A DNA stretch of 64,000 nt, from positions 1,116,001 to 1,180,000 of the forward strand of contig NZ_JACCKX010000001.1 of NCBI RefSeq assembly GCF_013423955.1. Reading direction: 5' to 3'. Shown here piece by piece: positions 1 through 64,000 of this stretch (positions are counted from its first letter, which is position 1; each line of letters begins with the position of its first letter). Origin of the DNA: Ottowia beijingensis. Lineage in GTDB: Bacteria > Pseudomonadota > Gammaproteobacteria > Burkholderiales > Burkholderiaceae_C. A model generated the notes under the pieces. The model searched no databases. It saw only the letters and a program-made list of their open reading frames with translations, and was not told where the DNA came from. Position numbers and translations under genes: made by a program.

Positions 1-254
1 CCCTCGCCCTGGCTGGCACCGGCCACCAGGCCGGCGATGTCGACGAATTCGACGATGGCCGGCAGCACGCGCTCCGGCTTCACGATCTCGGCCAGCTGCG
101 CCAGGCGCGGATCGGGCACCTCCACCACGCCGGTGTTCGGCTCGATGGTGCAGAAGGGGTAGTTTTCCGCAGCGATGCCCGCTTTGGTCAGGGCGTTGAA
201 AAGCGTGGACTTGCCCACGTTGGGCAGGCCCACGATGCCGCATTGCAGGCTCAT
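1..254 (-). CDS. ychF: YchF, redox-regulated ribosome-binding ATPase (N-terminal 84 residues only)
   Basis: Universally conserved Obg-related P-loop NTPase that binds 70S ribosomes and prefers ATP to GTP. The gene starts at ATG 254 and runs off the left edge of the window. The translation opens [17 protein letters not shown], the G1 P-loop (GLPNVGKST), followed by the switch region ending in [12 protein letters not shown] (the G3 DxxG equivalent, DIAG). The start fits YchF proteins, in which the P-loop lies about eight residues from the N-terminus. Nothing is seen of the TGS or coiled-coil domains because the gene is cut by the window edge. In the downstream non-coding stretch (255-418) lies a copy of the dispersed palindromic repeat. 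Confidence 0.95.
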
Positions 255-330
255 GTCGGGGCTTTCGGTGGATTCAGGGGAAGCCGTTGATTCTAGCGGC
301 GGCACGATTCGGGCACTGGCAGAGGATTAC

Positions 331-390
331 AAGCCAAATTGGCATCCAGCGCTTATTTGAAAAGCGCCGATAGCTATCAAAATGATATCA
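331..390. repeat. Dispersed palindromic element, family A, copy 1
   Basis: Low-GC patch between ychF and the next gene. The hairpin GCGCTT / AAGCGC is flanked by GATAGCTATC on the right and AAGCCAAATTGG on the left. This is the short form of the family described in the findings. No gene is visible in 255-418 on either strand. Confidence 0.7.
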
Positions 391-418
391 ACCAAACTCC
401 TGATTGGTTGCCACGCCG

Positions 419-1572
419 TCACTCATGCGGGGCCTTGCGTCGAGGGCTCCGGGGGTGTTTCGTGATCCATCCGTATCGAACAGGATCGATGCGAAGCAGT
501 TCGGTTTCGGCTGCCCGGCGTTTCTCTTCGGGCATGCCGCGCAACAACGAGCGAATTTCCGAATCATTGCCGGCAGCAGGCGCACCACGTTCTTCGGCCT
601 TGCAATACCAATCGTGCCCCAGCCCGTATTGGCCTTGCTGGATATGCACGGCGCCAAGCAAGGTGCACGGACGATAGTCTTGCGGAAGTAGTTCATGGGC
701 GGTCTCGCCCGCTTGCTGAGCGTCGGAAAAACGCTCCAAATCGCGCATGGCACCCCTTGCGTGGTAAGCATCGCCGACTTGAGCTTGTCCTGTTTCAGCC
801 GCTGCGCAGGAATCGTGGCAAGGAGATCAATGGCTTCCTGCGAGGCATCGCATTTGCGCAGGTGGCCACTGGCACTGATGGCCTGCCAAGGGTCACCGCC
901 GCGCCTGAATTCAGCCAGGAAGCCGTCTGCCTCGCGACGATGATGGGCAGCCAAAACACCAGCCAAACGGTAACGATTGGCGTGAACCTTGAGCCAGACG
1001 ACATCCTCTTTTGAGAGCCGTCTGCCGGCGTCCAACTCGTGCAGGATCGGCATCAAGCGTTTGAAATCCCCTGCTGCGACGAATTCGTCGACGCCGTACT
1101 TGTGGAGCAGTTCCCTGGTTTTCTGCTTGGCGATGAACTCCGGACTGCTTTCGTATCGGATACGGGCTGCTCGTTGTTGCTCCGCTTCCTCCTTGAGTCG
1201 AGCCTGCAGGGCGGCATCACGCTCGGCGGTCAAGGCGGCCTCCAGGCGCCGTGCGGCAGCCGCTTCTTCCTCGCGTTGGCGGGCGACTTCTTGACGTGTC
1301 TTGCGCTCGAGTTGTGCCCGTGCGGCGTAGTCGGCTTCGGAGATCGCGCCGTCGATCAAGTCCACCAGTGCATGAGCGCCTTGACTGCGCAAGAACGCCT
1401 TGTGGCTGGGATGAACAGTCTGCTTGCCTGCGAGCGCGGTCAGGATGTTGTTCAGTCGAGATCCGATGACCATGGCCCCACTCAAATCGTCCGCCAGAAA
1501 GCGTACAGAAAGCGCCGATGGCTGGGGCACCGCAGGCGTGCGGATGAGCCGTCTCTCGTCGCGCCGCCTCAT
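419..1572 (-). CDS. Hypothetical protein with central coiled coil and TPR-like C-terminal half (one frameshift)
   Basis: About 384 aa after repair. A charged, Arg/Glu/Ala-rich coiled coil (about residues 85-150) is followed by a conserved core (YESSPEFIAKQKTRELLHKYG). The C-terminal part reads like TPR helices: PAQRLKQDKLKSAMLTT, then GGAMRDLERFSDAQQAGETA, then PCTLLGAVHIQQGQYGLG. The frame breaks at 753-756 in a GGGG run (minus strand). Adding one G joins the halves as TTQGGAMRDLE, and the reading frame then closes at 419. The start is uncertain: ATG 1572 is the longest, and an internal ATG near 1474 (MVIGSRLNNILTAL) is equally plausible. I recognise related hypothetical proteins in proteobacteria but know no function. 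It stands alone between two intergenic repeats. Confidence 0.6.
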
Positions 1573-1603
1573 TGCCTCTCCGTTTTTTATTTTTCATTGC
1601 ATT

Positions 1604-1648
1604 AAAGGCTAGAGCGCTTATCCAGCAAGCGCAATCAGCTATGAAAAC
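1604..1648. repeat. Dispersed palindromic element, family A, copy 2
   Basis: Short form: AAAGGCTAGAGCGCTTATCC followed by AAGCGC and CAGCTATGAAAAC. It lies just upstream of the hypothetical gene, between it and the MOSC gene stop. Confidence 0.75.
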
Positions 1649-1665
1649 AGGAGTTTTCGATCCCA

Positions 1666-2535
1666 TCAATCGAAGCGCCAGTCGGCCGCCACCGCATCGC
1701 CCACGCGCAGGGTGGCGCCGGCACCCTGCACAATGACGCAGTTTAAGCCGAAGGTGATGGCGCCGCCAAGCAGCGCGTTGGCGCGGTAGCTGGAGAGCGC
1801 GGCCAGTACCTCGGGGCTGGTCTCGCCCGTGGCCGGATCGACGTTGGGAATGGGGCAGCGCGGGCAGGGCTTGACCAGGCGCAGCACCACCTCGCCCTCG
1901 GCCGTGGCGATGCGCAACTCGTGCAGCCGGTCCTCGTCGTGCGCCTGCAGGCCGGCCAGCACGATGTTCGGCCGGAAACGCTCGATGCCCACGGCCGCGT
2001 GGCCGGCCGCCGCCAGGCGCTGGTTCAACTCGGCCAGCGAGGCCTCGCCCACCACCAGCAGCGGAAAGCCGTCGGCAAACTCGATGGGCGCCTCGACCTC
2101 GCCCGTCCACTGTTTGGAGGCGAGACGCGTGGCCTCGGGGTCGAAGCGCGCCAGCCGCAGGCCGGGCCGGCCGAGGAAGTCGCTGAACCACTGGCCCGCC
2201 ACGTCGCCCATGTCCCAGGCGTCCAGGGCGTCGCCCCACACCTGCACCCGCGCGGGCTTCTCGACCTCGTTGATGCCCAGGTGCAGCGCCAGCATGCCGG
2301 GCGCGCGCAGCACCACCTCCAGCACCTTGATCTGCGGGCGCACCAGCGCCATGCGCGGCAGTTCGCGCTGGGTGACGAAGCGGCCTTCGGCATCCACCAC
2401 CATCCAGGCGCGGTCGAGATCGAGGCCGGTGTCCATCAGCCGCGCCTCGCGCAGCGCCACGCCGGCGCAGGACTTGACGGGGTGCACGAACAGGCCGGAC
2501 ACGGTGGCCTGCACATCGGGAGAATCGTTGGTCAT
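1666..2535 (-). CDS. MOSC domain protein (YcbX/MARC-like)
   Basis: 289 aa. The N-terminal beta-barrel MOSC_N domain (VSGLFVHPVKSCAG, about residues 11-25) is followed by a MOSC domain with the cysteine-containing cofactor segment KPCPRCPIPNVDP (about residues 226-238) and the late motif FGLNC. This matches the YcbX/mARC family, which binds molybdenum cofactor and in E. coli reduces N-hydroxylated bases and amides with a flavoreductase partner. Here the C-terminal ferredoxin domain of YcbX is absent, so an external electron donor is expected. It is divergently transcribed from the UbiH-type hydroxylase, with 85 bp between the starts. Confidence 0.85.
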   Translation of the reverse strand: MTNDSPDVQATVSGLFVHPVKSCAGVALREARLMDTGLDLDRAWMVVDAEGRFVTQRELPRMALVRPQIKVLEVVLRAPGMLALHLGINEVEKPARVQVWGDALDAWDMGDVAGQWFSDFLGRPGLRLARFDPEATRLASKQWTGEVEAPIEFADGFPLLVVGEASLAELNQRLAAAGHAAVGIERFRPNIVLAGLQAHDEDRLHELRIATAEGEVVLRLVKPCPRCPIPNVDPATGETSPEVLAALSSYRANALLGGAITFGLNCVIVQGAGATLRVGDAVAADWRFD

Positions 2536-2620
2536 CGGCGGGCGGCCATGCTGAGAAAGATGGCGCGATTCTGCGCCATGCGCGGGCCGGGCCGCGCGGG
2601 GCGCCGCCTACAATGAACCC

Positions 2621-3750
2621 ATGTCCGCCTCACACGACATCTGCATCCGCGGCGCCGGCATCGTGGGCCGCACGCTGGCGCTGCTGCTGGCGCGCGAGCG
2701 CCTGCGCGTGGCCCTGGTGGCGCCGCCGGCCGACCCGGCCAGCGGCCACGGCGACGTGCGCGCCTACGCGCTCAGCCCCGCCGCGCGCAAGCTGCTGGAA
2801 GGGCTGCGCTGCTGGCCGCCCGAGCGCGCCGCCACGCCGGTGCTGGCCATGGAAGTGCATGGCGACGGCGACGGCGCGGTGCAGTTCAGCGCCACGGCGC
2901 AGGGCGTGCCGGCGCTGAACTGGATCGTCGACGTGCCGGCGCTGGAGCGCCTGCTGGCCGAGGCGGTGAATTACCAGAGCGGTATCGACGTGGTGACCGC
3001 GCCGGTGGCCGCCCCGCTGACGGTGGTGTGCGAAGGCCGCGCCAGCGCCACGCGCGCCGAACTGGGCGTGGCGTTCGAGACCACGCGCTACCCGCAGCAC
3101 GCCATCGCCACGCGGCTGGATTGCGAGCGCCCGCACGGGCAGGTGGCGCGCCAGTGGTTCACGGCCGAGGGCGACATCGTGGCCTTTCTGCCGCTGGATG
3201 GCGCGCAGGGCCGGCAGGTGGCGGTGGTGTGGTCGGTGCGCAGCGAGCGCCTGGCCGATTTGCAGGCACTGGACGACGCGGCCTTTGCCGCGCGTCTGTT
3301 CGACCTGAGCGGCGGCGTACTGGGCGCCCTGGCGCAGACCGGCCCGCGCGCCAGCTGGCCGCTGCTGCTGGCGCGCGCCACGCGCTGGGTCGGCCCCTGC
3401 CTGGCTGCCCGGGCGAAAGCTTTGCGCTGGCCGGCGACGCCGCCCACGCCATGCACCCGCTGGCCGGCCAGGGCCTGAACGTGGGCCTGGGCGACGCCGC
3501 CGAGTTGGCGCGCGTGCTGGCCGCGCGCGAGCCCTGGCGCCCGCTGAATGATTTGAAGCTGCTGCGCCGCTACGAGCGCGCCCGCCAGGGCGACTGGCTG
3601 CGCATGAGCCTGGCCACCGACGGCCTGCAGCAGCTGTTCGGCCGGCCCGAGCCCGCCGCCGCGCTGCTGCGCAACTGGGGCATGGCCGCGTTCGACGCCA
3701 GCGGCCCCATCAAGCGCCGCATTGCCCGGCTGGCCATGGGAACCGCCTGA
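2621..3750 (+). CDS. UbiH/UbiF/COQ6-family FAD-dependent hydroxylase (one frameshift)
   Basis: About 376 aa after repair. Class A flavin monooxygenase of the ubiquinone hydroxylase family. Visible motifs are the N-terminal FAD-binding GxGxxG variant (IRGAGIVGRTLALLLA), the DVRAYALSP segment typical of UbiH/UbiF, and the C-terminal FAD ribose-binding motif GDAAHAMHPLAGQGLNVGL. The frame breaks at the CCCC run 3394-3397; one extra C gives VGPLPGCPGESFALAGDAAH and joins the two halves. dsbC follows 44 bp downstream, a neighbourhood I have seen in Comamonadaceae. Which position of the quinone ring it hydroxylates cannot be told from sequence alone. Confidence 0.85.
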
Positions 3751-3794
3751 CGGCCCGCGGCTCTGATCTTTTCATCTTTTCAAGACCGTTCCCC

Positions 3795-4511
3795 ATGAAG
3801 TTGACTGCTTTTCTGCGCACCGGCCTGAGCGCCCTGATCCTGGCGCTGCCCCTGGCCGCCGCGGCCCAGGAGGCCACCATCCGCAAGAACCTGGCCGAGC
3901 GCGTGCCGGGCCTGACCGACATCGACGAGGTGAGCAAGACGCCGATGGACGGCCTGTACGAAGTGCGTGTGGGCACCGACATCCTGTACACCGATGCCGA
4001 GGGCAACTTCCTGCTGCACGGCAGCCTGCTCGACACCAAGGCGCGCAAGAACCTGACCGAAGAGCGCGTGGCCAAGCTCACGGCCATCGACTTCAAGGAG
4101 CTGCAGCTGAAGAACGCCTTCAGCATCACGCGCGGCAACGGCAAGCGCAAGCTGGCGGTGTTCGAGGACCCGAACTGCGGCTACTGCAAGCGCTTCGAGA
4201 AGGACCTGGCCAAGGTCGACAACATCACCGTGCACTTCTTCCTGATCCCGATCCTGGGCGCCGATTCGGTCGAGAAGTCGCGCCAGATCTGGTGCAGCGC
4301 CGACAAGGCCAAGGCCTGGGTCGACTGGATGCAGCGCGACATCGCCCCCAAGGGCAGCGGCAAGTGCAACACCGACGCGCTGACGGCCAACCTGGACTTC
4401 GCCAAGAAGTACCGCATCACCGGCACGCCGACCCTGGTGTTTGCCGACGGCACGCGCGTGCCGGGCGCCATCAACACGCAGCAGATCGAAGAGCTGCTGA
4501 ACCAGCGCTGA
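3795..4511 (+). CDS. dsbC: DsbC-type periplasmic disulfide isomerase
   Basis: 238 aa with a clear Sec signal peptide (MKLTAFLRTGLSALILALPLAAAAQ), an N-terminal dimerisation domain and a C-terminal thioredoxin fold. The active site is CGYC in DPNCGYCKRFEKDL and the cis-proline loop is TGTPTLVF. A second cysteine pair (IWC...GKC) matches the structural disulfide of DsbC. It rearranges wrong disulfides in secreted proteins and is kept reduced by DsbD. The gene is intact and ends 28 bp before the DUF3429 start, so the two may be cotranscribed. Confidence 0.93.
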   Translation: MKLTAFLRTGLSALILALPLAAAAQEATIRKNLAERVPGLTDIDEVSKTPMDGLYEVRVGTDILYTDAEGNFLLHGSLLDTKARKNLTEERVAKLTAIDFKELQLKNAFSITRGNGKRKLAVFEDPNCGYCKRFEKDLAKVDNITVHFFLIPILGADSVEKSRQIWCSADKAKAWVDWMQRDIAPKGSGKCNTDALTANLDFAKKYRITGTPTLVFADGTRVPGAINTQQIEELLNQR

Positions 4512-4539
4512 CCGCCGCGCCGCCTTGCCCCGCCGCCTC

Positions 4540-5025
4540 GTGACCGAACCCCAGCGCCTGCCCCGGACCGCCTACCGCAGCGCACCGCGCTGGCGGCTGA
4601 TCTATGTCATCGCCTACGGCGCGCTGGTGCCGATGGCGCTGCTCACGCTGGCGATAGTGGGTGCCGGGCCTCGGTTCGCAAGCCTGGCTGGGCTGGGCGG
4701 TGTGCAGCGCGGCCGCGCTGTTCGCCTCCTTCATCGGTGGCATCCACTGGGGCATCGGGCTGCGCTACATGGCCACGCACTCGGACGTGCCCACGTTCCA
4801 TTTCGTCTGGGGGCCGGTGCCCCCTACCTGGCCTGGGGCACGCTGCTGCTGCCGGTCGACATCGCGCTGTGGCTGCTGGTGGCCGTGTTCGTGCTGGCCT
4901 ACGTGGTGGATGGCCGCACCTGGCCCGGCGCAGGGCTCGGCCCCTGGCTGAGCCTGCGGCGCCAGATCACGGCCATGGTGGTGGCCTGCTGCGTGCTGGC
5001 GGCCCTTGCCCTGAAGGTGGCATGA
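4540..5025 (+). CDS. DUF3429 family integral membrane protein (two frameshifts)
   Basis: About 161 aa after repair, with GTG 4540 as the likely start. Four or so hydrophobic segments are seen: LIYVIAYGALVPMALLTLAI, VCSAAALFASFIGGIHWG, LAWGTLLLPVDIALWLLVAV and ITAMVVACCVLAALAL. The FIGGIHWGIGLRY segment is the hallmark of DUF3429 proteins, whose function is unknown. Frame breaks lie near 4650-4670 (net one base too many or two too few) and at the CCCCC run 4820-4824, where one extra C gives WGPVPPYLAWG. The stop is two bases before the GTG of the M61 peptidase, so translation is probably coupled. Confidence 0.7.
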   Translation: MTEPQRLPRTAYRSAPRWRLIYVIAYGALVPMALLTLAIVGAGPRFASLAGLGGVQRGRAVRLLHRWHPLGHRAALHGHALGRAHVPFRLGAGAPYLAWGTLLLPVDIALWLLVAVFVLAYVVDGRTWPGAGLGPWLSLRRQITAMVVACCVLAALALKVA

Positions 5026-5026
5026 C

Positions 5027-6869
5027 GTGACGAAGCGCGCACGCCCCGCCCCTGCCGCCCGCACCGGCCGCGCCCGCGAGCCCGCCCAGGCGACGCCGGC
5101 GCCCGTGCACTATGACGTGCGCGCGGCCAGCCTGCACGGCCACCGCTTCGCGGTGCAGATCACCATCGACCGGCCGGCCGCCGTGCAGCGCGTGTCGCTG
5201 CCGGCGTGGATTCCGGGCAGCTACCTGATTCGCGAGTTCGCGCGCCATCTGCAGCCGCTGCAGGCCACGCAGGGCCGCACGGCCTGCGCCTGCGTGCAGA
5301 TCGACAAGGCCAGTTGGGACATCGAATGCGACCCGCGCCGCCCGCTGGTGCTGCGCTACGAGGTCTATGCCTTCGACAATTCGGTGCGCACCGCCTGGCT
5401 GGACGCCGAGCGCGGCTTCTTCAACGGCACCAGCCTGCTGCTGCGCGTGCACGGGCACGAGCGCCAGCCGCACGAGCTGACGGTGCACCCGGTGCGCCAG
5501 CGGCGCGACTGGCAACTGGCCACGGCCATGGCGCCCGTCGCCGTCGACGCGCAGGGCTTTGGCCGCTACCGCGCCGCCGACTACGACGAGCTGGTCGACC
5601 ACCCGGTGGAGATGGGCACGCTGTGGAGCGGCACGTTCACCGCCGCCGGCGTGCCGCACCGCTTCGTGGTGGCGGGGGCGCCCGCGGCGTTCGACGGCGA
5701 GCGGCTGCTGCGCGACACGCAGAAGATCTGCGAAACCGCCATCCGCTTCTGGCACGGCGCCCGCCGCCCGCCGCACGATCGCTACCTGTTCATGCTGAAC
5801 GTGGTGCACGAGGGCTATGGCGGGCTGGAGCACCGCGCCAGCACCGCGCTGATCTGCGGCCGCGCCGACCTGCCGCGCCACGATGCGCCCGCCGACGCGG
5901 CGCGCGTGGGCGACGGCTACGTCACGCTGCTGGGCCTGATCAGCCACGAGTACTTCCACACCTGGAACGTCAAGCGCCTGCGCCCGGCCGAGTTCGAACG
6001 CTACGATTACCAGAGCGAGAATTACACCCGCCTGCTGTGGTTCTTCGAGGGCTTCACCAGCTACTACGACGACCTGCTGCTGCGCCGCGCCGGCCTGCTG
6101 GACGACGCCGGCTACCTGAAGCTGCTGACCAAGACCGCCAACCAGGTGCTGCAGGCGCCGGGGCGGCAGGTGCAGTCGGTGGCGCAGGCCAGCTTCGACG
6201 CCTGGCTGCGCTACTACCGCCCGGACGAGAACACGCCCAACAGCACCGTCAGCTACTACACCAAGGGCGCGCTGGTGGCGCTGTGCTTCGACCTCACGCT
6301 GCGCCACGAGACCGAGCACACGCTGGACGACGCGATGCGCGCGCTGTGGCGGCGCTGCCGGGGCGGGCCGATGACCGAGGGCGACTTCGCCGCCGTGATG
6401 GCCGAGCTGGGCGGCCGGTCCTTCGCGCGCGAGATCGCCGACTGGGTGCACGGCACGGCCGAGCTGCCGCTGAAGGCGCAGCTCGAATCGCAGGGCGTGA
6501 AGGTGCTCGAAGAGCCCTCGCAACTGGCGCAGACCCTGGGCCTGCGCGTGGCCGAGAACGGCGGCATCACGCTGAAGGTGGTGCTGGATGGCGGCCCTGC
6601 CGCCGAGGCCGGCATGGCGGCCGGTGACGAATGGCTGGGGTGCAACTGCCCGCTGCCAGGACGAAGGGCAGCGCCACGCACACCGCCGGCTGGCGCCTGA
6701 CGCGCCTGGACGAGCTGCCCCTGTTCGCCGGCAAGGCCCGGCGGGTCGTCGCGCTGGTGGCACGCGACAAGCGCCTGCTGCGCCTGCCCCTGGTCTTGCC
6801 CGAGAAGTCCACCACATGGCGCCTGGCCCCGAAGAACGGCAGCGACGCGCACCCTGGCCGGGCCGCTGA
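5027..6869 (+). CDS. M61 family (glycyl aminopeptidase-like) metallopeptidase with PDZ domain (two frameshifts)
   Basis: About 614 aa after repair. The N-terminal beta domain contains LPAWIPGSYLIREFARH, the typical M61 signature. The catalytic zinc site is HEYFHTWNVKRLRP (HExxH) with a downstream Glu in LWFFEGFTSYYDD. A C-terminal PDZ-like domain (GPAAEAGMAAGDEWLG) follows. Frame breaks: GGGG at 6637-6640 (one more G gives GDEWLGVQLPAA) and CCCC at 6827-6830 (one more C gives WRLAPEERQRRAPWPGR and a stop at 6867). The same added C also opens the next gene, which supports that repair. GTG 5027 is the start. No signal peptide is apparent, so it is probably cytoplasmic. Confidence 0.87.
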
Positions 6870-8043
6870 AGCCGCTGCGCACGGCGCGCCACCGCCGTGC
6901 GTTGCTGGCCAGCACGGCGCTGGTGCTGCTGCTGCACGCGCTGGCGCTGAGCTGGCTGTCGGCGCTGCTGCGGCCGCCCAGCATCCTGAAGGACGTGGCG
7001 CCGCCCTTCTACACCCGCAGCATCACGCCCGAGGCGCCGGCGGCGCTGCTGGCCGCCGCGCCCGCGACGGCTGAAACCAAGCCAAATCGGCCCTCAGCGC
7101 TCATCCGCCCTGCGCAGACAGCTCCTAAAAAGAAGCACGCCAGCCAGCCCCACCGAAGCCGCAGTCCGCAGCGAGCGCGCCCGAATCCGCAGCCCTGCCT
7201 CCCGAGGACGTGCCCGAGCCCGTCGCCGAGGCTCCGGAAGAGCCGGCCAGCACGGCCTCCGCGCCGCTGCTGGCCGAAGCACCGCAACCCACGGCATCGC
7301 GCGAAGCCGCCCCGGCCCCTGAGCCTTCCGACACCGTCGCCAGTGCCGCTGCCGCGCCCGCGTCGGCGCCCGCATCGGCCGCCAGCGCGGCCGAGCCCGC
7401 CTTCCTGGCCAGCTGGCCCACCGACACGCGCCTGACCTACAAGCTGGGCGGCCACTACCGTGGCGAGTTGCACGGCGACGCGCGCGTGCTGTGGCAGCGC
7501 GATGGCACGCGCTACCACACGGCGGTGGAGATGAGCGCCGGGTTGCTGGCCTCGCTCAGCTTCACCAGCCAGGGCGACATCACCGCCGGCGGCCTGCGGC
7601 CCGAGGTGTACGAGGAGAACGTGCGCGGCCGCCGCCGCGGCGTGCGCCTGGGCGACGACGTGCGGCTGAACAACGGCACCCGCGTGCCGCGCCCCGACGC
7701 GGTGCAGGACACCGCCAGCCAGTTCGTCGAGCTGGGCCACCGCTTTGCCACCGGCCAGGTGCAGCTGGTGCCGGGTGCGCGCATCGACTTCGCCATGGCG
7801 CGGCCCGGCGGCATCGACGACTGGACCTACGACGTGATCGGCGAGGAGACCCTGCACCTGCCGCGCCTGGGGCCGGTGCCCACCTACCACCTCAAGCCGC
7901 GCCCGCTGAACAAGCCGCGCGGGCCGATCAGCGCCGAGATCTGGTACGCGCCCAGCCTGCAGTACCTGCCGGTGCGCATCCGCATCACGCAGGGGCCGGA
8001 CACCTACATCGACCTGATGGTGGACACCATCGAGCAGCGCTAA
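6816..8043 (+). CDS. DUF3108 domain protein, membrane anchored (two frameshifts; repeat element in frame)
   Basis: About 409 aa after repair. ATG 6816 lies inside the M61 gene and reads MAPGPRRTAATRTLAGPL once the CCCC run 6827-6830 is given a fifth C. An N-terminal membrane anchor follows (LLASTALVLLLHALALSWLS), then a Pro/Ala-rich linker (residues about 75-195), then the conserved DUF3108 domain (LTYKLGGHYRGELHG ... IWYAPSLQYLPVRIRI). The second break is at the A5 run 7127-7131 or the CCCC run 7148-7151. A family A repeat (7075-7135) is read in frame and encodes KPNRPSALIRPAQTAPKKK inside the linker. DUF3108 proteins are cell-envelope proteins of unknown function. Confidence 0.75.
7075..7135. 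repeat. Family A palindromic element, copy 3, inside a coding region
   Basis: A diverged copy in the same order as the intergenic ones: AACCAAGCCAAATCGGCC, TCAGCGCTCATCC, TGCGCAGACAGCTCC, AAAAAG. It sits in the linker of the DUF3108 protein and contains no stop in the coding frame. Confidence 0.6.
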
Positions 8044-8927
8044 CGCGCGGGCGCGCCAGCGGGCGCCGGGGGCGCCGGTGGCTCGAACCGCTCGAGCACC
8101 ACGCGGTTCTTGCCGCTGTGCTTGACGCGGTACATCAGGTCATCGGCGCTGCGCACCGCGTCGCCCAGGCGTTCGGGGGCGCGCGCAAAGCTCGCCACGC
8201 CGATGCTGAAGCCGATCTCCCAGCCCTGTGCCCGGGCGGCAGCGTTCAGGCGCTGGTGCAAGTCGTCGAACACGCGCGCGGCTCCGCGCGCATCGGTTTC
8301 GGGGCACAGCACGGCGAACTCGTCGCCGCCCAGGCGGGCCAGCAGGTCGCTGGTGCGCAGCCGCTCGGCCAGCACCTGGGCCACGCCGCTCAGCACCGCA
8401 TCGCCGCGCAGGTGGCCGTGGCGGTCGTTCACGCCCTTGAAGCCGTCCAGGTCGATGTAGCCGATGGCCAGCGGGCGCTGGTGGCGGCGCGCCAGCTGCA
8501 CCATGTGCTCGCCCCGCGCCATGAAGGTGCGCGCGTTCAGCAATCCGGTCAGCCCGTCGTGCTGCGCCAGCCGGGCCTGCTGGTCCAGCGCGCCGCGCAG
8601 CCGCAGCAGCAGGCTGGCCGTGATGAGGAAGAAGCCCAGCCGCACCACCGTGTTCCACACCGGGATCGAGGCGTGGCTGTACGGGTGGCCGGCACCCAGG
8701 TCGGCGCCGTACCAGCTCAGCGCCGACAGCACGCACAGCAGGTAGCCCATGCGCCGGCCCAGGTACCAGGTGGCCAGCACGATGGGCATCAGGTAGAACA
8801 CCGAGAACGACAGTTCGTAGCCCGTCGCCACGTCGAGCGCGCCGACCAGCACGAGCAGCGCCATCACCACCACGCCCCGGGCGAGGGGTGGCAGCGCGCT
8901 CATGAAGCGGTGGAAGGCGGAGATCAC
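8040..8927 (-). CDS. Diguanylate cyclase with N-terminal membrane domain
   Basis: 295 aa. The N-terminal half has about three or four hydrophobic segments (GVVVMALLVLVGALDVATGY, VFYLMPIVLATWYLG, LGFFLITASLLLRL) and ends in a short linker. The C-terminal GGDEF domain starts at HDGLTGLLNARTF and has an intact active site, LGGDEFAVL. An inhibitory I-site RxxD (RTSD) lies five residues before GGDEF, so product inhibition by c-di-GMP is expected. It should make c-di-GMP from GTP at the membrane. The 3' end overlaps the convergent DUF3108 gene by 4 bp. Confidence 0.93.
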   Translation of the reverse strand: MISAFHRFMSALPPLARGVVVMALLVLVGALDVATGYELSFSVFYLMPIVLATWYLGRRMGYLLCVLSALSWYGADLGAGHPYSHASIPVWNTVVRLGFFLITASLLLRLRGALDQQARLAQHDGLTGLLNARTFMARGEHMVQLARRHQRPLAIGYIDLDGFKGVNDRHGHLRGDAVLSGVAQVLAERLRTSDLLARLGGDEFAVLCPETDARGAARVFDDLHQRLNAAARAQGWEIGFSIGVASFARAPERLGDAVRSADDLMYRVKHSGKNRVVLERFEPPAPPAPAGAPAR

Positions 8928-9072
8928 GCGCCCACTGTAGGGCGTTGCCGCGGCGCGGTGGTGCGTGCCGGCACACCGGGGCGGCGCGATTCGCCAAATG
9001 TCTCACGCAGCGCCGGCGTGCAGCGCGGCGCGGTGCCTGAAGCGGCTGTGTGAGCGGCGCACTTGCTCACAT

Positions 9073-9164
9073 AAAAATAGCTGTTTACGCACGATACAAT
9101 CCAATTTCAGATATAAAACAACCTGAAAACGGCTTATGACAGGCGCAAGCAGCTATCAAATCAA
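9073..9164. repeat. Family A palindromic element, copy 4 (long form)
   Basis: Long form with both ends: AAAATAGCTG at the left, a central pair CAATTTCAGAT / CTGAAAACG, and GGCGCAAGCAGCTATC at the right. It fills much of the 261 bp between the diguanylate cyclase and paaK genes. Nothing else is seen in 8928-9188. Confidence 0.75.
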
Positions 9165-9188
9165 TAACAACCAGCCTGGTGACCGCGG

Positions 9189-10490
9189 TCACTTCGGCCG
9201 CAGGTCCACCACCCGCCTGGCCTTGCCCACGCTGCGCTCGATGCCGCCCTCGCCCTTCAGCTCGACCTCGACGCTGCTGCCCACGTACACCTTGATCTCG
9301 TGCTGCAGCAGCTTGGCGGCGGCGCGGGCCTGGATGCCCTCAGGGTCGACGCCCGGCGCGCATTCCACCGCCACCTTCAGGTTGTCCATCGGGCCTTCGC
9401 GCGTCAGCACGCACTGGTAGTGCGGCGACAGCTCGGGGCGCTTGAGCAACAGTTCCTCGATCTGCGTCGGGAACACGTTCACGCCGCGGATGATCATCAT
9501 GTCGTCCGAGCGGCCGGTGATCTTCTGCATGCGGCGCATGGTGCGCGCGGTGCCGGGCAGCAGGCGCGTGAGGTCGCGCGTGCGGTAGCGGATGATGGGC
9601 AGCGCCTCTTTCGTCAGGCTGGTGAAGACGAGTTCGCCCTCCTGCCCGTCGGGCACCGGCTCGCCGGTGTCGGGGTCGATGATCTCGGGGTAGAAATGGT
9701 CTTCCCAGATCGTCGGGCCGTCCTTGGTTTCGACGCATTCGTTGGCCACGCCGGGGCCCATCACTTCCGACAGGCCGTAGATGTCGACCGCGTCGATATT
9801 CATGCGCGCCTCGATGGCGGTGCGCATCTCGTTGGTCCACGGCTCGGCGCCGAAGATGCCCAGGCGCAGGCTCAAGGCCTTGGGGTCCAGCCCCATCCGC
9901 TCCACCTCGTCGGCAATGGCCAGCATGTAGCTGGGCGTGACCATGATGATGTCGGGCCGGAAGTCCTGGATCAGCTGGATCTGCCGCTCGGTCTGGCCGC
10001 CGCCGAAGGGCACCACCGTCAGGCCCAGCTTCTCGGCGCCATAGTGCGCGCCCAGGCCGCCGGTGAACAGGCCGTAGCCGTAGCTGATGTGCACCAGGTC
10101 ACCCGGCCGCGCGCCGCTGGCGCGAATGCTGCGCGCCACCACGCCGGCCCAGGTGTCGATGTCCTTGAGCGTGTAGCCGACCACCGTGGGCTTGCCCGTG
10201 GTGCCGCTGGACGCGTGGATGCGCGCCAGTTGATCGCGCGGCACGGCGAACATGCCGAAGGGGTAGCTGTCGCGCAGGTCCTTCTTGGTGGTGAAGGGGA
10301 ACTTGGCCAGGTCGGACAGCTGCTTCAGGTCGTCGGGGTGCACGCCCGCCGCGTCGAACTTGGCCTTGTAGACCGGCGAGTTGGCGTAGGCGTGGGCCAG
10401 CGACCACTTCAGCCGCTGCAGCTGCAGCGCGCGCAACTCGTCGACGCTGGCCTTCTCGATCGGCTCCAGCGCAAAGGTCTTGTCGGTCAT
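9189..10490 (-). CDS. paaK: Phenylacetate-CoA ligase
   Basis: 433 aa, full length for PaaK. It activates phenylacetate to phenylacetyl-CoA with ATP, the first step of the aerobic hybrid pathway. Seen are the AMP-binding P-loop (HASSGTTGKPTVVGY), the YGLSEVMGPGV segment of the adenylation core, and the C-terminal hinge and lid (MQKITGRSDDMMIIRGVNVF). The start ATG 10490 overlaps the paaI stop by 4 bp (ATGA), so paaG-paaI-paaK form one operon read leftwards. The ring-epoxidase genes paaABCDE are not in the window. Confidence 0.97.
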   Translation of the reverse strand: MTDKTFALEPIEKASVDELRALQLQRLKWSLAHAYANSPVYKAKFDAAGVHPDDLKQLSDLAKFPFTTKKDLRDSYPFGMFAVPRDQLARIHASSGTTGKPTVVGYTLKDIDTWAGVVARSIRASGARPGDLVHISYGYGLFTGGLGAHYGAEKLGLTVVPFGGGQTERQIQLIQDFRPDIIMVTPSYMLAIADEVERMGLDPKALSLRLGIFGAEPWTNEMRTAIEARMNIDAVDIYGLSEVMGPGVANECVETKDGPTIWEDHFYPEIIDPDTGEPVPDGQEGELVFTSLTKEALPIIRYRTRDLTRLLPGTARTMRRMQKITGRSDDMMIIRGVNVFPTQIEELLLKRPELSPHYQCVLTREGPMDNLKVAVECAPGVDPEGIQARAAAKLLQHEIKVYVGSSVEVELKGEGGIERSVGKARRVVDLRPK

Positions 10491-10957
10491 GAAGAGGCTC
10501 CTGCGGGCTCGGGGATCACGGTGCCGCTGATCTGCGTGCTCTTGCCGCGGAACAGCGCCACCGCCTGGCCCTTCTGGTTGCTGACGCGGATGTCGTAGAT
10601 GCCGTGGCGGCCGGAGAGCGTCTGCTCCACGCCCTCGGCCGTCAGCACGTCGCCTTCGTGCGCGGGGCGCAGAAACTCGATGCTGCAGCCGTTGGCCACG
10701 GTGGCGTGGTTGCGGCTGTTGCAGGCGTAGGCGAAGGTGGAATCGGCCAGCGTGAAGATGAAGCCGCCGTGGCAGATCTTGTGGCCGTTCAGGTGCAGCG
10801 GCCTGACCACCATGCGCATGCTGGCGCGGCCGGGCTGGCAGGCCAGCAGCTCCATGCCCATGGTGTCTTTCGAGGCCTCGTCGGCCGCGTACATGGATTC
10901 GCCCACGCGGCGCGCCAGATCGGCGGCTTCGGCCTCAGTCAAATGTGCAGTCATCAT
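10487..10957 (-). CDS. paaI: PaaI hydroxyphenylacetyl-CoA thioesterase
   Basis: 156 aa hot-dog fold thioesterase. The PaaI core is visible: HLNGHKICHGGFIFTLADS, where the HGG(x)FTLADS segment carries the catalytic Asp on the central helix. PaaI is thought to release CoA from dead-end ring-hydroxylated or oxepin-type intermediates so the pathway does not starve for CoA. Two adjacent ATGs (10957 and 10954) are possible. The first overlaps the repaired paaG stop as ATGA, and paaK overlaps at the other end in the same way. Confidence 0.93.
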   Translation of the reverse strand: MMTAHLTEAEAADLARRVGESMYAADEASKDTMGMELLACQPGRASMRMVVRPLHLNGHKICHGGFIFTLADSTFAYACNSRNHATVANGCSIEFLRPAHEGDVLTAEGVEQTLSGRHGIYDIRVSNQKGQAVALFRGKSTQISGTVIPEPAGASS

Positions 10958-11770
10958 TCGCCCTTGAACTGCGCTGGGCGCTTCTGCAAAAGGCCGACAC
11001 ACCCTCGATGTAGTCGTGCGTGAAGCCCAGGCGCGACTGCACATCGCGCTCCAGATCCAACTGCTCGTCCAGGCTGTGCGTGTGCGCGTTGCGCAGCAGG
11101 TGGCGCGTGGCAATCAGCGCCTTGGTCGGCATGGCGGCCAGGCGCTCAGCCATTTTTTCGCCGCATCGACGGAGTCGTCGGCCACGTCCCAGATCATGCC
11201 CATGGCCTTGGCTTCTAGAGCACCGAGCTTGTCGCCCGTCATCGCCAGCGCCATGGCGCGCGCCAGGCCCACGCGCTGCGGCAGCAGCCAGGTGGCACCG
11301 CTGTCGGGCACCAGGCCGATCTTGCTGAAGGCCTGGATGAAGCTGGCGCCCGGCGCCGCGATGGCGATGTCGCAGGCCATGGCCACCGACGCGCCCGCGC
11401 CCGCCGCCACGCCGTTGACGGCGCACACGGTGGGCACGCGCACGTTGATCAGGCGCCGCGTGGTGGGGTTGAAGGCCTGGTCGATCACCGGGCCGGGATC
11501 GGCGCGGAACATGAGGTCGTCGCCCGGCCGGAAGTCGAACTCCGACAGGTCGGCACCGGCGCAGAAGCCGCGGCCGGCGCCGGTGAGCACCAGCGCACGG
11601 ATCGACTTGTCGGCCTCGATCTGGTCGAGCGCTGCCCACAGGTCGCGGTGCATCTGCCGCGTGAAGCTGTTGAGCGAGGCGGGGCGGTTCAGCGTCAGGA
11701 CGGCGACGGGGCCCTCCTGCGCAAACAGGACGGCGGGCTCGGCGGCCGCGCCGGGTGCGGGGGTGGTCAT
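10954..11770 (-). CDS. paaG: PaaG-type enoyl-CoA hydratase/isomerase (two frameshifts)
   Basis: About 272 aa after repair. A crotonase-fold protein that in the phenylacetate pathway isomerises the ring epoxide to the oxepin. Motifs are LTLNRPASLNSFT, GAGRGFCAGADLSEF (oxyanion hole), VCAVNGVAAGAGASVAMACD and FSKIGLVPDSGATW with its acidic residue (D in PDSG). Breaks: T6 run 11153-11158 (plus strand; one more gives VDAAKKMAERLAAMP) and A4 run 10988-10991 (gives VSAFLQKRPAQFKGE and a stop at 10954 overlapping paaI). ATG 11770 has GAGGAG ten bases upstream. Confidence 0.9.
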
Positions 11771-11802
11771 GCGGTGTTGTCTCCTCGGGGCGCAATTTAC
11801 CA

Positions 11803-11826
11803 TTAACCGACCCATCGGTCGGTTAA
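11803..11826. promoter_or_regulatory. Palindromic operator, probable PaaR (TetR family) box
   Basis: Perfect inverted repeat: arms TTAACCGACC and GGTCGGTTAA around CATC, 10 bp per arm. It lies in the 124 bp between paaG (leftward) and the rightward crotonase gene. TetR-family PaaR repressors of phenylacetate genes in betaproteobacteria bind palindromes with an ACCGACC-type half-site; that identity is my inference. No tetR gene lies next to it. A possible -10 for the rightward gene (TATAGT, about 11850) is just downstream. Confidence 0.7.
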
Positions 11827-11894
11827 CTGTGCGCGTTCATGGTGGCTGGTTATAGTGCCACTCAACCCGACACCATCACACAAGGAGAACCCCC

Positions 11895-12674
11895 ATGGCC
11901 TACGAATTCATCACCACCCGCACCGAGGGCGAGAAGGTCGGCATCATCACGCTGAACCGGCCCAAGCAGCTCAACGCCCTCAGCCCGCAGCTGATGGTGG
12001 AACTGGGCCAGGCGCTCAAGGCTTTCGACGCCGACGCCGCCATCGGCTGCATCGTCATCACCGGCAACGAGAAGGCCTTTGCCGCCGGCGCCGACATCGG
12101 CGCCATGGCCACCTACACCTTCGCCGACGTGTACGGCGACGACTACATCACGCGCGACTGGGAAACCATCCGCAGCATCCGCAAGCCCGTCATCGCCGCC
12201 GTCAGCGGCTTCGCCCTGGGTGGTGGCTGCGAGTTGGCCATGATGTGCGACTTCATCATCGCCGCCGACAACGCCAAGTTCGGCCAGCCCGAGATCAAGC
12301 TCGGCATCATCCCCGGCGCCGGCGGCACGCAGCGCCTGCCGCGTGCCGTGGGCAAGGCCAAGGCCATGGACCTGGCCCTCACCGGCCGCATGATGGACGC
12401 CACCGAGGCCGAGCGCGCCGGCCTCGTCAGCCGCATCGTGCCGCTGGACAAGCTGATGGAGGAAACGCTGGCCGCCGCCCTGATGATCAGCGGCTACGGT
12501 CGCATGGCCGTGATGGCGGCCAAGGAGAGCGTCAACAAGGCCTTCGAAGGCACGCTGGCCGATGGCGTGATGTTCGAGCGCCGCCTGTTCCACGCGCTGT
12601 TCGCCACCGCCGACCAGAAGGAAGGCATGGACGCCTTCGTCAACAAGCGTGCGGCGGTGTTCAAGAACCAGTGA
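11895..12674 (+). CDS. Enoyl-CoA hydratase (short-chain, PaaF/crotonase type)
   Basis: 259 aa and intact. Crotonase motifs: [29 protein letters not shown] (oxyanion hole), [17 protein letters not shown] with the first catalytic Glu (GGGCEL), and [20 protein letters not shown] with the second Glu just upstream (QPEIKLG). This is the standard 2-enoyl-CoA hydratase catalytic set. It could serve as PaaF in phenylacetate breakdown, given the shared operator with paaGIK, or in general beta-oxidation. ATG 11895 follows the strong ribosome site AAGGAG. Confidence 0.93.
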
Positions 12675-12706
12675 CCGATTTCCGCCGCCGGCGCGGTGCA
12701 TTTCCC

Positions 12707-12712
12707 TATAAT
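12707..12712 (+). promoter_or_regulatory. -10 element of tRNA-Met promoter
   Basis: Consensus TATAAT, 12 bp upstream of the mature tRNA 5' end, consistent with transcription starting at or just before the tRNA. No good -35 hexamer is seen at 16-18 bp upstream. Confidence 0.5.
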
Positions 12713-12723
12713 GCGCGGTTGCC

Positions 12724-12800
12724 GGTGGTATAGCTCAGTCGGTTAGAGCGTGGGATTCATAACCCCAAGGTCGGTGGTTCGATTCCACCTACCACCACCA
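12724..12800 (+). tRNA. tRNA-Met (anticodon CAT)
   Basis: 77 nt including an encoded CCA. The acceptor stem is GGTGGTA / TACCACC, the D-arm contains AGCTCAGTCGGTTAGAGC, the anticodon loop is TTCATAA, and the T-arm is GGTGG-TTCGATT-CCACC. A G1:C72 pair argues against initiator tRNA, which has a mismatch there. The stem base next to the anticodon loop is an A-C mismatch. A CAT anticodon could also mark tRNA-Ile2 (lysidine modified), which I cannot exclude. Confidence 0.93.
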
Positions 12801-12806
12801 CATCAG

Positions 12807-12841
12807 AAAGCCCCGATTGGTCATGCCAGTCGGGGCTTTTT
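12807..12841. terminator. Strong Rho-independent terminator, probably bidirectional
   Basis: Stem AAAGCCCCGA / TCGGGGCTTT with an inner TGG/CCA pair, followed by TTTTT. It ends the tRNA-Met transcript rightwards; the A-run on the other side lets it end the leftward xdhA-xdhB transcript, whose stop is at 12849. Confidence 0.9.
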
Positions 12842-12848
12842 CCTGGGC

Positions 12849-15589
12849 TCAGGCCACGCTGCGGAGCGCGCGCAGCACGCGCTCGGCCGTGGCGGGGGCG
12901 TCCATGCGCACCGGCTGCCCGTCGGCGCGCGCGGCGGCCACCGCGTTGCGCAGGGCTTCCCACACGCTGACGGCGAGCATGAAGGGTGGCTCGCCCACGG
13001 CCTTGCTGCGGAAGATGGTGTCCTCGGCGTTCGGCTCGGGCCACAGGTGGACCTTGAAGTGCGCGGGCAGGTCGGCGGCGGTGGGGATCTTGTAGGTGCT
13101 GGGCGCCTTCGTGGTGAGCGCGCCGTGCTCGTTCCACACCAGCTCCTCGGTGGTCAGCCAGCCCATGCCCTGGATGAAGCCGCCCTCGATCTGGCCGATG
13201 TCGATGGCCGGGTTGATGCTGCGGCCCACGTCGTGCAGGATGTCCACGGCCAGCACGCGGTATTCGCCGGTGAGGGTGTCGATGGCGACCTCGCTGCACG
13301 CGGCGCCGTAGGCGAAGTAGAAGAAGGGCCGGCCGGTGAGCGTGGCCTTGTCGTAGTGGATCCTGGGCGTGCGGTAGAAGCCGTCGCTCCACAGCTGGAT
13401 GCGGTTGGCGTAGGCGGCCTTCACCACCTCGGCAAAGGCGCGCGTGACGCTGGGGCTGATGACCTGGCCGGCGCGGAACTCGACCGCGCCCGCGCCGCAG
13501 CCGTCCAGCCCGCTCACGAAGGCGGCCAGGTTGTCGCGCACGGTGCGGGCGGCGGCCTGCGCGGCCTTGCCGTTCAGGTCGGTGCCGCTGCTGGCGGCGG
13601 TGGCGCTGGCGTTGGGCACCTTGTCGGTGGCACTGGCGGTGACCAGCACCCGCGCCAGCGGCACGCCCAGTTCGTCGGCCACCACCTGCGCCACCTTGGT
13701 GTGCAGGCCCTGGCCCATCTCGGTGCCGCCGTGGTTCACCTGCACGCTGCCGTCGGTGTAGACGTGCACCAGCGCGCCGGCCTGGTTGAACAGCGTGGCG
13801 GTGAAGCTGATACCGAACTTGACGGGGGTGATGGCGATGCCGCGCTTGAGGTAAGCGTTTTGCGCGTTCCAGGCCAAAACAGCCTCTTGTCGCCGCCGAT
13901 ACTGCGCAAGGTGCTCCAGTTCTGGGAGCAATTCGTGGAGGATGTTGTCTTCCACCCGCATCTGGTAGTGGGTGGTGTCGCGGGGGTGGGCGCGGTGCCC
14001 TCACCCCGGCCCTCTTCCGCAGGCGGGAGAGGGAGTGAAGTCGCGGTAGCCGGGGTTTGGCTCCCTCTCCCCTGGGGAGAGGGTGGGGTGAGGGCGCAGC
14101 GGCGGCAGCGGTTACGGCGCGGCCCCCACCCCGGCCCTCCCCAGCGGGGAGGGAGTGGCGTGGCGGGGTGACTCCCTCGCCCCTCTGGGGAGAGCCTGCC
14201 CCGGACTCGATCCGGGGGCTGGGGTGAGGGGCGCAGCGGTGCTGGCAGGCGCGGTCTGCCCCCACCCCAACCCTGCCCCAGCGGGGAGGGAGGCCTGCCG
14301 TCGTACAGATTGGCCATGCGCACGTCCAGCGCGTCCTGGCCCAGCACCCGGGCGATGTCGCCCAGGATGGTCTCGATGGCGATCACGCCCTGCGGGCCGC
14401 CGAAGCCGCGGAAAGCGGTGTGGCTCTGCAGATTGGTCTTGCAGCGGAAGCTGCGGATCACCACGTCGCCCAGGTAATAAGCGTTGTCGGCGTGGAACAC
14501 GGCGCGGTCGCACACCGGGCCGCTCAGGTCGGCGCTGAAGCCGCAGTTGGCCATCATGTCGAGCGTCAGGCCCGTCATGCGGCCGTCGTCGCCAAAGCCC
14601 ACGTCGTAGTCGAAGGCGAAGGGGTGCCGCTTGCCGGTGGTCATGAAGTCGTCGTCGCGGTCCAGCCGCAGCTTGACGGGCGCTTTGGTTTTCAGTGCAG
14701 CCAGCGCCGCCCACACGGCCATGTGGCCGGCCTGCGTCTCCTTGCCACCGAAGCCGCCGCCCATGCGCCGGCATTCGACGGTGACGCGGTGGCTGGCGAT
14801 GCCCAGCGCGTGCGCCACCCAGTGCTGCACCTCGCCCGGGTGCTGCGTGCTGCTGTGGATGTGCCACTGCTGCTGCTCGCCGGGCACGGCCAGGGCGATC
14901 TGGCCTTCGAGGTAGAAGTGCTCCTGCCCGCCGACGGCAAAGCGGCCTTGCAGCCGGTGCGATGCGGCGGCCAGCGCACCGGCGGCATCGCCGCGCGCCA
15001 CCGTCACCGTGGGCAGCACGAAGCTCTCGGCCGCCATGGCCTGCTCGATGGTGAGGATGGCGGGCAGCGGCGCGATGTCGAGCCTGACCTGGCGCGCCGC
15101 GTGACGCGCGGCCTGCACCGTGTCGGCCACCACCAGCCCGACCACCTGGCCGACGTGCTGCACCACATCGGTGGCGAAGATGGGCTCGTCGTGCACAAAG
15201 GTGGCCAGCACCGGGTCGCCCGGGATGTCGGCCGCGGTGACGAGAGCACGCACGCCGGGCAGTGCCAGCGCAGCCGTGGCGTCGATGCCCAGCAGCCTGC
15301 CGTGCGCGACCGGCGACAGGATGGGCGCCGCGTGCAGCGTGCCGCGTGGCTCGGGCAGGTCGTCGACATACGGCGCCAGGCCCTGCACCTGCGCGTGGGC
15401 GCTTTCGTGCGGGTGCGGCGTGCCGCAGGCGGCTTCGGCCGTTGGAGCGGTGGCCGGCGCGGCGTGCGGCATCGCGGCCACGTCTTCGGGGGCGGTGGCG
15501 GGCAGCGCCGCGCTGCCGGCATCGCGGCTCACCGGCGCATCGTCCGCGTGCGCCGTGCCGTAATGGGGCGATGCCGGCCGCTCGCTCAT
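12849..15589 (-). CDS. xdhB: Xanthine dehydrogenase molybdenum-binding subunit XdhB with a ~310 bp REP cluster inside
   Basis: About 913 aa after repair, against roughly 770-800 expected. This is the large Mo-pterin subunit that, with XdhA, oxidises hypoxanthine and xanthine to urate. Seen are YVDDLPEPRGTLHAAP near the start, GGQEHFYLEGQ, CRRMGGGFGGKETQ, the FRGFGGPQG motif with its Mo-site Arg, VNHGGTEMGQGLHTK, and the C-terminal EPPFMLAVSVWEAL with the catalytic Glu (GEPP). Between MANLYDG and DTTHYQMRVED lies a GC-rich REP cluster (13985-14297). It has no stop in the XdhB frame but shifts it; one extra base restores frame. ATG 15589 overlaps the preceding small ORF by 4 bp. Whether the enzyme tolerates the insert is unknown. 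Confidence 0.87.
13985..14297. repeat. Cluster of GC-rich REP-like modules inside xdhB
   Basis: About five alternating modules of the type CCCTCACCCCGGCCCTC plus a hairpin (CTCTTCCGCAGGCGGGAGAG or CTCTCCCCTGGGGAGAG) plus GGGTGGGGTGAGGGCGCAG, in both orientations. One module carries an extra hairpin, CCCCGGACTCGATCCGGGG. Similar modules recur at 19070-19228 and 20328-20456. The insertion separates two conserved blocks of XdhB. Confidence 0.85.
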
Positions 15590-15748
15590 GGCTTCGGCTC
15601 GGGGTCTTGCACGGGCGGTGCGTCGCCCGGGTCGCGCCGCGGCAGCGGCGGCGTGGCGGGGTCTTCCACGGGCCGGCGGCGCGAACGGATCGGGGTCTTG
15701 CACCGGCGGTTCTTCGCCAGGCAGGGGCATGGGCTTGTGCTGGGTCAT
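15586..15748 (-). CDS. Small proline-rich protein between xdhA and xdhB (one frameshift)
   Basis: About 53-54 aa. It starts MTQHKPMPLPGEEPPVQDPD and, after a frame change near 15680-15690, ends PPVQDPEPKP. Three similar PPVxDP units (PPVQDPDP, RPVEDPAT, PPVQDPEP) make a short tandem repeat protein. Both ends overlap neighbours as ATGA: its ATG overlaps the xdhA stop (15745) and its stop overlaps the xdhB ATG (15589). That is strong evidence that the ORF is translated as part of the operon. No signal peptide, membrane segment or known domain is seen. Function unknown; a subunit linker or a translational coupler are possibilities only. Confidence 0.6.
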
Positions 15749-17292
15749 GGCAGGGTCTCCGGTTGCAGCGTGGCCAGTGTGGCCGCGCCAGGCTGCGATT
15801 GCGCCCAGGCGCGGCGCAGCAGGTTGCCCAGCACCGTGCGGCGGTAGGCGCTGCTGGCGCGCATGTCGCTGATGGGTTCGAACTCGGCCGCCAGCACGGT
15901 GGCGGCGGCGTCGAAGACGGCCTGCGTTGCCGGCTTTCCAGCCAACGCCGCTTCGGTCTGGATGGCACGCGCCGGCACGGCCGCCACGCCGCCGGCGCCA
16001 ATGCGGGCGCTGCGGATCACGCCGCCGTCGATCTGAAGCGCCACCGCCAGGCAGACGGCGCTGATGTCGTCCTCCAGGCGCTTGCTGATCTTGTCGGCGC
16101 GCAGCCATTCATGCGGCGTGGGCAGCGGCACGTCGATGCGCGCCAGCACCTCGTCGGGCGCCAGCGCGGTCTTCCGGTAGGCGAGGTAGAAGTCCGCGAT
16201 GGGCAGGCTGCGCTCACCGCGCGTGCTGGCCAGCACCAGCGTGGCGCCCAGGGCAATGAGCAGCGGCATGCTGTCGCCGATGGGCGAGCCGTTGGCCACG
16301 TTGCCGCCCAGCGTGCCGCTGACGCGTACCGGCAGGCCGGCGAAGCGGTCGAGGAAGGGGGCGAGCTGCGGCCGATCCTGCGCCAGCGCGGCGAAGGCGT
16401 CGACCAGCGTGGCGGCGGCGCCGATGCGCAGCGTGTCGCCTGCGCGCTCGATGCGCCGCAGTTCGGCCACGCGGGTGAGGTCGATGATCTGCGCGAAGCG
16501 CTGGTGCTGCTTGGTGACCCACAGCCCCACGTCGGTGGTGCCGGCGGCCAGCAGCGCCCGCGGGTGCGCAGCACGCAGCGCCAGCAGCTCGGCCAGCGTG
16601 CGCGGCGTGGCGTAGAAGTTTTCCGCCGAATCGGCCTCTGGCGCCCGACCATCGGGCGCGAGCAGCTCCAATTTTGAAGCAACGCCGCTTCGTCCAGCGG
16701 CACGTCGGGCCAGTGGTGCATGGTCTGCGCGGCGTCCAGAATCGGCCGGTAGCCGGTGCAGCGGCACAGGTTGCCCGACAGCGCGTGCAGCGCCTCGTCG
16801 CGCGAGACGGCCCCGCCGCCGGGCCGCGCCAAGGCGAGGCCAGCCCCTCGGGGGCAGCGAACCGCGCGCAGCGGGGAGCGTGGGGGCTACATGACCGCCG
16901 CCGGGCTGGCGGTGCAGCACGAACAGGCTCATCACGAAGCCCGGCGTGCAGAAGCCGCATTGCGAGCCGTGGCACTCGACCATCGCGCGCTGCGCCGGGT
17001 GCAGCGTGCCGTCAGCACCCGCGATGTCGGCGGCGGTGAACACGGCCATGCCCTGCACGCTGTGCGCCAGGCGGATGCAGCTGTTGATGGCGCGGTAGCT
17101 GAGTTGGCCGTCGCTGCCCCGCTCGGCCAGCGCCACGGTGCAGGCGCCGCAGTCGCCGCTGGCGCAGCCCTCCTTGACGGCGGTGCAGTGCAGGTAGTCA
17201 CGCAGCACGTTGAGCAGCGTGCGGTCGGGCGGCACGTTGGCCAGCGTCTGCGGCTGGCGGCCCAGGACGAAGCGCAGGACGGGTGGACTCAT
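15745..17292 (-). CDS. xdhA: Xanthine dehydrogenase small subunit XdhA (2Fe-2S and FAD), with two in-frame repeat insertions and frameshifts
   Basis: About 516 aa after repair. The N-terminal plant-type [2Fe-2S] domain has KEGCASGDCGACTV, the second cluster domain has CGFCTPGFVMSL and LSGNLCRCTGYRPI, and the FAD domain has RALLAAGTTDVGLW and GTLGGNVANGSPIGD. Between CGFCTPG and CRCTGYR lies a repeat of the Comamonadaceae type CTCCCCGCTGCGCGCGG, flanked by 12 bp direct repeats. A family A repeat (16628-16678) joins the 2Fe-2S and FAD domains. Frame is restored by one G and one C in the first repeat (runs 16844-16847 and 16850-16854, plus strand) and one A at 16672-16675. No xdhC, the usual maturation gene, is found downstream of xdhB. 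Confidence 0.87.
   Translation of the reverse strand: MSPPVLRFVLGRQPQTLANVPPDRTLLNVLRDYLHCTAVKEGCASGDCGACTVALAERGSDGQLSYRAINSCIRLAHSVQGMAVFTAADIAGADGTLHPAQRAMVECHGSQCGFCTPGFVMSLFVLHRQPGGGHVAPTLPAARGSLPPRGWPRLGAARRRGRLARRGAARAVGQPVPLHRLPADSGRRADHAPLARRAAGRSGVASKLELLAPDGRAPEADSAENFYATPRTLAELLALRAAHPRALLAAGTTDVGLWVTKQHQRFAQIIDLTRVAELRRIERAGDTLRIGAAATLVDAFAALAQDRPQLAPFLDRFAGLPVRVSGTLGGNVANGSPIGDSMPLLIALGATLVLASTRGERSLPIADFYLAYRKTALAPDEVLARIDVPLPTPHEWLRADKISKRLEDDISAVCLAVALQIDGGVIRSARIGAGGVAAVPARAIQTEAALAGKPATQAVFDAAATVLAAEFEPISDMRASSAYRRTVLGNLLRRAWAQSQPGAATLATLQPETLP
16628..16678. repeat. Family A palindromic element inside xdhA, copy 5
   Basis: Reads GAATCGGCCTCTGGCGCCCG, then CCATCGGGCGCGAGCAGCTC, then CAATTTTGAA. 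The stem GGCGCCCGA / TCGGGCGC and the AGCTC...AATTTT end match the intergenic copies. It encodes KLELLAPDGRAPEADSAEN in the linker between the iron-sulfur and FAD domains. Confidence 0.75.
16813..16906. repeat. GC-rich repeat with flanking 12 bp direct repeats inside xdhA
   Basis: The element GCCCCTCGGGGGCAGCGAAC ... GCGCGCAGCGGGGAGCG lies between two copies of CCGCCGCCGGGC (16813-16824 and 16895-16906). Distance between copies is 82 bp as written and 84 bp, a multiple of three, after the two homopolymer repairs that restore the gene. The flanking copies look like a target-site duplication or a recombination footprint. Confidence 0.7.
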
Positions 17293-17440
17293 GCGCGGCA
17301 GTATGGCGCGAAAACCGCCGCGCGGCCCCCGCATCAACGCCTGCCCCTTCTGCGGCCATGGCAGGGCGCGCGGGTGCCGAAGGGCGCACACGGGTGCTAC
17401 ATTGCGTCACCCCCGCGATCAACGTCACACCGGATAACTA

Positions 17441-17490
17441 CAATTTCAATAGCTGCTCGCGCTTGATGCAAGGCAACGAGCGGCCTGTTT
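17441..17490. repeat. Family A palindromic element, copy 6
   Basis: CAATTTCAATAGCTGCTCGC then GCTTGATGCAAGGC and GAGCGGCC, upstream of the transporter ATPase gene. It ends a few bases before the start codon of that gene (17503) and so lies in the 5' untranslated region or promoter. Confidence 0.7.
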
Positions 17491-17502
17491 GACCCGATAA
17501 CC

Positions 17503-19056
17503 ATGACGGCCCGCCTGCAGCTCACCGGCATCACCAAGCGCTACCCCGGCTTGGTGGCCAACGACGGCGTGTCGCTGACGGTGCAGCCGGGCGAGATCCA
17601 CGCCGTGCTGGGCGAGAACGGCGCCGGCAAGAGCACGCTGATGAAGATCATCTACGGCGCCACCAAGCCCGACGCGGGCGAGGTGCGCTTCGACGGCCAG
17701 CCGGTGCACATCGCCAACCCGCAGCAGGCGCGCGCGCTGGGCATTGCCATGGTGTTCCAGCACTTCAGCCTGTTCGAGACACTCAGCGTGGCCGAGAACG
17801 TGTGGCTGGGATTGGACAAGTCGCTTAGCCTGGCCGAGGTCACGCGCCGCATCGAGCAGACCGCCGCCGCCTACGGCCTCGACACCGACCCCGCGCGCCC
17901 GGTGCACACCCTGGGCGTGGGCGAGATGCAGCGGGTGGAGATCATCCGCGCGCTGCTCACCCACCCGAAGCTGCTGATCCTGGACGAGCCGACCTCGGTA
18001 CTGACGCCGCAGGCGGTGGACAAGCTGTTCGTCACGCTGCGGCAGCTGGCGGCCGAGGGTTGCAGCATCCTCTACATCAGCCACAAGCTGCACGAGATTC
18101 GCGCGCTGTGCACCGCCTGCACGGTGATGCGCGCCGGCCGCGTGACGGGCGTGTGCGACCCGCGCGAGGAAAGCAACGCATCCTTGAGCCGCATGATGAT
18201 CGGCGCCGAGCCGCCCGCGCTGGCGCACCACGCCCGCGCGCCGGGCGCGGTGGTGCTGGCGGTGGACGGCCTGAGCCTGAAGCGCGAATCGCCCTTCGGC
18301 GTGGATCTGATCGACGTGTCGCTGCAGGTGCGCGCGGGCGAGGTGGTGGGCATTGCCGGCGTCTCGGGCAATGGCCAGCGCGAGCTGCTGTTTGCGCTGT
18401 CGGGCGAGGACCGGCGGGCGCCGACAGCTTCCATTTCAATAGCGAACCAGCCTGTGGGCCACCGCTCGCCCGGCCAGCGCCGCGCGCTGGGCTTGCACTT
18501 CGTGCCCGAGGAGCGCCTGGGCCGCGGCGCCGTGCCCGAGATGGGCCTGGCGCACAACCTGCTGCTGACGCGGCGCGAGGCCGTGGGCGCCTTCGGCTGG
18601 CTGCGCACCGGCGTGCTGCGCGATCAGGCGGCGGGCATCATCGATCGCTTCAAGGTCAAGGCCGCGGGCCCGCAGGCGCTGGCGCGCTCGCTGTCGGGCG
18701 GCAACCTGCAGAAGTTCATCATGGGGCGCGAGATCGACGCCAACCCCACGCTGCTGATCGTGTCGCAACCGACCTGGGGCGTGGACGTGGGCGCGTCGGC
18801 CCAGATCCGCGCCGAGATCCTGGCGCTGCGCGACGCCGGCTGCGCCGTGCTGGTGGTGAGCGAGGAGCTGGACGAGCTGTTCGAGCTGTGCGACCGCCTG
18901 CACGTGATGGCCAAGGGGCAGCTGTCGCCGGCCGTGGAGCGGCGCGATGCCACGGTGGAGCAGATCGGGGCGTGGATGAGCGGCTTGTGGCATGGCGATG
19001 TGCAGCAGCACCTGGCGGACATGGAGCGTGGCGGGGAGGTGGCGCATGCGCATTGA
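17503..19056 (+). CDS. Nucleoside/purine ABC transporter ATP-binding protein (two ABC domains)
   Basis: 517 aa, the double-ATPase layout of the BmpA/NupA-type nucleoside importers. Domain 1 has Walker A GENGAGKST, signature-like GVGEMQRVEIIRALL and Walker B LLILDEPTSVLTP. Domain 2 has a degenerate P-loop (GVSGNGQREL), the signature LSGGNLQKF and the Walker B-like LLIVSQPTWGVDVGA. It should power uptake of nucleosides or bases through the two permeases that follow. A short low-GC patch at 18425-18455 (CCATTTCAATAGCG) may be a fragment of the family A repeat read in frame. No frameshift is seen. Confidence 0.93.
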   Translation: MTARLQLTGITKRYPGLVANDGVSLTVQPGEIHAVLGENGAGKSTLMKIIYGATKPDAGEVRFDGQPVHIANPQQARALGIAMVFQHFSLFETLSVAENVWLGLDKSLSLAEVTRRIEQTAAAYGLDTDPARPVHTLGVGEMQRVEIIRALLTHPKLLILDEPTSVLTPQAVDKLFVTLRQLAAEGCSILYISHKLHEIRALCTACTVMRAGRVTGVCDPREESNASLSRMMIGAEPPALAHHARAPGAVVLAVDGLSLKRESPFGVDLIDVSLQVRAGEVVGIAGVSGNGQRELLFALSGEDRRAPTASISIANQPVGHRSPGQRRALGLHFVPEERLGRGAVPEMGLAHNLLLTRREAVGAFGWLRTGVLRDQAAGIIDRFKVKAAGPQALARSLSGGNLQKFIMGREIDANPTLLIVSQPTWGVDVGASAQIRAEILALRDAGCAVLVVSEELDELFELCDRLHVMAKGQLSPAVERRDATVEQIGAWMSGLWHGDVQQHLADMERGGEVAHAH

Positions 19057-19069
19057 AGCCACTCCCCAC

Positions 19070-19228
19070 CAGGCTTGCTCCCTCTCCCGCCTGCGGGAGA
19101 GGGCTGGGGTGAGGGCCCTCCCTCCCCCGCTGGGGAGGGCTGGGGTGGGGGCCAGCCACGCACCCCACTGGCACGCCGCCAGCCCTCACCCCTACCCTCT
19201 CCCCAGAGGGGCGAGGGAGCAACAGCCA
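19070..19228. repeat. GC-rich REP-like cluster between transporter ATPase and permease
   Basis: Modules CTCCCTCTCCCGCCTGCGGG / AGAGGGCTGGGGTGAGGG, then CTCCCCCGCTGGGGAGGGC, then CCCTACCCTCTCCCCAGAGG. They are the same module types as in xdhB. The cluster occupies nearly all of the space between the two transporter genes. Confidence 0.85.
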
Positions 19229-19239
19229 AGGAGCAAGCC

Positions 19240-20300
19240 ATGCTGCGCCTTGAGCCCCGCCCCGCCCCTCGCGCGCGTGGACCTGGGCCTCTTCGCTGCT
19301 GGCACTGGCGATCACGGTGGTGATCGGCGTGGCCCTGTTCAGCGTGATGGGCAAGGACCCGGTGCGCGGGCTGCAGGTCTTTTTCTGGGAGCCGATCAAG
19401 TCCGCCTACGCGCTGGGCGAGCTGGGCGTGAAGGCCACGCCGCTGCTGCTGATCGCCCTCGGCCTGGCCGTGTGCTTCCGCTCCAACGTGTGGAACATCG
19501 GCGCCGAGGGGCAGTTCGTCATCGGCGCCATCGCGGCCGGCGGCGTGGCGCTGCTGGCGGGCAAGGAGACGGGGCGCTGGATCGTGCTGGCCGTACTGCT
19601 GGCCGGCGTGCTGGGCGGCATGGCGTGGGCGGGCATCACGGCCTTCTTGCGCGACCGCTTCAACGCGGGCGAAATCCTGGTCAGCCTGATGCTGGTGTAC
19701 GTGGCCATCCAGGTGCTGGGCTACCTGGTCTACGGGCCGTGGAAGGACCCGGCGGGCTACAACTTTCCGCAGACGCGCACCTTCGACGCCGTGACGCGCA
19801 TCCCGCGGCTGATGGCCGGCTCGCGCGTGAATATCGGTGCGCTGATCGCGCTGGCCGGCGCGGCGCTGCTGTGGGTGTACTTGTTCCGCACGCGCAGCGG
19901 CTTCGCGCAGCAGGTGGGCGGGCTGGCGCCAGCGGCGGCGCGCTATGCGGGCTTCTCGTCGCGCCGCGCGCTGTGGACGGCGCTGCTGATCTCGGGCGGC
20001 ACGGCCGGACTGGCCGGCGCGCTGGAGGTGGCGGGGCCAATCGGGCAACTGACGCCCTACGTGCCGGCGGGCTACGGCTTCGCCGCCATCATCGTCGCCT
20101 TCGTCGGGCGGCTGCACCCGCTGGGCATGGTGCTGGCGGCGATCTTGATGAGCATGTTCTACATCGGCGGCGAGCTGGCGCAGTCGCGCCTGGGGCTGCC
20201 GAAGTCGTTGACGGGGGTATTCCAGGGCCTGCTGCTGTTCACGCTGCTGGCGTGTGACACGCTGGTGAATTACCGGGTGCGCTGGGGGAAAGGCAATTGA
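19240..20300 (+). CDS. Nucleoside ABC transporter permease 1 (one frameshift)
   Basis: About 353 aa after repair. ATG 19240 has the ribosome site AAGGAG seven bases upstream. The N-terminus reads through only if a CCCC run (19265-19268, or 19255-19258) has a fifth C, giving RAWTWASSLLALAITVVIGV. The protein has eight or more hydrophobic segments and the permease motifs NVWNIGAEGQFVIGAI and RDRFNAGEILVSLMLVY of the BPD_transp_2 (branched-chain/nucleoside) family. It pairs with permease 2 to form the channel. Confidence 0.9.
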
Positions 20301-20327
20301 TGGTCATGGCGCTGTGCTCCAGGTGTT

Positions 20328-20456
20328 CACCCCTCTCCCGCGTGCGGGAGAGGGCGGGGGTGAAGGTGGACAGCGTCTGAACAAAAGCCGTGCCGCCTGG
20401 TGCGCCGACGGCCCTCACCCCAACCCTCTCCCGCAGGCGGGAGAGGGCGCAAGACC
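20328..20456. repeat. GC-rich REP-like modules between permease genes
   Basis: Two hairpin modules: CCCTCTCCCGCGTGCGGGAG and CCCTCTCCCGCAGGCGGGAG, with the flanks GGGGGTGAAGG and CCCTCACCCCAACC. Same family as at 13985-14297 and 19070-19228. Confidence 0.85.
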
Positions 20457-20471
20457 GGGGAGGCGCTGCTG

Positions 20472-21437
20472 ATGGACCAATACGCCCTGCTCTTCGCCGC
20501 CACGCTGAACGCCGGCACGGTGCTGGCCATTGCCGCGCTGGGCCTGCTGATCAACGAGAAGGCGGGCATCGTCAACCTGGGGGCCGAGGGGATGATGCTG
20601 TGCGCCGCCATCGCCGGCTTCGCCGCCGTGGTGCACACGGGCAATGACTGGGCGGGCTTTGCCGCCGGCATGGCGGCGGGGGCACTGCTGGCGGCCGTCT
20701 TCGGCTGGCTGGTGATCTGGCTGAACACCAACCAATACGCCACCGGGCTGGCGCTGAGCCTGTTCGGCGTCGGCTTTTCGGCCTTCGTGGGCATCGGCTA
20801 CGTGCAGGCCAAGCTGCCCGAGCGGCCGCAGTTCAACTGGCTGGGGCTGGGCGACGTGCCGCTGATCGGGCCGGCGCTGCTGCGCCACCACCCGCTGGTG
20901 TACGGCGCCATGCTGATCGCCGCCGGGCTGATCTGGTTCCTGTACCGCACGCGCGGCGGGCTGGTGCTGCGCTCGGTGGGCGAATCGCCGCAGTCGGCGC
21001 ACGCGCTGGGCTACCACGTGCGCGGCATCCGGCTGGCGGCGGTGGTGGCGGGCGGCGCGCTGTGCGGGCTGGCGGGGGCGTACATCTCGGTCATCTACAC
21101 GCCGCTGTGGGTGGAGGGCATGGTGGCCGGCAAGGGCTGGATCGCGCTGGCGCTGACCACCTTCGCCACCTGGCGGCCGGCGCGCATCCTGCTGGGGGCG
21201 TACCTGTTCGGCGGCGTGACGATGCTGCAGTTCCACCTGCAGGGCCAGGGCGTGCAGGTGCCCAGCCAGGTGCTGACGATGATGCCCTACCTGGCCACCA
21301 TCGTGGTGCTGGCGCTGATCTCGCGCAACCCGACGTGGATCCGCGTCAACATGCCGGCCTCGCTGGGCAAGCCGTTCCACCCGGGGCGTGAGGCCGGCGC
21401 GGTGCCGGCACATTGCAGCTTTTCCTCTGATAGGTGA
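20472..21437 (+). CDS. Nucleoside ABC transporter permease 2
   Basis: 321 aa, intact. BPD_transp_2 family membrane protein with the motifs INEKAGIVNLGAEGMMLCA, RSVGESPQSAHALGY and VEGMVAGKGWIALALTTFA, the latter typical of the second permease of BMP-type systems. ATG 20472 starts MDQYALLFAATLNAGTVLA. The last 15 or so residues after FHPGRE are encoded partly by the edge of a repeat (from 21432), which also supplies the stop codon. Confidence 0.92.
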   Translation: MDQYALLFAATLNAGTVLAIAALGLLINEKAGIVNLGAEGMMLCAAIAGFAAVVHTGNDWAGFAAGMAAGALLAAVFGWLVIWLNTNQYATGLALSLFGVGFSAFVGIGYVQAKLPERPQFNWLGLGDVPLIGPALLRHHPLVYGAMLIAAGLIWFLYRTRGGLVLRSVGESPQSAHALGYHVRGIRLAAVVAGGALCGLAGAYISVIYTPLWVEGMVAGKGWIALALTTFATWRPARILLGAYLFGGVTMLQFHLQGQGVQVPSQVLTMMPYLATIVVLALISRNPTWIRVNMPASLGKPFHPGREAGAVPAHCSFSSDR

Positions 21438-21495
21438 GTATATGCCTCTGGCGCTTTATTGATGGGCGCTGACGGGGTGGTATGCAGGGAGTATC
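21432..21495. repeat. GGGAGTAT-flanked hairpin element, family B, copy 1
   Basis: GTGAGTATATG, then TGGCGCTTTATTGATGGGCG, then GGTATGCAGGGAGTATCTG. The central GCGC...GGGCGCT hairpin is framed by two same-direction GAGTAT boxes about 50 bp apart. Two other copies lie at 24922-24986 and 34671-34738. Confidence 0.6.
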
Positions 21496-21542
21496 TGCCC
21501 CAGCTGCGCCTCGGGGGCGCCCTCAGGCCACAGCCTTGCGGC

Positions 21543-22467
21543 TCACTGCTCCGGCACGCGGCATTCGGCGGCGGTGGCCAGCACGTACAGCATGGCTTCC
21601 ACCGGGTGGATGGTCATGCCGCGCCGCTCGGCGCGCTGGCGCAGGTCGACGTGCGGCCGCTGCGGAATGATCTGCAGTTGCGTGCTCAGCACGCGGCTCT
21701 TCAGCACCATGCCGAACACCGAGGCCGGCGTGTTGCTGGCCACCCAGCCCTCGGCCGGGTGAAGGATGGCGCCGTTGAGCATGGTCACCATGACCTCGAA
21801 CGGCTGCCCCGCGCGCAGGCGCTGCGCCACGTCGCGCAGGATGGGGTGGCTGGAGGGGTGCGGTGAGCTGACCAGCACGGCCTCGAACTCGTCCAGCGTC
21901 AGGGCGCCGTCGCTGATCTGCACGCTCTGGGCCGGCGGGGCGCTGGGCGCGGGTGCAGGCGGCGGCACGCTGACGCTCGGGGCGGCCACGGGTGCAGGTG
22001 CAGGTGCAGGTGCAGGTGCAGGTGCAGGTGCAGGTGGCGGTGGTGGTGGCGGTGGCGGTGGCAAGGGGCGGGTGCTTCGACCGGCGCGGGTTCCGCCCCG
22101 GCGACGCTGCCTGCAGCGTCGTCGGCAGCGCCTCGCGCACGTCGGCGGCATGAAACGGCCGCCGCACCACCGCCCAGCCCTGGCGCGCCCAATCGGCCGC
22201 CTGCTGTTCGGCCTGCTGCCGCAGATCATCGCGTTGCGACACGATGGGCGTCACGATGACGGCGGGCCGCCTGCCGACCAGGGCCGCCCAGTCGGCGCCC
22301 TGCTCGGCCTGCCAGCCCTCACTGTCCAGGATGACCAGCTAGGCCTCGGGCCAGGGCGCCTGGGCCGCCGGTGCGGCATCGCACGACCAGCCCGGATGGT
22401 CCTTGCGCACCATCAGGCTGATCGCGAACGCATCGCGGGACGGGAAGCCAACCAGTACCAGTTTCAT
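21543..22467 (-). CDS. Unknown protein, paralogue A (internal stop and two frameshifts)
   Basis: About 308 codons after frame repair. N-terminal part: MKLVLVGFPSRDAFAISLMV, then a receiver-like alternation of strands and helices; then a (PP)n(AP)n linker; then a conserved C-terminal domain (LTLDEFEAVL ... VMVTMLNGAILHPAEGWVAS ... ERRGMTIHPVEAMLYVLA). One in-frame TAG stands at 22339-22341 where the paralogue has GDLYVVD. Breaks at 22065-22068 and 22096-22099 are single missing bases in runs of four. The TAG is a substitution-type lesion, unlike the other defects, so this copy may be a real pseudogene. No family recognised. Confidence 0.5.
21991..22062. repeat. Hexamer microsatellite GGTGCA/GGTGGC (12 units)
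   Basis: Seven perfect GGTGCA units followed by five GGTGGN units. On the coding (minus) strand they encode the poly-Pro then Ala-Pro linker of paralogue A. Six-base units keep frame when the copy number changes, so linker length could vary between strains. Confidence 0.9.
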
Positions 22468-22555
22468 ACCGGAGGCAAAGTCTAAGCGACCAGGCCGCCG
22501 GCATCCCGTGCGGCAGCGCCGGCCGTGGCGGGTGCGCGACGTGGCCGAGCGCCGT

Positions 22556-23391
22556 TCAGTGCGGCAGCCGGCACTCGCCCATCTGGGCCAGCGCGAACAG
22601 CATGTCGTCGAGCGGGTGAACCGTCATGCCGCGTTGCTCGGCCCGCGCGCGGGCGTCGACGGTGGGTGCCAGGGCCGTGATCCGCACGTGCTCTCCCAGC
22701 GCCCGGCTGCGGCACACCATGCGCATGACGGACAGCGGCGTGTTGCTGGCCACCCAGGCCTGCGCGGGGTTGAAGATGATGCCGTTGATCAGCGTCACGC
22801 CCATCTCGAACGCCCCGGGCTGCGCCAGGCGGTCGCCCAGCTGGCGCAGGAAATGGCGGCAGGCCTCGTTCGGCGAGCTGTCCACGCAGGCGCGGAAGGC
22901 CTCGATCGACAGGGCCCCTCGCCCAGCGTGGGCGGCGGTGTGGCCTGCGCCACGCGCATCGGCTCGGCGGTCGAAAAGCCGAAGGCCGAGGTGCTGAAGA
23001 ACACCTCGGCGGGCGCGGGCGCCACGTCAGCAGGCGCCGCCGTGGGCCGTGCGCGCGCGGTCCAGGCCTCTTCCAGCGCGCTGCGCATCGACTGCGCGCC
23101 ATACGGCCGGGGCAGCACCACCCACGGTGCACCGTGCGCGGCCACCTGCGCCGGCACGTTGCCGACCAGCACGGCCGGCCGCTCGCCCACCAGCGCCGCC
23201 AGTTCGGCCCCGGCCTGCGCCCGCCCGTGGCGCGCCAGCCAGGCGTCCATGTCCACCACATACAGGTCGCCCGCCGGCACCGGGTGCGCCAGGTCTGCCG
23301 CGTCGCACTGCCAGCCCTCCAGCACCTTGCCGACGAACAGGGTCAGTGCGAAGGCATCACGCTCGGGAAGGGCGACGAGGACGGCTTTCAT
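22556..23391 (-). CDS. Unknown protein, paralogue B (one frameshift)
   Basis: About 278 aa after repair at the CCCC run 22915-22918 (one more base gives LGEGALSIEAFRACVDSSP). It has the same architecture as paralogue A: MKAVLVALPERDAFALTLFV, GDLYVVDMDAWL, ERPAVLVGNVPAQ, WVVLPRPYGAQSMRSALEEA, a short linker, then the shared domain (FEMGVTLINGIIFNPAQAWV ... AEQRGMTVHPLDDMLFALA). The N-terminal part resembles a degenerate response-regulator receiver by strand/helix pattern only; no phospho-acceptor set is clear. The C-terminal domain (about 100 residues) is not one I recognise. The start is divergent from the BMP lipoprotein gene, 195 bp away. Confidence 0.55.
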
Positions 23392-23586
23392 GATCGAGTC
23401 ACAATTAAATAATTGGTTTGCATTATTCAAACTCTCCCTTTACAAAACCTGTCGCACGGGTCCGCGCGATTGATCTGGATCAAACAGTTTCCGGCTCACC
23501 CCACGAAGAGGGGCTGCCAGGCCGCCGCCGGCCCTCCCGCATAATCCGCGGTTTCAACTGCCGCCCTCGTAGCCGAAGGAACCACC

Positions 23587-24747
23587 ATGACCGATCACCA
23601 CAAGCGTTCGCTGTTGAAACTCGCCGCCCTGGCGGCCGCTGCCAGCGCCCTGGTGGCCTGCGGCAAGAAGGACGAGCCGGCACCCACCCCGGCCCCGGCG
23701 CCCGCCCCGGCGGCCGAGGCACCGGCGCCGGCCAAGGCCGACCCGCTGAAGATCGCCTTCGCCTACGTCGGCCCGGTGGGCGACGGCGGCTGGACCTTCG
23801 CGCACGACAACGCGCGCAAGGCGCTGGAGAAGGAGTTCGGCGATCGCATCGTCACCAGCTACGTCGAGAGCGTGCCCGAGAGCGCCGATGCCGAGCGCGT
23901 GATCCGCGACATGGCGGGCCAGGGCAACAAGCTGATCTTCGGCACCACCTTCGGCTACATGGAGCCGATGCTGAAAGTGGCCGCCGACCACCCTGACGTG
24001 AAGTTCGAGCACGCCACCGGCTACAAGACGGCCGAGAACATGCGCACCTACGACAGCCGCACCTACGAGGGCGCCTACATGGCGGGCGTGATCGCCGGCA
24101 AGATGACGCAGAGCAACACGCTGGGCGTGGTGGCGTCGATCCCGATCCCCGAGGTGGTGCGCAACATCAACAGCTTCACGCTGGGCGCGCAAAGCACCAA
24201 CCCCAAGATCACCACCAAGGTGGTGTGGGTGAACGAGTGGTTCAACCCGCCCAAGGAGACCGAGGCCGCCACCGCGCTGATCAACGGCGGCGCCGACATC
24301 CTGTTCCAGAACACCGACTCGTCGGCCGTGCTGCAGACCGCCGAGAAGATGGGCAAGCGCGGCTTCGGCTGGGACAGCGACATGACCGCCTACGGCCCCA
24401 AGGCGCACCTGGGCTCGGCCATCATCGACTGGGCCCCGTACTACATCAAGGCCGTGGGCGAGGCGCTGGACGGCAAGTGGGCCACCGGCCAGACCTGGTG
24501 GGGCGTGAAGGAAGGCGCGATCGACCTCGTCTCGCTGGCCGCCGACGTGCCTGAAGATGCCAAGGCCAAGCTGGAGGAAGTGCGCAGCGGCCTGAAGGCC
24601 GGCACGTACAACATCTGGAAGGGCCCGATCAGCGACAACACCGGCAAGGAAGTGCTGGCCGAAGGCACCGTGGCCGACGACAAGTTTCTGGGTGGCATCA
24701 ACTGGTACGTGAAGGGCGTGGAGGGCAAGGTGCCCGGAAAGAACTGA
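23587..24747 (+). CDS. BMP-family lipoprotein, substrate-binding protein of the purine/nucleoside ABC transporter
   Basis: 386 aa, intact. A lipoprotein signal (LLKLAALAAAASALVACGKK) places the lipobox cysteine at about residue 25. A Pro/Ala-rich tether (PAPTPAPAPAPAAEAPAP) follows, then the Bmp domain (IAFAYVGPVGDGGWTFAHD, FGTTFGYMEPMLKVA, VVWVNEWFNPPKETEAA, SDMTAYGPKAHLGS). BMP proteins bind nucleosides or purines outside the inner membrane and deliver them to the permeases encoded at 19240-21437. The gene lies between the unknown paralogues and the Rieske gene and has its own upstream region. Confidence 0.93.
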   Translation: MTDHHKRSLLKLAALAAAASALVACGKKDEPAPTPAPAPAPAAEAPAPAKADPLKIAFAYVGPVGDGGWTFAHDNARKALEKEFGDRIVTSYVESVPESADAERVIRDMAGQGNKLIFGTTFGYMEPMLKVAADHPDVKFEHATGYKTAENMRTYDSRTYEGAYMAGVIAGKMTQSNTLGVVASIPIPEVVRNINSFTLGAQSTNPKITTKVVWVNEWFNPPKETEAATALINGGADILFQNTDSSAVLQTAEKMGKRGFGWDSDMTAYGPKAHLGSAIIDWAPYYIKAVGEALDGKWATGQTWWGVKEGAIDLVSLAADVPEDAKAKLEEVRSGLKAGTYNIWKGPISDNTGKEVLAEGTVADDKFLGGINWYVKGVEGKVPGKN

Positions 24748-24750
24748 GGC

Positions 24751-24880
24751 GAATCCCCTGAGCGGCTGACGCCGCTTCCCCTCTCTCGCTGCGCTGCGCT
24801 TCGCGGGAAGGGGGACAACGCCAGCGGGCGGGCCACGCCCTTCCGCGGCGTTCGCCCGCATGGCCTGCTCCGCGGCCGCC
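24751..24880. repeat. GC-rich repeat, family C, copy 1
   Basis: Starts right after the BMP stop codon: CCTGAGCGGCTGACGCCGC, TCTCTCGCTGCGC, GCGGGAAGGGGGACAACG, CGCGGCGTTCGCC, GCATGGCCTGCTCCGC. The same blocks occur in inverted order after argJ (60755-60872), so it is a dispersed element placed at gene ends. Confidence 0.7.
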
Positions 24881-24921
24881 TCAATGTGGGTAGCGGCGCC
24901 TTGGCAACGCTGAAGCGACAA

Positions 24922-24986
24922 GTGGGAGTATGTGGCGCCAGCGCCCGTCTGACGAGCGCTGTCGGCCGGCATATTGGGGAGTATAT
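24922..24986. repeat. GGGAGTAT-flanked hairpin element, family B, copy 2
   Basis: GTGGGAGTATGTGGC, then GCCAGCGCCCGTCTGACGAG, then CGCTG, then CATATTGGGGAGTATATGG. Two GGGAGTAT boxes frame a GCGC hairpin, 40 bp upstream of the Rieske oxygenase start. Confidence 0.6.
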
Positions 24987-25028
24987 GGATCGACGCGCTG
25001 TCAACCTTCTTGCCTGCACCCTTTCACC

Positions 25029-26026
25029 ATGATCGAACGCACCCTCTGGCATCCCGTCGCACTCGCCCACGCCGTGGGCGCGCAGCCCGTGGCCGCGGTG
25101 CTGCTCGGCGAAGAGCTGGTGCTGTGGCGCGACGGCGAAGGCGCCGCGCACGCCTGGGCCGACCAGTGCCCGCACCGGGGCGCGCGCTTCTCGCTGGGCC
25201 GCGTGACCGATGGGCAGCTGGAATGCCCCTACCACGGCTGGCGCTTTCAGGCCGGCGGGCAGTGCACGCACATCCCGGCCGTGCCCGGCTTCACGCCCGG
25301 CGCGCGCCACTGCGCCCGCACCTTCGACACGCGCGAGGCCCACGGCATGCTGTGGGTGCGCCTGGCCGCGCCCGAGGGCCGGCGCTGCCAATCCACGACC
25401 TGCCCGCCTTCGCCGCCGAGGCCGAGCCGCGCCTGCGCAAGACCACCAGCGGCCCCTACCTGGTGCAGGCCAGCGCGCCGCGCATCATCGAGAACTTCCT
25501 CGACATGGCGCACTTCGGCTACGTGCACGAAGGCTGGCTGGGCAGCCGCGAGCGGCCCGAAATCCCGCCGTATGAAGTCACCCCCACGCTGCACGGCGTG
25601 AAGGCCACCGGCTGCCGCGCCTGGCAGCCGCGCTCGTCGATCCATGCCGAAAGCGGCGCGCAGGTGGAATACACCTACGAAGTCACCGCGCCCTACGCGG
25701 CGGTGCTGACCAAGCAGCCCGAGCCGGGCAGCACGGCCATCGACGGGCTGTGGGAATCCATCGCCATGTTCGTCTGCCCCGTGACCGAGGAAACCAGCGT
25801 GGCCTGGACGCGCATGGCGATGAACGACTTCGATTCGCCCGACGCGCGGCTCATCGCGTTCCAGGACACCATCTTCGGGCAGGACCAGCCCATCCTCGAA
25901 TCGCAACGCCCCAAGCGCCTGCCGCTGGCGCCCGACGCCGAGGCGCATTCCGCCGCCGACCGCCTGTCGGCCGCCTACCGGCGCTATCTGAAGCAGAGCG
26001 GCATCGGCTTCGGCGTGACCGCCTGA
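25029..26026 (+). CDS. Rieske [2Fe-2S] aromatic-ring-hydroxylating oxygenase, alpha subunit type (one frameshift)
   Basis: About 332 aa after repair at GGGCC 25376-25380 (one more base gives EGPALPIHDLPAF). The Rieske domain shows CPHRGARFSLG and CPYHGWRF (CxH...CxxH). The mononuclear iron domain shows ENFLDMAHFGYVHEGWLG with two His and a preceding Asp. The size and layout fit VanA/HpxD-type oxygenases. Klebsiella HpxD hydroxylates hypoxanthine; since this gene sits among xdhAB, purine deaminases and a purine transporter, a purine-ring substrate is an attractive inference but not shown. No reductase partner gene lies nearby. It could instead act on an aromatic acid. Confidence 0.85.
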
Positions 26027-26065
26027 CACGGGCGCCGGGCGCCTGGTAACACTACCAATGGGGGC

Positions 26066-26086
26066 GTTACCGATGGTATCGGTAAC
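26066..26086. promoter_or_regulatory. Perfect 9-bp-arm palindrome, candidate operator upstream of the DUF1521 gene
   Basis: Arms GTTACCGAT and ATCGGTAAC around GGT, lying 107 bp upstream of the DUF1521 start. A half-site GGTAAC stands at 26045-26050. Downstream, two near-identical boxes CCCGTTGSCAACA (26098-26110 and 26159-26171) are themselves nearly palindromic. The spacing and symmetry suggest repressor binding; the regulator is not identified. Confidence 0.55.
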
Positions 26087-26192
26087 AGCTTGTCGCGCCC
26101 GTTGGCAACAGGTCTACTGCGGGCCAAGCCGCTGACGAACCCACGCACACGTCGGCGGCCCGTTGCCAACAAACTCCCGGAGGACCACCATC

Positions 26193-27285
26193 ATGTTCAG
26201 CACTTCACCCGCCGGCTTCGTGGCCGTTGCCGCCATCGGCTTTGCCCCCATCGGCGCTGCCGGCCCCTGCGCGCCAAGCTGCCGCACACCAACCAGTTCC
26301 AGCTGGGCACGCTGGACAAGAAAGGCTGCTTCTGCCCCTGCAAACAGCCCGACGGCAAGAGCGACGCCAAGTGGACGGTGAACAACCCCGGCAACGGCAA
26401 GGCCGACATCGACCTGGGCAACTACAAGCTGCAGCTGGACGAGAAGAACTCGCAGATCAAGATCGTCAACAAGAACAACGGCGAAGTCACCAACATCTGG
26501 GGCGACCCGCACATCGACTGGAACAAGGACGGCAAGACCGACGCCAACTTCTGGGGCACCACCACCTTCCAGCTGGAAGACGGCACCAAGATCACCATCG
26601 ACACCGAGCCGTTCAAGAACAACCCCAACGAATGCGTCTCCAGCGAAGTCACCGTGACCCGCGGCGACCACGCGCTGAAGATCACCGGCCTGAGCCAGAA
26701 CAAGCTGGGCGACCTGCAGGTGGAATACGCCGACCGCGGCGGCCAGGCGCTGGACTGGGCCACGCAGGACGGCTTCGTGGTGCGCGAGAACCCCAACGGC
26801 GAAGGCTGGCTCAACGCCGACACCGGCAAGCTGGCCGGCCAGAAGGACTTCGACATCACCAAGCCGAACGCCGTGAAGCCCTACGAGTTCACGCAGCAGT
26901 TCGGCCAGGCGCTGGGCCTGTTCCTGATGACCGGCCTGATGGGCGGCATCTTCAGCCACATGGGCAGCCAGGCGTCCAGCTGGGAGCCGGGCCGCAGCAG
27001 CAGCGACACCCTCCGATGCGCAACAAGCCGCTGCTGGTGCCGCCGCGCGCCCGGGTCGAACAGCCCGACGCCCACACCGTCAACATCCACCACCGCAACG
27101 GCACCGTGGACACGCGCAGCGGCGGCTCGCTGGCCTGGCGCACCAACAACCCCGGCCTGCTGCCCTTCAACCCGGTCACGCGCCTGATGGGCGCCATCGG
27201 TGCGGTGGACGGCGTGGCGGTGTTCCGCAACGAAGACGCCGGCCGCAGCGCCCTGACCAGGCTGATGCTGGGCCAGCTGCGCTGA
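26193..27285 (+). CDS. DUF1521 protein with GDPHID metal-ion-induced autocleavage motif (two frameshifts)
   Basis: About 364 aa after repair at CCCC 26264-26267 (gives AAGPLRAKLPHTNQFQLG) and CCC 27009-27011 (gives SSSDTPPMRNKPLL). The N-terminus is hydrophobic (FVAVAAIGFAPIG). The DUF1521 core (about residues 45-235) begins WTVNNPGNGKADIDLGNYKL and contains NIWGDPHIDWNKDGK. In NopE1 of Bradyrhizobium this domain self-cleaves at the Asp-Pro bond of a GDPH[VI]D motif when Ca2+ or similar metals bind. The C-terminal part has an SLAWRTNNPGLLPF ... GAIGAVDGVAVFRNEDAG module like NNPG modules in phage and wall-associated proteins. ATG 26193 follows GGAGG. If the second break were real, the C-terminal 90 aa could be a separate ORF from ATG 27016. 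Confidence 0.75.
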
Positions 27286-27325
27286 GCGCGACGCCATAAG
27301 AAAACGCAAGTCTCCCAAGCCTTTG

Positions 27326-27353
27326 AAACGGCCCGCCCTGCGGGTCGTTTTTT
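27326..27353 (+). terminator. Rho-independent terminator after the DUF1521 gene
   Basis: Stem AAACGGCCCGC / GCGGGTCGTTT with a CCT loop, followed by TTTTTT. It separates the DUF1521 gene from the adenine deaminase gene. Confidence 0.85.
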
Positions 27354-27393
27354 GGGCCGCACCGCACTGGCGTGCGCGTGCAGAATGCCCCGC

Positions 27394-28449
27394 ATGACCG
27401 CGCCCGCCGACCTGATCGACCGAATCCCCGCCGACCACCTGCCCGCGCTGCTGGCCGCCATGCCGAAGGCGGAATTGCACATGCACATCGAAGGCTCGCT
27501 GGAGCCCGAGATGATCTTCGCGCTGGCGGCGCGCAACGGCGTGGCGCTGCCTTACGCCAGCGTGGATGCACTGCGCCGCGCCTACGCCTTCACCGACCTG
27601 CAGAGCTTTCTCGACATCTACTACCAAGGTGCCAGCGTGCTGCTGCACGAGCAGGATTTCTACGACACGGCGCAGGCGTATCTGGCGCGGGCAGCTACCG
27701 ATAACGTCGTACACGCCGAGATCTTCTTCGACCCGCAGACGCACACGGCGCGCGGCGTGCCGATGGGCACGGTGATCCGCGGCCTGTCGCGCGCCTGCGC
27801 CGAGGCGCCGCAGAAGCACGGCCTTAGCGCCACGCTGATCCTGTGCTTTCTGCGCCACCTGAGCGAGCGCGAAGCCTTCGAGACGCTGGAGACGGCGCTA
27901 CCTTTTCGAGAGCACTTCATCGGCGTCGGGCTCGATTCGAGCGAGGTGGGCCACCCGCCGGAGAAGTTCGCCCGCGTGTTCGCGCGCTGCCGCGAACTGG
28001 GCTTTCGCATCGTCGCGCACGCTGGTGAAGAAGGGCCGCCCGACTACATCTGGCAGGCGCTGGACGTGCTGAAGGCGGAGCGCATCGACCACGGCGTGCA
28101 GGCCGTGCACGACGCGGTTCTGATGCGCCGTCTGGGCGCCGGGCGCGTGCCGCTCACGGTGTGCCCGCTGTCGAACCAGAAGCTCCGCGTGTTCCCCGAT
28201 CTGGCGGACCACAACCTGAAGGCGCTGCTCGACGCCGGCCTGTGCGCCACCGTCAACGCCGACGACCCGGCCTACTTCGGCGGCTACGTGAACGACAACC
28301 TGCGCGCCGTGGCCGCCGCCACCGGCCTGACGGCACGGCACGCGTACCAGCTGGCCGCCAACAGCTTCGAGGCCAGCTTTGCCGACGCGGCGGCCAAGGC
28401 GCGCTGGCGCGAGCAGCTGGACGCGTGCTTCGAGCGCTTCAACCGCTGA
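27394..28449 (+). CDS. Adenine deaminase of the adenosine deaminase family
   Basis: 351 aa from ATG 27394 (an in-frame ATG at 27385 is also possible). Amidohydrolase zinc ligands are seen in [36 protein letters not shown] and [12 protein letters not shown]. The [15 protein letters not shown] segment and [12 protein letters not shown] fit the bacterial group typified by P. aeruginosa PA0148. That protein was shown to deaminate adenine rather than adenosine, and I assign adenine on this resemblance. Product hypoxanthine would feed XdhAB. The gene faces the convergent HIT gene with a 1 bp gap. Confidence 0.88.
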
Positions 28450-28450
28450 T

Positions 28451-28888
28451 TCAGAGCGCCGCGCGCAGGCGCTGGGCATAGGCCTCCAGCGCGGCGGGGC
28501 CGGGCTCCTTGCGCGGCCAGGTGTAGTCGATGCCATCACCATCGTGCCGCGGCACCACGTGGATGTGAAAGTGCCCCACCGTCTGCCCCGCCACGGCGCC
28601 GTTGGCCTGCAGCAGCATCAGCCCGTCAGGATCGAACGCGGTGCGCGCGGCCAGCGCCACGCGCTGTGCCATGCGCATCACGGCGCCGGCTTCCTCGGGC
28701 GTCAGGTCGAACAGCGTGGCGGCGTGGCGCTTGCTGGCCACCAGCACATGGCCCGGGTTGACCTGGCCCAGGTCCATGAAGGCCAGCGCCAGATCGTCCT
28801 CGGCCACGCGGGCCGAAGGGATCTCGCCCGCCACCAGGCGGCAGAAGATGCACTGGCCGGGTGGCGAGGTGTCGATGAACATGGGCAT
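28451..28888 (-). CDS. HIT family nucleotide hydrolase/transferase
   Basis: 145 aa. The histidine triad GHFHIHVVPRHDGD is intact, and the N-terminal CIFCRLVAGEIPSARV is typical of HinT-like proteins (the CxxC can bind zinc). HIT proteins hydrolyse nucleoside phosphoramidates or AMP-linked substrates. An upstream ATG at 28906 is in frame, but AAGGAG precedes ATG 28888 by seven bases, so I start there. It lies within the purine district but is a widespread housekeeping protein. Confidence 0.9.
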   Translation of the reverse strand: MPMFIDTSPPGQCIFCRLVAGEIPSARVAEDDLALAFMDLGQVNPGHVLVASKRHAATLFDLTPEEAGAVMRMAQRVALAARTAFDPDGLMLLQANGAVAGQTVGHFHIHVVPRHDGDGIDYTWPRKEPGPAALEAYAQRLRAAL

Positions 28889-28963
28889 GGCGAAGCTCCT
28901 TGACATGAAGGTGTACGGGAAAAGCCGCAGTGTAGGAAACGCGATCCTTCATCGCCCGCCTGT

Positions 28964-29037
28964 TGCAGGAGCGGCGGAAGCCGCGAACGGGTGTGGCGCG
29001 ACAGAGGCGCTGCTTCGCGGCTTCCGCCGCTCCTACA
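28964..29037. repeat. Inverted REP pair (GGAGCGGCGGAAGCCGCGA type)
   Basis: GCAGGAGCGGCGGAAGCCGC at 28965-28984 and its inverted partner GCGGCTTCCGCCGCTCCTAC at 29017-29036, a two-REP (BIME-like) arrangement. It resembles REPs of Xanthomonadaceae and pseudomonads. Confidence 0.85.
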
Positions 29038-29038
29038 T

Positions 29039-29130
29039 CCATAGCTTCTGGCGCCTGTCACACCTTGATTTCATGTGTTTATCCTTTGAAATCATTGGAT
29101 GACGGGCGCACCCCACTATCAAATTGATGG
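29039..29130. repeat. Family A palindromic element, long form, copy 7
   Basis: CATAGCTTCTGGCGCCTGTC, ACACCTTGATTTCATG, CTTTGAAATCATTGGATGAC, GGGCGCACCCCACTATC. It is directly joined to the REP pair. Confidence 0.7.
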
Positions 29131-29244
29131 CGCCCCACGGCAGCCGCCAGCACGCGCGCACCCGCCGCCCTACAATCGCGCCCGCCATGCCGATGCCCCG
29201 GTGGCCTGGCGTTGTTTGTTTTCGGGGCCATGTAGAGGAACACC

Positions 29245-30314
29245 ATGTACAAAAACCTCGCCGCCACACTCGTGGCCGCCTGTTGTTTGTCTCCCGCCTT
29301 CGCCCAGTCCAGTGCGCCGATCAGGGCGGCCTGGGTCTACGTCACCCCCTCACCGACGCCGGCTGGACGCAGCAGCACGACCAGGGCCGCCGCGCCGTCG
29401 AGAAGGCGCTGGGCGCGCAGGTGCAGACCACCTACGTCGAGAACGTGCCCGAGGGCGCCGACGCCGAGCGCGTGATCCGCGACCTGGCGGCGCAAGGGCA
29501 CCAGATCATCTTCACGCCCAGCTTCGGCTACATGGAGCCGACGCTGAAGGTGGCGCGCGACTTCCCGGCCGTGAAGTTCGAATCCATCACCGGCTACAAG
29601 CAGGCGCCCAACGTGGCCACGGCCAACGCGCGCTATTACGAGGGACGCTACCTGGCCGGCATCGCCGCCGGGCGCCTGACGAAGTCGAACCAGGCGGGCT
29701 ACGTGGCGGGCTTTCCGATCCCCGAGGTGCTGCAGGGCATCAACGCCTTCACGCTGGGCATGCGCAGCGTCAACCCGAAGGCCGAGGTGCGCGTGATCTG
29801 GCTGAACGAGTGGTTCAACCCGCCGCGCGAGCGCGACGCCGCCATGACGCTGATGAACCAGGGCGCCGACGTGCTGGCCTTCCACACCGGCTCCACAGCC
29901 GTCATGGCCGCCGCCGAGGAGCGCGGCGCACTGGCCGTGGCCTACCACTCCGACATGCGCAAGGTGGCGCCCACGGCGCAGATCGCCGCCGTGACGCACC
30001 AGTGGGGCGACTACTACACGCGCCGCGTGCAGGCCGTGCGCGATGACCGTTGGCAAAGCGGCAAGCTGTGGGGCGGCGTGAAGGAAGGCATGATCCGCGT
30101 CGAGGCCTTCGGCCCCAAGGTGCCGCAGGCGGTGCAGCGCGAAGTGCTGGCCCGGCAGCAGGACATCGCCGCCGGCCGCCTGCACCCGTTCAGCGGGCCG
30201 ATCGCCGACAACGAAGGCCACGCGCGGGTTGGCAAGGGCCAGAAGCTCGATGATGCGCAGATCCTGCAGATGAACTGGCTGGTCGACGGCGTGCGCACGC
30301 CGCTGCCGCGCTGA
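29245..30314 (+). CDS. BMP-family periplasmic substrate-binding protein, second copy (one frameshift)
   Basis: About 356 aa after repair at the CCCCC run 29345-29349 (a sixth C gives WVYVTPLTDAGWTQQHDQG). It has a cleavable Sec signal peptide (MYKNLAATLVAACCLSPAFAQ), in contrast to the lipoprotein at 23587. The Bmp domain is clearly related to it (FTPSFGYMEPTLKVARDF, VIWLNEWFNPPRERDAA, HSDMRKVAPTAQIA). Two binding proteins could share one transporter with different ligand preferences, or this one could be a free periplasmic receptor. Confidence 0.9.
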
Positions 30315-30417
30315 GCACCGGCCCGGCTCGGCAGGTGTGCATGCATCCGCCGGGTTCGCGCGGAGCGCCAACACCGGCGCCCATCGAGGCGCCAGGCGCG
30401 GACGTCGCCCCCGCCGC

Positions 30418-30978
30418 TCAGGCCGCGAACTGCGCGGCCTGCTGCTGCAACTGCTCGGCCACGGTGTCGAACGGCGCCATGTCGCCGGCGGCGCGCGACA
30501 GCAGGATCGCGCCCTGCACCGCCGCCATCAGCAGCGTGGCAAAGCTGGCGGCCTGCGCCGGCGGCAGGCCGGCCGCCTTCAGCGCCGCTGCCAGCGTGCC
30601 CGTCCATTGCGCGAAGGCCTGGCGGCAGTCCTGCAGCAGGCGGCTGGAGTCGGCCGCCACGGTGACGGCCACCACGGGACAACCTGATTCGCAGTCGTCG
30701 CGCAGCAGCATGCCGCGCCACAGGGCCAGCGCCCCTTGCACCACCGCCTCGGCCGGCTGGCCATGCAGCGCCTGCAGCTGGTCGTCCAGCAAGGTGGTGA
30801 AATCCTCCAGCACGGCCTCGATCAGCTCGGCCTTGCCGCCCGGAAAGTGGTGGTAGATGGAGCCGCGCGACGTGCCCGTCAGCGCCAGCACTTCGGAAAA
30901 CGCGGTCGCGTGCAAGCCCCGGCGCCGCAGCACCTGGGTTGCCCCTTCCACCATCTTCCGACGCACAGTTCCGCGCAT
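30418..30978 (-). CDS. TetR/AcrR family regulator (LmrA/YxaF-like)
   Basis: 186 aa from ATG 30978. The N-terminal helix-turn-helix is FSEVLALTGTSRGSIYHHFP, followed by GGKAELIEAVLEDF, which is the TetR recognition helix region. The C-terminal segment with CESGCPVVAVTVAA fits the LmrA/YxaF-type ligand-binding domain. It is divergent from the guanine deaminase gene with 202 bp between starts, and a palindrome at 31059-31075 lies between them, so autoregulation and control of guaD are plausible. Confidence 0.9.
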   Translation of the reverse strand: MRGTVRRKMVEGATQVLRRRGLHATAFSEVLALTGTSRGSIYHHFPGGKAELIEAVLEDFTTLLDDQLQALHGQPAEAVVQGALALWRGMLLRDDCESGCPVVAVTVAADSSRLLQDCRQAFAQWTGTLAAALKAAGLPPAQAASFATLLMAAVQGAILLSRAAGDMAPFDTVAEQLQQQAAQFAA

Positions 30979-31058
30979 GGTCGCCCGCCTCTCTTGACGA
31001 TCCGGCCGCACCGCCCGGCCAGAGCATGGCAGCATAGCAACGAAGCCGCAGAATCACT

Positions 31059-31075
31059 ATGTCATTCGACATGAC
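31059..31075. promoter_or_regulatory. Overlapping small palindromes, candidate TetR operator
   Basis: Two overlapping inverted repeats: ATGTC-ATTC-GACAT (31059-31072) and GTCAT-TCGAC-ATGAC (31061-31075), between the tetR and guaD starts. Confidence 0.45.
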
Positions 31076-31087
31076 GTGTGGCTGGCA

Positions 31088-31122
31088 TTGCGCATCAAGC
31101 TATTATTTGGATAGCGATTTCC
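31088..31122. repeat. Family A palindromic element, short remnant, copy 8
   Basis: TTGCGCATCAAGCTATTATT followed by TGGATAGCG, between tetR and guaD. A partial copy. Confidence 0.45.
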
Positions 31123-31180
31123 ACATCGTGCGCGATGCCGGTGGCCCGGTCACGCCGGCCGGCGTGGGCACAATGGCCGC

Positions 31181-32478
31181 ATGCAACAGGCTTGGCGTGC
31201 AGCCCTCCTCCGATTCGACGCCCACGGCCAGGCCGTGCACGACAGCGACGGCCTGCTGGTGACGCAGCGCGATGCCGCCGGCGTGCGGCGCGTGGTGGCC
31301 GCCGGCTCGCACGCGACGTTGGCACCGCAGTTCGCGCAGGTGCCCGTCACGCACCTGCCCGGCCGGCTGATCGCCCCCGGCTTCGTGGACATGCACGTCC
31401 ACTACCCGCAACTCGACGTGATCGGCTCGCCCGCCGACGGCCTGCTGCCCTGGCTGGAGCACTACACCTTTCCGCACGAGGCGCGCTTTGCCGACCCGGC
31501 GCATGCGGCCGAGGTGGCCGCCTTCTTCTGCGGCGAGCTGGCGCGCCACGGCGTGACGACGGCGCTCACCTTCTGCACCTCGCACCCAGCGTCGGTCGAT
31601 GCGCTGTTCACCGAAGCGCAGACACGCGGCCTGCGCCTGATCGCCGGCAAGTGCCTGCAGGATCGCCACAGCCCCGATGGCGTGCGCGACGAGACCGGGC
31701 AGAGCCTGATAGATACCGAAGCGCTGATCAAGAAGTGGCACGGCGTGGACCGCCTGGGCTACGCCATCACGCCGCGCTTTGCACCCACATCAACCGAGGC
31801 GCAACTGCGCGGCGCGGGTGCGCTGGCCGCGCAGTACCCCGCTGTGTGGATCCAGTCGCACGTGGCCGAGAACGTCGACGAGATCGCCTGGGCGCGCGCG
31901 CTGTTTCCCGATTCGCGCAGCTACCTCGCCATCTACGCCGACCACGGCCTGATGCGCCGCCGCGCCGTGTACGCGCACTGCATCCACTTCCACGACGACG
32001 ACCGCGCGCTGATGCGCGATACCCACACCGCCGCCGCCGTGTGCCCCACCAGCAACCTCTTTTTGGGCAGCGGCTTCTTCGACTTCGCGGGGCCGAGCGC
32101 GTGCCCTTCGCCCACGGCCTGGCCAGCGACGTGGGCGGCGGCACCAGCTTCTCGCCCTTCGTGACGATGCGCGCGGCTTACTTCGCCGGCCGCGCGGCCA
32201 GCACGGGCGTGGAGCCCAAGCCGGGCATCAGCCTGTCGCCCGAGCGCTTGTGGTGGCTGCACACCGCCGGCGCGGCGCGCGCGCTGGATCTGCAAGGCGT
32301 GGTCGGCAACCTGCAGCCCGGCTGCGAGGCCGACTTCGTGGTGCTGAACCCCGGCGCCACGCCGCTGCTGGCGCGCCGCACCGCGCAGGCCGAGACGCTG
32401 GCCGAGCTGCTGTTCGCCCTCATCGTGCTGGGCGACGACCGCGTGGTCGAGCGCACCGTGATTTCTCAAGCAAAATAG
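31181..32478 (+). CDS. guaD: Guanine deaminase (one frameshift)
   Basis: About 432 aa after repair at the GGGG run 32089-32092 (a fifth G gives [20 protein letters not shown]). It converts guanine to xanthine, the substrate of XdhAB. Amidohydrolase metal ligands are in [18 protein letters not shown] (HxH), [12 protein letters not shown], and [11 protein letters not shown]; the last Asp ligand is in [12 protein letters not shown]. The guanine-binding segment [11 protein letters not shown] is present. The final residues VISQAK and the stop codon come from a family A repeat (32463-32526), replacing the usual C-terminal end. Confidence 0.92.
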
Positions 32479-32526
32479 CGGTCTGGCGCTTGAGGAGAAA
32501 GCGCGACCAGCTATCAAAAACAGAGT
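32463..32526. repeat. Family A palindromic element, copy 9, supplying the guaD stop codon
   Basis: TTCTCAAGCAAAATAGCGGT, CTGGCGCTTGAGGAGAAAGC, GCGACCAGCTATCAAAAAC. The hairpin GGCGCTTGAGGAGAAAGCGC is intact. The TAG of AAAATAG ends guaD. Confidence 0.75.
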
Positions 32527-32534
32527 ACCCTGAC

Positions 32535-33101
32535 ATGAGCATCAAGAGCGACAAGTGGATCCGCCGCATGGCCGAGCAGCACGGCATGATCGAGCCTTTC
32601 GAGCCGGGCCAGATCCGCGAGCGCGACGGCAAGAAGATCGTCAGCTACGGCACCAGCAGTTATGGCTACGACATCCGCTGCGCGCCCGAATTCAAGATCT
32701 TCACCAACATCCACAGCACGGTGGTTGATCCGAAGAATTTTGACGAGAAGAGCTTCGTCGACTTCCACGGCGATGTCTGCATCATCCCGCCCAACAGCTT
32801 TGCGCTGGCGCGCACGGTGGAGTACTTCCGCATCCCGCGCAACGTGCTGACCATTTGCCTGGGCAAGAGCACTTATGCGCGCTGCGGCATCATCGTCAAC
32901 GTCACGCCCTTCGAGCCCGAGTGGGAAGGCTACGTGACGCTGGAGTTCAGCAACACCACGCCGCTGCCGGCCAAAATCTACGCGGGCGAAGGCTGCGCGC
33001 AGGTGCTGTTCTTCGAGAGCGACGAGGTGTGCGAAGTCAGCTACAAGGACCGTGGCGGCAAGTACCAGGGCCAGGTGGGCGTGACGCTGCCAAAGACCTG
33101 A
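32535..33101 (+). CDS. dcd: dCTP deaminase
   Basis: 188 aa, intact. Converts dCTP to dUTP for thymidylate synthesis. Seen are [19 protein letters not shown] at the start, [13 protein letters not shown], the catalytic-site [20 protein letters not shown] with its Glu, and [12 protein letters not shown] 32535 lies just downstream of the repeat, so the repeat sits in its leader. The link to purine catabolism is probably positional only. Confidence 0.97.
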
Positions 33102-33210
33102 GGCACGGCGCCGCATCGCCGTGCGGCGACGGCGCGCTTCGGTTTTTCCTACGCCAGCCACCGCCGCTGGCTGAATGGTCACGAGCGGCCACGTTCGTAG
33201 CATCCAACGC

Positions 33211-33543
33211 ATGGCTACGAACACGCACACCCCCGACTTTCAGGACACGATTCCGGCTGCCTGCCGCGCAAACAAGGCGCGGCCGCCGCGCAGCCCGGCC
33301 GCCGATGCGGACGACCTGGTCACACTGCTTTCGCCCGAGCGCGTGGTGGTGGTGATCGGCCTGCTGACCATGGTCGTGCTGCTGCTGGCCTCGATCGCCG
33401 GTGTGGCGCAGGCACAGGTGCGCAAGGGCCACGACTTCCAGTTCGCGCAGTCACCGGCGCCGGCGCAGGCCGCCACGGTCTACAGCAGCCATGGCGGTGC
33501 CCGCGTGGACGACCTGGGGCCGGTGGCCGCGCTCTCGAATTAA
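33211..33543 (+). CDS. Small membrane protein of unknown function
   Basis: 110 aa from ATG 33211. One central hydrophobic segment (VVVVIGLLTMVVLLLASIAG, about residues 51-70) separates a polar N-terminal part from a short polar C-terminal tail (RKGHDFQFAQ). No signal peptidase site and no known domain recognised. It converges on the ornithine cyclodeaminase-family gene, 4 bp apart. Codon use looks like the neighbours, so I take it as a real gene. Confidence 0.5.
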   Translation: MATNTHTPDFQDTIPAACRANKARPPRSPAADADDLVTLLSPERVVVVIGLLTMVVLLLASIAGVAQAQVRKGHDFQFAQSPAPAQAATVYSSHGGARVDDLGPVAALSN

Positions 33544-33547
33544 GCGC

Positions 33548-34471
33548 TCAGCCCGTCGGCCGCGATTTCGCCGCCAGCCGCGCGGCGGCCAGGTCCCAGC
33601 CGGCCCAGCCGCAGCTCTTGAACAGCACCGGCCCGCGCGCGTCGCGGGCTTTTGGCTGGCCGGCCACGATGTCGGCCAGCGCCGGCATGGCGTCCACGTC
33701 GAGGCCCGCCTGCAGCAGGTCGCCCGCCTCATGGCCCGCGTCGCGCGAATCGACCACGATGCGGCCCTGCGCGGCGATGGCGCGGCACAGCTCGGGCGCC
33801 AGTTCCACCATCTGCGGCGTGAAGGCGCCGACGGCGGCGATGAAGGCATCGTCACGCGGCTGGCCGCGCAGCACCACGGCGCTGGCGGGCGTGCAGGTGG
33901 CGACCAGCGGGCAATCGGCCAGCGCGGCATCGGCGTCGTCGACCACTTCGGCCCGCAAACCCAGGCGGCGTGCGTGCGCGGCCAGCGCCTCGGCACTGGC
34001 GCGGCGGCGCGAGGCGATGCGGAACTGCTTCACGCCCAGTGCGGCGGCGAACACCTCGACGTGCGCCTGTCCCTGCACGCCGGCGCCGACGATCAGCATC
34101 GGCCCCGCCAGATTCGGCGCCAGCCAGCGCGCGCCGAGCGCCGACACGGCCGCCGTGCGCCGCCCCGTCACGGTGGGGCCATCCAGGATCAGCGTGCGCG
34201 CACCGCTGGCCACGTCGAACACCGCCACGTCGCCCTGGATGGTGGGCGTGGCCGTGCCCACGTTGGCGGGCGTGAAGGTGATGAGCTTGGTCATGGCCGT
34301 GCGCGCGTCGCAGCCGGGCATGGCGAACAGGAACGCGCCCGCCGCCATGGGCAGCACGGTGCGCGGCGGCACCTGCACCGTGGGGTCGGTCAGCAGGGCT
34401 TCGATTTCATCGACCAGCGGCGCCCAGGGCAGGCGCGCGGCGGTCTGGGCGGCGTCGAGCAGGATGTTCAT
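33548..34471 (-). CDS. Ornithine cyclodeaminase/mu-crystallin family protein (delta-1-pyrroline-2-carboxylate reductase type)
   Basis: 307 aa from ATG 34471. A Rossmann NAD(P)-binding motif LIVGAGVQGQAHVEVF is central. Upstream TIQGDVAVFDVASGARTLIL and DGPTVTGRRTAAVSALGARW carry the family Thr-Gly-Arg-Arg-Thr segment. Bacterial members with this pattern (LhpI/DpkA group) reduce cyclic imino acids from hydroxyproline or lysine breakdown; others are ornithine cyclodeaminases. Without the neighbouring pathway genes the substrate is open. Confidence 0.82.
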   Translation of the reverse strand: MNILLDAAQTAARLPWAPLVDEIEALLTDPTVQVPPRTVLPMAAGAFLFAMPGCDARTAMTKLITFTPANVGTATPTIQGDVAVFDVASGARTLILDGPTVTGRRTAAVSALGARWLAPNLAGPMLIVGAGVQGQAHVEVFAAALGVKQFRIASRRRASAEALAAHARRLGLRAEVVDDADAALADCPLVATCTPASAVVLRGQPRDDAFIAAVGAFTPQMVELAPELCRAIAAQGRIVVDSRDAGHEAGDLLQAGLDVDAMPALADIVAGQPKARDARGPVLFKSCGWAGWDLAAARLAAKSRPTG

Positions 34472-34540
34472 GCGGGGATTCTGGCGCATGGGGGCGCGGG
34501 GGTTCGTCGCTTCCTGATTCGCAGCCAGTCTCAGACCGTG

Positions 34541-34618
34541 TTGTGGGAGCGGGCTTGCCCGCGATCAAGCGTTCATTGCGACGAGTCGCCTCATCGCGGG
34601 CAAGCCCGTTCCCACACA
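34541..34618. repeat. Inverted REP pair of Pseudomonas putida type
   Basis: TTGTGGGAGCGGGCTTGCCC / GCGAT at the left and TCGCGGGCAAGCCCGTTCCC / ACA at the right. The core GCGGGCAAGCCCGCTCCCACA is the widely known P. putida REP sequence. A single copy recurs at 38102-38128. Confidence 0.9.
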
Positions 34619-34670
34619 GCGGATGAGGGCCGCGCGTCATCCAAGACTTCTTGATAACCAAGCATCGCCT

Positions 34671-34738
34671 CACATACTCCCCATATGACACATCTATAGC
34701 GCCCGACCAATAAGCGCAAGAAACACATACTCCCCTGT
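34671..34738. repeat. GGGAGTAT-flanked hairpin element, family B, copy 3 (reverse orientation)
   Basis: CACATACTCCCCATATGACA, CATCTATAGCGCCCGACCAA, TAAGCGCAAGAAACACATAC, TCCCC. On the minus strand it is GGGGAGTATGTG, a TTGCGCTTATTGGTCGGGCG hairpin, then ATATGGGGAGTATGTG. Confidence 0.65.
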
Positions 34739-34804
34739 TTTTCAGCGGGGCTGGTCGGCGCAACGCGCGGCCGCTGTACGGGGCGCTGCCGGCTTGGGCA
34801 GGCT

Positions 34805-35490
34805 TCAGTCCACCGCGCCAGCGCCCAGCCGCACATCGTGCTGCAGCGCCAGCGCGGTGCGGATGCCGATGCGCAGGCCTTCGACCATCCGGTCCAGCGG
34901 CAGGCTGGGTGCGCCCTGCTCGGGCAGCATGGGCACGTGGATGAAGCCGCCGCGCGTGCCCTTCAGCCCGCGCCCCGTGGCCAAGCGGTGCATCAGCCCG
35001 TAGAACACGTGGTTGCAGACGAAGGTGCCGGCGGTCTGCGAGACCTCGGCCGGGATGCCGGCCCAGTTCATCTCGGCCTGCATGGCCTTGATGGGCAGCG
35101 TGCTGAAGTAGGCGGCGGGCGCCCCGCGACCACGGGGGTGTCGATGGGTTGCGCACCGGCGTTGTCGGCGATGCGGGCGTCGTTCACGTTGATGGCGATG
35201 CGCTCCAGCGAGATCGCCGCGCGCGTGGCCGCCAGGCCCAGGCAGATCACCAGCGCCGGCCGGTGCGCGGCCAGCAGGGCGTTGAGGCGTTTCAGCGAAT
35301 CACCGAACACCGTGGGCAGTTGCGCCGCCACCACGCGGTGGCCGCCGATCTGGCGCCGGTGCAGCGCCTGAGCGACCAGCCAGCTGGGGTTGAGCGCGTC
35401 GCCGCCGAAGGGGTCGAACCCCGTCACCAGAACGGGACGCGGCTTGTCGGGCTTGTCTGACGGGCGCGGGGTGCGGCGGGCGACTACCAT
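34805..35490 (-). CDS. pcp: Pyrrolidone-carboxylate peptidase (pyroglutamyl peptidase I) (one frameshift)
   Basis: About 228 aa after repair at CCCC 35122-35125 (plus strand; a fifth base gives [18 protein letters not shown]). Removes N-terminal pyroglutamate from peptides. The C15 catalytic triad is visible: Glu in [15 protein letters not shown], Cys in [18 protein letters not shown], and His in [10 protein letters not shown]. The N-terminal [18 protein letters not shown] is diagnostic. ATG 35490 is the start. It is divergent from the metallopeptidase gene, 39 bp apart. Confidence 0.93.
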
Positions 35491-35529
35491 TGCCACAATT
35501 TAGCGCAAGCAGTGCGCGAGGAGCATGCG

Positions 35530-36399
35530 ATGAGATGGGAAGGCAACCGACAGTCAGACAACGTGGAAGACCGCCGCGCCGGTGGCGGGGGTGGCGGCTT
35601 CGGCTTTGGCGGCAAGAGCATCGGCATCGGCACCATCGTGATCGCGCTGCTGGCCTGGGGCGTGTTCGGCATCAACCCGCTGACGACCATCGGCGTGCTG
35701 GGTGGCGCGGGCAGCCAGGTGTCGCAGCCGGCGCCGGGCCAGGCACCACCGGCCAATGACCAGGCGGCGGCCTTCGTCTCCACCGTGCTGGCCTCGACCG
35801 AGGACGCGTGGACGCAGATCTTCCGCCAGGGCGGCGCGCAATACCGCGAGCCGCGCTTGGTGCTGTTCCGCGGTGCCACGCGCACGGCCTGCGGCATGGG
35901 GCAGTCGGCCATGGGGCCGTTCTACTGCCCGGCCGACCAGACGGTGTACCTGGACATGGAATTCTTCGAGACCCTGCAGCGCCAGCTGAACGCGCCGGGC
36001 GAGTTCGCCCGCGCCTACGTGATCGCGCACGAGGTGGGCCACCACGTGCAGACGCTGCTGGGCACCACCGGCAAGGTCGACAGCCTGCGCGGCCGCGTCA
36101 GCGAGCGCGAGAACAACGCGCTGTCGGTGCGCATGGAGTTGCAGGCCGACTGCTTTGCCGGCATCTGGGCAAACAAGTCGCAGCAGGCCAAGAACTGGCT
36201 GGAGCAGGGCGACCTTGAATCGGCCATGAACGCCGCCGCCCGGATCGGCGACGACCACCTGCAGCGCCAGCAGACCGGCATGGTGCGGCCCGACACCTTC
36301 ACCCACGGCTCGAGCGCGCAGCGCCAGCGCTGGTTCGCGCAGGGCTTCAAGACGGGCAGCGTGCAGGCCTGCGATACCTTCAACGCCCAGTCGCTTTAA
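35530..36399 (+). CDS. YpfJ/KPN_02809 family neutral zinc metallopeptidase
   Basis: 289 aa, intact. A Gly-rich N-terminus (RRAGGGGGGFGFGGKSIGIG) and one membrane segment (GTIVIALLAWGVFGI) precede the peptidase domain. The zinc site is YVIAHEVGHHVQTLLG, and the third ligand region is MELQADCFAGIWAN. ACGMGQSAMGPFYCPADQTV is typical of the family. ATG 35530 has GAGGAG nine bases upstream. Substrates are not known. Confidence 0.92.
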   Translation: MRWEGNRQSDNVEDRRAGGGGGGFGFGGKSIGIGTIVIALLAWGVFGINPLTTIGVLGGAGSQVSQPAPGQAPPANDQAAAFVSTVLASTEDAWTQIFRQGGAQYREPRLVLFRGATRTACGMGQSAMGPFYCPADQTVYLDMEFFETLQRQLNAPGEFARAYVIAHEVGHHVQTLLGTTGKVDSLRGRVSERENNALSVRMELQADCFAGIWANKSQQAKNWLEQGDLESAMNAAARIGDDHLQRQQTGMVRPDTFTHGSSAQRQRWFAQGFKTGSVQACDTFNAQSL

Positions 36400-36400
36400 G

Positions 36401-36455
36401 CATCAAATCGGGCTTTTGCGCCGTGGATACGGCGCAAGCAGCTATTGATTGCATA
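36401..36455. repeat. Family A palindromic element, copy 10
   Basis: CATCAAATCGGGCTTTTGCG, CCGTGGATACGGCGCAAGCA, GCTATTGATT. It lies in the leader of the rhlE gene, immediately after the stop codon of the preceding gene. Confidence 0.75.
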
Positions 36456-36516
36456 GTGATCGCAACCCCTAATTCCGTCACGCACTTTTTTGCTGCGATG
36501 CGACAATTGGGGGTTA

Positions 36517-37967
36517 ATGACACAACCCTATTCCTCTCTCCCGCTGGCCGAGCCGCTCCAGCGCGCCGTGGCCGAGATGGGCTACGAAAACATGACGCCC
36601 ATCCAGGCGCAGGCCATTCCCGTGGTGCTGGCCGGCCAGGACGTCATGGGTGCCGCGCAGACCGGCACCGGCAAGACCGCCGCCTTCTCGCTGCCGCTGC
36701 TGCAGCGCCTGCTGAAGCACGAAACCGCATCCGTGTCGCCCGCGCGCCACCCGGTGCGCGCGCTGGTGCTGCTGCCCACGCGCGAGCTGGCCGACCAGGT
36801 GGCGGGCCAGGTGAAGCAGTACGCCAAATACACGCAGCTGCGCAGCGCCGTGGTGTTCGGCGGCATGGACATGAAGCCGCAGATCGAGGAGCTGCGCAAG
36901 GGCGTCGAGGTGCTGGTGGCCACGCCCGGCCGCCTGCTGGACCACATCGAGGCCAAGACCGCGGTGCTGAACCAGGTCGAATACGTGGTGCTCGACGAGG
37001 CCGACCGCATGCTGGACATCGGCTTCCTGCCCGATCTGCAGCGCATCCTGAACTACCTGCCCAGGCAGCGCACCACGCTGCTGTTCAGCGCCACCTTCTC
37101 GCCCGAGATCAAGCGCCTGGCCGCCAGCTACCTGCAGGACCCGGTGCTGATCGAGGTGGCGCGCCCCAACGCCACCGCCTCCACCGTCGAGCAGCACTTC
37201 TACCTGCTGGACGAGGACGACAAGCGCCGCGCCATCCGCCAAGTGCTGAAGGACAAGCAGCTCGGCCAGGCCTTCGTGTTCTGCAACAGCAAGCTGGGCA
37301 CCGCCCGGCTGGCCCGCGCGCTGGAGCGCGACGGCCTGAAAACCACCGCCCTGCACGGTGACAAGAGCCAGGACGAGCGCCTGAAGTCGCTCGAAGCCTT
37401 CAAGCAGGGCGAGGTCGACCTGCTGGTGGCCACCGACGTGGCCGCGCGCGGGCTCGACATCAAGGACGTGCCGGCGGTCTTCAACTACGACGTGCCCTTC
37501 CACGCCGAGGACTACGTGCACCGTATCGGCCGCACGGGCCGGGCGGGCGCCTCGGGCGTGGCCGTCACCCTGGTCACCCGGCACGACCAGCGGCTGATGG
37601 GCGAGCTGGAGAAGCTGCTCAAGACCAAGATTGAGCTGGAGCACCTGCAGTTCGAGAACGAGCGCCCGCACGGCCGCCAGAACGATGGCCGCCGCCGCTG
37701 GCGTGACGACGAGACCGGCGATGCCCGCGACGAGGTGCGCCGCGAACGTGGCGAGCGCCGCCACCCCGAGCGCCGCACCCCGCCGCCGCGCCGGCCGATC
37801 CGTTCTTCAACCAACCCTACGAAGCGCCCGCCGAGCAGGACGAGGCGCCCGCGTGGGAGCAGAAAACCCGCCCTGCGCGCGCCGGCCTGTCGGCCAACAT
37901 CAAGTCCAAGCGCAAGGTGGCGGCGCTGTTCAAGGCGCCGGAGAGCACGCCGGCCACTACGGATTGA
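36517..37967 (+). CDS. rhlE: DEAD-box ATP-dependent RNA helicase, RhlE type (one frameshift)
   Basis: About 483 aa after repair. All helicase motifs are seen: Q motif (MTPIQAQAIP), AAQTGTGKTAAF (I), PTRELADQ (Ia), VATPGRLLD (Ib), LDEADRMLD (II), FSATFSPE (III), VFCNSKLGTARL (IV), ATDVAARGLDI (V) and HRIGRTGRAG (VI). The C-terminal tail is Arg-rich and basic. It breaks at the CCCC run 37778-37781; a fifth C gives RRTPAAAPADPFFNQPYEAP and a proper end NIKSKRKVAALF...ATTD at 37967. Works in ribosome assembly or RNA decay. Confidence 0.95.
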
Positions 37968-38062
37968 GGAGCTGCTGGCGCCCGCTACATAAGGATTTCA
38001 GCATCATTTCGATCTGAAACCCTTTAACAGAAGGCGGAAGCAGCTATCTTTCTTGTAGTATC
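37968..38062. repeat. Family A palindromic element, long form, copy 11
   Basis: GGAGCTGCTGGCGCCCGCTA, CATAAGGATTTCAGC, GATCTGAAACCC, GGCGGAAGCAGCTATC. It begins right after the rhlE stop and could act as its terminator, though it lacks a T-run. Confidence 0.75.
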
Positions 38063-38101
38063 AGCCTTGGCCGCGATGAAGTGACAGCGCCGGGCGAACC
38101 G

Positions 38102-38128
38102 CCGCATCGCGGGCAAGCCCGCTCCCAC
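38102..38128. repeat. Single Pseudomonas-type REP
   Basis: CATCGCGGGCAAGCCCGCTC then CCACA, identical in core to 34541-34618, placed at the 3' end of the convergent DUF445 gene. Confidence 0.85.
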
Positions 38129-38145
38129 AAGACCTCCCGCACGAC

Positions 38146-39414
38146 TTACCGCCACGCATGCGTGGCCGTGTGAATCAGCAGCCCGACCAGCCCGCCCACC
38201 AGCGTGCCGTTGATGCGGATGAACTGCAGGTCGCGCCCGATGTGGCGCTCCAGCTCGTCGGTCATCTCGCGCGCGTCCCAGGCCTGCACACGCGCCACGA
38301 TGTAGTGGCGGATGTCGTCGCGGTAGCGCTCGATCAGGCGCGGCGCGGCGGCCTGCAGTTCGCCATTGATCCAGCCGCGGATCTCGGCGTCGCCCGCCAG
38401 CCGCTCGCCCAGCGTCTGCGCGGCCTGGGTGATGGTGCGGCGGATGGATGAATCGCCCTGCCCCATGTCGGCCTGCAGCCAGGCCAGCAGTTCGCCCCAC
38501 AGCTGGTTCACGTAGCTGCCCAGCGCGGGGTTGTCGATCAGCTCCTGCTTCAGCCGCTCGCCGCGCTGCTGCAGCGCCGCGTCGTCCTTCAGGCGGGTGA
38601 CGAAGCCGTCCACCATGTCGTCAAAGCGCAGGCGCAGGCGGTGCGCCGGGTCGTCGGCCATGTCGATGATGGTCTTGGCGACGATCACCACCACCTTGCG
38701 CGTGGCCAGGCGTGCGGCCACCTGGTCGAGCCCCACGTATTTCAGCGCCTTCACCTCGCGCGCGATGGCTTCGGTGATGGTGTCCTGCACGCTGTCCTCG
38801 CCCAGCAGCCTGGCCAGTTGCACCAGCACGCCGTCCAGCAGCTCCTGGTGGCGGCGCTCGTGCGTCATGGCCTCCAGCACCTGGCCCGACAGGCGCGTGA
38901 CTTCCATCTGCCGCAGCCCGCGCCGCGCCAAGTCGGCCACGAAGGCGCGCACGCGCTCGTCGTCCAGCGCGCCCACGGCCCAGCGGCCCACGTCCACCAG
39001 CCGCTCGCCCACGCGCGCGGCGTTTTGCGGCTGCGACAGCCAGGCGGCCACGCGGCCCGCGGCATCGAACTCGCGTACCTTGGCCAGCACCTGCTCGGTG
39101 GCCAGAAAATGCGTGGCGATGAACTGGCCCAGGTTGACGCCGATGCGGTCCTTGTTGGCCGGGATGATGGCGGTGTGCGGAATCGGCAGCCCCAGCGGAT
39201 GGCGGAACAGCGCCACCACGGCAAACCAGTCGGCAATGGCGCCCACCATGCCGGCCTCGGCGAACGCGGCCACGTAGCCCCAGGCGGCGTGGCGCGCCTC
39301 CAATGTGGTGGCGATGGCGTAGACCACGGCCATGGTCAGCAGCAAGCCCAGCGCCAGGCGCTTCATGCCGGCGGCATCGCGCGCACGCGGGAGCAATGGG
39401 CTGGCGCTGTTCAT
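38146..39414 (-). CDS. DUF445 family membrane protein
   Basis: 422 aa. An N-terminal membrane segment (ALGLLLTMAVVYAIATTL) and GYVAAFAEAGMVGAIADWFA (conserved DUF445 start) are followed by FRHPLGLPIPHTAIIPANKD, a long helical region, and a final hydrophobic hairpin (GTLVGGLVGLLIHTATHAW). Similar to E. coli YjiN. Function unknown; it probably forms a membrane-anchored coiled-coil. It overlaps the apaH stop by 4 bp (ATGA), so the pair is translationally coupled. Confidence 0.9.
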   Translation of the reverse strand: MNSASPLLPRARDAAGMKRLALGLLLTMAVVYAIATTLEARHAAWGYVAAFAEAGMVGAIADWFAVVALFRHPLGLPIPHTAIIPANKDRIGVNLGQFIATHFLATEQVLAKVREFDAAGRVAAWLSQPQNAARVGERLVDVGRWAVGALDDERVRAFVADLARRGLRQMEVTRLSGQVLEAMTHERRHQELLDGVLVQLARLLGEDSVQDTITEAIAREVKALKYVGLDQVAARLATRKVVVIVAKTIIDMADDPAHRLRLRFDDMVDGFVTRLKDDAALQQRGERLKQELIDNPALGSYVNQLWGELLAWLQADMGQGDSSIRRTITQAAQTLGERLAGDAEIRGWINGELQAAAPRLIERYRDDIRHYIVARVQAWDAREMTDELERHIGRDLQFIRINGTLVGGLVGLLIHTATHAWR

Positions 39415-40256
39415 GCGCCGCCGCCCGGCTTGCGCGCCTGCGGGCAGCGCACCTGGATCAGCTCGCGATCCCGCGCATCGGCGCCGATGCGCGCGGCACT
39501 CAGGCACCCGCCCCAGACGCAACCAGTGTCGAGCGAGATCAAATCCGGTCGCTCCAGCCAGCCCAGCGTGGACCAATGGCCGAAGGCGATCACGTCATCC
39601 GCCGTCTGCCGGCCCGGCACGTCGAACCAGGGCATGAAGCCGGGCGGCGCGCCGTCGGCGCCGCTGCTGTCCTTGGTGTCGAACTCCATGCGCCCATCGG
39701 CGGTGCACAGGCGCAGCCGCGTCAGCGCGTTGACGATCACGCGCAGCCGCGCCGTGCCCTGCAGGCCGTCGTGCCATTCGTCGGGCTGGTTGCCGTACAT
39801 CTGGTGCATGAACACGTGCCAGTCGGCGCCGCGCAGCACGGTCTCCACCTCGGCGGCCAGTTGCATCGTGCGGGCCGCGCTCCACTGCGGCAGCACGCCC
39901 GCATGCACCATCAGCACGCCGCGCTCGTGCAGCGCCATGGGGCGGTGGCGCAGCCAGTCGAGCAGCGCATCGCGGTCGGGCGCGGCGAGGATGTCGCCCA
40001 GCGTGTCCGTGCGGTGCGGCCGGCGCACGCCCTGCGACACCACCAGCAGGTGCAGGTCGTGGTTGCCCAGCAGGCAGGCCGCCGCATCGCCCAGCGCCGC
40101 CATGCGCCGCAGCACGGCCAGCGATTCGGGACCGCGGTTGACCAGATCGCCCAGCAGCACCAGACGGTCACGACTGGGAGAGAAAGCGATTTCGTCGAGC
40201 AGCCGGCCCAGTGCGGTGTCGCAGCCCTGCACGTCGCCGATCAGATAAAGTGCCAT
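39411..40256 (-). CDS. apaH: Bis(5'-nucleosyl)-tetraphosphatase, symmetrical (ApaH)
   Basis: 281 aa. Hydrolyses Ap4A to two ADP and removes Np4 caps from RNA. The metallophosphoesterase motifs are GDVQGCDTAL, GDLVNRGPESL, GNHDLHLL, MVHAGVLPQW and FGHWSTLGW. ATG 40256 (MALYLIGDVQG) is the conserved start. It is divergent from the CNNM transporter gene with 35 bp between starts. Confidence 0.96.
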   Translation of the reverse strand: MALYLIGDVQGCDTALGRLLDEIAFSPSRDRLVLLGDLVNRGPESLAVLRRMAALGDAAACLLGNHDLHLLVVSQGVRRPHRTDTLGDILAAPDRDALLDWLRHRPMALHERGVLMVHAGVLPQWSAARTMQLAAEVETVLRGADWHVFMHQMYGNQPDEWHDGLQGTARLRVIVNALTRLRLCTADGRMEFDTKDSSGADGAPPGFMPWFDVPGRQTADDVIAFGHWSTLGWLERPDLISLDTGCVWGGCLSAARIGADARDRELIQVRCPQARKPGGGA

Positions 40257-40291
40257 GTCTTCATTTTCCACCGGCCTCGCGGCCGGCCTGC

Positions 40292-41605
40292 ATGGACTTC
40301 CTGCTGATCGCTTTCCTGACCCTGCTCAACGGCGTGTTCGCCATGTCGGAACTGGCCATCGCCTCATCGCGCAAGGCACGGCTGGCAGCCATGGAGGAAA
40401 GCGGCGACAGCGGCGCCGGCGCGGCGATCCGGCTGATGGACCGGCCGACGCAGTTCCTCTCCACCGTGCAGGTGGGCATCACCTCCATCGGCATGCTCAA
40501 CGGCATCGTCGGCGAGGCGGCCTTCAGCGGGCCGGTGGCCGAGTGGCTGGAAGGCTTCGGCATGAGCACGGGCGCGGCGTCGATCGCGGCCACCGCGCTG
40601 GTGGTGACGGTGATCACCTTCACCACCATCATCTTCGGCGAGTTGGTGCCCAAGCGCATCGGCCAGATGTTCCCCGAAACCGTGGCGCGCTGGATCGCCC
40701 AGCCCATGACCTGGCTGGCCACCGCGGCCAAGCCTTTCGTCGCCCTGCTGTCACTGTGTACGCAGGCGGTGCTGAAACTGCTGCGCATCGACGAATCGCA
40801 CGGGCGTGCCGTGACCGAGGAGGAAATATCCGCCAGCCTGGAGGAAGGCGTGGATGCCGGCCTGATCGAGGAACACGAGCACCAGATGGTGCGCAACGTG
40901 TTTCACCTGGACGACCGCTCGCTGTCGTCGCTGATGGTGCCGCGCAGCGATATTGAATGGCTGGACGCGCGCGCCACCGTGGCCGAGGCGCTGGATTATG
41001 TGGCGACGCAGGGTGAGAAAGACGCGCATTCGTGGTATCCGGTATGTCGCGACGGCCTGGACGATGTGATCGGCATTATCTCGGTGGCCAAGCTGCTGGA
41101 ATCGGGGCGCGAGGGCGACTCGTTGATCGGCGCCCATGTTTCGCAGGCGGCTTTCGTGCCCGAAACCCTCAGCGGCATGGAATTGCTGGAGCAATTGCGC
41201 GCCAAATCCGGCCACATGGTGTTCGTGGTGGACGAATATGGCGTGGTGCAGGGCCTGATGACGCCGCGCGATCTGCTGGAGGCGATTACCGGCGAATTGA
41301 AACCCGGCGCCCACATCGACGCCTGGGCCACGCCGCATGCCAACGGCAGCTGGCTGCTGGACGGCTTGATGCCGATCAATGAAATGAAAGCCCGGCTGGA
41401 TATTGAAGACGACCTGCCACACGAGGACAAGGGCCGCTACAACACGGTGGCCGGCCTGCTGCTGGCCGAAATGGGCCGCTTGCCGGACGTGGGAGACGCG
41501 ATCGAATGCGTGGGTTGGTCGTTCGTGGTGCAGGAACTGGATGGTCGACGGATCGACCTGGTGCTGGCACGCCCCCTGCTGGAAGAATCCGCGCCAACCA
41601 ACTAA
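40292..41605 (+). CDS. CNNM/CorC-family membrane protein with CBS pair (hemolysin-like), copy 1
   Basis: 437 aa. An N-terminal DUF21 membrane domain (FLLIAFLTLLNGVFAMSELA, STVQVGITSIGMLNGIVGEA, TFTTIIFGELVPKRIGQMFP) is followed by a CBS pair (VPRSDIEWLDARATVAEAL ... VDEYGVVQGLMTPRDLLEAI) and a CorC/HlyC transporter-associated domain (GSWLLDGLMPINEMKARL). Family members export Mg2+ or Co2+; the hemolysin name is historical. Intact. A second, diverged copy lies at 44266. Confidence 0.93.
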   Translation: MDFLLIAFLTLLNGVFAMSELAIASSRKARLAAMEESGDSGAGAAIRLMDRPTQFLSTVQVGITSIGMLNGIVGEAAFSGPVAEWLEGFGMSTGAASIAATALVVTVITFTTIIFGELVPKRIGQMFPETVARWIAQPMTWLATAAKPFVALLSLCTQAVLKLLRIDESHGRAVTEEEISASLEEGVDAGLIEEHEHQMVRNVFHLDDRSLSSLMVPRSDIEWLDARATVAEALDYVATQGEKDAHSWYPVCRDGLDDVIGIISVAKLLESGREGDSLIGAHVSQAAFVPETLSGMELLEQLRAKSGHMVFVVDEYGVVQGLMTPRDLLEAITGELKPGAHIDAWATPHANGSWLLDGLMPINEMKARLDIEDDLPHEDKGRYNTVAGLLLAEMGRLPDVGDAIECVGWSFVVQELDGRRIDLVLARPLLEESAPTN

Positions 41606-41633
41606 TCACCTGCTGGATTATGTTTTTCACGCT

Positions 41634-41656
41634 TGAATAATGCTATATTCAGCGCA
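41634..41656 (+). promoter_or_regulatory. AT-rich promoter region of the H-NS-like gene
   Basis: A local AT-rich stretch with GCTATATTCAG (possible -10 TATATT at about 41643-41648) and TGTTTT 17 bp upstream. High AT content just before an H-NS-type gene also fits self-repression. Confidence 0.4.
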
Positions 41657-41682
41657 CTTTCACTCGATCAATCGAACAAATC

Positions 41683-41979
41683 ATGGCAACGTACAAGGAA
41701 CTGCTCCAGCAGCAACAGGCACTGACACTGCAAATCGAAGAGGCACGCCAGCGTGAAATTGCCGATGCGGTGGCGCAGGTGCGCGGTCTGGTCAGCGAAT
41801 ATGGCTTGACGGCACAGGATGTATTTCCTTCCGGCCGCAGCAAATCCAGCGCAACGCGTGCGGGCGGCAAGGTGACGCCCAAATACCGCGATCCGGCCAC
41901 CGGCCAGACCTGGACCGGCCGCGGCAAGGCGCCCAAGTGGATCGACGGCCAGGATCGGACCAAGTTTCTGATTGCCTGA
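41683..41979 (+). CDS. H-NS family nucleoid-associated protein
   Basis: 98 aa. An N-terminal helical oligomerisation region (KELLQQQQALTLQIEEARQR) and a C-terminal DNA-binding domain with the core TGQTWTGRGKAPKWI, the T-G-x-x-W-x-G-R-G-x-x-P-x-W pattern of proteobacterial H-NS/BpH3/HvrA proteins. It should silence AT-rich and acquired DNA. The gene is monocistronic, with its own promoter and a terminator at 42004. Confidence 0.95.
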   Translation: MATYKELLQQQQALTLQIEEARQREIADAVAQVRGLVSEYGLTAQDVFPSGRSKSSATRAGGKVTPKYRDPATGQTWTGRGKAPKWIDGQDRTKFLIA

Positions 41980-42003
41980 TTAACCGCCGCCGCCACATAA
42001 AGA

Positions 42004-42027
42004 AAAGACGCCGCAGGGCGTCTTTTT
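42004..42027 (+). terminator. Rho-independent terminator of the H-NS-like gene
   Basis: Stem AAAGACGCC / GGCGTCTTT with loop GCAG and a T-run. Confidence 0.9.
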
Positions 42028-42074
42028 CGTTTCCAGCGTGGAACCCGGCGGCGGATCACCGATTCAGAGCGCCC

Positions 42075-42566
42075 ATGGTGCGTCTTTGGCGTTACGTCTG
42101 GCCGCTGCCGTGGACCGTGGCAGGCCTGTTGGCCGCGTTGCTGGCCGGCCTTCTGGGCGCCCACTGGCAGCACCGGCTGGGCGCGCTGGAAGTGCACGGC
42201 GGTCTGCTGGCCGCCGTTTGCCGCCGGCTGCCGGCCTCGCTGCGCTTCGAGGCCATCACCCTGGGCCATGTGGTGCTGGGGCTGGACACGGCCTGCCTGG
42301 ACGGTGCGCGGGCGCACGAGCAGGTGCATGTTCGCCAGTACGAACGCTGGGGCCCGCTGTTCGTGCCGCTTTACCTGGCCTCCAGCGGCTGGCAATGGCT
42401 GCGGGGCGGCTGCCCCTACCGCGACAACCATTTCGAGCGCGAGGCCTATGCGCTGGCGCCGGTCTGCCATCTCCTGCGGCGGCCAATGACAGGGCGATGG
42501 TGGAATAATCCGCGCATTGCAAATCAAGGAACAAGTCATGGATCAGAACACGCAACAACGCATTGA
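42075..42566 (+). CDS. Membrane protein with HExxH motif, unknown function
   Basis: 163 aa. A membrane segment at the N-terminus ([20 protein letters not shown]) is followed by [11 protein letters not shown] and [18 protein letters not shown], which contains HEQVH (HExxH), and then [17 protein letters not shown] with a Glu that could be the third ligand. It looks like a small membrane-bound zinc peptidase or a relative; I know the pattern from hypothetical proteins only. The last 29 bp overlap the grxD start, so the C-terminus may be mis-framed (a single base near 42484 would give an earlier stop). Confidence 0.6.
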
Positions 42567-42864
42567 CGATCTGGTGAAACAGAACGACGTCGTGCTGTTC
42601 ATGAAGGGCAATGCGAGCTTTCCGATGTGCGGTTTTTCCGGCCGCGCCATCCAGATCCTGAAGGCGTGCGGCGTGGAGCCGAGGGCGCTGACGACGGTGA
42701 ACGTGCTGGAAGACGAAGCCGTGCGCCAGGGCATCAAGGAATACAGCAACTGGCCCACCATTCCGCAGCTTTACGTGAAGGGCGAGTTCATCGGCGGCTC
42801 GGACATCATGATGGAGATGTACGAATCGGGCGAACTGCAGCAACTGGTGGCTGGCCAAGGCTGA
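42538..42864 (+). CDS. grxD: Monothiol glutaredoxin Grx4
   Basis: 108 aa. The CGFS active site is in [15 protein letters not shown], and the glutathione-binding segment [20 protein letters not shown] is intact. It carries [2Fe-2S] clusters for iron-sulfur protein assembly and works with BolA proteins. ATG 42538 follows AAGGAAC. Confidence 0.97.
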
Positions 42865-42881
42865 AGCAGCCTATCGCCACA

Positions 42882-42909
42882 AAAAACGGACGCCGCGGCG
42901 TCCGTTTTT
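42882..42909. terminator. Perfect terminator palindrome after grxD
   Basis: AAAAACGGACGCCG / CGGCGTCCGTTTTT, 14 bp arms with no loop bases. It acts in both directions between the convergent grxD and OmpA-type genes. Confidence 0.93.
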
Positions 42910-42953
42910 CATTGTCGACCGGGGCCGCGAGGCCCAGCGGTCTGCGGGACAGC

Positions 42954-44054
42954 TTACTTGCGCAGCACCACTTCGACGCGGCGCGACGCGGCATTGGTCG
43001 CCGCCGTGCCCGAGGTTTCAGCAGGCTTCTCGAGCACCGTGCGGTCTGCCGGAATGCCGGCTGCCACCAGGGCGGCCTGCACCGCCTGCGCGCGGTTCTT
43101 CGACAGTTCGGCATTGGCGGCAGCATTGCCGGTCGGATCGTTGAAGCCAGAGATGACGGCCTTGGTATCGGCGTTGGCTTTCATGTAGTTCACCAGATCG
43201 GCGGACTTGGCGGCGAAGTCGCTGTGCACGTCGGTCTTGCCGGAGTCGAAGTAGACCTTCAGCGCAGGCACGCTGCTGGCGTCCATCAGGCTGACGACGG
43301 CTGAGCCAGTGGGCTCGTCGGCGGCAGCGGCTGCACTGGCGGCAGAGGCCGCGCCAGCGGCAGGTTCGGACGCGGCTGGCGTGATCGGCGCAGTCGCAGG
43401 GGTGGTCGTCGGAGCACTGCCGCCGAACGCGGCCACCGGGGCATCACTTGCAGCTGGTGCCGGCACCGCTGCAGGTGCCGACGCCGGGGCTGCCGGCGTC
43501 ACGGGCGCATCCGTCGGCGTGCGGCTCTTGCCGCAATACGACAGCCCGAACAGCACCGCGGCGGCCGCCACCACCCACGGTAGCCACTTCATCACCCCAC
43601 CGCCCGCGGCCGGCGCCGCCACGGTGGCAGCGGCCGGTGCGGCCAGCAGGCTTTGCCCCGCCGCGGCGAAGCTTGCCACCTCGGGCGGCAGGTTCGCAGG
43701 CAGGCTGCCACCGGGCGTCAGCTTGCCGACGATGGCAGGCAGCAGGTAACCGATGGCGGACGTCACGTTGTCACGGTTCACGCCCAGGCGCGCCGTGATC
43801 ATCGACAGCAGGCCGCCGCTGGCGCCCAGCACGGTTTCGACCTGGCTGTTGCTCACCGGTTGTGCGCTCGGGCCACCGCCCAGCCACGACTGGATGATGG
43901 GCCCCAGGCCCGCCGCCTTGAACTTTTCCAGGAAGCCGGCCAGGCCGCCCGTGTCCCTGTTGGTCATGTAGGCCAGCAGCATCTGCGCCACCGGCAAGGC
44001 CTTGTCGCCCAGGCCGAAGCGCGCACCGGCTTCGCGGATCAAAACGTCGAACAT
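42954..44054 (-). CDS. OmpA-type protein with N-terminal YidB-like (DUF937) domain
   Basis: 366 aa. The N-terminal part (DNVTSAIGYLLPAIVGKLTP) resembles YidB/DUF937. A membrane segment (WLPWVVAAAAVLFGLSYC), an Ala/Pro-rich linker and a C-terminal OmpA domain (ALKVYFDSGKTDVHSDF, ISGFNDPTGNAAANAELSKN, ASRRVEVVLRK) follow. The OmpA domain should bind peptidoglycan in the periplasm. Unusually for the group, the domain anchors a cytoplasmic YidB-like head across the inner membrane. Intact; upstream of its start (44055-44265) is a 211 bp divergent promoter region. Confidence 0.85.
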   Translation of the reverse strand: MFDVLIREAGARFGLGDKALPVAQMLLAYMTNRDTGGLAGFLEKFKAAGLGPIIQSWLGGGPSAQPVSNSQVETVLGASGGLLSMITARLGVNRDNVTSAIGYLLPAIVGKLTPGGSLPANLPPEVASFAAAGQSLLAAPAAATVAAPAAGGGVMKWLPWVVAAAAVLFGLSYCGKSRTPTDAPVTPAAPASAPAAVPAPAASDAPVAAFGGSAPTTTPATAPITPAASEPAAGAASAASAAAAADEPTGSAVVSLMDASSVPALKVYFDSGKTDVHSDFAAKSADLVNYMKANADTKAVISGFNDPTGNAAANAELSKNRAQAVQAALVAAGIPADRTVLEKPAETSGTAATNAASRRVEVVLRK

Positions 44055-44265
44055 GATTTACCTTTCTGATTGTGATGAGGGGCGCGTGTCGCGGCAGGAT
44101 TTGGGGATGCACGATAAGTGAGCGCCTGCCAACGCACTTAATTCGCACGCCCGAAAATTATAGGAAGCGATGTGGCCAAACGATGTCGGCACGCTCCTAC
44201 ACGCCGCTTTCCGCGTAAGCGCCTGTAAACTGCCCGGCAGCCCGACCCCGCGTCGCCGTGTCTTC

Positions 44266-45558
44266 ATGGATTTCACACAAAGCCTGCTTCTCATCGCGCT
44301 GCTGATTGCAGCCAGCGCCTTTTTCTCCGTGGCCGAGATTTCGCTCGCCGCGTCGCGCCGACTGCGCCTGCGCCAGCTGGCGGACGAAGGCAATCCGCGC
44401 GCGCTGCAGGTGCTGCACGTGCAGGAACAGCCGGGCTACTACTTCACCACGGTGCAGATCGGCATGAACGCCATCGCCATTCTGGGCGGCATCGTGGGCG
44501 AGGGGCTGCTCAGCCCCTACCTCGAGGCGCTGCTCGGCCAGTGGCTGTCGCCGCGCACGGCCACCAGCCTGGCGTTTGCCGGCTCGGTGGCGGTGGTGAC
44601 GTCGATGTTCGTCGTCTTTGCCGACCTGGTACCCAAGCGCCTGAGCATGGCCCAGCCCGAACGCGTGGCGATGTGGGTGGTTGGCCCCATGGGCAAGGTG
44701 TTGGTGGCCTTCAAGCCGCTGGTGTGGCTGTACACGCGCTGCACCGACGTCATCATGCGGCTGCTGGGCCTGCCCACGCAGCGCGACGAGCGCATCACGC
44801 CCGACGACATCCTGGCGCTGGCCGAGGCCGGCACGAAGGCCGGCGTCCTCGACCGGCCTGGGCAGTTGGTGATCGAAAACGTGTTCGAGCTGGACACCCG
44901 CACCGTGACCAGCGCCATGACGCCGCGCGACCAGATCGCCTGGCTGCGCCACGACGCCAGCGACGACGACATCCGTGCGCTGATCGCGGCCGAGCCGTTC
45001 TCGACCTACCCGGTGTGCGACGGCGAGCTGGACCAGGTGCTGGGCTATGTCGACGCCAAGGACCTGTTCCAGCGCGTGCTCAGCGGCCGCCCCATCGTGC
45101 TGACCGAGGGCGGCCTGCTGCACAAGCTGGTGGTGGTGCCGGATGCGCTGAGCTTGTCCGAGGTGCTGCACCAGTTCCGCCAGCAGCACGAGGACTTCGC
45201 GCTCATCGTCAACGAATACAGCACGGTGGTGGGCGTGGTGACGCTGAACGACGTGATGAGCACGGTGATGGGCGAGCTGGTGACGCCCGAGGACGAGGAT
45301 CTGATCGTGCGGCGCGACGACGGCTCGTGGCTGATCGACGGCCACACGCCGATGCAGGACGTGCAGCGCGCGCTGGCGCTGGACGATCTGCCGAGCGCCG
45401 GCGATTACGACACGCTGGCGGGCTTTCTGATGGTGATGCTGCGCCGCGTGCCGCGCCGCACCGACCATGTGGTGTGGAGCGGCCACCGATTCGAGGTGAT
45501 GGACGTGGACAACTACCGCATCGACCAGGTGCTGGTGACGCGCGAGGCGGCGGGTTGA
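44266..45558 (+). CDS. CNNM/CorC-family membrane protein with CBS pair, copy 2
   Basis: 430 aa. Same layout as 40292-41605 but only distantly similar: FSVAEISLAASRRLRLRQLA, YYFTTVQIGMNAIAILGGIV, FVVFADLVPKRLSMAQPERV (DUF21), TPRDQIAWLRHDASDDDIRA ... NEYSTVVGVVTLNDVM (CBS pair), and DDGSWLIDGHTPMQDVQRAL (CorC_HlyC). Probably a divalent cation exporter with a different specificity or regulation. Confidence 0.92.
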   Translation: MDFTQSLLLIALLIAASAFFSVAEISLAASRRLRLRQLADEGNPRALQVLHVQEQPGYYFTTVQIGMNAIAILGGIVGEGLLSPYLEALLGQWLSPRTATSLAFAGSVAVVTSMFVVFADLVPKRLSMAQPERVAMWVVGPMGKVLVAFKPLVWLYTRCTDVIMRLLGLPTQRDERITPDDILALAEAGTKAGVLDRPGQLVIENVFELDTRTVTSAMTPRDQIAWLRHDASDDDIRALIAAEPFSTYPVCDGELDQVLGYVDAKDLFQRVLSGRPIVLTEGGLLHKLVVVPDALSLSEVLHQFRQQHEDFALIVNEYSTVVGVVTLNDVMSTVMGELVTPEDEDLIVRRDDGSWLIDGHTPMQDVQRALALDDLPSAGDYDTLAGFLMVMLRRVPRRTDHVVWSGHRFEVMDVDNYRIDQVLVTREAAG

Positions 45559-45573
45559 TCAAACTGCGTCGTC

Positions 45574-45672
45574 AAAAAACAATAGCTGCTTGCGCTTGTC
45601 ACAAGCCAATTTCAGGTAGATTAATATCTGAAACGCTTATATATCAAGCGCAAGCAGCTACTTATTAGATAG
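45574..45672. repeat. Family A palindromic element, long form, copy 12
   Basis: CAAAAAACAATAGCTGCTTG, CGCTTGTCACAAG, CAATTTCAGGTAG, ATATCTGAAACGC, ATCAAGCGCAAGCAGCTAC. One of the most complete long forms, between two convergent genes. Confidence 0.85.
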
Positions 45673-45696
45673 CATTCAACGTGACGTCCAACGCCC

Positions 45697-46346
45697 TCAA
45701 CCCGCGAACGTCCAGCGCTTCTGTGCCCCGAACACCGCGTTGGGATACGGCGACTTGCCGCGCGAGCCGTTGTAGCGGCCCAGCGCCATGAACAGGTCGC
45801 CGCGCTCGCGGTCCAGGTAGTGGCGCAGGATCACGCAGCCGAAGCGCAGGTTGGTCTGCATGTGAAACAGCTTGCCCGGGTCGCCGTCGCCGATCACGCG
45901 CGTCCAGAACGGCATCACCTGCATGTAGCCGCGCGCGCCCACGCTGGACACAGCGAACTTGCGGAACGCGCTTTCCACCTGGATCAGGCCCAGCACCAGC
46001 GAGGTGTCCAGCCCCGCGCGGCGCGTTTCGTACCACACCGTCTGCAAAAACTCGATGCGCGTGTTGAAGTCGCGCTTGCGGCTGTACAGCCGGTCGCTCA
46101 TGGCCGACAGCCAGCGCAGGTACGACAGCCGCGCCTCGGTGGTCGCGAAGGTGGGCACTGGCGGTGCGCTGTTGGCGATGGCCGAGCTGAGCGCGCCACG
46201 CACCGAATCGGCCAGCGGCTCCTCCAACTGGCCGCCGGCCTGCGCGCGCTCTTGAAACGCAAGCGCCCCGGGCAGCACCAGCAAGCCCTGCAGGCACTTT
46301 CTTCGATCAACGCAGGCATCGCGCGCAGGCCGCGCCGCGGGCGCGG

Positions 46347-46350
<4 letters not shown>
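45697..46350 (-). CDS. Lytic transglycosylase, SLT domain
   Basis: 217 aa from ATG 46350, which overlaps the proS stop (ATGA). A hydrophobic N-terminal stretch (CLQGLLVLPGALAFQERAQA) resembles a signal sequence. The SLT catalytic Glu is in LVLGLIQVESAFRKFAVS, followed by VGARGYMQVMPFW and LGRYNGSRGKSPYP. It cleaves peptidoglycan glycan strands in the periplasm. Coupled translation with proS is a common Comamonadaceae arrangement as far as I recall. Confidence 0.9.
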
Positions 46351-48089
<1,739 letters not shown>

Positions 48090-48197
48090 CGGGACAGCGG
48101 CGTGAAGGCCACGCCAAGCTTGGGGGTTTGTGCCCACTTGCCGCGCAGGGGGCGCCGTGCATAATGGACCCAACTTATCAAAATTTGGGGTTAGATT

Positions 48198-48851
48198 ATG
48201 CTCGACCGGGAAGGCTTTCGCCCGAACGTCGGCATCATCCTGCTCAACCAGAAAAATCAGGTATTTTGGGGCAGGCGCATTCGCACCCATTCCTGGCAGT
48301 TCCCGCAAGGCGGCATCGATCGTGGCGAATCGCCCGAACAGGCCATGTACCGCGAACTGCACGAGGAAGTCGGCCTTCAGCCGGAGCACGTGCGCATCGT
48401 GGCCCGAACCCGCGACTGGTTGCGCTACGAGGTGCCAGACCGGTTCATCCGCCGTGACGCGCGCGGACACTACAAAGGCCAGAAACAGATCTGGTATCTG
48501 CTGCAACTGATGGCGCACGACTGGCAGCTCAACCTGCGCGCCACCAGCCACCCCGAGTTCGACGCCTGGCGCTGGAACGATTACTGGGTGCCGCTGGATG
48601 TCGTCGTCGAATTCAAACGTGGCGTGTACGAGATGGCGCTGACCGAACTGGCGCGTTTTCTGCCGCGCCAGGAGCACCGCAATCGCTACCTGCGCGGCGG
48701 CATGCGCCCACGCGATGGCGGCGACATGCCACCCATCCACACGCAGGAGCGCCACCACGAGCGACGCGGCCCGCCGCCCGTGGCATTGCCGCCGGGTGCG
48801 ACGCTGGAAGCCGTGCCGCGAGCGCCCTTCGGCCCGCGCGAAGAATCATGA
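48198..48851 (+). CDS. rppH: RNA pyrophosphohydrolase RppH
   Basis: 217 aa. Removes pyrophosphate from 5'-triphosphorylated RNA and so opens it to RNase E. The Nudix box [20 protein letters not shown] is followed by VGL, and the family opening [19 protein letters not shown] is diagnostic. The C-terminal extension (about residues 165-217) is Arg/Pro-rich and typical of betaproteobacterial RppH. It is divergent from proS and overlaps the CNP1-like gene by 4 bp. Confidence 0.97.
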
Positions 48852-49383
48852 GTCGCCTGGCCAAACGTTGGCACGGGTGTGCATCCCCGCTCCTGGCGGC
48901 AATCGCCCTGCTCGTCAGCGCCGCCGCCCACGCCCAATATGCCGATCTGGATCGTGCGGACTGGAAGGAAGATGCCGCTCCGCCGCCACCCGTCTACAGC
49001 ACGAGCCGGCTGATCGACATCGAGATGCCGCGCAGTGCCACGGTGCGCATGGGGATCGACCCGGAAACCATCACCATCAACCACGACACCGGCATCGTCC
49101 GCTACGTGGCGGTGGCACGCGGGCCGTCGGCCGTCAACGCCACGTACGAAGGTATTCGCTGTGCCACGGGCGAATACCGCGTCTACGCCCGCCAGGTGCA
49201 AGGCAACCCTGGACGCCCAGCGGCGAGAACGACTGGAAAAGCATGCGCGGCCAAACCAGCGTGATGGTGCAGCACCCCTACCGGCTGGCGCGCGACGGCA
49301 TGTGCATCGGCACCGGCGTGCGCCAGACGGTGGCCGACATGGTGCGCGAGCTGAAATCGGGCAACCGCTCGCTGTACTACTGA
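48848..49383 (+). CDS. CNP1-like family periplasmic protein (one frameshift)
   Basis: About 178 aa after repair at CCC 49207-49209 (one more C gives [18 protein letters not shown]). A signal peptide ([16 protein letters not shown]) is clear. [31 protein letters not shown] and [17 protein letters not shown] are typical of the CNP1-like family (named from a neisserial gene next to an outer membrane protein), function unknown. ATG 48848 overlaps the rppH stop. Confidence 0.85.
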
Positions 49384-49411
49384 GTCGGGGCGGCGGCGCG
49401 CTGACGCCGCA

Positions 49412-50557
49412 TCAGCGCGACAGCACCATGTTGTCGCGGTGCACCATCTCCGGCTCGGCCATGTAACCCAGCAACGTGGGAATCTCTGCCGATGGCTTGC
49501 GGCACAGCAGGCGTGCTTCGGCGCTCGAATAATTGGCCAGCCCGCGCGCCACCTCTGCACCGGCCGCATCGCGGATCGCCACCACGTCACCGCGCGCGAA
49601 CACGCCCTCCACCTGCGTCATGCCGATGGGCAGCAGGCTGGTGCCGGCGCTGCGCAGTTTGGCCACCGCACCATCGTCAACCACCAGCGCGCCGCGTAAT
49701 TGCAGGTGATCGGCGATCCATTGCTTGCGTGCCTGCATCTTCTGCGTCGGTGCCACCAGCAGCGTGCCGATGCGCTCGCCCGCCGCCAGGCGCAGCAGGA
49801 CGTCCGGCTCGCGCCCCCAGGCGATGACCGTGGAGGCGCCCGATCCCGCCGCCCGCTTGGCGGCCAGGATCTTGGTCAGCATGCCGCCCTTGCCGATGCT
49901 GGAGCCTGCGCCGCCGGCCATGCGCTCCAGCGCCAGATCGCCGGCACGCGCCTCGTGCACGAACTCGGCCCCGGGGTTGGCCCGCGGATCGGCCGTGTAC
50001 AGCCCCTTCTGGTCGGTCAGGATGACCAGCAGATCAGCCTCGATCAGGTTGGCCACCAGCGCGCCCAGCGTGTCGTTGTCGCCCACCTTGATCTCGTCGG
50101 TGACGACGGTGTCGTTCTCGTTGATGACCGGCAGCACCTGGTATTCGAGCAGCGTGAGCAAGGTGGTGCGCGCGTTCAGGTAGCGCTCGCGATCAGCCAG
50201 GTCGGCGTGGGTGAGCAGCACCTGAGCGCTGCGCAGGCCCTGCTCGCGCAGTTTCGTCTCGTACATCTGCGCCAGGCCCATCTGGCCCACGGCGGCGGCG
50301 GCCTGCAGTTCGTTCACCTCTTTCGGGCGTTGCGCCCAGCCCAGGCGCTTCATGCCCTCAGCGATGGCGCCGCTGGACACCATCACGACCTCGCGGTGCG
50401 TGCCGGGCTCCCGCGCCAGCAGCGCCATCTGGCGACACCATTCGCCAATGGCCGCCTCGTCCAGACCGCGTCCCTCGTTGGTGACCAGGCTGGAGCCCAC
50501 CTTGATGACGACACGGCGCGCCTCGCGCAACACGTCGGAAATGGATTTATTGGTCAT
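49412..50557 (-). CDS. proB: Glutamate 5-kinase with PUA domain
   Basis: 381 aa, intact. First step of proline synthesis. Amino acid kinase motifs: [58 protein letters not shown] and [21 protein letters not shown]-terminal PUA domain starts at about [15 protein letters not shown]. It lies downstream of obgE in the same direction, with a family A repeat in between. Confidence 0.97.
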
Positions 50558-50560
50558 TTC

Positions 50561-50605
50561 GGGCCTCAGCGCCTATGTAGAAAGCGCAGGCAGCTATTAT
50601 TATTG
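50561..50605. repeat. Family A palindromic element, short form, copy 13
   Basis: GGGCCTCAGCGCCTATGTAG, AAAGCGCAGGCAGCTATTAT. It fills the gap between the proB start and the obgE stop. Confidence 0.75.
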
Positions 50606-50611
50606 AAGCAA

Positions 50612-51691
<1,080 letters not shown>

Positions 51692-51702
51692 TCAGAAACA
51701 AC

Positions 51703-51726
51703 GAAGCCCCGCGCGGGCGGGGCTTC
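51703..51726 (-). terminator. Hairpin between rpmA and obgE, weak terminator or attenuator
   Basis: GAAGCCCCGC / GCGGGGCTTC with a 4-nt loop. The T-run on the minus strand is poor (GTTGTTTC), so partial termination that lowers obgE relative to the ribosomal genes is plausible. Confidence 0.6.
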
Positions 51727-51749
51727 TCGGGTCAAGCCGCCGGGCCCTT

Positions 51750-52012
51750 TCAGGCCGCAGCTGGGGTGACCTGCACCACGTGCTTGTTCAGCGCGCCCTT
51801 GGTGGCAAACGACACCTGGCCGTCGACCAGTGCGAACAGGGTGTGGTCCTTGCCCACGCCCACGTTGCTGCCGGCGTGGAACTTGGTGCCGCGCTGGCGC
51901 ACGATGATGGATCCGGCGCTGACGGTCTGGCCGCCGAACACCTTCACGCCCAGCATCTTGGGCTTGGAATCGCGACCGTTTCGCGTGGAGCCGCCGCCTT
52001 TTTCTGTGCCAT
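51750..52012 (-). CDS. rpmA: 50S ribosomal protein L27 (one frameshift)
   Basis: About 87 aa after repair at the T5 run 51999-52003 (plus strand), which should be six, giving [19 protein letters not shown]. The rest, [20 protein letters not shown] and [20 protein letters not shown], is standard L27. Second gene of the rplU operon. An essential-type gene, so the break is a sequence error. Confidence 0.97.
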
Positions 52013-52018
52013 GGTGTG

Positions 52019-52348
52019 TTACTCCTTGGACTTGCCGGCGCCGTTGATGGTGCCGATCTCGAGTTCGGTATAGCCTTGGCGATGCCCTTGGCGCTTCTGG
52101 TAGTGCTTGCGGCGGCGCATCTTGAAGATGCGCACCTTGTCGTGCTTGCCGTGGCTGACCACCTTGGCAACGACGGAGGCACCGGACACCAGGGGCGCAC
52201 CGATCGACAGGTCGCTGCCATTGCCGACAGCCAGAACCTCGTCGAAGGTGATTTCCTGGCCAACGTCCGCAGCAATCTGTTCTACTTTGATCTTCTCGCC
52301 GGCGGCCACGCGATACTGCTTGCCACCGGTTTTTATGACCGCGTACAT
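52019..52348 (-). CDS. rplU: 50S ribosomal protein L21
   Basis: 109 aa, intact. [19 protein letters not shown] at the start and [20 protein letters not shown] near the end are diagnostic. First gene of rplU-rpmA-obgE, with only 6 bp to rpmA. A consensus promoter lies just upstream (52405-52433). Confidence 0.98.
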
Positions 52349-52404
52349 AGTGAAATCCTTGTTCGGAAAATGTTCTGCCGAACGGATTTCCGGCAGAACC
52401 GCGC

Positions 52405-52433
52405 ATTATAACGATCAGCCCGCGCGTTGGCAA
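52405..52433 (-). promoter_or_regulatory. Sigma-70 promoter of the rplU-rpmA operon
   Basis: On the minus strand: -35 TTGCCA (52428-52433), a 17 bp spacer, -10 TATAAT (52405-52410), 57 bp before the rplU start. A near-consensus promoter, as expected for ribosomal protein genes. Confidence 0.85.
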
Positions 52434-52544
52434 ACAAGCCCATCTCGCATCGGCAGCAGACCATGGCGAAACCTATAATCCTACAATCGCCCGCGCGCAT
52501 GGATCGCCCAGGCGCCGTCCAGCCGCCTCTAGCTTTGACTCCTC

Positions 52545-53528
52545 TTGTCCTCTCCTAACACCCCCACCAACCGCGCCCTGGCCCTGGCCGCCGACGACAT
52601 GCGCGAGGTCGACGCCACCATCGTGCGCCGACTTGACTCGGAAGTGCCCCTGGTAGGCCAGGTAGCGCACTACATCATTTCCTCAGGTGGCAAACGGCTG
52701 CGCCCTGTGTTGCTGGTACTGACCTGCAACGCCCTGGGTTGCCAGCACCCACAGCGCCACAACCTCGCTGCCGTGGTGGAGTTCATCCACACGGCCACCC
52801 TGCTGCACGACGATGTGGTGGACGAGTCGACGTTGCGGCGCGGTCGATCGACGGCCAATGAAGTGTTCGGCAACCCTGCCAGCGTCCTGGTGGGCGACTT
52901 CCTGTATTCGCGCGCCTTCCAGATGATGGTGGAAAGCCAGAACATGCGCATCATGCAGGTTCTGGCCAACGCCACCAACGTGATCGCCGAAGGCGAAGTG
53001 CTGCAGTTGATGAACATGCACGACGCTTCGCTCGACGAGGCGGGCTATCTGCGCGTGATCCGCTCCAAGACGGCCAAATTGTTCGAGGCCAGTTGCCGCA
53101 TCGCCGCCATCCTGGCGGACAGCCCGCCTGATCTGGAAGAGGCCTGCGCTGAATACGGGCAGTCGCTGGGCACCGCCTTCCAGGTCATCGACGATGTGCT
53201 CGACTACGATGGCGACGCTGCCGAAATGGGCAAGAACCTCGGCGACGATCTGCGCGAGGGCAAGGCCACCCTGCCCCTGATTCTGGCGATGAAACTCGGC
53301 ACGCCGGAAGAAGCCCAGGTGGTGCGCCAAGCCATCGAGACAGGCAGCACCACCGAATTGCCGCGCATCGTGGACATCGTGCGGCTTACCGGCGCTCTGG
53401 AACGCACCCGTGTTGCAGCCGCGGCACAGGCAGAACGCGCAGTCGCTGCGGCACGCGCGTTGCCCACCAATGAATTCACCAACAGTTTGATAGAATTGGC
53501 GGCTCAGCTATTGCAGCGGCGCTCGTGA
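52545..53528 (+). CDS. ispB: Octaprenyl diphosphate synthase (ubiquinone side chain)
   Basis: 327 aa from TTG 52545. An in-frame TGA stands nine bases upstream, so the choice is TTG 52545 or ATG 52599 (MREVDATIVRR). The two aspartate-rich motifs LLHDDVVDESTLRRGRS (FARM) and IDDVLDYDGDAAEMGKNLGD (SARM) are intact, as is GGKRLRPVLLVL. It builds the long prenyl tail of ubiquinone-8. A possible -10 TATAAT lies at 52474-52479, divergent from the rplU promoter. Confidence 0.95.
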   Translation: MSSPNTPTNRALALAADDMREVDATIVRRLDSEVPLVGQVAHYIISSGGKRLRPVLLVLTCNALGCQHPQRHNLAAVVEFIHTATLLHDDVVDESTLRRGRSTANEVFGNPASVLVGDFLYSRAFQMMVESQNMRIMQVLANATNVIAEGEVLQLMNMHDASLDEAGYLRVIRSKTAKLFEASCRIAAILADSPPDLEEACAEYGQSLGTAFQVIDDVLDYDGDAAEMGKNLGDDLREGKATLPLILAMKLGTPEEAQVVRQAIETGSTTELPRIVDIVRLTGALERTRVAAAAQAERAVAAARALPTNEFTNSLIELAAQLLQRRS

Positions 53529-53551
53529 AACCCATCAGGGTCGGGCACCAT

Positions 53552-53628
53552 CGGGGTGTAGCTTAGCCTGGTAGAGCGCTACGTTCGGGACGTAGAGGCC
53601 GGAGGTTCGAATCCTCTCACCCCGACCA
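53552..53628 (+). tRNA. tRNA-Pro (anticodon CGG)
   Basis: 77 nt with encoded CCA. Acceptor stem CGGGGTG / CACCCCG, D-arm AGCTTAGCCTGGTAGAGC, anticodon arm CTACG-TTCGGGA-CGTAG, T-arm GGAGG-TTCGAAT-CCTCT. It reads CCG codons, which are frequent in this GC-rich genome. Confidence 0.97.
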
Positions 53629-53784
53629 ATCTGATGCTGCCGTCTGTTGCGGGAAGTTTGCGTTCACTGCCATCCCGCCCGATGTGTCGATTGATGCACA
53701 CATTCGGAGCGCTCCGGCGTTTACATCTTTTCACTGATCGGCGATGATCGACCGGCTTGTCCTGCCCGTTTGACCATTCGTCCC

Positions 53785-55521
53785 ATGGCCGTTGCCGATC
53801 CAGTTTCCAAGAACACCTTGCCCGTCGCCCTGCCGGGGTTGGCCGCGCCTTGGTCATGGCTGGCAAGATCACTCAGCAGACGGCGGACGAAGTCTTTCGA
53901 AAGGCCAAAGCCGCCAACCGCCACTTCATCACTGAACTGACGGAAACCGGCGCCATTTCCGCAGCGGAACTGGCCCACACCATGTCGCAGGCGTTCTCAG
54001 CGCCGCTGCTGGACATGGACGCGCTGGATGCCCAGCGCTTGCCGAAAGATCTGCTGGATCCCAAGCTTTCGGCCAGCTACCGCATCCTCGCGTTGAGCAA
54101 GCGCGGCGGACGATTGATCGTCGCCACGGCCGATCCTTCGGATCATGAGGCGGCCGAACGCGTGAAGTTCGCTACCCAGATGGGTGTTGAGTGGGTGATC
54201 GGCGAGTTCGACAAGCTGACCCGGCTCATCGAGGCCCACACCAAGAGCGCCACCGAGGCGATGGACAGCATCGTCGGCGGCGACTTCGAGTTCGACGAAG
54301 CGTCCTTGGGCGGTGATACACCGACTGAAGAGACCGAAGCGCCGCAGACGGATGTCGAAGACGCTCCCGTCGTCAAGTTTCTCCACAAGATGCTGGTCGA
54401 CGCCTTCAACATGCGCGCCTCCGACCTGCACTTCGAGCCCTACGAGCACAACTACAGGGTGCGGTACCGCATCGACGGCGAGTTGCGCGAGATCGTGTCG
54501 CCGCCGGTGGCCATCAAGGAAAAGCTGGCTTCCCGCATCAAGGTGCTGTCGCGGCTCGACATTTCCGAAAAGCGCGTGCCGCAGGACGGCCGCATGAAGC
54601 TGAAGATCGGCCCCGACCGCGTGATCGACTTCCGGGTCAGCACCCTGCCCACGCTGTTCGGCGAGAAGATCGTGATCCGCATCCTTGATCCCAGCAGTGC
54701 CAAGCTCGGCATCGATGCCCTGGGTTACGAGCCGATCGAGAAAGAGCGCTTGCTCAAGGCCATCGAACGCCCCTACGGCATGATCCTCGTGACCGGCCCA
54801 ACCGGCTCCGGCAAGACGGTATCGCTCTACACCTGCCTGAACCTGCTGAACAAGCCCGGCGTCAACATCGCCACGGCAGAGGACCCGTCGGAAATCAACT
54901 TGCCCGGCGTCAACCAGGTCAACGTCAACGAGAAAGCCGGCCTCACGTTTGCCGTGGCGCTGAAAGCCTTCCTGCGCCAGGACCCGGACATCATCATGGT
55001 GGGTGAGATCCGCGACCTGGAAACCGCCGACATCGCCATCAAGGCCGCTCAAACCGGTCACCTGGTGCTTTCCACGCTGCACACCAACGACGCGCCCACC
55101 ACGCTGACGCGGATGCGGAACATGGGCATTGCCCCTTCAACATCGCGTCGAGTGTGATCCTGATCACGGCGCAGCGCCTGGCGCGCCGTCTGTGCGCGCA
55201 GTGCAAGGCGCCAGTCGACATCCCCGCGAAACGCTCATCGAGGCAGGGTTCGACGAACTCGAACTGGATGGCAGCTGGACTCCATACAAGCCTGTCGGCT
55301 GCAGCGCGTGCAACAACGGTTACAAAGGGCGCGTCGGCATCTACGAGGTGATGCCGATCAGCGAAGAACTGCAACGCATCATCTTGGCGGACGGCAGCGC
55401 GCTGGAGATTGCCCAACAGGCGCGAAGCGAGGGTGTGCGATCGCTGCGGCAATCGGGCCTGCACAAGGTCAGGATCGGCGTGACCTCACTGGAAGAAGTG
55501 CTGGCCGTCACCAACGAGTGA
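53785..55521 (+). CDS. pilB: Type IV pilus extension ATPase PilB (three frameshifts)
   Basis: About 579 aa after repair. ATG 53785 opens MAVADPVSKNTLPVALPG; a fifth G at 53835-53838 gives PGVGRALVMAGKITQQ. Seen are the N-terminal MshEN/T2SSE_N domain, Walker A GPTGSGKTVSLY, an Asp box (DPSEINLPGVNQV), Walker B IIMVGEIRDLETADIAIKAA, a His box (LSTLHTNDAPTTLTRM) and a zinc tetracysteine (CAQCKAP ... CSACNNGYKGR). CCCC 55132-55135 and 55222-55225 each need one more C (gives IAPFNIASSVILI and VDIPRETLIEAGFDE). First gene of pilBCD. Confidence 0.95.
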
Positions 55522-55559
55522 CGCGCGCACCTCGTCACTAGGACTGGAAAGAACAAGCC

Positions 55560-56783
55560 ATGGCAACTCGAGTCGCTGGCGCCAAGAGCGTCAAGGAATT
55601 CGTCTACGAATGGGAAGGCAAGGACCGCAACGGCAAGATCGTTCGCGGCGATACGCGTGCCAGCGGTGAAAACCAGGTCCAGGCCACGCTGCGCCGTCAG
55701 GGCATCTTCGTCACCAAGATCAAGAAGCGCCGGATGCGCGCCGGCAAGAAGATCAAGCCGAAAGACATCGCCATCTTCACACGCCAGCTGGCCACCATGA
55801 TGAAGGCCGGCGTGCCTCTGCTGCAATCGTTCGACATCGTGGCTCGCGGCAACCCCAACCCGAGCGTGACCAAGCTGCTGAACGACATCCGCGCCGACAT
55901 CGAGACCGGCACGTCCTTGTCCGCAGCGTTCCGCAAATATCCGCTCTACTTCAACAACCTGTACTGCAACCTGGTGGAAGCAGGTGAAGCCGCCGGTATC
56001 CTGGAAAGCCTGCTCGACCGTCTGGCCACGTACATGGAGAAGACGGAGGCCATCAAGTCCAAGATCAAGTCGGCACTCATGTACCCGATCGCCGTGATCG
56101 TGGTCGCGTTCGTGGTGGTGGCAGTCATCATGATCTTCGTGATCCCGGCGTTCAAGGAAGTCTTCTCCTCGTTCGGCGCCGACCTGCCGGCACCGACCAT
56201 GTTCGTGATCGCGATGAGCGAGTTTTTCGTGCAGTGGTGGTGGCTGATCTTCGGCGGGCTGTTCTTCGGCACCTACTTCTTTTTCCAGGCCTGGAAGCGC
56301 AACGAGAAAATGCAGATGTTCATGGATCGTCTGCTGCTCAAGATCCCGATCTTCGGTGAGCTGATCGAGAAATCCGTCGTGGCGCGCTGGACACGCACCC
56401 TCTCCACCATGTTCGCTGCCGGTGTCCCGTTGGTGGAATCGCTCGACTCCGTCGGCGGCGCCTCTGGCAACTCGCTCTACAAACTGGCCACCGACAAGAT
56501 CCAGCAGGAAGTCTCCACGGGTACCAGCCTGACGGCGGCCATGACCAACGCCAACATCTTCCCCAGCATGGTGCTGCAGATGACGGCGATCGGCGAGGAA
56601 TCAGGCGCGCTGGACCACATGCTGGGCAAGGCGGCTGATTTCTACGAGGCAGAAGTCGACGAGATGGTGGCCGGGCTGTCCAGCCTGATGGAGCCGATCA
56701 TCATCGTGGTGCTGGGCACCGTCATCGGTGGCATCGTGGTGTCGATGTACCTGCCGATCTTCAAGCTGGGCCAGGTGGTCTGA
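55560..56783 (+). CDS. pilC: Type IV pilus inner membrane platform protein PilC
   Basis: 407 aa, intact. Two T2SSF domains (FTRQLATMMKAGVPLLQSFD and WTRTLSTMFAAGVPLVESLD) and three membrane segments (PIAVIVVAFVVVAVIMIFVI, WWLIFGGLFFGTYFFFQAW, IIIVVLGTVIGGIVVSMYLP). It couples PilB ATP hydrolysis to pilin insertion. The stop TGA shares a base with the pilD ATG. Confidence 0.96.
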   Translation: MATRVAGAKSVKEFVYEWEGKDRNGKIVRGDTRASGENQVQATLRRQGIFVTKIKKRRMRAGKKIKPKDIAIFTRQLATMMKAGVPLLQSFDIVARGNPNPSVTKLLNDIRADIETGTSLSAAFRKYPLYFNNLYCNLVEAGEAAGILESLLDRLATYMEKTEAIKSKIKSALMYPIAVIVVAFVVVAVIMIFVIPAFKEVFSSFGADLPAPTMFVIAMSEFFVQWWWLIFGGLFFGTYFFFQAWKRNEKMQMFMDRLLLKIPIFGELIEKSVVARWTRTLSTMFAAGVPLVESLDSVGGASGNSLYKLATDKIQQEVSTGTSLTAAMTNANIFPSMVLQMTAIGEESGALDHMLGKAADFYEAEVDEMVAGLSSLMEPIIIVVLGTVIGGIVVSMYLPIFKLGQVV

Positions 56784-57625
56784 TGCCCGAGGGGATCTGG
56801 CTGCAGGCCGCCCTGGGCGGCCTGTTCGGGCTGCTCATCGGCAGCTTTCTGAATGTGGTGATCTACCGTCTGCCCAAGATGATGGAGCGCCAGTGGGCGG
56901 CCGAATGCGCCGAGATGACGGGGCAAACACCTGCACCGCAGGAGCGCTTCAACCTCGTCGTGCCGCGCTCGCGCTGCCAGAAGTGCGGCCACCAGATCCG
57001 CTGGCTCGAGAACATCCCGGTGCTCAGCTATGTGTTCCTGCTCGGCAAATGCTCGGCCTGCGGCACGCCCATCAGCCTGCGCTACCCGATGGTCGAACTG
57101 GTCACCGGCCTGCTGTTCGCCTGGTGCGTGTGGCGCTGGGGCTGGACCTGGACGGCCGCCGCCTGGTGCGTTTTTTCCGCCGTGCTGGTGGCCCTGACCC
57201 TGATCGACTGGGACACCACGCTGCTGCCCGATGACCTCACCCTGCCCCTGCTGTGGCTGGGCCTGATCGCATCCGCCCTGGGCATCACCGGCGTGCGTCT
57301 GCCCGATGCCGTCTGGGGCGCTGTCGGCGGCTACATGTCGCTGTGGCTGGTCTACTGGGGCTTCAAGCTGGCCACCGGCAAGGAGGGCATGGGCTTTGGC
57401 GACTTCAAGCTGTTCGCCGCGCTGGGCGCCTGGTTCGGCTGGCAGGCGCTGGTGCCCATCATCCTGATGGCCTCGGTCATCGGCGCGCTGGTGGGCATCG
57501 GCATGAAGCTGGCCAGTTCGCTGCGCGAAGGCGGTGTGGTGCCGTTCGGCCCGTTCCTCGCCATGGGTGGCCTCACCGCCATGATCTTCGGCCCGCAGTC
57601 CATCTTGCGGGTGATCGGGCTCTAG
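56783..57625 (+). CDS. pilD: Prepilin peptidase / N-methyltransferase PilD
   Basis: 280 aa. Aspartic protease that cleaves type IV prepilin leaders and methylates the new N-terminus. The cytoplasmic tetracysteine loop is CQKCGHQIRW ... GKCSACGTPIS. Catalytic aspartates are in IDWDTTLLPDDLTLPLLW and GMGFGDFKLFAALG. About eight hydrophobic segments. Intact. Confidence 0.96.
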   Translation: MPEGIWLQAALGGLFGLLIGSFLNVVIYRLPKMMERQWAAECAEMTGQTPAPQERFNLVVPRSRCQKCGHQIRWLENIPVLSYVFLLGKCSACGTPISLRYPMVELVTGLLFAWCVWRWGWTWTAAAWCVFSAVLVALTLIDWDTTLLPDDLTLPLLWLGLIASALGITGVRLPDAVWGAVGGYMSLWLVYWGFKLATGKEGMGFGDFKLFAALGAWFGWQALVPIILMASVIGALVGIGMKLASSLREGGVVPFGPFLAMGGLTAMIFGPQSILRVIGL

Positions 57626-57637
57626 AAGGTCCTTCGG

Positions 57638-58252
57638 GTGACATCCGCGCTGCTCATCGGGCTGACCGGCGGCATCGGCAGCGGCAAGAGCACGGTGGCC
57701 GGCATGCTGGCCGAGCGCGGTGCGGCAGTCATCGACGCCGACGCCATCTCGCGCGCCACCACGGCGCCCGGTGGCGCTGCCCTGCCGGCCATCGCACAAG
57801 TGTTTGGCCCCACCTTGATCGGCGCCGACGGTGCCCTCGATCGCGCAGCGATGCGTCAACTGGTCTTCCGCGATGCCAGCGCCCGCCAGCGCCTGGAGGC
57901 CATCATCCACCCTCTCGTCGGGCAGGAAACCGATCGCCAGGCACAGCAGGCGCTGGCCGCCGGCCACCCGATACTGGTGTTCGACGTGCCGCTGCTGGTC
58001 GAATCCGGCGCGCGCTGGCGCGGCAAGGTGGATCGCGTGTGGGTGGTCGACTGCGACCCGGCCACACAGATCGAGCGCGTGATGGCGCGCAACCAGCTGC
58101 CGCGCGAGCAGGTCGAGCAGATCCTGGCCGCCCAGTCGCCGCGCGCGCAGCGCCTGGCGGCGGCCGACACCGTGCTGTTCAACGGCGCCGACACCACGCT
58201 CGACACCCTGCGCCAGCAAGTGCAGCGGGCGGCCGCCACCTTCGGGCTATGA
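57638..58252 (+). CDS. coaE: Dephospho-CoA kinase
   Basis: 204 aa from GTG 57638. Last step of CoA synthesis. P-loop GLTGGIGSGKSTVAGMLAER, the DADAISRATTAPGG segment, VFDVPLLVESGARW and the lid region RVMARNQLPREQVEQIL are all typical. Lies 12 bp after pilD, consistent with one transcript. Confidence 0.96.
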   Translation: MTSALLIGLTGGIGSGKSTVAGMLAERGAAVIDADAISRATTAPGGAALPAIAQVFGPTLIGADGALDRAAMRQLVFRDASARQRLEAIIHPLVGQETDRQAQQALAAGHPILVFDVPLLVESGARWRGKVDRVWVVDCDPATQIERVMARNQLPREQVEQILAAQSPRAQRLAAADTVLFNGADTTLDTLRQQVQRAAATFGL

Positions 58253-58280
58253 TGCCGGCGTCCCTGAAAAGGCGCTTCGC

Positions 58281-59036
58281 GTGATCCTGTACGAGTACCC
58301 CTTCAACGAACGCATCCGCACCTACCTTCGGCTCGAACACCTGTTCGGCCGTCTGGGCCAGCTTCTGCCACGCGACAGCGCGCTCGACCACCATTACGCG
58401 CTGATCACCATCTTCGAGGTGATGGACGTCACCAGCCGCGCCGACCTGAAATCCGAGGTGCTGAAGGACCTCGACAAGCAGAAAGCGCACATGGGCGCGT
58501 TCCGCGGCAACCCGGCCATTTCCGAGGCGTCGCTCGACGCCTTTCTGGCGCAGCTGGACGACGCTTTCCAGCAGCTCAGCCAGCAGCACGGCAAACCCGG
58601 CCATGAGCTGACCGACAACGAATGGCTGATGAGCATCCGCAGCCGCGCCGTCATCCCAGGTGGCACCTGCGGGTTCGACCTGCCGGCCTACCACGCCTGG
58701 CAGCAGGGCCAGTCGGCCGCACGGCGCGCCGATCTGCAGACCTGGGCGGCCTCGCTGGCGCCCATGGCGCAGGCCGTCACGCTGCTGCTGCATATTCTGC
58801 GCGACTCCGGCAAGCCGCAGAAGGTGATGGCCAGCGCCGGGTATTTTCAGCAGACGCTGCCCCAGGGCCGCACCTTCCAGCTGCTGCGGCTGCGCATCGA
58901 CGAGTCGCTGCAACTCATCCCCGAGACCAGCGGCAACCGCCTGATGGCCTCGGTGCGCCTGATGCGGCAGGACGCCGAGGGCAAGCTGCAGGTGGCGCGC
59001 GAAGACGCCGCGTTCGAACTGGCCTTGTGCGCATGA
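58281..59036 (+). CDS. zapD: Cell division protein ZapD
   Basis: 251 aa from GTG 58281. Bundles FtsZ filaments at the septum. [20 protein letters not shown] and [19 protein letters not shown] are the hallmarks of ZapD (YacF). Overlaps the yacG ATG by 4 bp; coaE-zapD-yacG is the standard proteobacterial order. Confidence 0.96.
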
Positions 59037-59257
59037 GCGACAACCCCACCTCCCCACCCCCTGCCGCCCAGCCACGCACCGTGCGCTGCCCGGCCTGCGG
59101 CGGCCCCAGCGTGTATGCGCCGGAAAACCGCTACCGCCCCTTCTGCAGCGAGCGCTGCAAGCTGCACGACCTCGGCGCCTGGGCCAGCGAAAGCTTTCGG
59201 GTGGAAGTGCAGGAGCACGACGGCGCCGACGAAGCGAACCAGCCGCCGCTGCAATGA
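59033..59257 (+). CDS. yacG: DNA gyrase inhibitor YacG
   Basis: 74 aa. The zinc finger [20 protein letters not shown] ... [19 protein letters not shown] has four cysteines (CxxC...CxxxC). It binds GyrB and blocks DNA access. The ATG overlaps the zapD stop. A long palindromic repeat begins five bases after its stop. Confidence 0.95.
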
Positions 59258-59261
59258 AACA

Positions 59262-59358
59262 CTATTGAAAAAGAGCTGCTTGCGCCCGTCACATAAGGAT
59301 TTCAGATCGAATTAATGCTGAAATCCTTATGTGACGGGCGCAACAAGCTATATTTCTT
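59262..59358. repeat. Family A palindromic element, longest palindrome, copy 14
   Basis: Arms of 32 bp (59274-59305 and 59318-59349) match almost completely around a 12 nt loop: AGCTGCTTGCGCCCGTCACA / TAAGGATTTCAG on the left, its inverse on the right with one extra-base difference. It lies between the convergent yacG and mutT genes and supplies the TAG stop of mutT. Confidence 0.9.
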
Positions 59359-59826
59359 GAAGTCCGCCTGGAGCCACGCCGCGCTCCGCCTGCAGCCATT
59401 CGAGCACCGGCAGCGCCCCGGCAACACCGGCGCGGCCTGCACCGGCAAGGTGTCCCACACAAAGGCCTGGCCCTCGCGCATCTGCAATTCGCCGCGCCAG
59501 TCGAACAGCTTGCAGAAATGCAGCCGCACCAGCGCATGCGGGTAGTCCACCAACTGCTCGCGCCAGCGCTGCACGTCAGCAGGGTCGATGTCCAGGCCCA
59601 GCTCTTCGTGCAGTTCGCGCGCCAGCGCCTGCTCCACACTCTCGCCCGCCTCCAGCTTGCCGCCCGGAAACTCCCAGTAGCCGGCGTACACCTTGCCCGC
59701 CGGCCGCGAGGTCAGCAGAAAGCGCCCGTCGGCCTGCAGCAGCACGCCCACGGCCACATCGACGATGGGCCGCTCGCCCGGCACGTCGCGCGCCAGGTGC
59801 GCGTCGGCTTTCAGGATGTCGGCCAT
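59348..59826 (-). CDS. mutT: MutT-type Nudix hydrolase (8-oxo-dGTP diphosphatase) (one frameshift)
   Basis: About 159 aa after repair at CCCC 59416-59419 (a fifth base gives APVLPGALPVLEWLQAERGV and a stop at 59348). Nudix box: GGKLEAGESVEQALARELHE then ELGL. VDVAVGVLLQADGRFLLTSR and WEFPGG match MutT/CTP pyrophosphohydrolase. It should cleanse oxidised dGTP. Located next to secA-argJ as in other Burkholderiales; some relatives carry a fused thiamine synthase domain, absent here. The last codons come from the repeat. Confidence 0.9.
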
Positions 59827-59836
59827 GCCGCGCGGC

Positions 59837-60702
59837 TCAGGCCCGGCCGACGAAATCGCGCGCGAACTGGTAGGCCACGCGGCCCGATCGCGAACCGCGC
59901 TCCAGCGCCCACACCAGCGCCTCGGGCTTGGCCGCCTCGATCTGCGCCGCGCTGGCGCCCAGCGACGACAGCCACTGCGCCACGATGGCCAGGTACTCGT
60001 CCTGGCTGAAGGGGTAGAAGCTGACCCACAGGCCGAAGCGCTCGGACAGCGAAATTTTCTCCTCGATCACCTCGCCCGGGTGCACCTCGCCATCGTCGGT
60101 GTGCGTGTAGCTGAGGTTGTCCTTCATGTACTCGGGCAGCAGGTGGCGTCGGTTGCTGGTGGCGTAGACCAGCACGTTGGGCGTGCTGGCGGCCACGCTG
60201 CCGTCCAGGATGCTCTTCAGCGCCTTGTAGCCCGGCTCGCCATCCTCGAAGCTCAGGTCGTCGCAGTAGACGATGAACTTCTCCGGCCGGCCAGCCACCA
60301 CCTCGACGATGTCGGGCAGGTCGGTGAGGTCGGTCTTGTCCACCTCGATCAGGCGCAGCCCTGCGGCGCGTAGGCGTTCAGGCAGGCCTTGATGAGCGAA
60401 GACTTGCCGGTGCCGCGCGCGCCCGTCAGCAGCACGTTGTTGGCCGGCTTGCCCTCGACGAACTGGCGCGTGTTGCGCTCGATCTTGTCTTTCTGCCCGT
60501 CGATCTCCTTCAGGTCGGCCAGCGCGATGCTGCCCACGTGGCGCACCGGCTCCAGCGCGCCGTGGCCGCTGGCGCGCTTGCGGTAGCGCCAGGCCACGGA
60601 CTGCGACCAGTCAGGCTCGCTCAGGGGCTTCGGCAACACCGCCTCGATGCGCTCCATCAGGCGCTCGGCTTTTTCGATCAGACGGACAAGGTTATCGTTC
60701 AT
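59837..60702 (-). CDS. DUF815 family AAA ATPase (one frameshift)
   Basis: About 288 aa after repair at CCC 60359-60361 (one more base gives YAPQGLRLIEVDKTDL). P-loop LLTGARGTGKSSLIKACLNA, Walker B-like KFIVYCDDLSFEDGE, sensor region VLVYATSNRRHLLPEYMKDN and ISLSERFGLWVSFYPFSQDE follow the DUF815 pattern. Function unknown; conserved in the argJ-mutT neighbourhood. ATG 60702 is preferred over GTG 60711. Confidence 0.9.
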
Positions 60703-60711
60703 TTTGGTCAC

Positions 60712-60752
60712 CGGCGCTTACTGCATAAGCGCAAGCAGCTATCAATTCAAAA
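60712..60752. repeat. Family A palindromic element, short form, copy 15
   Basis: CGGCGCTTACTGCATAAGCG then CAAGCAGCTATCAATTC. The hairpin GGCGCTTA-CTGC-ATAAGCG is intact. Confidence 0.8.
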
Positions 60753-60754
60753 GC

Positions 60755-60872
60755 AAAGACGCTGCGGAGCAGGCCATGCCAGCAAACGCCGCGAATAAGC
60801 CAAGCGCGCTCGCTCCCGTCGTCCCCCTTCGCGCAGCAGAAAGGGAGGCGCCGTCAGGCGCTCAGGAGGATG
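60755..60872. repeat. GC-rich repeat, family C, copy 2 (inverted relative to copy 1)
   Basis: GCTGCGGAGCAGGCCATGCC, AACGCCGCG, GCTCGCTCCCGTCG, CCCCCTTCGCGC, GGCGCCGTCAGGCGCTCA. The blocks match 24751-24880 on the opposite strand. It follows the argJ stop. Confidence 0.7.
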
Positions 60873-62102
60873 TCACGACCTGTAATCCGCGTTGATGCTG
60901 ACGTAATCGTGGCTCAGGTCGCACGTCCACACCGTGTCGCTGGCGCTGCCGCGGCCCAGGTTCACGCGCACCGTGATCTCGGCCTGCTTCATCACGCGCT
61001 GGCCGTCTTCCTCGCGGTAGCTGGGATTGCGCCCGCCGTTCACGGCCACGTGCACGTCGTCCAGGTACAGGTCGATCCTGGTCTGATCCAGGTCGTCGAT
61101 GCCCGCATAGCCCACGGCCGCCAGGATGCGGCCCAGGTTGGGGTCGCTGGCGAAGAACGCCGTCTTGACCAGCGGCGAGTGCGCGATGGCGTAGGCCACC
61201 TGGCGGCATTCGGCGGCCGTCTTGCCACCTTCGACCTGCACGGTGATGAACTTGGTGGCGCCCTCGCCGTCGCGCACGATGGCCTGCGCGAGCTGTCGTG
61301 CGACGCCCATCAGGGCTTCTTTCAGCGCCTGGCCGTCGGCCGAATCCAGCGCCGTGACAGGCGCGTTGGCTGCCTTGTTCGTGGCGATGACGATGAAGGA
61401 ATCGTTGGTCGACGTGTCGCCATCGATGGTGACGCGGTTGAACGAGCCCTCGGCCAGTTCGAACGCCAGTTGCTTCATCACCGCCTGGTCGACCTTCGCG
61501 TCGGTGGCCAGAAAGCCCAGCATGGTCGCCATGTTGGGGCGGATCATGCCGGCGCCTTTGCTGATGCCGGTGATCGTCACTTCAACACCGCCCACCATGG
61601 CCTTGGCGCTGGCCGCCTTGGGCACGGTGTCGGTGGTCATGATGCCTTCGGCAGCGCGCGCCCAGTGGGCGGGCTGCGCGTCGGTAATGGCCGCGGGCAG
61701 GCCGGCGACGATGCGGTCGACCGGCAGCGGCTCCATGATGACGCCGGTGGAGAACGGCAGCACCTGATCGGGCTGGAGCCCGAGCTGCGCGGCCAGCGCC
61801 TCGCAGGTCTGGCGCGCACGCGCCAGGCCGTCCTCGCCCGTGCCGGCGTTGGCGTTGCCGGTGTTGACGACGATGGCGCGCACGGCGGCGCCCGCGTCCA
61901 GCCGCTCGCGGCAGATCTGCACCGGCGCGGCGCAGAAGCGGTTGCTGGTGAACACGCCGCCCACGCTGGCACCTTCATCCAGCAGGAACACCGTCAGGTC
62001 CTTGCGGTTGGCCTTGCGCACGCCCGCCTCGGCCACGCCGATGCGCACGCCCGCCACGGGGTGCAGGCTGGAGGCGACGGGAGCGGTCAGGTTCACGGGC
62101 AT
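60873..62102 (-). CDS. argJ: Bifunctional glutamate N-acetyltransferase / amino-acid N-acetyltransferase (ornithine acetyltransferase)
   Basis: 409 aa, intact. Cyclic arginine pathway enzyme that moves acetyl from N-acetylornithine to glutamate and can also use acetyl-CoA. The autocleavage and nucleophile site is [18 protein letters not shown] (Ala-Thr cleavage at MATM). [19 protein letters not shown] and the N-terminal [13 protein letters not shown] are typical. Confidence 0.97.
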
Positions 62103-62125
62103 GGCGGGATCCTCAGGACGGTTTG

Positions 62126-62192
62126 GATTTCAAGCGATTTTGGGCTCTGGCGCTTGATGGGCAAGCGCCGAAAGCTATATTTAATATAGCAA
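62126..62192. repeat. Family A palindromic element, copy 16
   Basis: TTTCAAGCGATTTTGGGCTC, TGGCGCTTGATGGGCAAGCG, CCGAAAGCTATATTTAATAT. It separates secA from argJ. Confidence 0.75.
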
Positions 62193-62217
62193 TCCGAGTG
62201 GCAATGAAACGACTACC

Positions 62218-64000
<1,783 letters not shown>

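Follow-up and report, generated by a model that had tools for sequence, protein, structure and literature searches.

The window analyzed here, a 64,000-nt stretch of the Ottowia beijingensis genome, contains xdhA, xdhB, and a gene encoding a DUF3108 protein, all of which carry short repeats (Table 1). A preliminary description had singled out two kinds of repeat, a motif referred to as family A in xdhA and the DUF3108 gene and a GC-rich repeat in xdhA, and read both as elements inserted in frame into genes, a counterpart, in betaproteobacteria, of Rickettsia palindromic elements (RPE). Both repeats were recovered at the places given for them, and the 12-bp direct repeats flanking the GC-rich one, with a spacing of 82 nt, were confirmed. 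At gathering scores, Rfam yielded only two tRNAs in the 64-kb window. Very probably, the GC-rich repeat represents the published Beta-proteobacterial repeat element (BRE, PMC3110155), and it is referred to by that name below.

Repeats and Reading Frames in the Window

Table 1. Genes and repeat features of the window (coordinates of the 64-kb stretch).
Feature	Position	Strand	Remark
DUF3108 gene	6902..8043	+	two frames, split at end of family A copy
Family A in Ala/Pro-rich stretch ahead of DUF3108 domain	7078..7133	+	E 3e-13
xdhA	15748..17391	-	open throughout as deposited
Family A in xdhA linker Fer2_2/FAD_binding_5	16619..16682	+ (gene on -)	E 7e-13
BRE-like GC-rich repeat in xdhA	16813..16906	-	core 16817-16888 by nhmmer and R2 matches
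X, variable arm of BRE 3' hairpin	16833..16841	-	by eye
Loop of BRE 3' hairpin	16818..16832	-	consensus TTGGGGCGGCCCGGC in other copies
X', beyond the loop, pairs with X	16809..16817	-	by eye
Third GC-rich repeat block in xdhB, CCCTCTCCC...GGGAGAGGG type	13962..14299	-	
Weak family A match inside xdhB	13867..13931	+ (gene on -)	nhmmer E 8e-4
Family A copy	327..391	+	
Family A copy	32464..32528	+	same place in G013
Family A copy	50548..50611	+	kept in G013
Family A copy	60698..60756	+	kept in G013
Family A copy	62128..62192	+	kept in G013

The GC-rich repeat in xdhA is a true insertion. None of the 11 congeneric xdhA sequences spanning this position (L003-L010, L013, L014, and L020) has the insert or its residues; L002 is not counted, since it starts after the site. 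A different extra stretch of 24 nt lies near the BRE site in L010. The insert had been placed between the two Fe-S domains, but it lies inside Fer2_2, which it splits (profile positions 4-43 before and 50-75 after).

As deposited, xdhA is a single open frame of 548 codons, in which the BRE causes a shift of +1 and the copy of family A one of -1. The segment between the two repeats is therefore read in another frame, at the cost of the second half of Fer2_2. Family A had been described as open after frame repair; as deposited, the DUF3108 gene is split at the end of its copy. Both copies are one A short in an A-run compared with relatives, which lend the repair indirect support. The BRE runs in the window's own genome are 5C/4G in five of five measured copies (of seven) vs. 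6C/5G in 32 of 35 copies in congeners. As all five measured copies are thus short of one C and one G, we infer an assembly error, and the +1 shift in the window BRE probably represents a homopolymer error of this kind. The fmt gene of the same genome is also split across two frames. In fmt of G023, the BRE is out of frame and has 7 C in the run.

The window assembly seems to lose homopolymer bases systematically, and the whole pattern might accordingly be blamed on it, yet such an artefact is extremely improbable given that the same repeats and in-frame copies are present in independent genomes, several of them single contigs; doubt attaches only to the exact frame in the window. The third repeat block, in xdhB, is represented in G013 by a shorter block in frame, and only ~33-42 nt are found at this place in xdhB of G023, G007, G019, and G006.

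BRE Copies Inside Genes

At E ≤ 1e-5, we found 33 BRE copies in G010, nine in G013, seven each in G023 and G000, and none in G004; under stricter filters, 24 of 300 Burkholderiales genomes had a match to the BRE model at E ≤ 1e-4. Among 191 BRE clusters (fetched loci, chosen because they bear a BRE and including for the named genomes the matches listed), 76 are intragenic and in frame, occupying 54 distinct sites, shared sites not being independent. These comprise 31 of 46 clusters in congeners, one of seven in the window's own genome, seven of 24 in the sample of the order, and 37 of 114, among the matches listed, in named genomes. The majority are not in frame in genes, with 69 intergenic-like, 37 with coding flanks on the same strand in different frames, five between opposite strands, and four near a stop. 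Coding frames were assigned by our own codon score at a threshold of 0.3, near which it errs; both the window BRE (flank score 0.29) and the UvrA BRE of G002, which is in frame on another analysis, are counted as intergenic-like. The named-genome set includes MAGs labelled Desulfovibrionaceae (L300, L311, and L329), which are perhaps misbinned.

The hosts of in-frame copies are many and unrelated, including, by our own naming, ValS, UvrA, HrpA, PurL, RecJ, MetX, CopA, Fmt, and CobQ, and the frame runs open across inserts that are either single units or genic arrays of up to six. Among named strains, in-frame copies occur in Xenophilus azovorans DSM 13620 (L281 and L346) and Acidovorax sp. SUPP3334 (L321), and the predicted peptides include LPPEGA or APSGGS stretches. 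Empty sites were identified for 28 of 90 same-frame clusters, in a list that holds repeats of one place. The sites of both BREs of ValS in G010 are empty in ValS of G013, with net lengths of 81 and 84 nt taken from BLAST coordinates, several mafft alignments being poor; compared with 1gax, the two BREs fall where 26 and 32 residues of ValS stay unaligned. A third stretch of ValS unaligned to 1gax (611-645) is not a BRE. MetX has 38 residues at its BRE where 2pl5 has 8, and 17 of 23 congeneric fmt loci lack the BRE that G009 and G016 carry in frame. The multiples of three among these net lengths follow from the preselection of clusters for equal frames. The only net length that is not a multiple of three, in L326, follows a stop.

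The BRE consensus has no stop in any of the six frames, and one frame per strand is used by 71 of the 76 in-frame clusters and at 49 of the 54 distinct sites. A stop-poor, GC-rich repeat of this kind could stay open by chance, so that BREs would simply break genes and their hosts would be pseudogenes, a view with which the 37 of 191 clusters whose same-strand coding flanks differ in frame and the frame shift caused by the window BRE itself would also agree. However, the in-frame hosts in G010 and G013 include ValS and PurL (again our naming), which are open through the fetched stretch and are normally needed for growth, and at one site six loci carry an in-frame BRE. Together with the frame shared by 49 of 54 sites, these observations make the pseudogene explanation very unlikely.

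Another explanation is that the preference comes from a choice of GC-rich GGC/GCC targets that fixes the phase of insertion, rather than from adaptation to translation. By eye, several insertions do end beside GGC/GCC triplets. Tandem periods are mostly 81, 84, and 87, and are multiples of three in 30 of 32 arrays in frame inside genes and also in 34 of the 44 arrays outside this group. A choice of targets by itself leaves unexplained why units outside genes, too, mostly have a length divisible by three, and we regard it as an unlikely, though not negligible, source of the frame preference.

The 8-bp stem of the BRE differs from site to site and is self-complementary, with at least seven of eight pairs in 102 of 172 copies (permuted mean 4.6); in the window BRE, X and X' are complementary by eye with one mismatch. 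At one empty site (L300, from a MAG labelled Desulfovibrionaceae, vs. L345), it is plain by eye that X' was already host sequence, which is not evident by eye at the other empty sites. A check for target-site duplication gave an excess that is present but small, in the longest string common to the upstream and downstream sides of 136 single copies (mean 4.93 vs. 4.49 permuted, sd 0.07).

We propose that the BRE is a non-autonomous mobile repeat of ~75-87 nt, probably moved by an outside enzyme, copies of which insert into genes and are kept where the frame is kept. Judged from sequence, such a copy would contribute to the protein some 24-30 residues rich in Pro, Gly, Ala, and Ser, a segment that tandem arrays would repeat, and the fused proteins may well be functional. 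More tentatively, with somewhat less than even confidence, we suggest that insertion of this protein-coding mobile repeat copies 8 nt of adjacent host sequence in inverted orientation, giving a hairpin matched to the site, and that a unit mostly of 3n length with a preferred open frame per strand allows harmless entry into genes such as ValS and UvrA. To our knowledge, a target-templated hairpin is the product of no known transposition route, and the site-specific stem offers a starting point for studying the movement of such repeats. As filled and empty orthologs exist side by side, the effect of the peptide on ValS, MetX, and Fmt is directly testable.

Family A as a Motif Probably Formed in Place

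Family A is a motif of 65 bp whose consensus is almost identical within and outside genes. The model R1 has 2 base pairs only, was used as a sequence profile, and reached at least 150 scored matches per genome in four genomes. The window holds nine matches at E < 0.01 in its first 30 kb and 16 at E < 0.001 over 64 kb; the density is 15-26 copies per 100 kb (101 matches in 400 kb), and extrapolation from G013 gives ~1000 copies per genome. At E < 0.01, neither two other Burkholderiales genomes (280 kb examined) nor reversed sequence from congeners (400 kb) gave a match, and at E ≤ 1e-7 matches were found in six of 250 Burkholderiales genomes, four of which belong to the window's family.

Family A is present in relatives in both xdhA and the DUF3108 gene, the outcome that the preliminary description had given as refuting its proposal and one not seen for the GC-rich repeat; the DUF3108 linker is so variable that its copy weighs neither for nor against insertion. 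HscB is of equal length in 21 of 22 congeners, while its motif has E-values of 2e-8 to 7e-7 in four of the 22, 2e-4 in G000, and above 0.005 or no match in the other 17. Fmt (20 of 23 by our own count) and XdhA likewise keep their lengths while the strength of the motif varies, and Dxr shows no gap at family A against E. coli Dxr. With no block of residues added, and with partial or missing motifs in sisters of equal length, family A was therefore not inserted in these cleanly aligned genes. In relatives, XdhA has a second match close to its C-terminus, which we attribute to profile drift and disregard, since by eye this part of the protein seems to align ungapped with ordinary residues.

It could still be argued that family A was an inserted element and that later deletions restored gene lengths, as its near-identical consensus in and outside genes might suggest, together with one syntenic absence that resembles a clean gap (~80 nt, G013 58279 vs. 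G023). Against the lengths kept in HscB, Fmt, and XdhA and the ungapped Dxr, we consider this improbable. Formation in place remains the preferred reading: the genic copies probably arose by base changes under a process favouring the motif, and, by analogy, biased DNA uptake with recombination would most plausibly be that process. DNA uptake sequences of Neisseriaceae and Pasteurellaceae occur in hundreds of copies, lie in genes without changing their length, and show graded matches. Family A resembles them in its high copy number and in genic copies made by substitution, but at 65 bp it is far longer, and the link to uptake is putative. No report of family A was found in the largely open-access literature searched, and the motif is a candidate uptake-type sequence of Comamonadaceae that has so far gone unrecognised.

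Comparison with Known Repeat Elements

Taken together, it is highly probable that the GC-rich repeat is the BRE, behaving like an RPE in Comamonadaceae, and that family A is a distinct motif made by substitution. The GC-rich repeat agrees with the published BRE in every checkable feature, i.e., size, GC content, tandem habit, and hosts, the likeness being one of description. In the accessible parts of PMC3110155, the full-length BRE is 75-91 bp, with partial copies too, and our model of 75 positions and the periods of 81, 84, and 87 match this size. GC content is 63.7-78.9% in Bordetella and 0.68-0.82 in nine copies here (a few flanking bases included), two of them above the Bordetella range. 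Published copies stand in tandem, in varying number and with few bases between them, matching our arrays of up to 7 units, and the published hosts Polaromonas, Delftia, Acidovorax, and Rhodoferax all appear among the names of records with pattern matches here. lexA, a published neighbour of the Bordetella BRE, was not found beside the BRE among the matches listed in G162 and G261. The same paper notes that some repeats lie wholly inside coding sequences; relative to those parts of it, in-frame insertion, putative translation, frame preference, and the site-specific stem are new (PMC3110155). Our search of largely open-access literature found no report of an in-frame BRE.

Repeats that enter proteins at high frequency have been regarded as a speciality of Rickettsia and Wolbachia, and the RPE were reportedly described by Ogata in 2000 and 2002. 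With 54 in-frame sites and one frame per strand in 71 of 76 clusters though all six frames are open, the betaproteobacterial parallel is therefore real for the GC-rich repeat, which has empty sites in relatives; it does not extend to family A. In Comamonadaceae, conserved genes contain BREs inserted into protein-coding sequence at dozens of sites, and single-contig genomes are among those that show this.

In the accessible part of a 2024 review, RPE are singled out for their frequency, with 44 integrations in R. conorii, nearly half of them in ORFs; the review considers it not unusual for MITE ORFs to be fused in frame with genomic ORFs, and finds it conceivable that proteins evolve in this way elsewhere (PMC10969869). 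Passages in PMC3733652 also treat RPE, and there REP elements, short palindromic dispersed repeats like the BRE, are defined as extragenic. Intragenic MITEs such as ERIC form in-frame fusions too, but the BRE differs from them in its 54 sites and one frame per strand. Like RPE, the BRE is a short dispersed repeat found in frame in unrelated genes, and keeps the same frame and a conserved predicted peptide across its hosts. It differs in belonging to another bacterial class, in being GC-rich and ~84 nt instead of ~150 bp, and in having genic arrays and a site-specific stem; we liken it to RPE by behaviour and do not class it as an RPE family.

Insertion in xdhA and the reading frame of the window

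Compared genomes are given as G numbers, G000 being that of the window, and fetched loci as L numbers. The preliminary description had placed family A, the second repeat, in both xdhA and the DUF3108 gene, and the GC-rich repeat, read here as a Beta-proteobacterial repeat element (BRE), in xdhA; these places were borne out. The alignment of XdhA with relatives that it had proposed shows the GC-rich repeat missing from 11/11 congeneric sequences covering the site (L003-L010, L013, L014, and L020; L002 begins after the site and is outside the count), while L010 carries another 24 extra nt nearby. By this alignment the repeat is a genuine insertion. Its site is within Fer2_2 (profile positions 4-43 precede it, 50-75 follow it), and not between two Fe-S cluster domains as had been thought.

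As deposited, xdhA is a single 548-codon frame across the whole gene, but its stretch bounded by the GC-rich repeat and the family A copy is read in a different frame; the repeats flanking the insert are spaced 82 nt (3n+1), and the family A copy is one A short relative to relatives. At a similar A-run, the DUF3108 gene is broken into two frames. G000 is a genome of 4.29 Mb in four contigs, of which the window covers 64 kb. Its fmt is split into two frames, and its BRE copies have central runs of 5C/4G (5/5 measurable copies, of seven) versus 6C/5G in 32/35 congeneric copies; the split fmt and the short runs are further signs of homopolymer loss in this assembly. Since loss of the same two bases by independent insertions is unlikely, the frame in the window would not be trustworthy, and the true xdhA frame may well be open. 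Separately, family A places on contig C1 recur on the small contigs C2-C4 with identical scores, which suggests redundant contigs.

Probable Beta-proteobacterial repeat elements within genes

Matches to the GC-rich repeat are dispersed through many congeners. With a profile built from 17 copies and a covariance model, G010 has 33 copies at E<=1e-5, G013 has 9, G023 and G000 have 7 each, and G004 has 0. In-frame calls combined the codon score of the flanks with open reading across the insert, at a threshold that misses some true cases, as the window's own copy and a G002 UvrA copy were counted as intergenic-like. Among the matches listed, 76 of 191 distinct clusters over all fetched loci are in frame, representing 54 distinct sites (the commonest filled in six loci), and the remainder are intergenic-like (69), same strand but other frame (37), between opposite strands (5), or near a stop (4). 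By sample, in-frame clusters make up 31/46 in congeners, 1/7 in the window's own genome, and 7/24 order-wide; a pattern scan of named genomes gave 37/114 among the matches listed. One site, after VQFHW in a FemAB/GNAT-like gene, holds an in-frame BRE in several genomes (L310, L280, L276, L239, L294, and L351).

Host genes were named from translated flanks, with a PDB search as check for Fmt, HscB, RarA, Dxr, MiaA, ValS, and MetX only. Those with in-frame copies include, in G010, CobQ (three units), UvrA (two), CopA (three), HrpA and ValS (two places each), a sugar ABC ATPase, GlnE, MetX, a DnaE-type polymerase, PurL, and others; in G013, RecJ, RecG, and others. An AcrB-like pump gene holds six units in frame. 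In Fmt, G009 has the BRE and G016 has two units of it flanking a run of N; in G023 it is present out of frame, G015, G011, and G003 have 9-13 extra residues at the site, and 17/23 congeneric loci have nothing extra. In an alignment of G010 ValS to structure 1gax, both BREs fall within parts left unaligned, of 26 and 32 residues (another such part, 611-645, contains no BRE), and G013 ValS provides empty sites for both (net 81 and 84 nt). At its BRE, MetX has 38 residues versus 8 in 2pl5. An empty ortholog was found among the loci for 28/90 same-frame clusters, repeats of one place counted.

The BRE consensus has no stops in any of six frames. One frame per strand (..LPPEGA.. in sense, ..APSGGS.. 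in antisense) is nevertheless preferred, in 71/76 in-frame clusters and 49/54 distinct sites among the matches listed, and the tandem period is divisible by three in 30/32 in-frame cases and 34/44 others. This preference may be an adaptation to life in genes or may result from target choice, and we retain both readings.

The 3' hairpin has a conserved 15-nt loop, directly preceded by an arm (X) that varies between sites; X is complementary to the 8 nt on the loop's other side (X'). In 172 copies, one unit being taken from each cluster, X:X' pairing averages 6.44/8 versus 3.50 (sd 0.09) when permuted among copies. At least 7 pairs occur in 102/172 copies, whereas permutation gives 4.6 such copies on average and 13 at most. 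Over 256 copies, pairing is 0.71 at position 8 but drops to 0.35 at 9 and 0.28 at 10. The pairing is present in both in-frame (70) and other (102) clusters. By eye, X' is host sequence at one empty site (L300 vs L345); other empty sites are not so legible.

Family A and other repeats

A profile from 26 copies gave 101 matches at E<0.01 in twenty 20-kb segments of G013, or about 1000 per genome by extrapolation, with zero on reversed G013 sequence and none in 280 kb of two other Burkholderiales genomes. At E<=1e-7 the distribution is patchy, with 6/250 Burkholderiales genomes, four of them in the window's family. The consensus of the 65-bp motif is nearly identical whether drawn from the 13 in-frame copies or from the 81 others.

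Across the motif, HscB has the same length in 21/22 congeners; G013, G018, G009, and G007 have the complete motif, G000 has part of it, and the remaining 17 have a weak motif or none. By our own count, Fmt likewise keeps its length there in 20/23 congeneric loci (scores from E 2e-12 down to none). The Dxr segment aligns without gaps to E. coli, and the XdhA linker of G006, with no family A score, matches those of G013 and G010 in length; those of G023, G009, and G014 are a few residues longer. Such unchanged lengths and gapless alignment argue against an inserted element in these four genes and indicate that their copies arose where they stand. The window and G013 share the positions of many copies, and absences have fuzzy borders, except one resembling a clean gap. 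Our best guess is that family A would be driven by an uptake-type process. The A-rich end of start-proximal copies may be a leader or ribosome-binding stretch.

In xdhB, G013 has a shorter block of the third GC-rich repeat, in frame between NLYDG and VEDNIL; in G023, G007, G019, and G006 the site is no more than about 33-42 nt long.

Repeat features and related observations by position
Feature	Position	Remarks
GC-rich repeat (probable BRE)	window 16813-16906	in xdhA
Third GC-rich repeat block	window 13962-14299	in xdhB; reads LTPALSPEGRG.. / PLPLAGEGRGEG..; loci L061, L159, L003, L008, L009
CCCTCTCCC..GGGAGAGGG repeat, further copies	window 19080-19160, 20319-20470	some inverted pairs
Inverted pairs of family A half-elements	window 45577-45675, 59271-59350, 37956-38024	around TTTCAG..CTGAAA, hairpin-like
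Family A copies stopping just before start codon	window 32464-32528; L095 9815; L111 17917	sense orientation
Family A copy in G013 ComEC-like gene	L106 13139-13195	in frame
Gene preceding DUF3108 (by eye, an M61-like protease)	window about 6633	seemingly split, one-base shift beside G-run

Comparison with known repeat systems

BREs were named from Bordetella and are listed in Polaromonas, Delftia, Acidovorax, and others (PMC3110155). The GC-rich repeat agrees with them in size, GC, tandem habit, and hosts, and is likened to them by these features, not by sequence. Their authors noted some copies wholly inside coding sequences and, as far as the accessible text goes, proposed no function (PMC3110155). 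A review (PMC10969869) calls it not unusual for intragenic MITE ORFs to be fused in frame; this makes any one in-frame case less novel and leaves the novelty of the frequency unaffected. The parallel with Rickettsia palindromic elements, earlier drawn for all these repeats, holds for the GC-rich repeat, which is in frame in many genes and has empty sites, but not for family A. In-frame repeat insertion as a kind is already known from Rickettsia (PMC10969869, PMC3733652); new, as far as literature searches show, are the host group, tandem growth in genes, strict frame, and site-specific stem of the BRE described here.
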